DNA from: Gossypium raimondii | Lineage: Eukaryota; Streptophyta; Magnoliopsida; Malvales; Malvaceae | NCBI RefSeq assembly: GCF_025698545.1 | Contig: NC_068566.1 | Location: 43,813,192-43,877,191, forward strand | Direction of reading: 5' to 3' | DNA: 64,000 nucleotides | In this document: positions 1 to 64,000 of the stretch, one piece after another | How positions within the stretch are numbered: the stretch's first letter is position 1 | How the letters are laid out: each line of letters opens with the position of its first letter | Notes under the pieces: model-generated | What the model saw: only the letters and a program-made list of their open reading frames with translations | What the model was told of the DNA's origin: nothing | Database searches by the model: none | Made by a program: the position numbers and the translations under genes

Positions 1-630
1 TGGTGGGCCTTCAAGTTTGAACGGATAACCCAACCCATGAACAAATCTAATTGCTTAGGTCATAATATAGCCCTTGAATTATATTCATTTTTCGCTTTGG
101 TATTTAATCCTTTTTCACTTTGATAGCTAAACCATAATTTTAACCTTAATTTACCGTAAAACAAAAAAATTCCCATTAAGAACATGTGATGTTGCACATT
201 CTTATTAGATATCGGCAATTTTTTAGTAAAATAAGACAAAATCATACTTTAAATATCAAAATGAAAAAAAAGTTTAGACACCAAAATGAGAAAATGGTAT
301 AGTTCAAGAGTCAAATTATGACTTAAACCTTAATTAGCAAGGTGGCGAAACTTGAGCACTTTTTAATATTATCATCAATTAAGAGTTGATACTATTAACA
401 CTTCAAAAGTAACAATTAAAAGTGTTATCAATTTGAACCTACTAATAATATTATAATAATAGATGATTAAATTATATCAAATTGACTTCTTTACATTATA
501 TAGCACCCCATAGACACTATATTTGTTGCCAAAGTAACTAAGATTGGCTTATCTTTTAAAATTCAACTCAAGCGTCAAATATTTATCATATTATATAAAC
601 TTTTCATTTCTAAAGCATTCAAATATTTAC
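1..630. other. AT-rich intergenic DNA, no gene seen
   Basis: I see no exon-like open frame with splice signals here. Bases 60-330 read like one of the decayed 'rate-of-sequence' repeats common in this window, with a degenerate inverted phrase about a locus not being coding. The short frames present have no recognisable protein similarity. Confidence 0.5.
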
Positions 631-1231
631 CATCTGAAGTATAATCGAAACTGGTTCCGATCGGCTGCTCTACGAACCGAATGTTGGATTCCTGTGAAGG
701 GACATTAAAATGTATCAAAGAAAATCATGGAATTCTATTAGATACCCTGTCCCAACCATAGTCATTCCAGAAGTGACAAGTTTTTAGCTAGATGGAAAGG
801 ACCAATTTCATAAAACAGTGCTGCATTTGGGAAGTCCAGTCAGCCAAATCATTACATGCTCCCTTTTGCTGTTCCCAGATTTGAAGAAGTAAAAACATAC
901 TGCAAATTTAAGTCAGTTCAACAAAAGAATTTAAGACCCTTTTTAGCATGCATTGATATGTTCATCAATTTCCTCGGAAAAAAGTACTACTTTGGAAGCA
1001 ACATATAAGAACCATGACATATTATACTCAATGTTCACTGCATATATATATATATATGTATGTATAAGTTGAATTCTGAAACGAGATCATTTTTCAAAAT
1101 GAACTTTTGAAAGAAAGTTGAGGCCATTTCTTTTTGTGGGAGTGTTCATGATCTTTTGGGAGATTGCAGCAAATCCTGTTTGGTTTGTACACAGTTTGAT
1201 GGAGCTCCACCCCACCCCAGTTGGGGACAAA
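631..1231 (-). pseudogene. Truncated duplicate of the neighbouring serine carboxypeptidase-like gene (5' end only)
   Basis: This segment aligns on the same strand with the 5' part of the intact carboxypeptidase gene at 3687-6012. It keeps the start of exon 3 (about 632-700), exon 2 (about 745-890), part of intron 1 (about 990-1100), the start codon context and the 5' leader (about 1108-1231). Almost all of exon 1 is missing: the copy jumps from intron-1 sequence straight to the first codons. Everything downstream of the start of exon 3 is also absent, including the exons that carry the catalytic Asp and His. The TATA box of the intact gene (near 6078-6086) is eroded in this copy (near 1184-1194). 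It cannot encode a peptidase. Likely a partial tandem duplication. Confidence 0.85.
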
Positions 1232-1434
1232 GTTGCATAAACAGTAACTCAATAATTAGGAAACCCTGCACATCACCTTCTTCACTCTCATTTTCTTACA
1301 TCTCAAAGCCCCCTTATCAACAAAAGTATCTCCGTTTTCAAAGCAAATTCATTCATTTTCAGTCATTTCAGTCAAAACTCTCAAAACTAAAGTTTGGATC
1401 TTTGTAGGATCAAACCTAGTTTAGGTTCTACTCA

Positions 1435-2930
1435 ATGGCATCCATAGCCTCGAAAGAATTAGCTGCCAATACCCCTGGCCTTCATACTTCCCCTGACGAA
1501 ACCAACAAAGGCTACTTGGTGCTGCAAACTGTAAGTTTCTCTCTCTTTTTTTGGTTTATGTTTTTTAAGGAATTTGTGTAATGCCTTTTGTTTTCATTTT
1601 CTTTTGGGTTGCAGATGTTTCAAATTAAGGATCCAAAAATCAGTCTTGATTTTTACTCTCGTATATTGGGCATGTCATAAGTTGTAGTACTTCATTTTTC
1701 TCTTTTTTATGGGTTTTTTTCCCTAATTTAGCAAAGTCTAGTGGTAGTCAGCTCGTTTTTATCTAATTTGACTTCTTTGTTGGCTGTTTATAGGTTGTGT
1801 CTAAATATCTGAAGTGTTTATACAAATGTAAGTACTACTTTCAACCTTTTTTGATTTGATAGTTAATGGATTCTATGAAAGCTCGTTTTCAGGTTGCTTA
1901 AGAGAGTGGCTGTTCCTGAATTGAAGTTCACCTTGTATTTTATGAGCTATGAGGTCAAATCCTTGATTAGTCTCATATCTTAGTGGCTCATTGTGCTAGC
2001 TAGTCGCATCTTTTAGTTGTCGGTTTTAGGTGTCCCCATTTTGGTAATAACAATGATGTTTGGTTCAAAATGCATGTTTTCCTTGGATGTAGGATGTTTC
2101 ATTAGATTCAAGTGATCCAGTTGATAGAACAGTTAATCATCATTCCTATGCCTTGCAGTGTGTTTAACACTTGAATGTTTCCTATACAGTAATTGGGATA
2201 CTGAAAGTGACCAGGAGTTCAAAGGATACCAAACCGGGAATTCAGAACCTTTAGGCTCTGGTATGAATAGTTTTTGCCTCTTGTAATATGTGGATTTTTG
2301 TTAAGCTTTGGCCTGCATTGCAACAAAAGACCAGCAGCAAATTCAGCTCAACTTCTGCAGCAACACTGTTCTGAAGTGAAGAAATGAAACTGGTCCGAAT
2401 GCAACAACATATTTTGATTATTTTGTTCCTATGCAACTTTGTCTTTTTTCTTTGTAATTTGATAGCAAAGTTAGTAGGATTTGTTGGATGATTTGTATTG
2501 ATGTTATGGCTGATATGTCAGCTTACTTTTTGTGTACAAGTTAGTATTGTTTTGTGATGTATTAAGTGGGAGCAGTTAAAACTGACCATTTGCTTTTGTA
2601 ACATACATATATTTTCAAAATTTGAATGAATGACATTGAAGTTTTTCAGTTATTTTTTTGCTTAGTTCCTTATTCAGTTTTCTTGCTTCAATTGTTTTTG
2701 TTTTCTTTCTTGCTTAAAAAACCAACAATTTTGTATTGAAGGGGTTTTTGGGATTTCTTAGGAACTAAAAATGTCCTTTTGCCTTTTTCAGGACATATTG
2801 GCATCACCCTGGATGATACAATCAAGGCATGTGAGAGATTCCAACGCCTTGGAGTAGAGTTCAGCAAAAAACAATTATGTAAATCACATGGAGATTATTT
2901 AAGACTAGAGCATGCAAAAATTTTCTGAAA
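1435..2930 (+). pseudogene. Glyoxalase I (lactoylglutathione lyase) homologue, decayed
   Basis: Exon-sized blocks match plant cytosolic glyoxalase I (Arabidopsis At1g08110 type) in order. They are 1435-1530 (start MASIASKELA, then GYLVLQT), 1615-1673 (MFQIKDPKISLDFYSRILGM), 1893-1953 (LLKRVAVPELKFTLYF), about 2092-2130, 2190-2261 (NWDTESDQEFKGYQTGNSEP) and 2792-2926 ([17 protein letters not shown]). The enzyme isomerises the methylglyoxal-glutathione hemithioacetal. The copy looks dead. The donor after the second block reads AT instead of GT (1674), which brings a stop at once. The fourth block lacks the WTFG...IELTH segment. The last block runs into unrelated sequence before the WIEIFDL region that holds a metal ligand. 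A transcript with altered function is possible but unlikely. Confidence 0.75.
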
Positions 2931-3042
2931 GTGCTTTTGTTCATGCCTAGTTTATCAATCTCATTTGTACGGTATGCATTCATCAGTGGTTACTGGACCG
3001 AAATCTGTGATATGACTACTATTGGAGAAGTAGTTAGATAAT

Positions 3043-3126
3043 TTGCCTAAGTGCTTCACAAGCCTCAGGTAGCTTTTTTAGTATTTATTTTGCAAATCTA
3101 TCTCAGCTTTGTGAAGCACTTAGGAA
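3043..3126. repeat. Inverted repeat able to form a hairpin
   Basis: The arm at 3044-3060 (CTAAGTGCTTCACAAGC) returns inverted at 3108-3125 with one extra base, leaving a loop of about 47 bases. A 12-base direct repeat (gcaaatctatct) lies in the loop and again just downstream near 3147. It sits between the glyoxalase pseudogene and the carboxypeptidase gene. No miRNA or MITE family was recognised. Confidence 0.6.
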
Positions 3127-3686
3127 AATCTGTCTGTAGACCATTGCAAATCTATCTGATCCATACCGTTGATGCAGGAAACAACAATGGCATATGTTGC
3201 AGATTTCATTTGCCATCTCGGTTTCAGTGTGGCGGTATGTATTCCTATACATCATTTCTTCTGTTTCCGGAACTCATTGAGGGAAGAACTCAGCCCCACC
3301 TCCATGAAATCTTAATTGAACCACTTTTCATTCCAGTGTGTCTACGTTTTCTGCATGTCTGATATGTATCATCTATGTGATGGTAGAAACTTTCAACCAT
3401 TGAATCATGGATATAATACTTTTTTGAGAACTTGTTTCTACAATTTAATCATGTTCGAAATTTGGCGTAATTGGATTTCTCTACTTTTATAATGTTGTAA
3501 ATAGGTTCAATTATGTTTATGAAAAATTAAATGAGAAGAGGGAAGTTTGATCAGTCAATGCAAACTTTCTTTGTTAATGTTATGTATGCCACAATGGAGT
3601 GGACTGTGAAGAACAATGACACAAGCTGTAACAGTGCATTTAATCCACAATGATGAGGGAACTGTGTGAATAACTTGTGGGGTTCA

Positions 3687-6012
3687 CTATTTAGGAGCAA
3701 TCCTCTCGGCTGTTTCAGAGGAGGCTATTTCCCCATGCATCCATTTCTGCAACATCTGTAATGAAGCCTTTGGTTGATCCATTGGAACCATGTGACCAGC
3801 ATCATGGACCTGCAATGGCCATCATCATTTTCATGGGGAGCAATTAAGAAACATTGAAAAGCACATGGAGAAAGGGTTGTTTCAGAGTTGCAGACCTTGA
3901 GGAAAGTGAGAGGACCATGGGTTTTCAGTTTCCCGGCTTCTACACCATCGACAACAAACGGAACAATAGGGGATGAACTGAAACCTTTCTGCCCGGACCA
4001 TGTCATTGCATGAACCCACTTTGAATTCCCTAACCCGAGTCCGAAAAAACCACGAGTTTAGAAAGAGTATGATATGCATCAACTAAACATATCTAAAGGG
4101 AAGAGTGTCTCACCAAGCCAGTTACATATAAGGTCATACTCTCCAGCATATATGAGGACCTTTATGCCATCTTCAAGGAGAGAAGGGATACCAACTTCGA
4201 AGTTTCTCATCCAGTCCATAAGCATAGCTTCGTATACCACGCTGCTGCATGAGACAAAATCGATGTCTCCGACCCCGAGTGCTTCTCTAACTGATTTCAG
4301 GTTCAGGAATGTCTCGACGTCCGAGAAATCGTAACACATGTCTCCTTCACACTGCTTTCTAATGTCATAGTACTGAAAACATCGAAGTAAGTGAGAATTG
4401 TAAAATCTTGAACAGCTTATGCAATATATAATAACAAAGGATAAAAGTTTGTGCTATCTTACATTTACAGTACCAGCTATCCTCAATATCTGATTGAAGA
4501 CATTGTTGCAGATTTCGTATGAATCCACACAAGAATCTCCACCATCGGAGCCTGGAATGGTAGTTGAGAACATGAATATCGATTCGCAAGAGGAAAAGGT
4601 ATGGATATCGACATTAAAGCTAAGAGAAAGTACCACAGCTTTTGATTGCCTGCACACATGATGGAACCAACTTCTTGATATTGACATAATCAGATTGTGA
4701 AATCAGACTTGAGTTCAAAGCAAAATCTGGGTATGCTTGATACTGAATTTCGGGATTCGTTAGGCCATTACCGATGGCGAAACCCTGTTTCAACCATTTA
4801 AAGTTAACTGTAATGAGAAATCCATATTCAAATGGCATAGATGAAGTTTCAAGTGATGTGTACCTTAAGGTTGATATGAATTCCCCGCTTTGCTTTGTTT
4901 CCTTGGTGAACTCGAACGGCGAAAGCCGGAATATAATGCCCGGCATACGATTCTCCGGTTATGTAAAAGTCATTCTTAACATACTGAGGATGCTGCTTGA
5001 AAAAGGCCTGCAAAAAGTCGTACAAATCATTGCTGACACCGTTTTCATCATGACGAATGTCGGTATCATCTGAAGTGTAACTGAAACCGGTTCCAATCGG
5101 CTGATCTACAAACAGAATGTTCGATGCCTGCCAAGGGACGATAAATATGTGGATCCATAAGAAGGGAAAGGATAAATATCATAAAGAGTAAAGAAACTCA
5201 TGGAATTCTATCAGATACCTTGTCCCAGCCATAGTCATTCCATAAAAGTGACAAGTTTTTAGCTAGATGGAAAGGGCCATTTTCATAAAACAATGCCAAT
5301 TCACTGCTGCATCCTGGACCTCCAGTCAGCCAAATCACCACAGGGTCCTTCTTGCTGTTCCGGGATTCGAAGAAAAAGTAAAACATCCTGCAAGTTTTTG
5401 AAGAACGAGATCAATAATCCGAAACCAGTTTTATGCAAAGAACTAAGACCTGTTTAGCATACACTGATATGTCCATCATTTTCAAAACTTGTATATGCCA
5501 AGGTACCACTTTGGAAGCAACATATAAGAACCATGACATACATATTCAATGTTCATTGCATATATAAGTTGAATTGTGAAATGAGATCATTGCAGGGCAC
5601 GTTTGTGCCACAATTTACTATCAACTGAAAGATATAAATGCTTACTAAAGCATACATATATATAACACTAAGAGCTGTTGGCTTACCTTGCAGATTTAGA
5701 ATGTGGAAGCTTATAGTATCCAGCATGGTGAGCAAAATTTTGAATAGAAGGACCAGGAGCATCAATAACTGGGAATTTGAATTGCTTTTCAACAATCTTT
5801 GAAGGCTCATTTGTAAGGTCTTCATTGACACCTTCATTAGCAGCATGTCTTGGGAACAAATTAAGCCCTCGTATGAGCTTTTCTGCTTGTATTTTTGCAG
5901 TGGGAGATGAGTGAAGTTGGGTTTTCCATGGTGAAACAGCCTTGGCCAACAATGGTGAAACCAGCAAAAAAAGTGAAAGCAAAATGAGTTTTTCAAAGAA
6001 AGTTGAGGCCAT
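3687..6012 (-). CDS. Serine carboxypeptidase-like protein (SCPL47/48/49 group), 8 exons, 504 aa
   Basis: Predicted serine carboxypeptidase (S10, alpha/beta-hydrolase) that removes C-terminal residues, probably in the vacuole or apoplast. Exons in transcript order are 6012-5687, 5387-5219, 5127-4864, 4784-4634, 4551-4463, 4372-4114, 4029-3896 and 3809-3687. All introns are GT-AG and phases join cleanly to 504 codons, the usual length for the family. The start gives a signal peptide (residues 1 to about 25, LILLSLFLLVSPLLAKA). Family motifs are present: WLTGGPGCSSELALFYENGP, the nucleophile in GESYAGHY (Ser225), the Asp in YAGEYDLICNWLG (Asp413) and the His in DAGHMVPMDQP (His470). The closest remembered homologues are Arabidopsis SCPL47-49. 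It looks intact. A truncated tandem copy lies at 631-1231. Confidence 0.93.
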
Positions 6013-6077
6013 TTCTTTTCTCTTTCTTTGTGGGGTCTTAATCTTTTTTGGGAGATTGCTGCAAAATTTTGTTTGGT

Positions 6078-6086
6078 TTATATAGA
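6078..6086 (-). promoter_or_regulatory. Candidate TATA box of the carboxypeptidase gene
   Basis: On the minus strand the sequence reads CTCTATATAAACC, about 65-75 bases upstream of the start codon at 6012. That spacing suits a short plant 5' leader. The same position is mutated away in the truncated duplicate at 631-1231. Confidence 0.55.
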
Positions 6087-6159
6087 GTTTGATGGAACCA
6101 CCTCCACTAGGGGACAAAGTCCATTGATTTTGCATGCTTAAGTCTTGAATAATCTCCAT

Positions 6160-8600
6160 GTGATTTACATTATTGGTTTTTTTTTATTTTCTACTTTAGA
6201 AGTCTATATAGCATTAAATGTTGCGAGGAAATTGAAGAATATCTCAAATCTTTGGATCTATTTTTAGTCTTGAAGAATTTATCATATATTTAATATAAGG
6301 CTATGATTATGAATAGTATGAAATTAATATTTTACATAAACAATGACTTAATAATTTGTATTGATATTTTCTCATTAACAAGCAAAGGTAACTATAGTAA
6401 CTCCTATATATAACCACCTTACACCTCCACTAACCCCACTTTTTCTCCATAATAGAATTCAAAGATTTCTACTTTGATCCTTACAATCATGAATTTTATT
6501 TATTTTTAAATAGCAAATAAACTATATTAATGAAATGAAAAAGTGGTCCATCAAGAATTTGGCTTCTATTTGCTACATATCATATTATTTAATTAGTTTA
6601 CCTCACAAAATTAGCATTTTATCAACTATTACAAAATGATCCTTTTATTCTTTTCTAAGGTATAAGAATTTTTATAGTCATTTCAAAAGTAGAAGGACCA
6701 AAATACAATATTTTCACCTACAAGTTTATGTTCTTTGCCTTGTAAGTGTTAAGTATTGTCTACAAGATTCATTTTTTTCATGAAGCTAACTAACTATAAA
6801 GCTTTCCCCTTTTTTTTCTTTTCATGAACCTAACCTAACTATAAAGTTTTAACTTTCTTTACTTTACTTTTTTTCTTTTTCTTTTTTTTTTTTTGGCATT
6901 CAATAATGGAACTTGGGCTTTGAAGACAAGGTTAGAACAACAATGTTGCTTACAAGACATCAAAAACATAATAAATAAGAAGAGCTACCCAAAACATGAC
7001 AACATTTGACTCCACTCAATGTTTGAATCCAACAATGAAAGGAAAGGAACATGGGTGATCTTTCCTAAAGGCATTTACTGGGTCCCATCTTATATCTGCC
7101 CTACCTCACCTTGTCAATAATAACCCATACTTTACTTTTGACAAAATGGGTTTAGCTTCACTAATTTTGGGTTTGCATGAGAAAAGAAGAAAGAAGTGAT
7201 TAAATTTAAAGTCGAGCATAGATCAAATTATTAAACAAAAAAAATCTCTCCCAACATTTCAAAATCAAAATCTTAAGCATCAAACTTGACCTTTTATGAA
7301 CTTTTCTTGATAAGAGAAGTTATATCATTAACATTCACACTAAGCTTTTGTACTCAAGAATGCCATGATAGAACATTAGCACAGTCTTGAATCCTATGGT
7401 TGATTGTATTTTTGTCTCCGAAAACTAATAATTCAGTCTAAGTTTTATTAGCAAAATTTTTAACTAAACCTAACGTCTAACATATACATTTGTTTCTAGT
7501 ACACATACTTGTTAAATTGAATAGTGAAAAGCTCGATATCCCTTAAATAAAGCCTCAAATTTGAGTTCAATGGATAAAAAAGACCACACTAAAAGAGTTT
7601 GTTCTCTATTTAAGGGTCGGGTCCAACTCCGCTTGAGTTTGAATTTAACCGAATCTCATTGTGACTACCGGATACTAGGAAACCTCAAACCAACTTTACA
7701 TATATGTGTATTACAGGCAATATGCCTAGAAAGATAATCAACTTCGCTGTTTTGGTCAATAAGAGGCCAAAAAAGGTGATGCAGGTAATGACTGTAATAT
7801 ATGGAAGGACACCTAAATCAGGAAAGAATGGGAAAGGTACTTGTCGGAAGATTTATATGAAAATGGTTCACAGCAAAAACATTGAAGGAACCTGATATTA
7901 ATTTCTGCTGAGAAATGTTCTGTTTTTTCTCTTTCCCAACGTGCAACTTGCAACAACCCTTAGAGCCATGTGTTCTTTTCAATTTTGATAAATGAGATTA
8001 CTGGTGAAATCCGAATCTTGGTTATCATCAAAACGTTAATAAGTACTCAACAAACCGGACCACCTGTACGTATAAGCTTACTTCACTCAGCTGTTTCACC
8101 AGACATTTTCAAGCCATATTTGAATCATTAATTTCTTGTTTCTTTGCACGCCATGTCCTGCACGCATCATGTAAGAAAGACCAAAGCTTCATGATACTAA
8201 AAGTTCTTCAAGAATTGCAAAATGAAGAGCCTTTGCCAGCCCACGTTTAACAAGTGCAGAAAACAGCTTTCAACACAATTACATTTTTTTTTTTGAGGGA
8301 ACAAACCATACAATGCTGTCTGTAACTCGATTTTTCAAGATAAATACAACATATTACTACAAGGGTTTCCCCAAAATGGTTTATTATTGATCAATGTATA
8401 TGGTATGTATGCATGTATAAAGAGTTTCAACACATAAATGCTCCTTGTATAATACAGACCTTGCACATAGGAATAAGTATTAAATAACAAGCGTTACACA
8501 ATAACAGCTTCAATGTGCTGATCAATAGATATCCAGTTTGTAATACACTACAAAGGTTACTTTCTCGAAGTGTTAAATTTCAGTCCGAACCCAGAGGCAG
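6160..8600. other. Intergenic DNA, no gene seen
   Basis: AT-rich sequence with pyrimidine runs (6805-6895). A 63-codon open frame at 7704-7895 has no recognisable similarity and no supporting splice context. The right end, about 8400-8657, probably includes the 3' untranslated region of the VPS24 gene. Confidence 0.5.
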
Positions 8601-8657
8601 CTCATTAATCAGTCTGATCACCATTTCAAGGCAAAGGCAGAAGGCTTGACTTACAAG

Positions 8658-10606
8658 TTATGACCTAACTTTTGCAAGTCGAGCCCTTATTTCTTCTAGT
8701 TCTTCCTCATCATCAACTCCTTCGGCTATAGCCTCTTCCTGTAAAGCATTAAAGAAAAGGGGGAAAACAAATCACTCTTTAGGCTTAATGAGAAAAGATT
8801 AGCTAGAGCTATGTTACAAAGCACTTGTGCCACACGTACCTCCTGCGCTGCAGGTTGAGCTGGCTGCTTCATCTTCTCCTTCCGGACTGCCTCCGGAAGC
8901 TGTGCAGCTGTCTCACCAGCAATTGCTGTCAAGACCTTGTCAACCTCTTCTTCCGTCTCCTCCTCTATATCCTCAGAATCCAGCGCATTGTCAAGAGCAT
9001 CATTGACAAACTCCTCGATAACACCTGCCTACATATTAATAAAAAGTAACTATCCGTTGTCTCATTCCATAAAGCCAGCATATTCATCAACGTATAAAAG
9101 AGAAGATTTAAGCCATTAGAGAATCCCCTAACTTTTATGTTATAATAAGCAACGGAAACCCCATGTAACCAACAAGGCTAGAGTGGAGAACAAAAGCTCA
9201 GACTGACACAAGTTGTAGTCAAGGGCAATATAATATAAAAGGTTGGATACCATTTGCACCAAAAATATACAGAAAAAGGTAACCATTTATCGATATTTTC
9301 CTTGGTACTTAAAGATAAAAGTAGTAAAGAAACCTTGGTCATCTCTTTGCTGAACTCTTGCATTGTGACAGCCACTTCTGGAGCCTTCATAAGGTTATTG
9401 ACAAGCTTCATAACCTCAGCACTCTTGGACAAATGCCCAACTGTACGGGCAATTGCTGCAACATTTTCGAAAATACAAAAAAAAATAATGAGAACCAATC
9501 TAAGAAACAAGTAGTTCATCCAAAAATTAGAACACTACTGTCAAGATTCAAGAATATAAAAAGCAAAACAAGTGACACATGATGTTAATACCATTCTTCA
9601 CCATGTCCATGATTAAAAGTGCATATAAGCAGAACAGAAAGGTAAGCTCAAATATGTAAAACATCATACCTACACTTTCCCCAAGGTGCATTGATATTGA
9701 ATTCAATTGTGCCTTATTTTCATAGAGACGATTGACTGTTCTTCTGGATCTCACAATTTCCATGGCGAGTGACTGAAATAAACAAAAGAAATGAAAACTA
9801 TAAGACAAAAATGATTGTTGAACTTTTGAATCAACACCTAGAACTAAATCCAAGAACCAACTTTGCCACTAATGAGCATAATTGATCACAGTTTTCAAAC
9901 ATTCAAGGATGAAAACAATTATAGTTGAGTATGGATAATACTTCTGATAAATTTAGGTCAAAATATGCTCCTAGTCCATGTACTTTGATAAAGTTCGATA
10001 ATTAGTCCCTGCACTTAAAAGAGTTAGAAATTAATTCTTTTACTTTTCGATTTAAAAATACTAGTCTAATCATTAATATTGTCAGCATATTCCGTCAAAA
10101 TTTGCCAACTTGAAATGTTTAGGTTGTCCTCATATAAGGGCAGGTAAATTTTGATGGAAATTATGATTTATGCATACATGTATACACAGACATACACAAT
10201 TAATGCAGTAAAAGAATACTAGCAAAGAACTTCAATCTTGAATATTAGCAACCAAATTTAATTCGAAAACAGGATTACAATTTATCAAAAGAAAATTAGA
10301 AAAAAGAAAAACTAAATGAAGTACCTTAGCAGAAACCATGTCATTTCTCTTGGCAGCATCTTTAATAGCTTTTTGTACATTTTTCTCTTCTCTTTGAATA
10401 TCTGAACTACAATAAAAGACTTTACCTAATAGTAACCCTAACCATCAATCCAAAATCGTGAAATCCACGATCCATAAAAAAAGAAGGAACTTGCCTCTGA
10501 TTTGGCGCTCGATGTTTCGGCATTCCTGGCGAAGGCGACGCTGCCAATCTCTTAATAGCTGTTGTGGATTCGGTTTTGGCTTTATCATATTCATCACCTT
10601 CTCCAT
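8658..10606 (-). CDS. VPS24: ESCRT-III subunit VPS24 (CHMP3), 6 exons, 227 aa
   Basis: Core ESCRT-III protein that co-assembles with VPS2 on endosomal membranes to drive inward budding during multivesicular-body formation. Exons in transcript order are 10606-10495, 10401-10325, 9772-9670, 9455-9334, 9028-8840 and 8738-8658. They join in frame to 227 residues, close to the roughly 229 of Arabidopsis VPS24. The protein begins MEKVMNMIKPKPNP, has the basic helix 1 (LLRDWQRRLRQECRNIERQI), the HLSKSAEVMKLVNNLMKAPE segment, an acidic stretch (about 150-170) and a C-terminal MIM1-like helix (EEELEEIRARLAKVRS) that would bind the VPS4 MIT domain. The first intron begins with GC (GAG|GCAAGT), a typical GC-AG intron. 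The other introns are GT-AG. The gene looks intact. Confidence 0.95.
9955..10175. repeat. Decayed dispersed repeat inside VPS24 intron 2
   Basis: Lies between exons 2 and 3. It contains the phrase 'tagtccatgtactttgata ... ttagtccctgcactt', a signature shared by many short decayed repeats across the window (for example 10835-11050, 20140-20366, 24911-25108). No flanking duplication was made out. Likely an old MITE. Confidence 0.4.
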
Positions 10607-10759
10607 TTTCTCCCCTTCCAATCAGATCGTGATATCAAATTTCTCAGAAAGAAAAAATTGGGACTTTGGGAATTTTTTAGGGGAAAATTTATCCAAAAGA
10701 ATTATCTTTTTTTATTTCTTTTTCGTTCTTTTCAGATCGGAATGATTATTATTTCATGA

Positions 10760-11155
10760 CCGGAAAAGATCGTTAACCGGTCAATTTCTTTTGTTTTGTA
10801 ATTCCTGGATTTCATATTTCTTTATATTGGTCAAATTCTAGTTTTGGTTCTTTTACTGTACTTAAATTTCAATTTAGTCCCTATTCTTTAATTTCACATA
10901 ATTAAATCCTATTTTCATAATTAGTTAAAATGATACATGACTTTTCTTGAAAGCACTCCTTTCACTATGATGAACAGATAATTTCGATGTTGACATGATG
11001 AAATAGAATTGGAATTTCTTTTATTTTAATCAAAACAATTAATAATATTAGTAATTTTATTTAGTTTTATATCAATCTCAAGTTAAGATTTTTTGGACTC
11101 AAATCAATTTGGGCTTTAATTAAACTGGTGAAGAACTCTTTAGAAAATGACAGTG
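10760..11155. other. Intergenic DNA with a decayed dispersed repeat
   Basis: Upstream of VPS24. Bases 10830-11050 contain the 'tttagtccctattctttaattt' type phrase seen in other small repeats here. No gene is visible. Confidence 0.4.
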
Positions 11156-11159
11156 TTCA

Positions 11160-11795
11160 AATAGAGAAAATGAAACAGAAAATTGATCTCACACTTCATT
11201 TCATCAATTATTACATCTTTTAAAGTCAATCAACTACCAAATACCAACCAAATGCTAACCACTAACTATCCTGAAAATTACAGAACATATCAATAAGCAC
11301 CTAACACATCAGTGCATAAACTGACCAAAGTTCAATCTTTACAAAACGATTTACATTTGTACTAAACTGAACTACCATGCACCAAAAAACATCCAACTGC
11401 ATAGTTGGCCATCATACAACACTCCTTGGCCTCTGCTGCAAACACCAACACTGTTCCTTAAGCTCTCTAATCTCATAGCTCAAAGGGGCTTTGTCAGCAA
11501 ATCAGCATGTTGTTCCTCAGAACTGCAATAAACCAACTTTACTTCATTTATTTGTTCCACTTCTCTCACAAAATGATGTTTGATCTTGAAGTGCTTTGTC
11601 TTGCCATAGAAAACAGGATTCTTTGCAATTGCAACAGCAGATTGGTTGTCACAAAATATCTCTATTGCTTCTCCTTATATCAGATTCAAATCCATCAATA
11701 ATTTCCTTAGCCAAATGGCTTGATTAACAGTTGTTGCTATTGCAACATACTCAACTGGAAAATTATGCTTTTCCACCATATTTGAGGAGCTTTTT
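11160..11795 (-). mobile_element. Ty1/copia LTR-retrotransposon fossil, 3' end fragment
   Basis: On the minus strand, 11795-11420 reads as the C-terminal RNase H part of a copia polyprotein, with recognisable phrases such as EYVAIATTVNQAIWL, NPVFYGKTKHF and HHFVREVEQINEVKLVYC. Sequence from about 11400 down to 11160 is probably the start of the adjoining LTR. Only the end of the element remains, and it is an old, broken fragment. Confidence 0.75.
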
Positions 11796-11799
11796 CTTG

Positions 11800-12250
11800 A
11801 ACAGAATAGTGTATTTAGCGTAGTTTTTCATTATTTTTGTTATTTTTATATTTTTTTGTTAAATAAGTGAAAATATACACGATTTATGTCCCTAGTCTGA
11901 GGTTTGGTGAACCATATCGAAGTCAACTAACCCTCATTAGTTAATTATTAGATAGTCCCTTTTATTTTTACATTCTTTTCAATTTAGTCCCTAGAATAGA
12001 ATATCTAATTTCTTGCAAACTAATCTTGTTATGAATTGTGTAGACTAGTTATTGCTCAATCGCCTCTTCTTTGTGTTCCATCGGAACTATAAATATTACA
12101 ACTGACACTTTACGCTAGCAGTAAAACCAAGCTTTTAAAATTGTTATCTAAATCGATGTTTTAGTGCGCACGCGCAGTCTGTCAAGTTGTTGGTGCCGTT
12201 GTCGGGAAAGACGGTATAAAATTGAGTAATTTTTAGTGTATATTTTTAGA
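11800..12250 (+). mobile_element. Probable Ty3/gypsy LTR end with leader, fossil
   Basis: The stretch ends with 'gttggtgccgttgtcggg' (12189-12206), close to the 'TGGCGCCGTTGCCGGGGA' segment that follows the LTR at the primer-binding region in plant Ty3/gypsy elements (Athila/Tat type). Sequence to its left would be LTR. No internal coding sequence follows. It abuts the copia fragment. Family assignment is tentative and the element is old and incomplete. Confidence 0.45.
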
Positions 12251-13105
12251 TAGAGATAAACAGCCAAAGTTAGATTTATAGATATGACTTTATTTTCTAT
12301 TTGTTTCTATTTTGTTCAAATTTTGATTAATTTTCTTCAATCTCTTGTGCATGTAATAAGTGCTATATGACTTGAACCAGTAACAATATCTTACCATTAG
12401 AACCAGAACCGGAACGTAGCATTACATGTTTGATGACTAAAAACCCAAAATAACTCAAATAGATAACCAAAAATGACTCAATCATAAAGTATCCGTGGTT
12501 TAAACTCTTAATGACCCAACTCAAAACCCAAACCTTAAACCTAGATGATACAACATCCAAACTGCCTTGAGCCAAAAACAACTTGAACCCGAACCTAAAA
12601 TCAACCCAAACCTAAGTTTCCCAAAGCCGAAATTGACTTCAACAGAAATGACTCAAGAATTTTAAAATCCAAAGTCAATTTGATCTAATTCAAAACCAGT
12701 AGGATCCGCTCAATTCACGTATAATTCATCCTCAAGTTCATAACACTACTGTTTTAGTCAAAGGTTAGTTCTATCAGTTGGGATTTAACCCCCAACCCCA
12801 CCGCAAAAAGAAAACACTCAACCTAACAAAAGGGGGGCAGGGAGGAATTCAACCTTAATACAATTTGAAGTGGTAAATAGTGGAGTGAAATGTGCAGCAG
12901 AAACCCAGATTATTTGAACTTGTAATATGGACCAAATATTCAAAAGCTACACCAGAAACTTAAAAGAAGCAGAGCACAGAATTTGTTTCAAAACCGAGCA
13001 AATAACAACATGACAAGTTCCAAAACCAAGTACATAACAGAAATTGTTGTCCAAGATAAAACCCTGTTGTACTCGTCAACATTTATTATCCAGCTTTGCG
13101 GAGAA
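12250..13105. other. Intergenic DNA, no gene seen
   Basis: Bases 12360-12720 are rich in 'aaccc/aacccg' words, like 36240-36540, and may be an old dispersed repeat. The right end probably holds the 3' untranslated region of the NDUFB4-type gene. Confidence 0.4.
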
Positions 13106-13109
13106 AAAC

Positions 13110-14646
13110 TCACAAGAACTTCCTGTATGGCCTACCATTATCTTCATCCTGCATATGCTGTTGGAAAAATTACCAAATCACTCAGCAATTCAATTTGAGA
13201 AATGTACAAAGGGAAATAAAAATGGAAAGAAAACTATCTCTATTGCACAATGTTCTTGCAAACAACACAAGACAGAAATCAAACAAGAACTTGCAACAAA
13301 AAAATGGGAATCAACAGCTGAAATTGTTAAATCAAATCCTGCAAATTAAAAAGAAATTAAAGAGTTTCAAAGGAGGGTTTTTTCTATTCCTTGCTTTGTC
13401 AACTTTTAACCTGTTTTATTGCTGACGAGTGAATGCCAGAGAATAGTTCGCTTTAGTTTCATACTGATAACTTTCATGGGAAGACTACTATAGACAATAA
13501 TAGAATAAAAGTTCTTACATTTTGTCCTTCGCATGTGTTAAACAAAAAAACATGAATATAGATGTATCAAATATGTCCTACTGAAAGAACTTTGTTCTTG
13601 ATTACCACTACATTCAATATGTGCATTTTTGTTATATTCTTGCCTCGCAGCATTCGTTGGTTATACGAATGTTGTTTTTTTCTAGGGGTGGTTAGACCTA
13701 TGTTACAAGGACTTGAGATAAGGTAAGTGTAGTGCATTACCAATTTTGTTACCAAAGCAATACATCTCGGCATAAAAAATTTAGCATAGTAATTGTTAAT
13801 ATCAAACCAACCCGAAGATTTATTCCACAAAAAATTTCATTCAGAAAAAATTCTGATTTTCAAATCCCTTTTTAAAACTACAAAACACTAAGGAAACTAA
13901 TCAGAACCCAAAAAATAGAACTCGACTAAAACATCAATTATCATGGTCAGGCAGTCAATCTCAACAAGAATCTTATAGCCCCAAATCAAATTTATAATAT
14001 ATGATCTACAACAGGTAAGAAGAAACATGGTGCAGCTAACAAAAAGGAAACCTTTTTTTGCATTATTGTGCATCACCAATTTTGATACCACAGCAATATA
14101 CATCACGGCATAAGAATGTTAGCTAAAATCAAGCCAACCCAAGGATTTACACCACAAAAAGTTTCAGAAGAAAGGCCAACAATTTATTTTCAAAACCCTT
14201 TTTCAAACTACTAAACCCTAAGGAAATCAATAAGAACCCAATAAACAGAAATCAACTAAAACAACAATAGTCGAAATCAGGCAGTCAATCTCGACAAAGA
14301 ATCGTGCAGACCCAAATCGATTAATCAAACAACACCCCAAAATCTCCCATTCAACCAATTTAAAAATGCAATTAAAAAAACCAAATTATGATCGCAAAAA
14401 AGAAACCGAAGTCTAAAAATCGATAAAATCAAGACTAAGGTATAAAATTAAAGAGAGATGGGGAAAAAGGGAGAATACAAATTCTCGAACAATGCCCTTG
14501 TAGACAAGGACGGGGATAGCGATGCCGAATATGCCGACGAGAGCGAAGTTGCGGCGAGTCCAGCGAAAGTTATGCTCCAGATTCTCTCTCGCACTGCCCC
14601 AATCTTCAATGAACCTGTTCTTGTTCGCCTCCATTCCTCCCCCCAT
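13110..14646 (-). CDS. NADH dehydrogenase (ubiquinone) 1 beta subcomplex subunit 4 / B15-type subunit, 2 exons, 71 aa
   Basis: Small accessory subunit of mitochondrial complex I (B15/NDUFB4 type, like Arabidopsis At2g31490). Exon 1 (14646-14479) encodes MGGGMEANKNRFIEDWGS through YKGIVREF. Exon 2 (13157-13110) encodes HMQDEDNGRPYRKFL and the stop. The join is phase 0 with GT at 14478-14477 and AG before 13157, giving 71 residues, the same as the Arabidopsis protein. A single membrane segment (about residues 34-49, FALVGIFGIAIPVLVY) follows a conserved hydrophilic N-terminus (ARENLEHNFRWTRR). The intron of 1321 bases is long for so small a gene and contains an internal direct duplication. The tiny second exon is easily missed, which would give a false C-terminus reading into the intron. 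Confidence 0.93.
13732..14322. repeat. Direct duplication inside the NDUFB4-type intron
   Basis: About 250 bases starting near 13732 recur starting near 14068, offset about 336 bases. Shared landmarks are 'caccaattttg', 'ccaaccc', 'aaggaaa', 'agaaccca' and 'ggcagtcaatctc'. The copies differ at many positions, so the duplication is old. It enlarged the intron without touching the splice sites. Confidence 0.7.
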
Positions 14647-14719
14647 CTTTGATTCCTTTCCCTTCCTTTCCGCTGTAGTATCCTTAAGCTTTCTCTTTTC
14701 TACTGGACCTTAGATGTTA

Positions 14720-16160
14720 TTTATGTTGTGGACTCAGTGTTCACAATAGCCTGTTTGGCTGCATTTTTTATCCTATTCCACAAACAGTTATCCCTCTAAG
14801 CCCAAAGGTGGTTCGGATATTCGAAGGAGTGGAATAAAGACAAGATTCTTTTGTAATTATTAATTTAACTGTATCATATAATTTTAAAAAAAAATTAAAG
14901 GAAAATAATTATTGTGAAAATAGATTAGATAAAAATATTAATTTTCAAAATTTCAAAATTTTACTGAAATTAACATTCACTATTTTTTAATTTAATTTTA
15001 TTTTTAATTTTAATTTTAATTTTAAAATTCATGCGACACTTTTGTTTGAAATTTTCATTTTAAATTATGTCATATAAAATATTACATATAATTTAATGGT
15101 TAAATGAATTATTTCAATAATGGAAGGTCCTGATTGTTTTAATCTCGATAGTTTGATGATGTAATTAGAACATTTTGAAGTTTTGGCCCAATTTAGACTG
15201 AGGTTCATAATTTAGAGATATCAGATACAATCAAATGTAATATATAATATCATAATATAAACTAGAAATCCTATCACACGTGTATACTTGAGGAAACCCA
15301 AATTTAGAACACATCTATATTTAAAAGTAACATACAATAATTAATGAAATGTACTATTCGAAACTAATTAATCTTAATAGCACATAAAACATGTACGATA
15401 TTAAAGTAGAAATAAATTATTTAGGTTTCAAACTTTTTTTTTTTGAAAGTCAAACCTAATTCTTGAGTGACTTCCAAAAAAATTATTTAGATTTCTAACT
15501 TAGTCACATAAAACAAATGGACCCCCAAAAAAGTGTGAGAATACAATATATCGTAGACCCAACAAGGTTTTTAATCCAAAGATTAATAGGCTTCTCTTTT
15601 TCGGCCCATAATAAACCCAAATTCATGGACTGTTGACTTGTTACTTAGAATCCCCTCCCTATCAATATCCAGTTCTTTTTTTTTTTTTTGGGTAAACTGC
15701 CTATTTAGTCATCTGATTTATTCATGTTCTTATTTTGGTAATCCATTTCAAAATTTTGTTATTTTAATCACACTCGTTAGATAAGTTATCAATTTTAATC
15801 ACTCTACCGTTAAAATGAGTTTGATCACCAGACGGAACGATGACGTGGTCTGGTATAATAACAAAATTAACTTTCAATGTTTACCTATTTTATTAATTTA
15901 ATATTGGTTTTGAAAAAATAAAAACAAAATTAACCCTTAATATTTACACATTATACCAATTTAGTCATGATTCTAAAATTAAAAAATATATATATATAAA
16001 ATTAAAATTAAAAAATTGTTGAAATTTATAAAAGTATATAAAATACTCAAAATAATTATAAAACATAATGATGCAAAGCAAAGTACGAAACATATATCTA
16101 AAAGCTAATTCCATAAATACCTAGAAATTTTGTGTTTACAATCTCTATCATTGAGTATAT
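14720..16160. other. Intergenic DNA, no gene seen
   Basis: Very AT-rich. Bases 15737-15960 form one arm of an inverted pair with about 17165-17385 (separate entry). No coding exon was recognised. Confidence 0.5.
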
Positions 16161-16162
16161 AC

Positions 16163-16457
16163 TAGACCTGGATCATGGGTTAAGCTAAATCGAATTTGGG
16201 TCGGTGCAAAAATTTAGACATATTTTTTAAGCTCAGACTCGGCCCGACCCAAAAATGGGCCTAAAATTCTGCCTAAACCAAATGTTAGAAAAATAATAGC
16301 TAAATAAATGATTCAGGTCAGGCTCCTACTTGAGGCATGGCCTATTTAGAAAAAGAATTTTATTTTTTATGCAAATTTATTTTTCGAGCCTATATTTTTA
16401 CCTATATCCTCTCACTTTTCAGATCTGGACAGATAACTCGACCCATGATCAGGTCTA
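16163..16457. mobile_element. hAT-type MITE, older copy
   Basis: Terminal inverted repeats 'tagacctggatcatgggt' and 'acccatgatcaggtcta' flank 295 bases rich in 'cggcccgaccc' words. The flanking 8 bases, gtatatac (16155-16162) and gtatacac (16458-16465), match at 7 of 8, as expected for an aged hAT 8-bp target duplication. It is related in content to the copies at 21369, 23161 and 44821. No coding capacity. Confidence 0.75.
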
Positions 16458-16630
16458 GTATACACTCTTTACACTTAACGCCACAATCAATCCAGAAAAC
16501 ATTAATTACAAATTTATATCTAAAAACTAATTTCATAAGTACTTAAAAATTATGTTTCATCAAGAACTTCAACTAGTATCTTTGTAACATTCATCCATAA
16601 AAACCTATCAATCATTGCAAATCAAACAGA

Positions 16631-16637
<7 letters not shown>

Positions 16638-16684
<47 letters not shown>
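16638..16684. repeat. (TA)n microsatellite
   Basis: Uninterrupted TA dinucleotides over about 46 bases. Confidence 0.95.
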
Positions 16685-16688
<4 letters not shown>

Positions 16689-17024
16689 TTTGTATTTAAC
16701 TCCTGGCTAATTAAGGAATAGATACAGTCTGGACTTGGTTCATCACACAAGCCAATGATCGATCCAAAAAAAAAACAAAACAAAAACAAACGAAGATTTT
16801 TGTATACCCTCAGCCATGGAGTTCCAAAGTAAAAATGTGAATAAAAAACCCAGCATAAGGGGAAGAAGATTATAGATTTAGTAATTTACAAAAGAAAAAA
16901 TAAAAGTTGAAGCCTTCATGATCTATTGTCTTCCATTAATTCAAGTCCTTGAGGTTCGTCGTCCATGATACTCTCCAATGAAGGTCTCCAAGAATGATAT
17001 ATGTCTCATGTACTTTGATTCGCA

Positions 17025-17025
<1 letters not shown>

Positions 17026-17092
<67 letters not shown>

Positions 17093-17093
17093 T
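17026..17093. repeat. (TTA)n microsatellite
   Basis: Uninterrupted TTA/ATT trinucleotides over about 66 bases, probably the tail region of an old repeat. Confidence 0.95.
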
Positions 17094-17419
17094 TAGTATT
17101 TTAATAATTTTAAATTTTTAAATTTTAAATTTTTAAAATTTTAAATTATATCTTCTTAATTTTTAAAATCATGACCAATTTCTTAAATATAAAGGATTAA
17201 ATTTGTTTTTTTTCAAAATTATGATTAATTTAATAAAATAGGTAAACATTGAGGGCTAATTTTATTATTATACCACATCATGTTAGCATTCTGTTTGGTG
17301 ATCAAACCCATTTTAACGATAGAGTGACTAAAGTTGACAACTTATCTAACAAGAATGACTGATTTTAAAGTGAATTTGGTTATCCAATTTTTTTTTTATT
17401 TTAGTGACTCAACTTTTTA

Positions 17420-17700
17420 AAATTAAATATTTTAATCATTTTTGTCATTAACTTTATAACAAAATTCTAATGAAAATAAATATTTGTGAAATTTACAATA
17501 TATAAATAGTAAAATCAGTTATTTGGATAAGTTAGATCTTTTAAAATCAAGTTACACTCCCATCAACTTGAACCATTAATGCCTCCAATCGCATATGTAT
17601 ATGTCAATTGAACCACTGGTGGAGCGGCAAAATATTTGTGTTTAATTGTTCAATTGACACAAATCCTAAGTTTGATATCAGGACAACCTCTACCCATTAC

Positions 17701-17746
<46 letters not shown>

Positions 17747-19020
17747 TTATATCTATACTATATATTAAGCACTTGCCTAATTTTATAAGGTAAATTGTAT
17801 TATTTTGAAAGTGTATTTTTTTTCTTTTTATATCTTTTATATAGAAAATACACATAAAACAAAATTTGAAAACCCTTATAATTTTTAACATTTATACTTT
17901 ACGACCAAACTTCATTTATCATTTATATCAATTTTATAAATATATTTATTATAAAATTTTACTCTTCACCTACATTATGGGTGTGCCATAACCCGATATA
18001 AATATATATATATCATTCATTAATTTAAACATGGTTAGGAATTGGTTTAACATAATTCCCAACTAAATTTGCATAAAATTCATTTCCAAAAGATAGGCAA
18101 GCAAACCCATTAGTTCATCCATGATGATCATGTTGTGTGTTTTAATACAAATTTGAAATTAAAAAATCTAAATGAATAAAACAAACCAACTCGTATATAC
18201 CCAATAAAGTATGTATATCATCTACCTAAACTTCCTTATCTTGTCCTTTAAACTCCATATATTTTGGCTTTATTAATTAATCATTCGTTTAAAACACTTT
18301 TATAAATAAATTATATACATCTCAAAATTATAATCGAGATTTAAATTAATCCTCGAATTTTAAAATGTTCTAACTAAAATTTCAAAATGCCAACATCAAA
18401 TCAATTACGTCTTTCTATTAGCCTAACTATTAACTTGAGCATTAAATGTCAATATGATTCTGACATGAAACATATTCAAAACACATATACCTACCATATA
18501 GATAACTTGAATCCAACGTGTTAAGAGACCGAATAGTGCCATTATTTTCTAAATATGTTAGATCTGAGTTTTCATGTGATAAACTTATATGTTTTTAAAA
18601 TTTGTTTCAGTATGTTTTAAGTATACTGACAGATATATTTTAAAATTTAAATCATATTTTAAGATTTCAAAGCTTAATTTTTGGTTATTGTCCAAAAGTG
18701 GGTAGGGTACATGACCCTTCATTATCTTTAAATATTTTAAAGATAAACGTATCAAACTCTCTATTACAATAATATTTTTACCAACTAGACTCAACTATAT
18801 TTCAATTTTTAAAGTTAGTTTTCAAAATTCTTTTAATTAAAAGTGGTATTTAAATCATTTATTTTATTATATTTTATTACAGAAAACAATATTAATAAAT
18901 AAATTTTTCGATAAAATGAGATATATTTAATAATCTGTATACCTATTTTAAAGAAACCATTAAAAACCAATCTAAAAATTCAAATAAGGAAATAATTTAC
19001 TAATAAAAAAACCTTTAAAA
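17420..19020. other. Intergenic DNA with a (TA)n run, no gene seen
   Basis: Contains a TA dinucleotide array at 17706-17745. The remainder is AT-rich with only short frames and no recognisable protein similarity. Confidence 0.5.
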
Positions 19021-19023
19021 ATA

Positions 19024-19290
19024 CTGTTGCTGAATTACGTCTTGCTCCTCGTTTGTTGAGTCCAAACTGGAAGGTCTTTGTTCATCATATTCCTAGGTCC
19101 CAAAATACTATTGCTGATCATATAGCCAAGTGTATGGCGACAAATTTCATAAAAATTCATTGGTTTGAAGAACCCCACAATCCGCTAAAAACTTAATTGA
19201 GGCGGATTTTGTTCTTTGAAAAACTAGTGTATTATTTAGTTTTCCCTTTAGGTGGTCTTTTATCTAAAAAAAAAATCTTTTAAAAATAAT
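19024..19290 (+). mobile_element. LINE fragment, RNase H end
   Basis: Reads in one frame as the last part of a plant LINE RNase H domain: AELRLAPRLLSPNWKVFVHH, then IPRSQNTIADHIAKCMATNF and a stop near 19193. Only the 3' tail of the element is present, as is usual for 5'-truncated LINE copies. A short A-rich tract follows near 19268. Confidence 0.65.
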
Positions 19291-21360
19291 ACTCGATTTT
19301 CTATCCTATTTATTGAAGACTTTTTGTTTGAATTTTTTTATATATAAAAAGTATACATATGGGATTTAGACATTCCACATGCTAGCCTTCAAATTTTTTA
19401 AATTTATGCAGTCGACGTTCCCTTTCTAATTCTAATAATTAATGTATTTATTGCTTGTTTACAGTAGTTTCAAGATTTGGTGGTTGAAGATGGTTCACGC
19501 CTGAGAGCTACAAAAGAGATTATCTTTCAAGAAAGGATAGATTTATGGAACTTTGGACAGCTCTGAATTTTCTTGAAATGCCCATCTTTATATTTTGATG
19601 GTACTTTTATTGCGGGATGAAGGCTTGACATGAGTTTTTTAGGGAATAATGTCCTATCTCGTAGGAGATGATCTTATGTGACGAGATCGGATCGTATTAA
19701 GAATTTTGGTGTTGTATTATAAAAAGAATTATGATATGCACGGTAAAAATGATTGATACATTTAATACGACTTTGATTGGTTGTCGGACAAATCTCCATT
19801 AGCGGAGGTGATTTTCCGTTCTTTTCTTTGTTCGTCGGTGATTAAAGAGGTCCCATAACATGCATTGAAATCACATAGCCATTTTTCTCGTCAAAATTTT
19901 CATGCTGTTATAGTCTAAGAGGCATTCTCATGCAGTCATATACGTGTTTGGAATATGTCTCTGGAAAATTATTGAAAAACAAATATAAATCAAACACAAA
20001 TATTAATCATTGCAGAGTTTAAATATTATCATGTATTTTATTTTTAATATTTTTTTTATTTTTTTACTACGTCCTAAAGAAGGTAGGTGTCTTCCTTTAA
20101 ACCCGGTCTAAACTTTCCTTATATATAGAACTTAAAATGTCTAATTTTGCTAGTGGTCCCTGTACTTAATTTTTTTAAAATTTTATTCCTGTGCTACAAT
20201 TTATAAACACTGAATCCTTATACTAATTTAAAATATTCTTGGAAGTGATAATTTTATGTCTGAGAGGCTGACATGGGAGGGTCAAAGAAGCAGCTAAAAT
20301 TAGTAGAAATTACAAGGATTTAATTTCAAATTTTGATAAAATACAAGGACCACTTACAGAATTAGACCAAAGTTTTATATATAATGAATATTGAAATTTG
20401 CTTGTCACTGGATGTAACTTTCATTTATTTTGAAATGATGTAAAAGGAAATCCTAGACAATTATTTACTCCTTGAAGAAATTGCATATATATATACATGA
20501 TTAGACTGTCATTTAACTGTTAAAGTAGTGATAATTATATAAATAGATGACCTCTGATTATATCTTATGCTGATGCTTCCAAGCAACCATTGTGTTTTAC
20601 TTTTGAGGTTACATCAATTTCCATCATTATTTTATTAATCACTTACGAAGTTCATTTTAGTGAATGATTTTATTGAATAGACGTTCGGATTATTTTTTAT
20701 TTTAATTTAAGATACTTTTACATAAAGAAGTAATTACAATCTCGATATTGATCCTAATTGTATCAAATTACTCACCTAAATACCTTACAATATAATCAAT
20801 AATTTTTTCCAAACAATATCTGGAGTGTGATAAAATAACCACAAGAATACAACAAAGCTATCGACAAAACACTCAAAAACTACATGCCACAAACAATCTA
20901 TTTATAGACTGATACAAGAGTTCATCTAACAAATTTTTGATAAGCTTTAAACTCGTATTTAAAACCTGAAATTATCCCATTAATTATCCTGAGTATTTAT
21001 CACATTACAGCCTTCATAAACCAATCTCCAAAACTCTCTCAATAGATAAGGATAAATGTTTTATTCACTTTAAACTTCTCACTATGATCAGTTAAAGAAC
21101 TGAAGAATCCTAACTGAACTCCAACTGTTGTCTTGTCAAACATGTCAACACTTTGAAGGCCGAAAGCAACAACCGTCCTTGAGGCTGAAACCTCCCACAC
21201 GGCCCAAGCAGAAGTTATTCTCGTTCTAACAGAACATGAAACGAACAGGTAAAAAAACCCAACAAATGTAATCCACGTGTTTCACATATGCTTCATGTCA
21301 TAGTTGAACAGGTATTTATCACCCACGCTAATAACTAGATAAATAAAATGACCTAATTGA
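19290..21360. other. Intergenic DNA, no gene recognised
   Basis: 19440-19980 is less AT-rich, with no frame I can assign. 20820-21260 has a TATA-like 'ctatttatag' and could be LTR-derived, but no ends are clear. A small MITE lies at 20140-20366 (separate entry). Confidence 0.35.
20140..20366. mobile_element. Small MITE with about 40-bp terminal inverted repeats
   Basis: Left end 'tctaattttgctagtggtcc' matches the reverse complement of the right end (20322-20366, 'tctaattctgtaagtggtcc') with few changes, over roughly 40 bases. It is about 227 bases with no coding capacity. No convincing target duplication was seen, so the superfamily is open. The same 'agtccctgtactt' phrase recurs in many small repeats here. 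Confidence 0.55.
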
Positions 21361-21368
21361 TGCGTTAC

Positions 21369-21794
21369 TAGAGGTGCTCATGGACCGGGCGGCTCGGCCC
21401 GACAGCCAGTCCGAAATATAAGAGGGTTCGGGTAAAAATATAGGCCCGAAATATGGGTTTGGGCAAAAAATGAGGCCCGTTTAGAAAACAGGCCAAGCCA
21501 CGAGCACCACTTTTTTTGCCCGAGCCCATCCCAGCTCAGCCCAAATATAATAAATAAATATATTTTTATTTTTTTTAATTTTAAAATATTTTTAAAATAT
21601 TTTTAAAATTTTTTATTTTTAAAATAAATTTTTGGTGCTTATAAAAAAATGGGCCTGGCCAGACTCGGGCTTAGGAATTTTTTCAGGTCGGGCCTAGACA
21701 AAATTTTAGGCCCATATTTCGGGGCAGGCCAGGCCCAAGCCTAGGACACGGGCCAAATTTTTTCTAGGCCCGGCCCGACCCATGAGCACCTCTA
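21369..21794. mobile_element. hAT-type MITE, 426 bp, with perfect 8-bp target duplication
   Basis: Inverted ends 'tagaggtgctcatgg' and 'catgagcacctcta' flank 426 bases. Subterminal regions are G/C-rich ('cggcccgacc', 'ggcccgtttag') and the centre is AT-rich. The target duplication tgcgttac is identical on both sides (21361-21368 and 21795-21802). An 8-bp duplication with YAGRG-like ends points to the hAT superfamily. No transposase is encoded, so it is non-autonomous. Confidence 0.9.
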
Positions 21795-21802
21795 TGCGTT
21801 AC

Positions 21803-23160
21803 TAATATTTTGAGAATTCAATTGATTCAAAACATAAAGAATAGCTGAAGGATATTTGGTGGGATTAACTAATATGAGAAAAGAGGAATAAAAAATTAGG
21901 ATTTAATTGTTGGGTAGGCCTACCGACGAGAGCAAGTATGAATAAATTTATATAAAAATATTTACTCAAACAATCAACACTCCCTATTCACTCACAAGTA
22001 GTTCAACAAGTTTGAATTCTCGTAATTTGAATCCAATTTTTGGTAACTGCTTTGGCCCCCATTGTCCCCCCTTATGACTTCAACTCAATAACCACACTCA
22101 TCAATTTGATTATATAAGAAAGAATTGTATAAAACAGGTGCGTCACGTCATCTTATATCATTGTTTAATTATTTATAATTTTTTAATAAATTTTACATGT
22201 AATTAATATATAATTTTAATAATTTTAAACCTAAATCTTAAACTTTAAATCTGAATATTAAACTCGAACCACACTAAATTAAAAAGTTAAGGTTTAGGGT
22301 TCAAAGTTTAGGATTTATGTTAAAAAATTATTGAGATTATGTATCAATGATATAAAAAAAATTACTGAACTATCGTTAAATAATTAAATAAAAATACAAT
22401 ATGACGTGTCCACCATGATTCATACAATTTTGAATATAGAAACCTTCTCAAAGATAAAAGAATTAGCCAACCTGTTAGATTATGGCTATAGCTGATTTGA
22501 ATTGCATCTAAACACATGCAAACTTTGCAATGAAATGTTGACTATTTATCAGAACACAAAGCAAAGTTTTGGTATTCCCATGTGGATTGTCACAGTTCGG
22601 TCTTGAAAATACTATTTTAAAATGTAATTAACTTTGAAAGTAAAATTTAAAAGAGGAATAGAGAGAACTCTACGAGAGTTAGAGCTTTGTTTTTGGGATT
22701 CGGATTTGTACGTTTAGTAAATTTAAGTTTATTTATTTTCATATTATACTTTTGTTTGTTTGCTTATTTAGTGAAAAGTTAAAATTTCTTTCACCCGTAA
22801 CTTTTATTTTCTTTAGAAGTCCACGTAAATGTTTATAGATTCGATCTTCTCTATTTTCTTATTCTTTATTTATACAGGTCGATTCTCGACAGTTCCATTT
22901 ATGTGAAATCAATTAAATTTGCAGCATTTAGTTTAATCTTAAACCAAAATAGAAAGGTCGCTGCATATTTCAAAGTCCCCATGTTAGGTACAGAAAAGAT
23001 TTGGTGTTCTCTAGTGGACCATAAAAAGCTGATGATGTCAACTTCAGACCAGCAATGAATATATAATTAATTAAGTAGTAGCTACTAATTATGCATTAGT
23101 TGTTTATGGTATCACTCTTTTAGATTTTTAATATATTAATCTTTTTGGCTTTATTTGACC
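21803..23160. other. Intergenic DNA, no gene seen
   Basis: AT-rich sequence without recognisable exons, RNA genes or element ends. Confidence 0.5.
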
Positions 23161-23549
23161 TAGAGGTGTTCATGGGCCGGACAGTTCGGACCGATGGCTC
23201 ACTCGAAATATGGGAGGGTTCGGATAAAAATATAGGCCCAAAATATGGGTTTGGACAAAAAAAGAGGCCCGTTTTTTTGGGCACCACTTTTTCTGCCTGG
23301 GCCCGGGCCCGAATATAATAAATATATATTTTTAATTTTTAATTTTAAAATATTTTTAAAATAATTTTTTTTATTTTTAAAATAAATTTTTTGTGTTTAT
23401 TAAAAAAAGTGCCAGGCCGGACTTGAGCTTAGGAATTTTTTCTCGAGCCAGGCTAGGACAAAATTTCAAACCCATATTTCGGGCCTGGGCCCGGGCCTAG
23501 GATGCGGGTCAAAAAATTTTGGGCCCAACCCGACCCATGGACACCTCTA
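23161..23549. mobile_element. hAT-type MITE, 389 bp, second young copy with perfect 8-bp target duplication
   Basis: Same subfamily as 21369-21794, sharing 'tagaggtg.tcatgg' ends, 'gagggttcgg.taaaaatata' near the left end and the AT-rich core. The target duplication atttgacc is identical on both sides (23153-23160 and 23550-23557). It is slightly shorter, mainly from loss of G/C-rich sequence after 'gaggcccgttt'. No coding capacity. Confidence 0.9.
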
Positions 23550-23557
23550 ATTTGACC

Positions 23558-24520
23558 CTAGCTTATCTGCCTCCTTTTATTTTATTATTATACTTTTGTT
23601 GGTTTAAAAACTACAAATTGTGTGGATATAATAAATATTTGACCAAACTGATCACACAATACAGTACAAGCAACCTAATTTATACATTAATGGTATTGTA
23701 ATTCTTATAAATTTGAGGTTAAAATTGGTGAAATAAATAACATTAGAGAATATACATAGTTAAATTATTGTAATTTTGATAGTTGAAATACAAGTGTTTA
23801 GGATTTAAAGTTTAGGTAAAATGATAGAAGGGATAAGTCAATATGTTTAGAGTCGGAGGGTGCCTTACCTTTCCAAAAATTTAAAGAAATTAAGTTTTCA
23901 AAAGTTTTAAAATTTTTAATTAAACCCTTCACATTTTTCGAAAATTCTCATTAGTACTCCAATTTTTAATTAATTAAACCCAATATTTTTGTAAAATCTT
24001 TTAAAGCTCCTATTTAAAAATAAATAAATTAATTAGACTCCTGAAACTTTTTAAAATTTTAAATAAACCCAAAACACTTAATGACAGTTTTTGCTACTAA
24101 GCAACTCTTATCATTCTTTTGAGACTATACTCGTCTTCTTGTGATAAAAACTTGTGCAAAGAAGAATTGTATTGCACGCGATCCCCAATATACAAGAAGT
24201 TGAACCGTTGGTTGTACTATTTGTTAACATGCACAAGTTATAAGAAAAAGAAGAAAATTTCAAAAAAATTGACATGTTTTCATCGAATTAATTAGTAATT
24301 TTAGAAAATAAATGTTGAGTACAATTATAAGATATATTGTACTCTCAAAGGATTTGAACCTTGGAAACGACATCGTTGAAAAAGATGCGATAAAATGATC
24401 TTAATACATATAATAGTTACTAAAATTATCATTTAAATTTTATTTTTTTATTAAAAATATTCCAAGCATAACTTCCCCCATCAACCAACTTATCAACTTA
24501 CCATCAGAGTGGGGCCATGA
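23558..24520. other. Intergenic DNA upstream of the XTH gene
   Basis: AT-rich sequence with no recognised gene or element. The last few hundred bases would hold the upstream promoter of the XTH gene. Confidence 0.45.
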
Positions 24521-24526
24521 ATCTCC

Positions 24527-24535
24527 TTATTTATA
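24527..24535 (+). promoter_or_regulatory. Candidate TATA box of the XTH gene
   Basis: TTATTTATA lies about 100 bases upstream of the start codon at 24631, followed by a CA-rich stretch ('cacacacacaaatc') where transcription may start. Confidence 0.5.
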
Positions 24536-24630
24536 CCAATGGCATTGCCACACTCTTCCACACACACAAATCTACTCTCAAAACCCTTCAAACTTCTTAG
24601 GTCCCAATCTGCAATTAAACCCTTTAGTAT

Positions 24631-26208
24631 ATGGTACTATCTATGCCTTCCCTTTTATGTCTTCCCTTCATGGCTCCAATTTTCTCTTCGTTTCTTGCTT
24701 TAACTCTCATTATTCCATTAAGCAATGCTCAAGGTCCACCTTCCCCTGGATTCTCCCCAAGCTCCAGGGTGAGCACTGTGGCCTTTAATACAGGGTTTCG
24801 AAACCTCTGGGGTCCTCAGCACCAAAAACTAGACCAGGGCTCATTAACAATCTGGCTCGATAAAAGCTCAGGTTCAATTCCTGCACCACCGCATCCCTTT
24901 TTTTTGCTCTAATTATGGTTTTAGTCCCTTTACCTCTACTTTTTTTAAAATTAGTCCCGCTAAATGCTGCCGGGACTAAACTATGTTAACAGCAAAAGTT
25001 TACAATGTTATCGGTTTAGAACTACTAATAACATTATACAAAGTAGAGGAGCCAAATTATGCCAAATCAAGATAGAGAGACTAAAATTTTTCCATAATTA
25101 GGATTCTTTTCATGTGCTTAATTTTTGTATATTCATGGTGAAACACAGGGAGTGGTTTCAAGTCACTTCGTCCGTACCAGTCAGGTTACTTTGGTGCTGC
25201 AATGAAACTCCAACCTGGTTATACAGCAGGAGTGATTACATCTTTCTATGTAAGAACCTTAAAACACACACACACAAACCATTGGGGTAATGAAAAAAAA
25301 AACGTCTGATTTTTTATGTTCTGCACTTTAACAGCTTTCAAACAATGAAGAACACCCCGGAGACCATGACGAAATCGACATCGAGTTCCTTGGAACAACG
25401 CCGGATAAACCCTACACATTGCAGACCAATGTGTACATTAGAGGAAGCGGGGATGGGAACATAAATATTGGAAGGGAAATGAAGTTTCATCTATGGTTTG
25501 ACCCTACAAAAGATTACCATAACTATGCTATACTGTGGAACCCTAGTGAAATCATGCAAGTATCCTATCACCATTTCCTTCAATTTCTTTTATCATATTT
25601 TGATTTTGGTCCCTCTACTTTTATAAAATCGTTAGTTAATCCAAACAGGTGATATGGTTGACGTGGATTTTCTAATGTCAAATTAACCACAACATTTAAC
25701 CGCTAACTAACTAGCAATGTTTATAAAGTAGAGTGATTAAATTATGTCAAATTAAGGACTAAATTCTAAATTTGAGTGTATCAAAGGGACCAAAAATGTA
25801 ATTAAACTTCCCCTTTTTTCATGTTTTTATGATTTTAAATTCAACAGATTTTTCGTAGATGATGTGCCGATCAGAAGGTACCCAAGGAAGAGCGACGCCA
25901 CATTCCCAACGAGACCAATGTGGGTGTACGGATCAATATGGGATGCGTCATCTTGGGCTACCGAGAATGGTAGGTACAAGGCTGATTATAACTACCAACC
26001 CTTTGTAGGCCGGTACACGAATTTCAAAGTAAGCGCCTGCACCGCCAACAGTCCCGCCCCTTGCCGCCCGCCTTCTGCCTCTCCGTACGGGTCCAGCAGC
26101 CTTAGCCCACAGCAAGCTTTGGCCATGAATTGGGTCAAAAACAACTATTTGGTGTATGACTATTGCCATGACCCTAAGAGGGATCACACTCAGATACCCG
26201 AGTGCTAA
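24631..26208 (+). CDS. Xyloglucan endotransglucosylase/hydrolase, XTH31/XTH32 clade, 4 exons, 307 aa
   Basis: Secreted GH16 enzyme that cuts and rejoins, or hydrolyses, xyloglucan in the cell wall. Exons are 24631-24871, 25149-25249, 25335-25555 and 25848-26208, joining in frame to 307 residues. The N-terminus is a signal peptide ending near LSNAQG. Later in-frame Met codons at 24643 and 24670 are alternative starts. The catalytic motif [10 protein letters not shown] (residues 125-134) holds nucleophile Glu127 and acid/base Glu131. The C-terminal XET domain has paired Cys ([15 protein letters not shown]). The phrases [13 protein letters not shown] and [18 protein letters not shown] fit the XTH31/32 (III-A) group, whose members often act as hydrolases. 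Intron 3 begins with GC (ATCAT|GCAAGT): only that junction gives EIIFFVDDVP in frame. Introns 1 and 3 each carry a MITE-like insert. Confidence 0.95.
24911..25108. repeat. MITE-like insert in XTH intron 1
   Basis: Starts 'aattatggttttagtccct' and ends with its approximate reverse complement, 'agactaaaatttttccataatt'. Internal arms include 'cctctactttt' and 'aaagtagagg'. Fully contained in the intron and not disturbing its splice sites. Confidence 0.55.
25597..25803. repeat. MITE-like insert in XTH intron 3
   Basis: Starts 'gattttggtccctctactt' and ends '...agggaccaaaaatg', an inverted pair. The internal pair 'tctacttttataaa' and 'tttataaagtaga' is also inverted. Same general type as the insert in intron 1, from an independent insertion. 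Confidence 0.55.
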
Positions 26209-26229
26209 TTAAATGTGAGTCATTTAAAA

Positions 26230-28258
26230 CTTTACAAAAAGGAAAATGTAACAATTGTTGATCGAAAGGGGGTTTCTTGAGATGGGCCCTTGAAGAGTGG
26301 TTAAGCGTCCAAAACCCTCTAAGATTTGCATCTTTTATTTCCATTGTTTTGTTGCTTTTAAGTGTTTTGCTTTGTTGTTTTCTTTGGAATAATTTATTAC
26401 AAGAGTTATTTTTTAATACAAAAGGGTTAATTGTATCAAATATCTCTAAACTATGGGTCAAAAGTTAAATTAGCCTTTAAATTTCAACTCAAACTAAGGT
26501 AACATTCTAATTGGGTTCTTTCATCAATCTAGTTATTAGTTTTGGCATTAAATGCTATCTTGTAGGTCAAAAAGCTGGCTTTTAACATCAAAGGTGACTG
26601 CTAGATAAATGAAAACTTGATTGAAATGATACTTTTTAAGGATACAATTAAAATATTTTAAAATTTAGAGATCAATTTAAAATTTGATTTATTGATTTAA
26701 AGACATTTGATTAATTAACCTTATAAAGAAAGATAAGTACATAAGAATTACTTTGAGTTTGGGATATCAAGAAACAAACTGCTACACAAATTAATTCAAT
26801 TGGATGACTATTTGTTAGCACCCTAACAATCATCGAGATTTGAGTCTTATTAAATATGGGTTTTGATGGGCAGTGTGTTTACTTGCGGTTAATGTAAAAA
26901 CAGCAGTGGAGATGAGATTAGATACTGTAATGTGATACAAAAAGTAAGCTAAACGCACCGCACCCAATTGCCCATCCAAACCCACCCTAATAATCTCATT
27001 TGATCAGTGATCTATATATTTTAAATTCACCTTTCTATAATATTGATGATATGTTCTAATTAGGGTTGAGCAAGAAAATAAAAAATCAATTCATCAAACT
27101 GAGATGTTTGGATAGTTTATGGAATGCAAGTTTAAAAATCGAGATTACTCGAAATTAAATTGAATTTTATTTTTTATTTAATATATAATTGATTTTAATA
27201 ATTTATAATATTTAAAATAGTGGAAATAATTTAAAAAATCTTGAAAAGTATTTTTTTATAAATATTAATGAAAAAGACTTTGAAATTTTGTCAAATACTA
27301 TTCAAAAGCCATAAAACATAATTTAGTTGGTCAAATTAAGTCTAAACATTCAAAACAAAAAATTAATATGAAAAACTGAAGAATGAACCGAATTATAATG
27401 AACGATTCAAATATCTAACCGAACCAAACCAATATCACTCATAATATCAACACAAATGACCTTCTCTCACCTGAATTTTTTTGGTGAAAAAAACCTAGCA
27501 AAACTAAATAACCATAAAAATACTATAACTACCTACTTATTTTACTAATTGCTCAAACTCCACATATGGTTCTTTGGACGGATCCCACTTATTAATAACA
27601 TTGTACTGCTTTACTCAGCATACTGATGTCTTAATGGTTTCTGTTAAATTTTATGATAAGCCTTGGGACATAAATAAATTCCTATTCTTCCATAGATCAT
27701 ACTATCAAGCAAAATAGAGTAACCCATGGAGCCCTAACTCTTGGTAATCACTCATAATTTTTTAAATTTGTCCCAACCCAATTTAAGATACTTTTTAAAA
27801 CATCTAATTTAAAGAAAAAAAGAAAAAGAAAAGGGCTTTGAATTAATGATTGTATTGTATTTACTTTGCCACTATTAAAGAAAAGGGTTTCATATATGAA
27901 CTGAAACCTCGATGGTCTCTCTTGACCATGGCATGCGAAGACCATGTGATGTTTGGATTGAATTTTGGACCACAAAAATGATTTGGTTTTGGGTGCCTTA
28001 ACTTCACGTGGCTGTATATTTGTGCAAGCTATATCTTGTAATGTTTTGGTTCCTAGGCAGGCAGGCAGGTAGGCATGGCCGCCACTATGTTTATAAATGT
28101 CGTACTTTATCTCTCCTCTGACAATTTTACTTATCCCGAATGATTTAAATTTAAAATATTTTATCAATTTAAATTATTTATTTTATCTTAAAGTTATCAA
28201 TTCTGATTTAACTTAATTAAAATTAAAATTCCATTTAGTTTAATTTGATTATCAAAAA
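26230..28258. other. Intergenic DNA downstream of the XTH gene, no gene seen
   Basis: 26230-26420 is probably the 3' untranslated region. 26430-26720 is another decayed dispersed repeat with phrases of the small-MITE type. 27060-27440 is AT-rich with 'aaccgaaccaaaccaatatc' words. No exon is recognised in 27440-28258. Confidence 0.4.
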
Positions 28259-28263
28259 TTAAT

Positions 28264-29637
28264 TGTTGACACCAATTTTTTGATAAAGCGGGGTCGACTT
28301 GGGTTTTGAAAAATAAAAATAAGAGTCGCCACCAATCTTTTTTGATGAGGTGTGATCGGGCCACCTCGAAAAATAGTTGTTTTAATAAACAATTTCGTTT
28401 TATCAAAACAGCGTTTTTGGTCTACAATATTCAAAAAAAGAGATCCGAGAATCGGTTACGTACGAGGAAGGATTAGCCCCCTCGTGAAGCCCAAAATTGG
28501 TACCTAGTTGATTAATTAATGTCTTAATGTCGAAGATTGAAAACTTTAAAGAGATTTAAAATACAATCATTTATCAAAATTTTGAAAATTTTAGAGAGAG
28601 AAGCACATTTTCACGTTAATCGAGAAAAAGAATCATGTCCCGTAAGTTAAGACACAATACCTAAAATTCCCGATACAAGAATGAATGCCGAAAAAATTTA
28701 TTTATTTTGGAAGAGTTTGATTATCTCGGGTAAAAACGACGTCGTTTTGGCGCTTGACCCCTAATGTCAAAACGGCGTCGTTCTGGTATCATTATTTAAC
28801 CTAAATTTTTTTTCTGAAAATGTCATTTTTACAAGAAAATTTTTAAAACTTTCAGAACTTTTTCTCTCCTTCTCCCTCAAAACATTCGGCCCTTAGATCC
28901 TAGCCTTCGCCACGCCGCCTCCATGGCCGGTGGCCGGAGTTGCGCGAAACGGCTATTCAGCCCTCTCTTCACGGCGTCCCTGAAGGCTAGGCCTTCTCAA
29001 CCGTGGGGCTTAGAGAAAAAGGAAAAGACCTCTCTCCTTGTTCGACTCCGGTGACGGCGAAGATGAGCTCCGACACCGGCCTTCGAAGCGAAGGTATCTT
29101 CCCTTTTCCCTTTTGTTTCATTTTTGTTAAGAAGGGTCGTAGAAAATAAACAAAAAATAAAAAAATACAATAAAATAAAAAAAAAACACAATAACAAAGA
29201 AAAAAAAAAAAGAAGCACTAGAGTCAACCTTTTTTTTTTTAAGCTTTTGGATCTGCTTTTTTTTATTAACTAGTTGTAAAAGAAGAGAAAAATACAGAAG
29301 TAGTGTTTGGCTTTTATACCCGATCTGTTTCTATTTTTTTCCTATTATTTTTGCTGCTTGCGTGTTCTCCTCTATTTTGCAGGGTTGCTAGAGCATGTGG
29401 GCAGAGGGTAGGTGCGGCGCTGGACATGACGGTGGCGTAGAAGACCGAGGGTCAGAAGACGCTAGGTACGGCGCCTAGGGTTCTTTATTTTTTGCTAGAG
29501 TTTTTTCTTGTTTTGGGTTTTGGGCTGAGGTATTGGGTAGTTGGGCTTTGTTGTAATGGGTTGTTTGGGTTGGTTATTGGGTAGATTTTTAAGTGTGTTT
29601 TATTTGTAATGGGCCCCGGGCAAAATGGGCTTGTACA
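28264..29637 (+). mobile_element. Solo LTR, probable Ty3/gypsy family, fossil
   Basis: A 1374-bp unit begins TGTTGACACC and ends TTGTACA, with the same 5 bases (ttaat) on both sides (28259-28263 and 29638-29642), as for an LTR left by recombination between the two ends of an element. It contains the paired 'aacgacgtcgtttt' and 'aacggcgtcgtt' words and the 'cgaggaaggattagc' segment shared with the related unit at 49880-52372. No internal region remains. Lineage within Ty3/gypsy is uncertain. The matching target duplication suggests moderate age. Confidence 0.7.
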
Positions 29638-29642
29638 TTAAT

Positions 29643-30090
29643 AATTTAATATTTCCAACTAAAAATCGAAGTGATCTCAACTTAATCAAAATGACTAGAC
29701 TTTAAGTACTAAACTTGAGTGAGAAAACCCAAAATGACCTAAAAAACATAACAATTTAAACCCTAAAATAATATAACCTAACTAAAATAACCCTAAACTT
29801 TAAAACTCAAATAAGTTACAGCTCCTATTCGGGATTCATGGCTGCTATTCCTGACTATATTATCTTCAAGATTCGAACATATATTCTCCCATTGGGAGTG
29901 GAATGTGCTTTACCATTGCACCCAACCACTTGTTGATACTCAAATTTTAGTATCCACATTAATTTTAATTAAGCTATAAACCTTAGTACATTTAGATTTT
30001 GCATCATATTTTTATTTTAGTATATTAATTTTAAATTTTTATACTTTAATTTTTTTTTGATAAATTATACATTGTTTTTGGTACAGAAAA
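29643..30090. other. Intergenic DNA, no gene seen
   Basis: Contains scattered 'aaccctaaa' words (about 29755-29800) but no array. No exon is recognised. Confidence 0.45.
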
Positions 30091-30420
30091 TTAAAATCTA
30101 GCTCTCCCATGCTCGCGGGCATCAACATGCAGCAAAGGTAGAAGGCTAGTCGGCGAACTATGCAAGCGGACGAGGCCATCCATACCTTCATGAGACAAGT
30201 TAGCGATGTGGTAAGCACATCGGTTGCCTTCCCGAAGAATGCGGCGAACCTCCACCTTCCATCCCTTTTGTATAAATGCTAAACAGTCTCCAACATATCG
30301 TACTCAACATATGTTCATTTTCGTAAATTTTCGTAAGACCAAGACAGCAGTTGCACTACCCATAACGCATCCAACTCGTTAATCAGTCGGGCTACCCTAA
30401 GTCCTTGGCCAACCGCAAAC
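30091..30420 (-). mobile_element. LINE fragment, RNase H end, antisense
   Basis: On the minus strand from about 30240 down to the stop at 30091-30093 it reads as a plant LINE RNase H C-terminus: REGNRCAYHIANLSHEGMDG, then LVRLHSSPTSLLPLLHVDAR. REGNRCAD..A is the characteristic motif. The part from 30240 to 30420 is less clear. A 5'-truncated, inactive copy. Confidence 0.6.
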
Positions 30421-31540
30421 TCTCCCGAACATCTCATAACTTTTTCTTTTGTTCAACGACCACCCCCACAACATTGCCTATAAGCTATCATGTATGTTGC
30501 ATGAGCTTTTATGTGTTTAAATTTAAATTAATTTTCAAATAACGTATTTTTAATTGTTGTATTACCCATTGATAATGATAATTTCTTTTAATTTTTAAAT
30601 AATATATAAATTTAAAATTATATAAGAAAGTAAACTATAATGTTACTTTGGGGAAAATTTTAAAAATTGGTAAAATAACATGTAACAATTTTTAATTGCT
30701 GTAATACCCATCATTGTTGTATTCAAGTAATAACTCTTTTTTGACATAATGTCTAAAATTACCTATAGTCCCTCCTTAATTCATAAATAGGAGAATAACG
30801 CGCTTCAGCGAGCTCAAACCCACGTCTTCCTGTATTAACAACATGCCCACACCGATCGAGTTAAGACTCAATCGGCTTACTCCCTAATATTTAAAAACTA
30901 GAAATTAAGCTTTACTGACTAATAGATCAAATTATAGTTTTGGTCCTTTTAATTGTATTAAAAATTGAGATTCAATCTTTATATTTTAATTTGACATAAT
31001 TTGATTAACTTATTTTATTATTATTTACTAAAAAATGTGAAGACATGTCTTTAAAAAATAATAATATGTCAACAAATGCTTAAAAGTGTTTTAAAAAATA
31101 TCATTCAAATAACTTGATCTAATAAAAATTACATGTTAATCAAATACTTAACAGTGTTATTTTTAAAAATTAATATGATCACTTTAACGAAAATAATTAA
31201 TTACAGTAATATTTTGGGCTAATTAATAATATTATTAAAATAAAAACTAAATTATATATAAAAATAAATTACATACACTAAATCTGAAATTTTAGCAAAG
31301 TAGACATGAGTCCTTCTTCTAATGGACTTCAAAGCAAAGAAAAGGGGGGGCTCTGTTTTATGGACTCTTTGTCGTTTTGACCCAAAAACCCTGAAAATTT
31401 TGGTCCAGCAGTAACTGCTAAACCCTTTTGATGAAAGCCATTTACATCTTTAAAATCGCTCACTGCTAAACTTGTTTCTGGTTTTGGCGCTAATTGAAAT
31501 AAATTGGAAAAGAGTAACAGTTAAACAAAGCTTTTCCCTC
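30421..31540. other. Intergenic DNA upstream of the 12-exon gene
   Basis: Holds an antisense SINE-like copy (30750-30880, separate entry) and a decayed repeat near 30920-31220 ('agttttggtccttttaattg'). The last 150 bases would be promoter and 5' leader of the downstream gene. No other gene is seen. Confidence 0.45.
30750..30880 (-). mobile_element. SINE-like element, antisense copy
   Basis: The reverse complement matches the copy at 42935-43070 through 'gattgagtctta', an internal 'gacgtgggtttgagc' B-box-like segment, 'gaagcgcgttattctcctat' and 'ttatgaatta'. The order of an A-box-like word and a B-box-like word about 45 bases apart suggests a tRNA-derived SINE head. Name unknown. Confidence 0.5.
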
Positions 31541-31592
31541 TTAGGGTTTGCTTCTTCTTCTTCTTCTTTTCCTTAGCTACAGAGAATCGGAG

Positions 31593-34500
31593 ATGATGGA
31601 CATTGATGAACCACTTGATTTTGAAGTAGAAGATTCTCTTCTTATTAACCCTGTTGTTCCCAGCAAAAGGTTTTCACCTGTTACCCATATTTTTAAATTA
31701 TTCTCTTTCAATAAATTTCTCTATTATATTCTTAATCTTTCTTTTGTTTCATGTTTTGATACAATTTACCGGTTTGGGTTGCTAGGGTTTTTTTTTCTTC
31801 TTTTTTCTTTTTCGGTTTGGATTTTAAGTTAATGAGGTTGATTGAGAACCCATCAGTTTGAACATGGTTCGCTTCCTTAAAGATAGTAGCTTTGTTAATA
31901 TTTTTTTTTATGAATTTAATAAGATTTTAGAACCTATTTACTTTATTATGCTTTTGCTTTCCCATTTTTGCCAAATTAGTTTGATTTTGTAGGAGAATTG
32001 CTTTGAGCATTTCCAATGAATTTGAGCTGCTTACTATGTTCTTTTTTTTTATATTAATCATGCAGTTCTATTTGATTCTTTGTAGTAACGTGTACTGTAA
32101 AAATGGTTTTTAGGAAAAACCTTATGGGACTGGATGAGCTTTTGACTGAACACTACAAGGAGCAAAGCAAACTTATTGAGAATGAAGCCAGGAAACAGGC
32201 AAAAGCTCGGAAATGTTATGTGTCTGATGATGAGGATAAGAATTGCAAAGAAGCTATGCTTGCAAGTCTTCTCGATGATTGCCAAAAACAGGCATAAAAA
32301 CAACCTTTTTCTTTTTCTCATTGCTCTGATATTGTGATGCATTCTGTGTTTGTTTCATTTTAAGTTGACTGAAAGTAAATGTATTTTTCTTTTATAGATG
32401 AAAGCAATTCATAGCGTAGAAGAGATGTCTGAATGGGGCTTATGTGTCTTCGGGGAGCAGGTTTTCTCGTAAATAACATTAGTTTATCATGCTTGACATT
32501 GTGCTTTCCGACTAGTGGAAGAACTTCTTTCACAAAACTTGATATTTCAAGTGACTGAAAATTCTTTATTTTTGGTTTATTTGTTCAATTTACAGAAGAC
32601 TACTCCACCTCTATCTTTTCCTGAGCTTGGAAATTGGTCAATTTTGCAGTCTTTCATGAATAATGAGCTCAACTCTCTGGTGGGGCTTACTAAAGAGAAA
32701 GGTCCTTCACTTTTTTGTACTTGCTTTCTCATATCCTTTTTTTTTGGTAAATATATTTCTCCATTTAGTTTTGGATTGCAGATTGCATCAATTCTAGTTT
32801 CCATAATACGCATTTTGTTCGGTGAGAAGAAACGTTCTTGCATGTATCACTGACCTCTTTCATGCATTCTTTTAGGGTGCACTTTCCTTGAAGGGTTATT
32901 GAAAAATGGATGGCTCTTAAAATTGATATTTAAATGTGGCTGTGTAGAAAAATCACTAGCTACATGGACCTTTTTCTTAAGTGAGTATATCCATTACCTT
33001 TGGCCCTAGCTTCTTCCTTTAATGGCCAGTGGATGCTTATTTTGTGCTTATCGATTGCTTCTGTCAGTGCTATATTCATCAAAAGAGGAGTTGAGGTCGT
33101 CTGCTTGTGAGTTTTGGTGTGCCATTCTTTCATCAAAAATTCAGGTGAACAGATGTTTATCTGCAATAGCTGAAAATAAATTTTGATGTACGTAAAATGA
33201 GTATTTCTTCTGAATTGGGTATTTGAAAATCTTATCCAGGTTGGCATGCAACCCATTGAAATTGACCGGTACCCCAGCTATCCTGAATTAAAGAGTGCCC
33301 TTGAAACATATGGGTTTCTTTTCAATTTTTCATCCAACATATCCGCTGAAAATAGTAAGCTCTTCGGTCTCTTTTCCCGCTTCTAGTCCATTTCGTTTAG
33401 CACTTAAATTGATTCATCCTCGATCTTCTATAGGCCATGATCACGCATCTTCTACACATCAAGTTAGGATTATTGATGTTGTTGGCAGGAAGTTTGCTTT
33501 TATAGTTTAACCATTATGAACTATTACTTTTTCAGATTACGTATTGTTTTCTCAAATCTAATTCTTCTGTTAGTTTCTTAAGGACAAGATCCAGTTGTTA
33601 CAATTGATTATATATGGTATAAAGCTTTACTGCTAATACCTAATACACTATGTTTGTTTGCCTGCCATCCTTTTCTTTTACATATATTTTTGCCTTCTTT
33701 CCTTATCTTACATTCAACGACTCAATTTTTGAACTCTGGTCATCTTACTTTGCATACACTATGTATTGTGATTTCTCTTCTTCCCTCGTTCAATATATTG
33801 AATTCAATTGTTTAGATCTATAGTTAACACACTTGAGGTCAATGCCTCATCCGAGTTGTGGCCCGTTCCTTTCTTCCTTTTTAATCAATAATAAAGGACT
33901 GTTTGATTTCATATCTTTCTCACATAAAATTTGGTGCTTAGGTTCTGGTTGTAAAGGTCCACCGCAAAATATCATAACCTGGATCAAATTTACTGCTGTT
34001 TATTGTCAAGTAAGGTACGTGACAGTGGGGTTCTAATATCAAAAGTGTATGAATACTTTCATTTGAAGCTGCCTAGGTTCTTTGGGTTTGTCTATAAGAT
34101 GAATGCGACTGTTAGTGGTAATTAATGCTCAACATGTAATATAGAAATGTTGAATGGCTGCCACATATTTCCCAAGTGTTTTGAGATTAACAAAATTTTG
34201 TGATGTATGGTTTGCTCCCTAGTGTTGTATATTACTGTGAGATTGACCACCTATAGAAATAGAAATCGTGTATTGGCTTTCATGCAAGTTGAATTTTCAA
34301 TATTATGTGATAACAGTTACTCCTTGTTCTCAAATATTGCTGATTTTGAAGTTCAGTATGACATTATTCTCCTTTCAGGTGTAATAAGCAGTCTATCCTT
34401 TTGACTTCAGACTGTCAAGAGCTAGCGGAAGTTATCCTTTGTCTATTCTTAGACCGGCGACTTCAAGGTCTCTCCGTTCTTATGAGGAACTGTATGCAAT

Positions 34501-36002
34501 CAATTATCAGTTCATTCACAGAAGAAGAATGGATTAACAGCTACTCTAGAATAGCGAAATCTATTGCCTCAAGGTTATTATTCTTTAGTGATGGTTTCTT
34601 AGCCCAACCCTTCCCACCCCAACATTGCTCACTCAATGCTTGAGTGCATATTGTCGATTGCATTAACTTTCATTTTGCTGTTTCCTTTTTCTACTTTCTT
34701 GCTTATGCTTGCCTCACATGAATGCAGAGTTCCTACAGACTTGAACTGCTTGCGAGCAGTGCAATGCATTTCAGGAGTTGATCCTCGTACCAAACATCTC
34801 AAAAGCGTTGTTGCCTTCGAAATTCTTGTTAATTGTTTTGAGAACAAGGTAGCCCTGTGTTCTTGCTTTTTCATTAGTTCTCTGTTTGAAAGTTCTTATT
34901 TTCTTGCTAATTGCTTCCAACTTGAGATTACCGCCATGAGAAAGTATTGTTTTTGAGGAACTAATGCCATGTGACGATACTAATTTTCTGCTGATGTCAG
35001 ACCAGCATTATCCAGATATAGTAATTATAATGCATTATCTATCCATAATATACTTAAAGAATCTTTGAATTGATAAAAATACCCTTTATTGTTTATTATA
35101 TCATTACATAAACATTAAAGGAATATTTAATCTTTAGTATTAAATTTTAATATTAGAAAAATATTTTATTAAAGTTGAAATTACACTTCTTTATAGTTTA
35201 CTATGATTTAAATTATTTAATTTTGAGTTACATTTTACTGATATTTCAACTAAGGCTTACTATTATAAAATAGATGCATTAGCATTCAACATTTATGTAT
35301 TTTCATTTAATTATTAGCAAAAACTCAGAAAAGACTTCATATTTCACTATAACTTTCATTCTAACTTTAATTATGGTTTGAAGTTTTTATTATTGTAAAA
35401 TATAAAAATAATTAATATGTTTTAGTTTTCTTCAACATTTTAATAATATTATTTTACATTAGTTAATTAATTAAAAAATAAACATGTAAAATTATGTGCA
35501 ACACATGCGATATTAAGAACTAGTTTGTTTAAAACGACAAGATAATAGCATTTGTTGTGACTTTTAAGTTTGAATTTAGCATCTTATACACCACAACTTA
35601 GTGTTTTAAATGAGTTTCTAACACTTAGAGGTTGACTTTGTCATCCTGCTCAGGTTCATGATGATGTAGGAATCCTTACATTGCTTATCTCGATAAATGT
35701 GAAAGAAAAGGCCTGTGATTTCTTCAAGATGTACATCTATCTGGTTTTGGCTGAAAATTGGCTTCGATACGATGAAATGTTTAGCGATAAGCCAGTAATT
35801 TGTGAAATGTGGGGTGTTTTTCTACGAAACTGTTCTTGCCAAATTAGCAGCTCGGATTTGAGGCCTCGTGCTTCGGAAGTATGGAACCAAACATTCTTTT
35901 CTAACTTCCAAAACTCAGCTTGTTTCCATTTATTAATTTCCTTCTGCCTTGCAGGTTCGAAATAAAGCTGCATTTCTTCTACAAGGCATTGGCAACAGTT
36001 AA
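31593..36002 (+). CDS. Conserved plant protein of unknown function (possible ASAP1/NSE6-like), 12 exons, 460 aa
   Basis: Exons are 31593-31669, 32114-32291, 32398-32460, 32596-32701, 32876-32980, 33068-33144, 33240-33354, 33942-34014, 34379-34573, 34728-34848, 35654-35878 and 35955-36002. All phases agree, giving 460 residues. The N-terminus is acidic (MMDIDEPLDFEVEDSLL), followed by LMGLDELLTEHYKEQSKLIE and a lysine-rich stretch. The rest is mainly hydrophobic and helical (TTPPLSFPELGNWSILQSF, GPPQNIITWIKFTAVYCQVR, LAEVILCLFLDRRLQGLSVL, EMWGVFLRNCSCQISSSDLR). No catalytic motif or signal peptide is seen. It resembles a single-copy plant protein that I tentatively recall as the SNI1 partner of the SMC5/6 complex (ASAP1, At2g28130); this identity is a guess. 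Intron 2 begins with GC (CAG|GCATAA): no GT donor there keeps the frame. Confidence 0.82.
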
Positions 36003-36009
36003 TCAAGTA

Positions 36010-37150
36010 TGTCTTCTAATCCATTTCCCCTATAAATAATGTAGACTTGTTTGAGAAAAAAGATATCTAAAAGAAGCTAACCATATTCTTATTGTAATAT
36101 AATCAATGTTTCATAAAAGGAGCTTCAAATCCATTTGCATTTGCTGCTATGAACACCCTCTAGCAAATTTTAATTTTGTATTTCAAAGCACTGAAAATTT
36201 CTTTCCTCATTGATGGAAAAAAACAAAGGATCTGTTTATAGACTAGTCAGACCCGAATTCGAATCCAATCCCGACCAAGCTTAATGACCTCAAAATGTCT
36301 TGCACAACCTGTGGAATTACCTTAATCCAAATTACAAAACCGAAATGAACCGAACCAGGAAACTTGACCATCAACCTCAAAAGACTTGCATCCAAGATGA
36401 CTCGAACAGAAATGGCCTGAACCTGAAACAACCCAAACTTAAAAGGACTCAACCTTGAAACTTATGTGAAAGTTTTAATACCAAAATGGTCTGACCCAGA
36501 TTGATTTTATTTAAAACCAAACTGACCCGGTCGGTTAATGTTTGGCGCATTTGTTTTGTTGCCAACTTGGTTTTTTGATGGACTTTGATCTTTTTGCAGG
36601 CAAGGGTGCAAGTGTTGACCGAATCACCCTGATTCTTTGAAGAAATATTGGCATTCTTGGGTGTTTATTTTTTGGTAAATTTTGGAATAATTCATATCTA
36701 TATGACGAGGTTATTCCAAAATTAATCCGGTTTAATGTATCTAATTGTGTAGCTTAAGTACATGTAAGTTTAACAATGACTGCAACTTCATACGTCTGAC
36801 ATGATGAGATATTAGATTACTAGTTAATGTATCAATTAATCAAATGTTCTTTCCTTAATTTTTGTATTCTTTTCTTTTATCTGAATTTCGATCCAAGCTA
36901 ATGGTCTAATCAAATGCAGCCTTTGTTTATGTTTCTAACCTCGAGTATACAAGGCAAAAAATGAACCAGAAAAATAAATGAAATCTTCAAGATGAAAAAT
37001 GAAAAGAAAGGGAAAAAAATGCCCATTTTTGTTGGTTAAAAGCGAAATTTTCAGAAAATAATACAAATCTTGAGCAAAGAAAGGGTAAAAGAACACTTTT
37101 TTTTTTAATAATTATTCAAGTTTTTTTGAATTGTTGTTGTTTTACATTTG
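36010..37150. other. Intergenic DNA between two genes
   Basis: 36010-36240 may be 3' untranslated sequence. 36240-36540 is rich in 'aacccgaacc'-like words, similar to 12360-12720. No further gene is seen. Confidence 0.4.
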
Positions 37151-38139
37151 AATCAGGAAAAGGTGACACTCACGAAACTTATTGAGGAGAGAAATTATCC
37201 TTTTCTTTCCCCATTTCTGTGGAATTCAAGGAATGGGTGGAGGATCTCTTTTTCCGTAAGTTTGATTGAACCGTAAGATTATTGAATTGAGTGGAACCGA
37301 GTTGCAGAAACTGAGAATCTGTTTACAAAAATTACAGCTTCAAATTTGGAACCTTGCTCAATCTAACACTCAGATGTTAGTGGTCTGTTTTTTTCTATTT
37401 ATGATTTCCTTTCTGAAGTACTTAGTTGTTAGGTCTAATTTTGGTTTTACTCCTCCAACATATCAAAATTTAAAATTTAATCCTTATACATTTTTTAATA
37501 AGCGAAGGGGATGGGATGGGTTGTCCAAATTCAAACCTTGCAATTTCTTGTTGATACATTTACAATTAATTTACACATAAAAAGAGCAAATCACACATCA
37601 CAAATAGGACTACTCTTATGATTTTTGGGTAAACACCCAATGCCACTAGGCTCTTGAAGTTCGAACCTTGCATCCAATATTAATCAAGGTAGTAGGTCAA
37701 AATTGATAACAGTGTTAATTACCGTCATTAATAGTGATGACATGAATTTTTTTACCTATTAGTAACATTATAAAAGTAGAGAGATCTAAATATATTAACG
37801 AGAACAGTTAACGTTATTATCAATATAAACTTACTTCTAACATTACAAAAGTAAATAGATTAAATCTTAATTAAGCAGAACTAAAACCATAATTAGACTG
37901 TTTAATTGTTACTGGTTCCGTTTGGCTTGTTTTTCAGGAGCTTAATTTAGGGTAATTTTGTTTGGAACTCTTTAATCTTTTAGAAATAAAAAAAAAAAAA
38001 GAACAAAGGTATTTTGCCTATACTTTCCTGGAGAATTAAACCTATTTTGGTGTATTTTTTTCAGGTAAAAGCTTTGCAGATGAGATTGTATGCAAGGAAA
38101 GACTTAAAGCAAAAAGCCTGGAAAAAAAAAGGTTAACAT

Positions 38140-40690
38140 TAATCATAGTTTTAATTATTGGAATTAATAGTAAAATAATGTTGCAATGCAACCATTAGCT
38201 ATAAATAACCAAGGATAATATTGTTTAAATTAGATTAGATTAGATTAATTGGTATATTGATCCAGATAAAATGGTTAGATCAATTTTAGAGTGGAACCAC
38301 TTAAAATCAAGTTTGAATCGTAAGTTAGTTGAACCGATTATACATATTATCCCAAATTAATGGCTTAAACCAAAAAAAAAAAAAAAGCCTAACCAGTTCA
38401 ATCCATCAAAGTACTTAAATATATATTTTAAAGTTGAGGAAAAAAAAAACTAACGTAAATTGGACTGTAAAATTTGATGTTAATGTGATTAATGTTATTT
38501 ATTTGTGTTTATAATTTTGAAATTTTTTCCCTTAATTTTTCTATTTTTTTATTTCCCCGAGTTTTACTTATTTTTCAGAATTTTTCTTTCTTTTCTAATC
38601 TCTGGGTTATTGAATCAACAGTTGGACTGAAATTTAGCTGCCTACTCAGTTCGACCACCAATCCGATTCTAAAAACATTGCATAAGGGATTTTACCAAAT
38701 GGCATCTCTTACCTACAAAAACTACTACCATTGCCAAAGGGTTGACTTAAAATTTCGAGTCAAATTTTTATTTTGATCTCAATTTGATTTCTCTACATTT
38801 TTTTTTTGAAAATTTGATTTCTCTACTTTGTTAATGGTATAAGTTAGTCTAAATTGTTCGAATGTTGATTACAATTCATTATGCTAACATGATTTTTTTT
38901 GTACGCTAATATGTTATAACTCAATATACTAACTAAAGATATTATAGTAGTAAATACTTAATTTGAGCATAGTAGAGGGACTATAGAGAGTTCTTTGATG
39001 GAGAGAGGAAGCGTTGCAAACAAGTGAAAGGGATGCATGGATGAAGGCAAAGAGGAAGACTGGAGCATATTCGGTAACACTAAGCACAGTGGCATGTGAT
39101 GGTCGATAAGATGGAGAAAAAGAAATATTGTTGATGATCAGGCTTAACAAAGAAGTAAGTTGAGAGAATTTCAGAAAGAATTCGAGTTCAAAATCCTGAA
39201 AATGCCAAAGTGTCAAAAGTCTTTTCACCAATTGTGAAAAGTTCTTATTTATAGTGTTTCAAGAATAAGACTTACAAATATGGTAATTAATAAGAGTAAT
39301 GATAGATATTTTTTGGTTACAATTGCATATAAGAATGTATAGTGAAAGGTTTTGTTGGTGATGGTGAATAGTGAAAAAGAATTCACAATATTTCTGAACG
39401 TAGGGAAAAACACTCAGTGTTATAAAAAAAGGTTAAGAGGAGAACTCCTAACTACCTCCATATTTGATTCATCAAGCCAAGCTCTTCAGAACATCTCAAA
39501 AGTGAGGATAACCCAAAACCCTGCCATATTCTAGGGCTACTTCCACTTCTTCTATTTTGGTGAAGCGGTACTATATGAAACATCTTTCACAAAACTTCTC
39601 TTAAAACATAAGACAATTGTTGTTCTTGGATGAGAGTTGTTCTTGAATAATGATTATTTTGATGTGTTCCAAACATGAGTTTTTCTCAATATAGTTGTTC
39701 TCAATGTAGATTTTGTTTCAAATAAAAGTTGTTTTATGGTGATATTTTTCTTAGTAAAGTTTGCTGTTCTAATTCCGAGAAAACACAGTTATTCTAAATA
39801 CAAGTTGCTCAATCGTCATTATTCTAAACAAGAGCTTTTCAGAATTCTAGTTGTTCTCTTTAGTAGTTGTTTTCAAATAATTGTACTAGATGACAGCTTT
39901 TCTGACTAAAACCTTGTTCTAAACATAGTTATTCTTGAACAATTATTTTGGTTTGGAAGAGATATGCTTGGTAGCACAATTTCCTCAAATGTAATATCCT
40001 TTATTTCAAAGAAGAGATAAAAGACTAATTTGACCAAACATTTCACAGTTTTCACACTGTTTCTAAGTTCATTCCCTGCATTTCTTCACTTCTAAATAGT
40101 TTAGATTGTGGTTTTTCTTGTATTATGGGAGTAGGGAAAATTGGATATCAGCTGTCAACAAAATAATTCACATGGGCATGGGGGACAGCAAGCTGCTGAA
40201 GAATGTATGATTGACTTGATTATGACGCTAAAATTTAACCAATTTAGTTCAACATGGTTGACTTGATTTTCGTATGATCTTGATTGTGTGATTAAATAAT
40301 AGTAAAAAAAGAGTTCATGTTATCACTTTAACAATAATGAACAGTGCAATCTATTTGGATCTACTACTACGTAGAAGGATGGAATTAGAGAGATTAAATC
40401 CCAAATTTTAGCATAATAGAGGGACTAAAACCATAGTTAGACATTTATTGCTTCGTAGGGTTATTATTGGTTTAACATAGTTGATTGGATTATATACCAA
40501 TTTAACAACAGCAAATAACTGTATTATATATCAATTTAGACTTACTAATAGCAACATTATAAACGTAGAGCGATCAAGATAAAAGTAAGTATAGTCAAAG
40601 GACTAAAACCATAATTAGACCTTGATTGACATGTCATGTTGTTGGTCATGTAAGGGGGTTTTCTTACATCATGTCTCCTTGTTTTGATCT
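38140..40690. other. Non-coding DNA between the two halves of the shugoshin pseudogene
   Basis: Contains a decayed repeat of the small-MITE type at 40380-40630 and a similar one at 37690-37920 just before this stretch. A degenerate array of 'gttgttct' words lies at about 39600-39960. 38930-39330 might be LTR-derived, but no ends were found. No shugoshin middle exon could be recognised. Confidence 0.4.
39600..39960 (+). repeat. Degenerate short tandem motif (gttgttct-type)
   Basis: The words 'ttgttctt', 'gttgttct' and 'agttattct' recur about every 20-35 bases over some 360 bases, with highly diverged spacers. It reads like an ancient minisatellite or part of a decayed LTR. Function unknown. 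Confidence 0.4.
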
Positions 40691-41439
40691 TTGTAGGCAA
40701 TCTACTACTAGTAATAGAAGGTAGAAGGTTGATGATGTTAAATTTGTAGGCACTCACTAACTTGATACTCAATGCATGAAGATGGTCCTTCTTCCATGGA
40801 AGAAACCAGATACTGAAACATGTTCGATTGGAAGACCATTACGAAAAGCAGCCGAAAAAGTGCATTCCTACAAAGAATTCCCGCTTAATGTTAAAATGTG
40901 AAGAACATCTTCATGTATTGTTGTTGGAGCTTAAATTTATTTTTGTTGCTTTACGATTGATTATTTTGTAATTTCAAAAGGTTTGCTGATTATCATTTCT
41001 TTGTAAAGGGATCAACTTGGGATATTTTAGCCAATTTTTTCAATAAATAAGAAATGGGTCAAATTATAATTTTGGCCCCTCTATTGTACTCACATTTCAG
41101 ATTTAATTTTATGCCTTTGATTCATTTTATTTTTACAATGTCATAACTCAATCTATTTAAAATGTTAAGAAACCAACACATATAAAGAAAAGAAACAAAT
41201 ACATGTTAATATGATAAATTGAAAAGGTAATTTTAATTTTAAGAAAAAATTATATTAATATTTTAATCAAAATAATTAATTGTGTTGAGTATTTTAAATA
41301 TTTAATAATATTATAAAAGTAAAAAAATCAACTATATAAAATTAAAATATAAAAACTAAATTAATAAAAAAAATCAAAACCAAAATTTACAAGCATTTTG
41401 GAATATATATTGATAAGACGTGAATTTTGAAGTTAATGC

Positions 41440-41870
41440 AGGTAATTGGATCCGATTATATTCTGATGGCGCAATCAAGGTGGACTCGGGAGAGACTACT
41501 ACTGGGGGGTGTTGAGGACCAAAATGGTCAGTGGATCCTTGGTTTTAATAGAATGTTAGGACTTTATTCTATTTTCAATGCTGAATTATGGGGTATTCTA
41601 AATGGCTTGATTGTTGAAAATGGTTCAACGGGAATCTGTACATATTCCTAGAGAAGGGAACATAGAAGTTGGTGCGAATTCTCCCAATTTATGTCCTACC
41701 ATACGATCCGTTATATAAATGGACAAATGTTCTTTTCTATTATGGATAGCAACAGTATAGCTGATCATTGTGGATATAATGATAGATGCTCTTGATCAAG
41801 TTATTATTATTTCTTTTTCCGCTTTTGTATTAAGCCTTTCTATTTTTTTTAATAAATGATTTACTACAAA
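41440..41870 (+). mobile_element. LINE fragment, RNase H domain
   Basis: The first part reads NWIRLYSDGAIKVDSGETTT, then GGV, the usual start of the plant LINE RNase H domain (N.DGA). A switched frame then gives DQNGQWILGFNRMLG and FNAELWGILNGL. A weak C-terminal part continues to about 41790 ('gcaacagtatagctgatcat'). Frameshifts and stops are present. A 5'-truncated, inactive copy. Confidence 0.65.
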
Positions 41871-41879
41871 AGGATTCTT

Positions 41880-44815
41880 TGATCGCATCGTAAAGTTAGC
41901 TTTTGACAGGAATAAATGTAGCTGTTTGCAGAGAATCCGCTAAATATTAGTAACTTAAAATTTTTTTTAAAGTAAAGAAATTTCATCCCCAACAACATAT
42001 AGAACATTGTTAGAAGATCCCTTTAATGTCCTGGATTATTACAAACAACTGGATTTTGTCATATTTAACTACCGAATCATTGTAAAAGAGCATGAATTAA
42101 AAAGTAATGGAAAAAAGAAAATCTTACAAATGTCATGTGAGATATCATCTTTCATGTTATATCATCATGATGATGAACCAAACAATTTTTCATTGATTCA
42201 AGGGTACATTAGTATTTTAATGACAATTTTATCTTCATATATATTTTTTAATTTTTTTGAAGTAAATAGGTAAAACTATAAAAATGTTAAATTTTAATTT
42301 TTATGAACTATTATTTTTACAAGAGGGGAGTCAATATAGTTAGTGGGTTATTACTTGTTAGCCCAGTGGCTTTGGATTTTTCGTTGTCCATTGAGCTTTG
42401 AAGCATGATATGATCTCAAGAGATAGTGGGTCCAATCACTTCACTGTACAAATATGATTTGATTTTTTTTTGTTTACTTCTCAATATATGTTACCCTAAT
42501 GACCAATTTCATGGATGAAGATCAAACCCTTAATCTCATGATTAAGAGATGATTTGAACAACCCTCGTACCGTATCATATGATTTATTCCCTAATCTATA
42601 GTTTTAATCATGCTAAATGAATTTTTTTATAAAAAATTTAGATGGATTGGACTGTAACCTTACTCAAAATTACCCAAAATTTGAAAGGTATGCATAAACA
42701 AGACTTTTCATATAAATGCAAATTTGAAATGAAAAATCAGAAGCAGACAATTAGTGGGCAGTTACCAAATTTTGTGTCAAGTCAATATAAGAATGGCCCT
42801 TTCTGAACTTTAGATGCCAAAATGCTTTCATACGTCTAATCCAACACTTGATAGAATAATAACAAAACCGTGTGGGACCAAACCCTTTTAATTTCATCTT
42901 TCTCTGTTTAAAGTATGATTCTTATCATATCGTATCGATTGAGTCTTAGTTTAATTAATATGAGTATCGTTACTAATATCGTAAGATGTGTGTTTGAGTA
43001 CATTAAAGCATATCATCCTCTTATTTATGAATTAGAGAAGAATTATGCGTAATTCTTAGGTATTGTATAAAAACAGATATGATCGGAACTTATAATAAAA
43101 TCATTAGAAAATAATAATAATAATAATAATCAATAAAATCTCGTGAAAATATCTCTACCTTTCTATTTATATATAAAATAAACCCTCCTCCTCACATGCA
43201 TTTTGTAAGAGGACAAATGTACCGTCGTTTCATGGGGCCTTTAAACTCCAAGAAAAATAAAATTACTTCACGGGATCGTTGGACCGTTTCTGCTCTAAAA
43301 AAACTGAAGGTTAATTTTATCAAAACATCATTGAATTATGGCTTAATTTTAAATTGGTCTTTAAACTTTAAAATCTTTTAATTGAGCCTCAGAATATCAA
43401 TGTTGTGTCAACCAGATCATTCATTTATCTTGCTATTAGTATGTTTAAAACATCATATTAAATTATAAAAACGTGTGTACTTATTGTTCAAATAGTTTAT
43501 ACCAAACGCGCGTTTCTTTTAACACATCAATTCCAAGTTGTCTATTTAATAGATATTTACGTGTTTACAATTTGATCCACATTTTAATATGCTCCAAGTC
43601 AAATCTCAACTGACGTTTAACACTTAAATCGACAACTAAAATGATGGAAATGACATGATTTGGGGCTCAATTAGAATATTTTAAAGTTGTGTGATAATTT
43701 AAAGATGTTTTGTACAATTAACCCAAAAATTAAAAAGTTGTATATTTAACGAAATTTGGTTTTATTCCCAACAAAAATTGTGAAATATTTTAATTTTAAA
43801 ATAAGTTAGTGTTATGAATGAGATATTTTATTAATTAAATTGTGGTTACAAAATTTCTTTGGGAAAATTTTCTATCAAATTGATTTGATTTGCGAAAATT
43901 CTGTAGGTAATATGTTAAATCCTTAATGTTGCTATCAGATCTTCAAAATCAATCAGCTAATGACTAATTTTAATATATTTTTTTTATTGCCAATGTCACA
44001 TGCAATTAATATAGTTAACAAAAATATTTTAAGTTTTAAATCCTGTGAAAATTCTCTCTCTTTCTTACCTGAACCCACACACTGCTTTTTGTTAATTTAG
44101 ATTTTTAAAATTTAGTTACCGTGAATTGAGATCTCGAGTTGCAAGGTGATGGTGCACTCTTCACACGGTAAATGAAATGTATGGGTCTTCGAGTGCCAAC
44201 GTATCACCGTAAATTCAAATATACCTTAAAACTATTATAATGTCTCCCTAAAACACAAATAAATCTTTCTCCCCAAATTTTCAACACCCAACACAAAAAA
44301 AATGCGTTTGACTGGAAGTATTTTCTGTTTCTTTTTCTAAAATTAACCTATTTTCCTAAATTTAGGAAAAAACGGCCTATATCCCTAATTAATTTTTAAA
44401 ACCAATATTTTCAACTAATTCACCCCTTCCGGTGAAAAAAAACAAGTTAAAAGGTGATTAAGTAATTCACCTAGTGATTTTTAAAAGTTAGAATAGGTTG
44501 TTGTTAGTCTTATTTGAGATTTAATCTCTATATTGTACTTGCTTTTTAATTTAGAAAGCTTTTTCAATCATTAATATCGTTAATACTTTCGTTAACCTAT
44601 CATGTTTATTTTCATCAATTATAATTCATATCATATAATAATAGTTTAATCAACATATCAAGTTAACAATTTTTTATAAAAATTATTAACTATATCAATG
44701 ATTGGACTAGAATTTTTAACCAAATCTTAAATTTGTCAGAGTACAAATAGTAATAGCATATTTTACTCTCTTTTTTAAAATGAAGTAAAAACATGTAAAT
44801 GATGTAAGGTACTTA
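41880..44815. other. Intergenic DNA, no gene seen
   Basis: Apart from the SINE-like copy at 42935-43070, there is a decayed repeat at 43320-43700 and AT-rich sequence. An 88-codon frame at 42007-42273 has no recognisable similarity. Confidence 0.45.
42935..43070 (+). mobile_element. SINE-like element, sense copy
   Basis: Carries 'gattgagtcttagtttaatt' (A-box-like) and 'gtgtttgagtacat' (B-box-like, compare GGTTCGANTCC), then 'catcctcttatttatgaatt'. It matches the antisense copy at 30750-30880 along its length with many changes, so both are old. Confidence 0.5.
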
Positions 44816-44820
44816 GTGCC

Positions 44821-45448
44821 TAGATTTGATAATCGATCGGGTCATTCATCCAAGCCTAAAGGTTCGCTTGAAAAGTAAGAGGGTTTGGGTAAAAATATAG
44901 GTCCGAAAAATAGGCTTGGACAAAAAATAAGGTCCGCTTTCTACATGGGTCGGGTAAGAATTTTTGCCGAGCCCGATCCAACCCGAATTTGCCTAACTTT
45001 TTTCCACTATTGTTTCGTTGCTATTTGCTGCCATTTTGATGTTTTATTGTTATTTACTATTATATTGTTACTATTTTGCTGTTATTGTTTGGATATTGTA
45101 GAACTCTTGTATTGTTATTAATTTTGTTATTATTGGAGCCATTTGCTTGCTAAGTTACAATTATCTTGTCTTATTTAAGTATAAAGATTTTTCTTAATAT
45201 ATTTCTAATTTGTTTGGGAGACATTTATTTTAATGTTTGTAATGTATTTGATGTATTATATTTTTTAAATTTGTTTTTATATAAAAATAATATAAAAAAT
45301 TTTAATCCAGGCAAGTCGGGCTCGAGTTTAACATTTTTTTATTTGGGCCAAACTTTAATAAAATTTTAAATCGGGTTAGACTCGAACCTAAAAAATAAAC
45401 TTAAAATTTTATATTAATCCAACTCAATCCGACCCATAAAGAATTCTA
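44821..45448. mobile_element. hAT-type MITE, long degenerate relative
   Basis: Shares 'agagggtttgggtaaaaata', 'aggtccg', 'ttggacaaaaaataaggtcc' and the terminal 'ccgacccat' words with the copies at 21369 and 23161. Ends are decayed ('tagatttgataatcg' and '...gaattcta'). Flanking 8-mers ttagtgcc (44813-44820) and ttagtccc (45449-45456) match at 7 of 8. It is 628 bases, longer because of an AT-rich centre (45000-45290). Confidence 0.65.
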
Positions 45449-45456
45449 TTAGTCCC

Positions 45457-48440
45457 TCACTTAAATTCTTACTCTCTATCTTTTTTCGTGTCATCCGTCA
45501 TCTTAATAATATGGGCTTAGTAAAGCATGCTGTTAGTATGAAAAACATATGTTAATATGTTTACTTGTTTGTGGAGTCAAAAATAGCTGAAGCAAGGGGA
45601 TAAAAATATCGCTTTCTTTCATTATTTTGCGTCCCATCGTTGGTAATTGAACTGAGTTGCTAGCTTGCAAGATAGTTTAGGTAATCGTCGAGATGAGATT
45701 GGTGATACCAATGATTAGTTTAAGAATTTATTTGATAGTTAAGAGCGTACGAATCTGTCTTACTTTCTATTAGGGGTTAAATATTATTTTTGATCTGTAA
45801 GCACTTAATGATCTATCAAGGGCTTTAACGGAAGTGACAATCCGAAGAGTCCAATTGATTGTTATTTATGAATTAATTAAAGATTTAATTGATTGCATTT
45901 TTCGACTAGAGACTCGACTCATCCTCAAAATATTTTCTAGGGTTTTTTTTAAACTTTAACCTTAAAAAATAAAAATTAAATAAATGTAACACATCATAAT
46001 TTTTTTAACTCTTACTTATAAAACTACAAATTTCTTGTTTATTAAGAAAGGCAAAAAAAAGAGGAGGCAAGGGTGGGATGAGTGAATTGTGTTGGTCTGA
46101 TGCTTGAGTTTGCCGTTTCCTAAGGCAAAAGCCCACACACTCGTATCTTATATATGCAATCACTTTGATAAAGTTTAAGACATAATTATACAACAATGCC
46201 CCCATGGACTATGATGCGACATAAAGGCAAGGCATGGTGCCCATTTTATTCCCTCTCCCCCTGTTTGGGTTTTGGATTTACTGCACTCCAGTAATTATCA
46301 AAGGCTACACCCTTTGATTAAATCACTTACTACTTAGCCATTTTAAGGGTTGTTCTTATTTTAGGGTACATTGTTTATACCCTACACTTGTGCCATTTTA
46401 AGAGGGTCTTTTTTTTATATTAAGTATTTGATTAATGAATTAAAAAAAGGGGTCTTGAATTAGTCAAAGGAAAGCCCTTCAATTTCCTACAATGAGGACT
46501 TTAAAGTTTAAAAGCTTTGGCAAATTTTGGTGGGAAAGTTTGGTTACCAGCTCCCATTTTTGCACCAATGAAACAATCAGCCATTGACTCCAATATATGA
46601 ACATGATTGAGAGACAAAGGCACGCTGTCACAGAGATATTTTTGGGATGGAAACTTGTCTACTTTTTAGGGTTCCAAATTGTATTACCTTCCCAAAAACA
46701 ACAATTGCATGTTCTAACATTCTTTTTTTTTAAAAACTCTAAAATGAGTTATTTGGGTGATAGGAATTTATTTGTATAAGTAACTATCATTATTTGTTGG
46801 ATCAAGTGGTAAGAACTTCGATGTTTTTAAAATAAGATCTTCAACTCAGTTCGATGTTTTTTTTAAATAAAAAAACTTGTCACCTTTTAAAAAAGTTCAG
46901 CTCAGTTCAACTTTAAATCAAGACGTAATCTAAACTTAGAGATATCGAAAGTTCACGTATCAAAAAAAATGTCTAATTTAACTAGCTACTACTTCAATTC
47001 TCTATCTTAAATTTCTTTAAATAATGGAGTTGCATTAGGTTTATACCTAATTAGAGCTATCCCTAGGTTGAGCCACGGTCCAACATTTTTTTATTTCTTT
47101 TATGGTTTTACTTTACTATTTTTAATACATTTGAAATTTAGTGTTTATTTTATTTTAAGAAATTTAATTTTACTTTTGAATTGAAATATGTAAGTTTAAT
47201 TGTTAATATCATTAAAATTGCCTATTAAATTTAAGTTTATTTCGTCATTTTTTTACACAATTACAAAGTGAGTATTTTGTTATTTCAAAATGTCATACTG
47301 GTGAATTTAATAAAAGAATTCATACAACATTAACAATTGAACTTGAATATTGAAATTTGAAAAGTAGAGACACTAAATTTCTAAAAATAAAAATAGAAGA
47401 ATTAAATTCCAAATGTATAAAGAATACATGGACTTGGAGCTTTTTTTAACCTTTCTTTATTCAAGCTCGTTTTTAGTCCGACCCAACCCACAGATCTAAA
47501 TTCTAGGTGAGTTTCAAATACAAGTATATATATTTATATACCTAAACTTATATTATATTGGGTTAACATATATTTTGCCTTCTAAATTTGTTCATTTGTA
47601 GCTCATTGGTATCTAATTTTTTTTAGACCTAGTTGGTACTTGAACTTAATGTATTCTATCAATCAGGTTGGTATCCCCGCACTAACACCGTTAGTTTATA
47701 CTAACATTACACTACTAATCAATTCAATGGTGCCATATGGCAGCCTTTCAGTATACCACATGCCGTATATAAATTAAAAAGGTAAAAAAAACTTTAAACA
47801 TATATAAATTAATAAAAAAATATAAAATTTTTCACATAAAAATAAATCTAGATACATCCAAATACATCTATATCTGAATAATCATTTGTCCAAGTTCACT
47901 CCGGATGAGTTTTTAGTAATTTTATATTTTAAATTAGGGAACAAAATATATTTATATCTATTTTGGTCGGGATTGAATGTAAATATATTGTGATGGGTCA
48001 ATATAAAACAACAAAAGCTTTCCAATTTCCAAAGTGAAAGCTAAAGCTTGCTACCTAAAATCAGTTTACCATGACTTTGTGCTAATTTTATATGTCTCAT
48101 TAGGGGGAAATATATTGTTAAAGAAAGGGGCTATGCCTATCCAACTTTATTCAACTTTGGTTGACTTTATGTATAAAAGACTATCCTGCAAGGCCTTTCT
48201 TATGATATATCATTGTCATAAATCATTGTGGATAGAAATGTATATATGTATGAGTAGCGAAAATTAGTTTTTAGGATTGATTTTGAATTATAAAATTTTG
48301 AGAAATTTAAAATATAAGTTTTTTTTTTTTCATTTTTAGAGGGTTAAAATTTGAAATTTAAATTTTAGGGAGTAAAATTCGATTATATTATTGAAGTAAC
48401 TTAAAATTTTGTAATTTTCCACCTTTGGGGCCGGGCAAGC
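45457..48440. other. Intergenic DNA, no gene seen
   Basis: Decayed dispersed repeats near 47080-47420 and 47580-47760, with 'ttggtatctaa' and 'agttggtacttgaactt' type phrases. No exon is recognised. The short open frames lack any family resemblance. Confidence 0.4.
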
Positions 48441-48443
48441 AGA

Positions 48444-49395
48444 GGCGGTCCATCCCATGGTAAAATTATCTTTTAGCCCCAAAAGTTTATAATTTAAAAT
48501 TTAACCCCACTAGTAGCGTGATCCCTGTATGTGTGTGGGTGTTGAAATATCAAATACGTCCACAACTTCGCATTTTTGTCATGGAATAGTAACTTTTTTG
48601 TTTTGCAGCGACACAAATCAAAGTATCTGTCTGTTGAGTAATTTTTCGTTGCGTCTCATTAAAAGAGACAATCGGATATTTATAGACATGGGTATTGTTT
48701 ATGGAATTGTCGTTCTTGGTAGACTTTATGCATGCTGGACACGTATATTGTTCTGGGTTGTTTACTGGACTTCGTGGCCCTCACATGCGAACTCCTTGGG
48801 TAATGGCGAGCTAAGACCGCGAGCTCCCCTTGCAAGCACCCCTTGTTGTCTTCGTACTGTGAGGCTTGCATGTATCTATCTGGTGGGCCCTAGCTAGGTC
48901 GCAAGAAGGTGACCCGAACCTTATCTAGTTCTCGGGCTAGTGATCATAAGTACATAACATTGTCCCATGGCTTTCAAATTAATACATAGAATGAAGGGAC
49001 CAAAAAGCAAAGACAAGTAAATTAAGATTGTTGATTTTTATTTTTGAATAGGTAAGATATTCCAAGTTGAAAGTTTCATATATAAAGACATTGAAAGAGC
49101 CAAGTGAGGGCAGACAGGGCCGCCCCTAAAATAGAAAATTTTCTATTTAAGCCCTTTATAATTTATAAAATTTTAAATTAGTAATGGTAAAATTATACTT
49201 TGTCCCCCCCAAATAATAAAAATTTGATTTAATCCTTTAAAAATTATAAAAAAAATATAGTCTATTAAAATGATAAAATTATATAGTCTATTATAAAAAT
49301 ATAGACTATAAAAATATAATTTTAAAAAAATAATCATAAAAATATATAATTTAATTCTGGCTCTCACCCAAAAAAATTTTGTGATTCCACGCTAT
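48444..49395. other. Intergenic DNA with partial MITE ends and a G/C-richer block
   Basis: 48444-48520 ('cagaggcggtccatccca') and 49115-49390 ('cagggccgcccctaaaa') begin like hAT-type MITEs of the 'cAGGGGCGG' kind, but no matching second ends or target duplications are clear. 48690-48900 is less AT-rich and contains a 122-codon frame (48529-48897) with no recognisable similarity. It may be a transposon remnant. Confidence 0.35.
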
Positions 49396-49506
49396 ATAAA
49401 GGTTGGTAAAAGATATGGAAAGGAGGACATTAGTCAGTAAAAAGAACAAAAGAGAAGCCCACTGGCTTTCTTTTCCACTCATATCTCATTTTTCAATCTT
49501 AATGGA

Positions 49507-49560
49507 TGGTTGCATGCATGGTTCATGATTTAAGATGAGAAATCCTGGTGTTGAGTGTTT
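49507..49560 (+). repeat. Unit of a tandem repeat that resumes at 52472
   Basis: 'gcatgcatggttcatgattt' followed by 'aagatgagaaatcctggtgttgagtg' matches the units at 52472-52650. The LTR unit at 49880-52372 lies between them. Confidence 0.55.
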
Positions 49561-49879
49561 ACGATGAAGGCTGTAAATGAAATACAGAGGATTGCAAGCT
49601 ATTCGAATTTGAATCGATTTAATAATTATCAATATAAATTTAAGCTATAGTTGGAGTTGCCATAATACTTTATTCAAATGGGTCATTTATAATGTTATTT
49701 AAATATCTTTTTTCTTTCTATGAAATTAGATTTTTAATCTTATTATACAGAAAGAACTTAAGTACAAACAAGTTTAATCGAGCTCAAGTTTAAATAGCTC
49801 AATTAAATCTTGAGTTAAACTCAAATACGTATTGAACTTTAAATTTCGAGTTGAGTTCGAACTTACTACTATTTGATAC

Positions 49880-51084
49880 TGTAATGGCCCAAATTTGCCC
49901 GGCCCACATATATTTCAAAAAGAGAAAAAAAATAAAAAATAAAAAATAATAGAATCCAATTAAAAGTCCATTTTAAGGTCCATTTACATCTGACCCATTA
50001 CACTAGTCCGAACATTAAACTTAGACAAGACCCAGCTATACTGGCCGAAATATTTCCAGAAACCTTTAGGGTTTCTAGATTCTTCTGACGCCACAGCAGT
50101 CAGCAACTCTAGCACATCCGCGCGCCTCCAACCGCCCCGCAATGCACTGCATCTGCGCCACACGTGCACCTCAGCGCCAGGCTGGCTCCTCATCTGGAAC
50201 AAACTCAGCAAAACAACAAAGAAATCAAATAACAGAAAGGCCAGCGATTAAGAAAAAGATTATTTTATTTTATTTTGCTGTAAATCGATAATATTTTGGC
50301 TATATAAAGCCATTTCTGAATCTGTAAAAGGGATCTTTTTTTCGGGAGATATTAAATACAAGCAAAAAATATTAAAAGGTGACTGAAGTTCTTCTTGCTC
50401 TTTTCGCATTTTTTGTTTCTACAGTTATTTTAATTCTGTATTCGAGTGAAAAAAGGAATAAAAGAAAGAGGTCGGGGAGGGAAACATACCTGGTGACCGC
50501 ATCCTTTTTCTCTCCGTTGTCATCGAAGTTGAGAGGGGATCGGAGGGCCTGGAGAGCAAACGGCGGAGCGGCGCAGAGGAGAGTGTTTTAGTTTAGGTTT
50601 TTTTTGTTTTGTTTTTTTAAAATGAAATGGCTACTAGTTTTAGGGTTATTTTTGGTCTATAGGTGTAGTAATAAACGACGTCGTTTTATGCCAATTTGAT
50701 GGTCTCAAAACGGCGCCGTTTGAAGCCAAGATCTATGCGGTGACCCGACCCGAGGGAAGGATCCGCGCATTTCCATTCAATGGTTTATTTTTGAAATTAG
50801 TCCATTCGCATTAGATTTTATTTCAAATCGGTTTTCCTCCAGTTTTTTTTTAAATCGTATCGCACATTTTATTTTATTTTCATTTGGATTCAAACCTAAA
50901 CGGTGCCGTTTTCTATGAGTGGTTTTGAATGTTCAGATTTCGCGCTTAATTGCAATTATAGCCCCTCATTTTCTAAGTCGATTACCAATTTAGTTCATCT
51001 TTATTTTTCCTTTTATTTCTATTTGTAGTGTTTTATTTTTATTTTTATTTTTATTTTTTTAATTTCAATATCATTTTTTAATCC

Positions 51085-51121
<37 letters not shown>

Positions 51122-52372
51122 TCTCCTTTATATTTTAAATTATGTACTTATTTTAATATATTTATTTATAACATATTTGAATATTTAATTTGACATGATT
51201 TTCAAACTTATTATTAATATAATTTTAAGATATAATCATTCTAAATTATTGTCAATATGTTTTAAAATTATCAAACGTTTTTTAATTCTTTCTTAACATT
51301 TTATTCATTTTCTAGTTTTTATTAAATTGTTTCTAATTTTCCCATTAAAATTTTATGTATAATTTCGTGTACACATTTTGTTAATTCCACATTTCTTTGA
51401 TCGTTTTTTAAGTTACATTTTATTTTGCTTCTTGGTTAATAGTCTTAAAATGTTGATATTGATGTATGCATAGTGCTATTAAAATTAGGGTTATTCAACT
51501 TGTTTATATTCATTTATTATTCGTTACTCGTTGATGTATATTCGAATTTTGTGTGATATGTTGCCGTTTAACTATACCGCATTTATTTTTTCACTTGTTT
51601 CATTAAAAGCATTAAAATCATTTCGTTTTGTAAATTGTCAAAATACTCGGTATTCATATTTCTCGAGAGGATTGTGCCCTAACTTACTGGGTTTCAATTC
51701 ATTTCGTTGAATTTAGATAACCAAGTACTTGTTTTGCAATTAAATCATACAAATTTTAAATAAAGCTTTGTCTTTCGGGATTTCAAAATGTTGGATCCTA
51801 ACTCACCGGATATGACATTTTGAGACCTCGAATTAGGTTTTTTTTAAATAAAAATAAAATAAATAAAAAATAAGAGCAATATTTGGTGTTTAGGAATTTC
51901 GAGGAAATAAACCCTAACTTACTGGGTTTAATTTATTGTTTGACCCAAATAACCTGATATCCTTCTAAAAAAATGCATAAATTTCAAAAGTTAAAAGATA
52001 AACTTAATTTTGAGGATTTAAAACGTTACACTCTAACTTACTGAGTGTGACAATTTATTTCTTTAAAATAAGTGAGTCACATTCTATTCAAATTCTCTTT
52101 TCAAAGGATCGTATTTTAAAAATCTTTTTAAATTCTTGACATTAAGACATTAAACAATCGATTCGGTACCATTTTTGGGCGTTACGAGGGTGCTAACCCT
52201 TCCTCGTGCGTAACCGACTCCCGAACCTTTTTTTCTCAAAATTCGCAGACCAAAAATCATTTTAATGGTGAACCGGTCACACCTTAATAAAAGATCGGCG
52301 GCGACTCCCATTTTCATTTTTTAAGTCGACAACTACATTTTTTTTATTTTTTCAAAAAAGGTGGTTTCAACA
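49880..52372 (-). mobile_element. Large LTR of the same family as 28264-29637, fossil, opposite orientation
   Basis: On the minus strand it begins TGTTGAAACC at 52372 and ends in TTACA at 49880, with the G/C-rich 'tgggccgggcaaatttgggc' terminal stretch like that of the 28-kb unit. Shared internal landmarks are the 'cgaggaagggttag' segment, 'gtcgcc' near the start and 'acggcgccgtt' palindromes (50711, 50901). It is about 1.1 kb longer than the other unit. The flanking 5-mers (gatac, ggtcc) differ, so no target duplication is visible. Internal coding sequence is absent. Old and incomplete. Confidence 0.6.
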
Positions 52373-52471
52373 GGTCCAACTTGACTGCTCGTTTACAACT
52401 CTACTTCCAATAGCATGATGTGACATTAAATTTGGGGTCTAAAATTTTTGAAGGCCAAGACTTTGATGAAC

Positions 52472-52650
52472 GCATGCATGGTTCATGGCTTAAAAACCCC
52501 TAGTGTTGAGTGTTGATGGATGCATGGCTAATGGTTCGTGGTTTAAGATAAGAATCTCTTGTGTTGAATGTTGATGGATGCATGCATGCATGTTGCATGT
52601 TGCATGTTGCATGTTGAGGGGATGCATGGCTTAAGATAAGAACCCCATGG
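52472..52650 (+). repeat. Tandem repeat, about three diverged units, with a ttgcatg heptamer run
   Basis: Units of 48-75 bases near 52472, 52518 and 52576 share 'gatgcatg', '(gg)tttaagataagaa' and 'gtgttgaatgttgatgga'. Within the last, the heptamer ttgcatg repeats about four times (52588-52617). Confidence 0.65.
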
Positions 52651-52918
52651 AGTGGACCGAGTACAAAAGACCAATGGAAGACTAAACAAAATGCAAAGCA
52701 TTGGCCATTGGAAGAAACGGATCTATTTTACAATTGCCAATTTGGTATGGTTTTGGCCTTTTCTGCTTTTCTCCATCTCCCATTTGGATTGTAGGGGCAT
52801 TTTACTAAAAAAAATGCTTTTTCTAAAAAAATTACTGAAATGGGCTCATTATTTAATTATTTACCGGAATGGTCCATTTTCTGGGGGTCGTCCGACGTCG
52901 TGTCATGAGTTGTCGACA

Positions 52919-52957
52919 TGGCAACAAATCGCGCCTCTAGGACGCGATTTGTTGCCA
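52919..52957. repeat. Perfect 15-bp stem hairpin near the left MULE end
   Basis: TGGCAACAAATCGCG at 52919-52933 is the exact reverse complement of 52943-52957, with a 9-base loop. The 'cgcgattt' word recurs in the right subterminal region. Possibly a transposase-binding or replication-stalling structure; that role is inferred. Confidence 0.85.
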
Positions 52958-53057
52958 CGCCAAGAACTCGCCTCGACGTGGTCAGAATTTGACCAGCGTG
53001 AGCAGTGCTCCAACGGTTAAAAATTTGACCGTTGCCCCCCCAACGGTAAAAAAAAAC

Positions 53058-53066
53058 TATAAATAC
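53058..53066 (+). promoter_or_regulatory. Candidate TATA box of the mobile-domain gene
   Basis: 'ctataaata' is about 160 bases upstream of the start codon at 53225 and lies within the left subterminal region of the MULE. Confidence 0.5.
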
Positions 53067-53224
53067 CCCCACCCTTTTTTTTTCACAAACTAATCCTCTC
53101 TCAAATTTCCTCTCAATTTCCTTCAAAAATTATCTTAAGTTTCTCTTAACTCCCTTTTTTAAAATAATTTTAAAAATATTTTTTAAAATTTTTTTAAACC
53201 GTAAAAATTTGTACGATTTCAGCA

Positions 53225-55338
53225 ATGGCCGGAGAATTGACTCGTCTTAATAAGCATCACATATCGGTGGAACAAATGAAAATGGTAAGTATTAAATTTA
53301 ATTTTTAAATATTATTTAAGAATTTTTTATTTATACATTTTTAGATAATTATTAATTTTTTATTTGTTATAAAAGTCTGTAGATCGAGTATTGGAATGCA
53401 ATATCCGGAATATGCATGCTCCTCCATCACCGTTGGTAGAGAACTACCTGGGAAAAGCGGGTTTTTGGCACGTGGCGACGGTAGGCCGGGGATGCAAGGT
53501 GGACCCGAAACTAATCAGTGCGTTGATCGAGAGGTGGAGACCCGAGACGCACACATTCCATCTTCCATGTGGAGAGTGCACTATCACTCTAGAAGATGTC
53601 AGTCTGCAATTGGGATTGCCGGTGGACGGGAGCCCAGTCATCGGGTCTTCCCAATCTAGCGATTGGGAGACGGTGTGCTACGAGCTTTTGGGCGCTATTC
53701 CGGAGAAAATGGAGGGAGGTAAGATTGAGATGGGCTGGTTACGTGACACATTCCCTGATCCGGATAAAGATTCAACCGAAATTGAAAGAATCTAATATGC
53801 TCGGGCATACATTCTTAAATTAATTGAAGGTTATCTGATGCCCGATACGTCACGGAGTCGCGTACATTTAAGATGGCTGCTGAAACTCGTTGATTTTAGA
53901 GCTGCCGGTGAATTGAGTTGATTTTCTGCCGTCTTGGCAACGTTATATCGGGAGATGTACGGGGAGACGCGACCGAGGAGAGCAAAAATCGGAGGTTGCT
54001 TGTCACTACTACAGTCGTGGGCACGGTTTTGCTTTCCATTTCTATGTCCTCGAGTGGACCACCCATATACATTCCCACTCATAACGAGGTAAATTTTATA
54101 TTAGATTTTACAATTATTATGTAGATTTTTAAAAATAAAAATATGCTAAAATTTTATTTAATTAGGTGGAACCATCCGGCAAGTCATGCTCGATTACCGT
54201 CCTCTCTTGAAGATATACGGCTTCTATTGGACAAACGGTCGGAAGCACAAGTAAGTTTTAAATAAAATAGATATTTCCATACATTCGCTAGTCGATTGAT
54301 ATTTAGTATTTAGTATTTAGTATTATGTATATAACTAATATTTCCATCATGTTCATATAGTTTCAATGGACACCATACGAGGATCCGGCAATTCGGGCAG
54401 TAATCCCGGAAGAGTTCTTACAAAATCCACAAGCTTGGCACGTGAAAGTCGTGTTGATCAACTACGCAACCGTGGAGCCGCACCAGACAGACAAAGTGCT
54501 ACGACAGTTTGGATGTAGACAACTGATTCCCGTAGATCCTGAGGTATTTGACGATCAACACAAAGTCGACCTTCGGTAATTGAATACGGATTAGACGAGA
54601 TACTGGTCCGAGTACATGGAAATGTAAGAAGATCGATATGAATATATACCTACTCGGGAACCAATCATCGTTTCGGAGTTAACATGCATTCCAGAATATA
54701 TGCCATGGTTTAGGATCCATGGCAAGCCGTATTTACTGACGCCAGATGAGAGGTAGCGGCAAATATGTGTCAAAAGGGAAAGGCGCGGGCCTCTAAATCC
54801 AAGACAACAAGACGACAAAGGCAGTCCCTCAACGAGGCCCAGACATTCACCCGGCTCATCATCAGCGGCCATGCAATCACCAGGCCCAACGAAAGCACCG
54901 ACACAGTCACCCGACGCAGCAGTTCAACCGATAATACCCATGCAACCGCCTTTTCAGATGATGCTAGGTGCATTTTCTAGCCCTTATATGTATCCTTTTC
55001 CGAGTCCTATGGCAGGTTGGAGCCAAATGCCTGGTTCAGCTCAATTTCCTGTTATTTCGAGTGGACCGCCGATGTATAGCCCAGCGGCGCACGAGGGATC
55101 GCAAGAGGGGCTGTCGAGGAGCTCTCCTTTTTACCAATCCCCACCAACGTATGGATTTCAAACATCGTCGCCGGTCGTGATGCAAACACCTCCACCGATC
55201 GTGATGCAAACACCTCCACATACACTATTCTTTGAAGGTGGATCATCGTCCCAAGTCCGACAACCAGATGCCGTACCGAAAGAACCAGAATCCCCACTAA
55301 AACCTAGAGAAAAGAGGAATCCAACGCGTAACCGTTGA
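53225..55338 (+). pseudogene. Plant mobile domain (PMD, MAIN-like / aminotransferase-like) gene carried by the MULE
   Basis: Four exons are visible: 53225-53284 (MAGELTRLNKHHISVEQMKM), 53376-54088, 54166-54250 and 54361-55338. The PMD fold is recognisable by [96 protein letters not shown] and a proline- and glutamine-rich tail (54871-55338). Host relatives (MAIN, MAIL1, PP7-like proteins) act with PP7L in silencing and genome stability. What transposon copies do is unknown. In-frame stops occur in exon 2 (TAA at 53793, TGA at 53919) and more than once in exon 4 (first near 54580), so the copy is broken. The gene is convergent with the transposase. Confidence 0.85.
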
Positions 55339-55482
55339 CGGCAGCTATGTGGCACTGAATCCCCGGGCATAGACATTGATTGCCGTATTTAAATTTATTT
55401 GTACAAATATTTTGAATATTTTGATATTATTTGATGTAATAAAATAGAAATTTTTGATATTATTTGAGAATTTTACTAACCA

Positions 55483-56145
55483 TTAATACCCTTAAATTAA
55501 AAACCCTAACCTAATTTAATTAAAAACCTTAAACCCTAAACTTAAAAACCCTAACCCCCTTAACTTAGAAACCCTAACCTAATTTAATTAAAAACCCTAA
55601 CCTAATTAAATTAAAAACCTAACCTAATTTAATAAAAAACTTTAAACCCTAAACTTAAAAACCCTAACCTAATTTAATTAAAAACAAGAAACCCTAAACT
55701 TAAAAATCATAACCTAATTAAATTAAAAACCCAACCTAATTTAATTAAAACCCTAAACCCTAAACTTAAAAACCCTAACCTAATTAACTTAAAACCCTAA
55801 CGTAATTAAATTAAAACCCTAACCTAATTTAATTAAAACCCTAAACCTTAAACTTAAAAACTCTAACCTAATTTAATTAAAAACCCTAAACCCTAAACTT
55901 AAAAACCCTAACCTAATTAAATTAAAAATTCTAACCTAATTAAATTAAAACCCTAAACCCTAAACTTAAAACCCTAACCCCTTAACTTAAAAACTCTAAC
56001 CTAATTAAATTAAAAACCTAACCTAATTAAATTAAAACCCTAAACCCTAAACTTAAAAACCCTAACCTCTTAACTTAAAAACCCTAACCTAATTAAATTA
56101 AAAACCCTAACCTAATTTTATTAAAACCCTAAACTAAATTAATAA
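55483..56145. repeat. Telomere-like satellite spacer (ccctaaa-containing) inside the MULE
   Basis: About 660 bases made of 'aaaccctaaacttaaaaaccc' and 'taacctaatttaattaaa' modules in repeated order, roughly 40-60 bases per unit. The plant telomere heptamer CCCTAAA appears many times but never as a pure array. It separates the 3' ends of the two convergent MULE genes. Confidence 0.85.
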
Positions 56146-56160
56146 TTTTACTTTTACATA

Positions 56161-56390
56161 ATGTTAGATTTGGAAAAATGTTTTTCCTGGTACTAACAAT
56201 TAATAATTTTATATAATTTGATATTTTTACTAATCATTAATACAATTTATCAATTAATAATTTTACATTCACATAATGTTAGATTTGGAAAAATGTTTTG
56301 ACTGGTACTAACAATTAACAATTTTATATAATTTGATAATTTTTACTAACCATTAATACAATTTATCAATTAATAATTTCACAAACTTAA
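56161..56390. repeat. Two-copy tandem repeat, about 115 bp
   Basis: 'atgttagatttggaaaaatg' starts at 56161 and again at 56276, followed in both by 'ggtactaacaatta', 'ttatataatttgata' and 'ccattaatacaatttatcaa'. It adjoins the 3' end of the transposase remnant. Confidence 0.85.
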
Positions 56391-56399
56391 TTTTTTTAT

Positions 56400-59288
56400 A
56401 ATTACATTCAACTATTGCGATTAGGGCATGATCGACTTGTATGGCCTGGATTCCTACATCATCCGCACAACTTCGTTTGACTGGCTGTTTCTTGGATATC
56501 CATATTGTTACGTATTCTAGTCGAGCAAGGTCGACCCTTTGGTTTGCGACGTAATTCTCTATCCGATAACAGCTTAAAAAGAGCAAGAGATATGGGCGGC
56601 CATTTATGTTCATTTGGGATCGGTGGGAAAACGTGTCTTCAGATGTTGTACATGTTTTCTAATTTGTACACTTCGTCCACATAACTCATCGGATCCAGAA
56701 GGAGATTCTGAGAAGCTACAATAACATGCGCGCATTGATAACGAAGTGTATCAAACATCCCACAGTCACAAGTCTTATTTCGCAAGTGTACACGATATTG
56801 CCCGCCAACAACACCTTGGTGCGGTCTGTCAAACTCTGTCACGCGAAACCATAAATTGTCTCGATCGTGACACACTATGTGCATGGTGTTTGCCCTCGCC
56901 TTGGCCTTGTTAATTTCTTGAACTACCTTACTGCACCATACATGTCCTCCTTACATCTGGCCTGCATAACTTGCTGCTCGCTTTGGAAATAACGCCGCCA
57001 AACGAAAATATGTCTCTCGCACAACCGATGTTATCGGTAGATGGCGCGTTCCTTTAAGAATAGAATTGATGCATTCAGCCAGGTTCGACGTCATATGGCC
57101 ATATCGTAGGCCGCCGTCGTATGATTGTGCCCACTGTTCGAAACGTATGTTACAAAGGTAGTTCACCCCTTCTCCGTTAATTGAACGTAAAATTGCCAAC
57201 ATCTCGTGAAAACGATCTTTATTTATTTCATACACTGCCAATATAAGATCATAGCGAATAATTTATACCACTTCTACCAATAAAACTAATTCAAATTGAC
57301 AAACGAAATAACACAGATATAGACTAAATACCCATGTTGGTCACTTGTCGTCGTTTCGCTCTTAGATGGATATTGCTCGTAGTAGTTCAAGCAACGTGTC
57401 TTAGGCAATATCTATGGTGTGTGTCGCCATAAACTTCCTGTCGATCAAATGCACTAGTATACCAGGTGCCGATCCGAAATAACACGATATCGGGTTGGGG
57501 CACACATGCCTCCTTAACCTAGAGAGAAAGAAATCCCAGTCATCAGACGACTCCCCCGGTGTTATTGCAAATGCAATTGGAAGAATTCTCCCACCGCCAT
57601 CCTGTGCCACTACAAGCAATAGCCGATGAGTATACCTACAGAACATAAAGGTACCGTCAATTTGTACCAACGGCTTGCAGTATGAAAATGCGTCTCGACA
57701 TTGCTTAAAGGTCCAAAACAGACGTTTAAACACTTAGCATCCACGTAGCAATCGGTCGTTGTAGTACGCATGTTCTGTTTCAAGGTCTGTGATGGCACCT
57801 GGGACGTATATCTCTAGCACCTGACACCACTGCCATATTTCATTATATGAGGCGTCCCACCCACTATGCATCTTCTCCAACGTCTTTTGCTTAGCTATCT
57901 AAGCCTTGCGGTAAGAGGGCGTGTACCTCATTTGGCTACGGATATTGGCAATTAACACCAGCACTAAAGTCCTGGGATCTACTTTTACCGTGGGCAGTAT
58001 CAAACTAGCTAACATAGCTGAATCCATCTTGGGATGATCTTGTGAAACATCTATAAACCGAGTACATTAAATAATGCAACATTGCATAATAAAAGTATTA
58101 TTTAGAAACTGTCAATACTATACCTGCAGCACATGTATGTGGACCTTTGTACTTTTTAATCTTCCACAACCCTGTCATTTTCCTTAACGAGGCGTAGATT
58201 TTCCATGAGCATGTACCGTCTTAGACCGCACATTTCGCCTCAAACTTATCAGATTTGGATTTAACGACATGGTAGTTAACGCCGTTTTTGATGATATGTT
58301 ATTTCAAAGCACCAATAAAACTATCCTTGTTGGAAAACTGATTACCAACTTCAAATTCACCGGAATCTACCCCCCAAACTTGTACGATCACGCAATCGGT
58401 GTGGTAGATCTGGAAACTCTAACGCATCATCTGCGGACAGATCGACATTATGCATGTGGGCTGGAGGTGAGTATGCTCTGAATCGTGAATTTTCTTCTTC
58501 ATCTGAACCCCTTTCAGCATCTTCAGGTTCTGTTGGAATAGGCTCCGGTTCAGAAAATAAGCCAACTTTTGCACCATCTGGCCTGGGCTCTCGAGGTGGA
58601 TCCACATCGGAGTCATCTTCTAACCCACAATCATTTGTAGCGTACGAGGTCCCCTCACCGATTGACGTCGTAGGGAGTACGTCATCCTTTCTTCTGGGCA
58701 TTTTATAACGTCCCCAATTGGATGTAGATTGCCACCCAATAGAACTTGATGCTGTTCCCCAGTACGTATTTCCAGCATCAAACGTCGAGCCACCGACGTA
58801 CATGTCCCATCCACCGACAAAGTGTCTTGCGAGGGATGTGCATTCGACATCGCTACAGATCATGGGCTGTTCCGTATTTTGTAACCCGCTAACCGAGTGT
58901 CGGCCAGGGGTCGTGTATACATCTCGAACACCGGTCACAAGTACATCAGTTGGCGATGTAAATTGTACATATAACTCAATATAAGGTGCTCCACTAGTAA
59001 GATGAGTCTGCACCATTGCCTCCAAGCTACGAGCACCTTTTATGTCGAACGAGTCATATGTCACCGCGTCGTTCCGAAAATTTTACGCCTAATTCTTTTA
59101 CGAAGTTCTGTCAAATCTATGTTCTGGTTAAAAACCAGTCGCACCGTATTCTCCGACAAAAAAACAACACCATTCTCGGTGTGGCAAACCTCACCATCAT
59201 AGTAAATAACAGCACTAATACGTTCACTCATATTTGAAACTCTAACCTTCTTAGCCTCTCTAAATTGTTTCTGCTGTGACTTATGCAT
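56400..59288 (-). pseudogene. MuDR-type transposase of the MULE, broken
   Basis: Read on the minus strand. The N-terminus is near 59231 (MSERISAVIYYDGEVCHTEN, RLVFNQNIDLTELRKRIRR). A long acidic region follows (59064-58400, to EFPDLPHRLRDR), then the MuDR DNA-binding domain (about 58370-58130, SGEFEVGNQFSNKDSFIGAL, CSWKIYASLRKMTGLWKIKK), the MULE catalytic domain (57733-57401, PLVQIDGTFMFCRYTHRLLL with the first Asp; 57241-56951, GHMTSNLAECINSILKGTRH with the usual Glu) and a SWIM zinc finger (56884-56639, CDCGMFDTLRYQCAH). The segment between 57400 and 57241 lacks the expected second-Asp region, which points to an internal deletion. There are also a frame change near 59060 and several stops (for example in the DNA-binding domain near 58302). 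Not functional as it stands. Confidence 0.87.
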
Positions 59289-59335
59289 TCTGAGAACATT
59301 TTCTGTCTAATTTATAGCCTCAGCCCAAACATGCT

Positions 59336-59706
59336 ACTGTAGCAAAAGCGCGTCCACGAGGGCACGATTTTCACAAATTCTTCTCAAATAGCATCCTGCT
59401 ATAAGCGAATTTATACTATTTGCTCAGAAACGTCAAAAAAAAATTATTTCTTCCATGACCGACTGTAGCAAAAGCGCGTCCACGAGGGCGCAATTTACAA
59501 ATTCTTCTCAAATAGTATCCTGCTAGAAGCAATTTTATACTATTTGCTCAGAAACGTCAAAAAAAATTATTTCTTCCATGACCTACTGTAGCAAAAGCAC
59601 GTCCACAAGGGCGCGATTTCACAAATTCTTCTCAAATAGCATCCTGCTAGAAGTGATTTTATACTATTTGATCAGAAACGTCAACTCGAAATTATTTCTT
59701 CCAAGA
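59336..59706. repeat. Three direct repeats of about 124 bp near the right MULE end
   Basis: 'actgtagcaaaagcgcgtcc' starts at 59336, 59462 and, with one change, 59585. Each is followed by 'acaaattcttctcaaatag', 'atcctgct', 'tatactatttg' and 'cagaaacgtca'. Spacing is 126 and 123 bases. They lie between the transposase start and the right terminal repeat, so they may be part of its promoter or a binding region. Confidence 0.9.
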
Positions 59707-59810
59707 CCTAAAAACCCTAAAAAGCCTGAACCCTAAGCCCTAAAAGCCCAAAAAACCTAACGTGGGAAAACGGAAAAATCGCATCCCCCGGAACGCGCTA
59801 CGTGGCTCAG

Positions 59811-59858
59811 GAAATCGCTTCCACGTCAGCAACTCGCGCTGACGTGGTAGCAATTTCC
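59811..59858. repeat. Hairpin near the right MULE end
   Basis: CCACGTCAGC (59821-59830) pairs with GCTGACGTGG (59838-59847) around a 7-base loop. The stem extends outwards with ggaaatcgct and agcaatttcc (9 of 10 paired). It mirrors the hairpin near the left end. Confidence 0.8.
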
Positions 59859-60084
59859 TGGCGCGTCCCCTGACATCGCGCTGACTGGACGCGATTTGCC
59901 GAAAACTGGACCATTTCGGTAAATAATTAAATAATGGGCCCATTTCGGTAATTTTAAAAAAATGGCTTTTTTTGGTAAAATGCCCGGATTGTAGATACAA
60001 AACAAAATCATTTTATTCGATTTTTATATTTTAATTTGATATAATTTATTCGTATAATTGTCGATATTATATTTTTATCCAAAT

Positions 60085-60338
60085 CAGGGGCAGCACCAGG
60101 GAGTTCGCAGGGCCCGGCTCCCTCCTAAAATATAAAATTCTATTTTTGGCTTTTAAAGTTTTATAAATTTTTTATTTAGTAAAAATTAAAACTGTATTTT
60201 AATCGTTTATAAAATTTTAATTTTATCCTTTAAAAATTATAAAGATATAAGTTAATAAAATTTTAATTTTGTATTTTAACTCACATAAAAATATAGAAAC
60301 TTAATTCGACCCCAAAATTGTTTTTAACTTCCCACCTC
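60085..60338. mobile_element. Small hAT-type element, 254 bp, with 8-bp target duplication
   Basis: Starts 'caggggcagcaccaggg' and ends '...cttcccacctc', flanked by identical atccaaat (60077-60084 and 60339-60346). The terminal inverted repeats are weak. The 8-bp duplication and CAGGGGC start fit hAT. No coding capacity. Confidence 0.65.
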
Positions 60339-60444
60339 ATCCAAATCACTAACACCATTAAATTTTCTATTATTAAAGATTCTTTTCACTAATTTTTATT
60401 TTTTAATTTTTAAAATCCAACTCAATCTCGAGATGTACTTTTTA

Positions 60445-61013
60445 AAGGGTAAATTATGATAGAGGTCACCTAATTATGATTTTTTTCTTTTTTGGTCATA
60501 ATTATGAAAAGTTATAAAATAGTCACTCAACTATTCAATTCTCTTTTTTTGTCATAGTTGGCTAACGTAAAAATGGAAACTCCTAAGGACAAAGCCAAAA
60601 GTTTATCTTTGGGGGCCAAAATTAATTATAAAATTCTAAACGGATCAAAATACAATTTTACCTTTGTATATGCATGTTATTTTAGAGTTTTAAAGGGATT
60701 AAGCTGAATTTTTTTCATCTTGGGTGGGCAAAGTGTATTTTGCCCAATAAACTAACTTATAATTTAAAATTCTTTAAGTGACTAAAATGACTTGTCATTG
60801 TAGGGGGGCCAAGGACCCTGCCAGGCCCCTCGTCCCTTGGCGCCATCCCTGAAAACTCTCAAAAATGCAAGATAGTTGAGTGAAAAAAAAAGACAAAATT
60901 GAATAGTTAAGTGATTATTTGTAACTTTTCATAGTTGGATGACAAAAAAGAAAATTACAAATAGTTTGGTGATTAAAAAAGGAAAAAATCATAGTTGAAT
61001 CACTACTAATATA
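60445..61013. mobile_element. MITE with about 125-bp inverted arms, split by a nested insertion
   Basis: The left arm (60445-60573) contains 'ggtcataattatgaaaagtt', 'agtcactcaactattcaatt' and 'tttttgtcatagttgg'. The right arm (about 60870-61013) carries their reverse complements. The interior 60575-60862 is a different sequence that looks like a second element (separate entry). The outer element ends about 60 bases upstream of the candidate TATA box of the DUF1635 gene. Confidence 0.65.
60578..60854 (-). mobile_element. Nested hAT-like insert within the MITE
   Basis: Read on the minus strand it starts 'cagggatggcgccaaggg' (from about 60854) and ends near 60578 ('ggctttgtcctta'). The flanks gaaactcc and aaaactct agree at 6 of 8, both differences being transitions, as for a decayed 8-bp target duplication. 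No coding capacity. Confidence 0.45.
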
Positions 61014-61072
61014 ATAATAATAATAACTAAAATATACCTAATTAAAGTGTGTAGATGAAATTGTGGAGTTGA

Positions 61073-61080
61073 ATATAAAA
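61073..61080 (+). promoter_or_regulatory. Candidate TATA box of the DUF1635 gene
   Basis: 'atataaaa' about 225 bases upstream of the start codon at 61301 and about 60 bases after the end of the MITE at 60445-61013. Confidence 0.4.
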
Positions 61081-61300
61081 GAGGGACAAAAGCCATTATT
61101 TTGACATAATTTGACCAAAAAGATAAAAAGAAAAACATTAGTTACTGTTGCTATTGCTATTGCTAGTGCAAGTCCCCTTCTTATAAGACTCAGAAGAAAC
61201 CACTGATAAACCCCACCTTTTGTTTCTCTTTCTCCAATTCTGGAATAGGAACAAATCAATTTTAAGTTCACTTGTTTTGGGTGTTTCCAACTCTGAGACC

Positions 61301-62113
61301 ATGGATGCTCAGCATGGTTCCCCTTTTAGCTGGGCTTATTTTTGTCAAGCTAAGGTAATTAATGCCCCCATTTCTTGTTTGTTTTTAACTCATTAGTGTT
61401 TACCCTTTTGGCTTGATGATGAACAATTTGGGGGTTGTTTTTAATGATTGCAGACAATGGAAGAGCTTAAGCATTCACTTTTATGTACTACTATGGAGCT
61501 TGAACAAACAAAGATCCTAGTTCAAGAGGAGCTTAGAAAGAGAGATGATCAAGTACTTGAACTCAAGGAGTCGCTAAGCAAGGCTATGAAAGAGAGAGAT
61601 GAAGCCAAGGAGAAATACCAAAAGCTTTTCCTTGAGAAACTAGTGCATCATCACCACCTACACCGACAGGTTTCCAGCATTGAAGATGAACCCAGAAGAG
61701 GGATTGATTCCAACAATGGCTTCTCATCATCTGATTGTGAGGAAAGTATTGTTTCATCCCCTGTTGTTGACCCAATTCAACAAGGACCACAAGCAACCAT
61801 AGAGCTGGTGCCTGATAGGCCATTGCCTGAAAAGGGAAAGCTTTTGCAGGCAGTGATGAAAGCTGGTCCACTTTTGCAAACCCTTCTTTTAGCTGGACCG
61901 TTGCCTCAATGGAGACACCCACCACCACCACTTGATTCCTTTGACATCCCACCTGTGACCATCCCTTCACCACCACCACCACCACCACATCGGCTCCACC
62001 AAGACTCCTTCACCACCCTAAACGCCTGTGGTAAAGTTAACAGAAAAAGGATTCTATTGGAAGGCTCTGATTCTCCTACAGAGACCAAGTACCAAAGAAT
62101 AGTTCTCCATTGA
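61301..62113 (+). CDS. DUF1635 family protein, 2 exons, 237 aa
   Basis: Plant-specific protein of unknown function. Exon 1 (61301-61354) encodes MDAQHGSPFSWAYFCQAK. Exon 2 (61454-62113) continues in frame from TMEELKHSLLCTTMELEQTK to the stop. The intron of 99 bases is GT-AG. Residues about 19-75 form a strongly charged heptad-like helix (VQEELRKRDDQVLELKESLS), a likely coiled coil for dimerisation. Then come a His-rich patch (LVHHHHLHRQ), a Ser-rich acidic stretch (SSSDCEESIVSSP), the conserved block LPEKGKLLQAVMKAGPLLQT and LLLAGPLPQWRHPPPPLDSF, a polyproline run and a basic tail (GKVNRKRILLEGSDS). These are the hallmarks of DUF1635 proteins. No signal peptide or membrane segment. The gene looks intact. 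Confidence 0.92.
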
Positions 62114-62119
62114 CTGCAA

Positions 62120-64000
62120 ACAAAAGAATAGTCTACATAATACTAGTTTATGGTGACTGATGAAGCATTTTTGTACAAAGGATTGCTTTGGAGAAACAAC
62201 TATCCATTTTCCTAATTACCCTTTGGAGAGCTTTCATTGGCTTTTTGCCAATGTTTCCCGGTAAAGATATTTGTCCTTATCTTACCCCCCCCCCAAAAAA
62301 AAACCATTTTTTCTTCACATTTTCTTCTTTTTTTTTTTTTTTGCTCCATTGATGTGAAAGGGAGCTTTGATTTCTCCAAAACTGATGTGGAAAGTAAAAA
62401 TTACTAGTAGTATGATAACATTTAGCTACCATTCTCTTTTACTAAGGTTTGTGATTAGTATGTGGAAATTGTGGACGAAATGGTTAAGAGTTTAATGCTT
62501 CTTATGTATGGATTCAATTCAAGTCTCGTCGATGAAGAAAATAAGTTATGAGAGTCTTATTCTTCATCTAAAGATATAATTTAACTTAACTGGAATCTAA
62601 TGTGACTATTGAACACCGAAAACGAAACAAAAAAGATGTTAAAAGGGCAGAAATATTGGGTGTGGAGTAGTTGAAATGGGAAGATGGGTATGGCCAACAA
62701 CCAAGAAGGATCTAAGAGGGATTGTTTGATTGCTAGTCGGATTAGTGGATCCCGCAAATCGGAATCAGGATCCGCTAATGGCCTCACCGATGATTGTTGT
62801 TGTTGTTCAGTATGATTATTTTATATGTAGGTGTAAAGTAATGTTTCTCCAAATGATGCTCTCATTCATTAATTCTAATATTATTGTATTAATAATAATC
62901 AGTGAGATTTCTATTTCCATGTTGCCTTCACCATACAAAGATAAGGGACACACGTTCTTTTGCTAATGAAAAAATTCAATGAAACCATACCCAAATTTTT
63001 GAGTCCTTTTTGTTTTTAATTCATTCTAGATTTAAGGTAGAGTTTATCATTCCGGTTTTCTAAATCACTTCAAGTTTGAGTCATTTCTTATTTGAATGTA
63101 AACTAATTTCAATTATTTCTAGTTCAAGTTAATACATTTTGAAAATGAAGCCATAAGGGTCATCAAATCTAAATGGTAAACAATGGGTAAATATAAGTTT
63201 TTCAGGTACATGACTAAAAAAAGGAACTTTGTAGTGTAAGCCACTTAAAATTAGGCAAATTTAGTGAAATTCTTTTAACGAAGTGAAAGGAAAAGAAACT
63301 CATTTTGTATTCTCCATTGTTGGGATGCTTAGTCAATGCTAAGGGGCAGGTGTTACAATGGGGTAGCTTGTATTCACATTTGACAAAATTGAAGGGATTG
63401 GATGGGTTTCATTGGTGACAACCCAACCAACTTTGTTTCTACTCTTAACCAATATATATGCTCATAACTAAACCACCAATCTCCCTCCATGCAAATGAAT
63501 TGAATCTGTCACATTCAATTCCAAATCCATCCAAATGATTGCTTTACATACCTGCATCTAAATCCATGATCCCTAAAAGTATTAACATCAAATTATGAAT
63601 GAATTTCTTATCAACATGATGGATGATTTTTTGCTTATCCCAAATCTTATTTTGTATACACCCCAAACCTCGAAATGGCCTCCCTACCCTTGACATTTGA
63701 ATCCGAATCCATTATCAACAAGAGTAAAGAGAATTTAGATATAATAAATATCCATGCACTAATATCCACATCCATCCTAAATCCTATTCGTATAGTAATT
63801 AAAATATTCAAATTCATTATAAAAAAACAAATTAAATATCTGCAAATATCAAAATCCATACTACCCATGACCCTACTCCCCCTTTTACCCGTTACATCAA
63901 AATTCGGCAAGGCCTCAAACATAGGTCAAGCCCATTGTGCAAGAAGAGAGCATCTAGATAATGACATTTCCATTTTCTTACTTTTCCTAAATTTTTCTGA
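62120..64000. other. Intergenic DNA, no gene seen
   Basis: 62120-62400 probably includes the 3' untranslated region, with a C-run and A-run near 62286-62303. 62740-62780 has the small inverted pair 'attagtggatcc' and 'ggatccgctaat'. 63640-63930 has 'aatatccacatccatcc' style words like decayed dispersed repeats. No exon, RNA gene or complete element is recognised. Confidence 0.45.

Follow-up and report, generated by a model that had tools for sequence, protein, structure and literature searches.

The window analysed here, a stretch of 64,000 nt of DNA, contains a complete-ended Mutator-like element (MULE) at positions 52786–59994, in which a plant mobile domain (PMD) gene on the plus strand and a MuDR/MULE/SWIM transposase gene on the minus strand lie convergently (tail to tail). 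Both genes are enclosed by terminal inverted repeats (TIRs) and a target-site duplication (TSD). From left to right, the features of the element and the basis on which each was called are as follows.

52786–52794, no strand: left copy of the TSD, GGATTGTAG, 9 bp (direct reading)
52795–52881, plus strand: left TIR, 87 bp (TIR alignment)
52895–52979, no strand: subterminal palindrome on the inner side of the left TIR (matches its own inverse at 77% over 88 columns)
53058–53065, plus strand: TATAAATA, putative PMD core promoter (motif match only)
53225–55338, plus strand: PMD gene, broken (four-exon reading, PF10536)
55438–55443, plus strand: AATAAA, candidate polyadenylation signal 3′ of the PMD reading (motif match only)
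55488–56143, no strand: AT-rich minisatellite in the spacer where the 3′ ends of the genes face each other (29.2 copies of a 22-bp unit at 55492–56142)
56137–56383, no strand: spacer repeat with a 115-bp unit present in 2.1 copies (repeat search)
56462–59231, minus strand: MuDR-type transposase gene, broken, with approximate outer limits (domain matches, frame reading)
59336–59708, minus strand: tandem array of a 124-bp unit (3.0 copies), 5′ of the transposase gene (repeat and motif search)
59808–59860, no strand: subterminal palindrome on the inner side of the right TIR (matches its own inverse at 79% over 53 bases)
59901–59985, minus strand: right TIR, 85 bp (TIR alignment)
59986–59994, no strand: right copy of the TSD, 9 bp (sequence identity with the left copy)

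The two copies of the TSD match perfectly, and their length of 9 bp lies within the range of 8–11 bp given for MULEs (PMC6446971). When two 9-mers were drawn at random from the window 2,000,000 times, only 52 of the pairs were identical, the 2,000,000 still including the overlapping draws that were skipped. The 87 and 85 bp arms of the TIR, which agree with the often long inverted repeats of MULEs, align end to end with a local score of 111 and a blastn identity of 84.9% over 86 columns, compared with a maximum of 32 for random pairs of 300-bp stretches (300 drawn and 219 scored, after removal of stretches too close to the element or to their partner). No further copy of the TIR was found elsewhere in the window, with best scores of 31 on the plus strand and 35 on the minus strand, next to a maximum of 34 among 20 shuffled ends that were scored on the plus strand only. 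The preliminary description had given inverted ends of about 85 bp, a perfect 9-bp duplication and a tail-to-tail pair consisting of a PMD gene on the plus strand and a MuDR/MULE/SWIM transposase on the minus strand, and all of this was confirmed by the alignments and by the domain matches described below.

The PMD gene was read in four exons (53225–53284, 53376–54088, 54166–54250 and 54361–55338) separated by GT–AG introns, with splice sites chosen as the combination that gives the fewest stops; for the first intron, 53289–53382 is an equally good alternative. This reading comprises 612 codons and seven stops, six of them internal (53793, 53919, 54577, 54592, 54625 and 54754), while the seventh, which may not be the original stop, closes the reading at 55336. 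With X placed at the stops, the four-exon reading gave one match to PF10536, covering profile positions 11–346 of 347 with an E-value of 7e-67, which identifies it as a plant mobile domain protein. Taken singly, three of the five plus-strand pieces matched the same family (E 3.5e-28, 3.9e-05 and 7e-10, the second of which is below the curated cutoff), and the two pieces without a match are a mostly intronic one, which also takes in the small third exon, and one that covers the C-terminal end past the domain. The two long exons contain 2 and 4 stops in the coding frame, whereas the counts for the remaining frames are 12 and 12, and 15 and 11, and this scarcity of stops points to a real gene that decayed in place. 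The tail of the reading is rich in proline and finishes with a basic stretch, and 344 bp separate the start codon from the left TIR. A structure of the exon-2 reading predicted without alignment had a mean pLDDT of 37.9 and the model was discarded, and a search of PDB sequences with the exon-2 piece returned a single, non-significant match (E 0.24).

The transposase gene, with its start codon counted at 59231, shows the canonical domain order, and all three domains are above their curated cutoffs: the DNA-binding DBD_Tnp_Mut domain (PF03108) within 58418–58124 (E 3.3e-09), the catalytic MULE domain (PF10551) within 57733–57404 (E 3.8e-07, and 1.3e-06 for a longer piece) and the SWIM zinc finger (PF04434) within 56950–56642 (E 1.6e-06, and 6.2e-06 in a second scan). 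No Pfam family above cutoff was found for the N-terminal pieces or for the piece at 56954–57262. As judged from the family matches, the broken gene is predicted to derive from a MULE transposase with both DNA-binding and zinc-finger domains. Two GT–AG introns keep the frame (58051–58123, 73 bp, and 57235–57331, 97 bp), and seven in-frame stops were counted at 58301, 58223, 57901, 57736, 57389, 56953 and 56641, leaving out a stop at 58100 which is located inside the first intron. The last of the seven is probably internal, since the frame stays open beyond it. Apart from the two introns there are three changes of frame, near 59082–59064, 58418–58360 and 57518–57404, some of which could be unrecognised introns. 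An autonomous element would have an intact transposase frame, whereas this one is interrupted by the seven stops and the three unexplained frame changes. The PMD and transposase genes are both broken in this copy, and neither gives a full protein; the anatomy proposed earlier is supported, as is the view that a two-gene MULE has decayed here.

The subterminal regions and the spacer between the genes are rich in repeats. The DNA fold of 52893–52985, around the left palindrome, had a z-score of −4.93, and that of 59775–59900, around the right palindrome, had a z-score of −4.87, with 0/200 shuffles as stable in either case. A comparison stretch (53000–53092) also folded well (z −3.20, 1/200 shuffles), and as it too beats most shuffles, the contrast shown by the palindromes is one of degree. 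The word CGCGATTT is present twice in the left palindrome, the copy at 52943 being inverted relative to that at 52926, and on both strands of the whole window it occurs only there and at 59612 and 59890, all near the ends of the element; the palindromes and these words are candidate features for transposase binding or end recognition. Each copy of the 124-bp repeat upstream of the transposase gene contains a TATAAA on the minus strand, with a fourth TATAAA at 59316, closer to the gene, and the triplicated repeat may possibly constitute a promoter array. Between 55340 and 56440 there are 13 telomere-type CCCTAAA words.

The GC content of 32.8% and the appearance of the proteins hint at a eudicot host, perhaps a member of the cotton family. 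The ratio of observed to expected CpG is 1.11 in the element versus 0.61 in positions 1–52785 of the window. The corresponding ratios are 0.83 in the left flank (45000–52785), 0.32 in the right flank and 0.44 in the spacer between the genes. The genes of the element lack the CpG loss that is often shown by old methylated copies, and the ratio of 1.11 does not fit long decay under methylation.

We consider it very probable that the locus is a dead copy of a plant-type two-gene Mutator-like DNA transposon, in which a mudrA-like transposase gene and an accessory PMD gene converge, each being read from its own end. This classification is based on the perfect TSD and the TIRs far above chance, the nearly full PMD domain, the canonical order of the transposase domains, the two frame-consistent GT–AG introns, and the TATA-type words upstream of each gene at its own end. 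Its placement in a known kind of MULE, with two genes and a convergent PMD, is firm, making it an ordinary copy whose pairing and layout have already been published. In the intact ancestor, the transposase would have bound the ends and excised the element, which would then have been integrated where the target was cut with a 9-bp stagger, and the present copy would be movable, if at all, only by transposase supplied from elsewhere.

The closest published counterparts are the MUDR (50) and MUDRAVI2 (49) groups of PMC6446971, which share with the element the 9-bp TSD, a TIR range that includes its TIR length, the SWIM transposase and the PMD on the opposite strand. For MUDR, Table 1 of that paper gives a TSD of 9–10 bp (or not indicated), a TIR of 30–320 bp, SWIM and "PMD in antisense for most of them"; for MUDRAVI2, a group holding many sequences from dicotyledonous plants, it gives PMD in most members, often antisense, and a TIR of 80–290 bp. 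All the features that the table lists for these groups (antisense PMD, SWIM, 9–10 bp TSD, TIR range) are found here, and no difference was seen in these features. The table also lists PMD and/or DUF in half of the members of group 45 (VANDAL), PMD in group 46, and PMD in most members of groups 47 and 48, sometimes antisense. No PMD is given for MUDRAVI, a sub-group of group 50, so carriage of PMD is not universal. A Gossypium raimondii element is counted in group 50, with the PMD content of that one not stated in the text concerned (PMC6446971).

Other systems resemble the element in part. The genes of maize MuDR, mudrA and mudrB, are read convergently. They are also placed one per TIR, as in the element, with mudrA at TIRA and mudrB adjoining TIRB (PMC8224964), but the second gene here is PMD, which is likened to mudrB by position. 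MULEs of grasses and Amborella described in PMC5418596 likewise combine a transposase with a PMD-C within one element, although these are fusion proteins, in contrast to the separate PMD gene on the other strand found here. VANDAL21 (Hiun) is a MULE with accessory genes as well, including the anti-silencing gene VANC, whose protein goes by another name than PMD; VANDALs have TIRs that are absent or short and degenerate, with TIRs in some (PMC6446971), whereas the element described here has TIRs of 87 and 85 bp. The host proteins MAIN and MAIL1 share the PMD domain (PF10536), but are encoded by genes outside transposable elements (TEs), while the PMD gene described here is broken and lies between TIRs.

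The PMD gene would be the regular second gene of the lineage and not a capture by the present copy, with its regular carriage in the element's own family being taken from print (PMC6446971). Chance capture by this copy alone was rejected, as PMD recurs in plant MULE groups and the domain is nearly full length; its presence in most members of groups 47–50 speaks against such an event. As for function, our leading guess, made with far less certainty than the classification, is that the PMD protein would act in the nucleus on the chromatin or transcription of the element. One conceivable route, also a guess, would be for it to compete with the host MAIN/MAIL proteins, or to take their place, in complexes that contain PP7-type phosphatases.

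Several roles for the PMD gene may be considered. The MULE-borne PMD might interfere with the host MAIN/MAIL1–PP7L pathway as a decoy or dominant-negative partner and so keep the element expressed, an effect that VANC achieves for VANDAL21 in a different way; we put this reading forward tentatively. MAIN and MAIL1 are reported to interact with one another as well as with PP7L, and to be required for TE silencing (PMC7156037), with part of the silencing role going via expression of MORC1 (PMC9899485). That a PMD could modulate the silencing of its own element, as the preliminary description proposed, is plausible and already in print as speculation, to which this broken copy adds nothing: a part in anti-silencing was suggested by Ikeda et al. 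2017 (PMC5418596), and the counter-silencing idea was repeated in PMC8616336, where VANC21 is given as the silencing suppressor of VANDAL21. The protein invoked as a parallel in the preliminary description was there called "VANA-type", a wrong name for what is VANC in PMC8616336 and PMC6446971. The presence of PMD in most members of groups 47–50 (PMC6446971, Table 1) agrees with a function of this kind, but the DOWN motif CATGCAGTTT of PMC9899485, considered as a possible target in the element, speaks against it: the window contains no exact copy of this word, and with up to two mismatches it was found 72 times versus 79.7 expected, which is at chance level. It appears doubtful, though again conceivable by analogy, that PMD instead stands in for maize mudrB and aids integration or the pairing of ends; one gene per end, as in MuDR with mudrB by TIRB (PMC8224964), the proline-rich tail and basic end of the PMD reading, and the apparent requirement of mudrB for integration (PMC6446971) all favour such a helper, whereas the host PMD proteins that have been described act in gene expression and silencing (PMC5418596, PMC7156037).

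MULEs are known to capture host genes (PMC6446971, PMC5418596), and a captured host sequence carried without any role, as in Pack-MULEs, would accord with the broken state of PMD in this copy. This is unlikely, in view of the recurrence of PMD across groups 47–50, where most plant MULEs have it (PMC6446971), and of a near-full domain whose frame is kept apart from the stops, which suggests a functional gene in the ancestor. That a host PMD gene merely came to lie beside an unrelated MULE remnant, the two not forming one element, is hardly credible: a second small PMD relic outside the element (44139–44201, minus strand) could be cited for it, but the two genes lie exactly between the TIRs and the TSD copies, with only 344 bp from the left TIR to the start of the PMD reading. 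A PMD gene belonging to the transposon itself remains our preferred reading. Should the host be a eudicot and the PMD belong to PMD-C, this gene might represent a further capture of the MAIN/MAIL type by MULEs, beyond the two captures of PMD-C in grasses and Amborella inferred by Ikeda et al. (PMC5418596), and it would then be a free-standing, opposite-strand gene for a counter-silencing protein directed against the MAIN/MAIL–PP7L complex, a combination that we regard as improbable.

The broken copy matters less than its class, as a gene related to host silencing factors is present in many plant MULEs. According to PMC8616336, PMD has been described from angiosperms only, so the host should be a flowering plant. 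There is some tension in print between PMC7156037, which reports mainly genic PMD-C in eudicots, and PMC6446971, which lists PMD, often antisense, in most MULEs of the dicot-rich MUDRAVI2 group; the point worth following is the clade to which the PMDs of eudicot two-gene MULEs belong. Among the matches listed in a literature search (titles and starts of abstracts), there was no experiment on a MULE-encoded PMD.

Pieces of both genes and the TIR were compared with sequence collections. In viral contigs, 0/10 pattern hits were confirmed for a transposase piece of 110 aa and 0/9 for a PMD piece of 140 aa, and in prokaryotic genome contigs 0/47 were confirmed for the same PMD piece and 0/294 for the same transposase piece. 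A 29-base TIR pattern had 0 matches in viral contigs, one transposase piece had no match in plasmids, one PMD piece had no match in phages, and NCBIfam had no family for three pieces. The genomic collections searched were prokaryotic or viral, so this absence of relatives says little and is expected for a plant element.

Within the window, the transposase pieces had a best match of only E 0.68 outside the element. On the minus strand at 44139–44201 there is a PMD relic, in which 16/21 residues are identical to the PMD of the element (E 6e-07). A second element at this 44.1-kb relic was considered and rejected, as only 21 residues match; the inverted pairs found in 42000–47000 are at most 40 nt long and mostly AT-rich, and some of them flank the relic. 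Pieces of host genes were seen at 4082–5178 and 8729–9028 on the minus strand and at 25332–26205 and 61448–62110 on the plus strand. Pfam matches were obtained for six of the ten pieces scanned, to serine carboxypeptidase (two), Snf7 (below cutoff), xyloglucan endotransglycosylase (two) and DUF1635. The surroundings of the element are a gene-bearing region, with the DUF1635 match being full length and located approximately 1.5 kb past the right end of the element.
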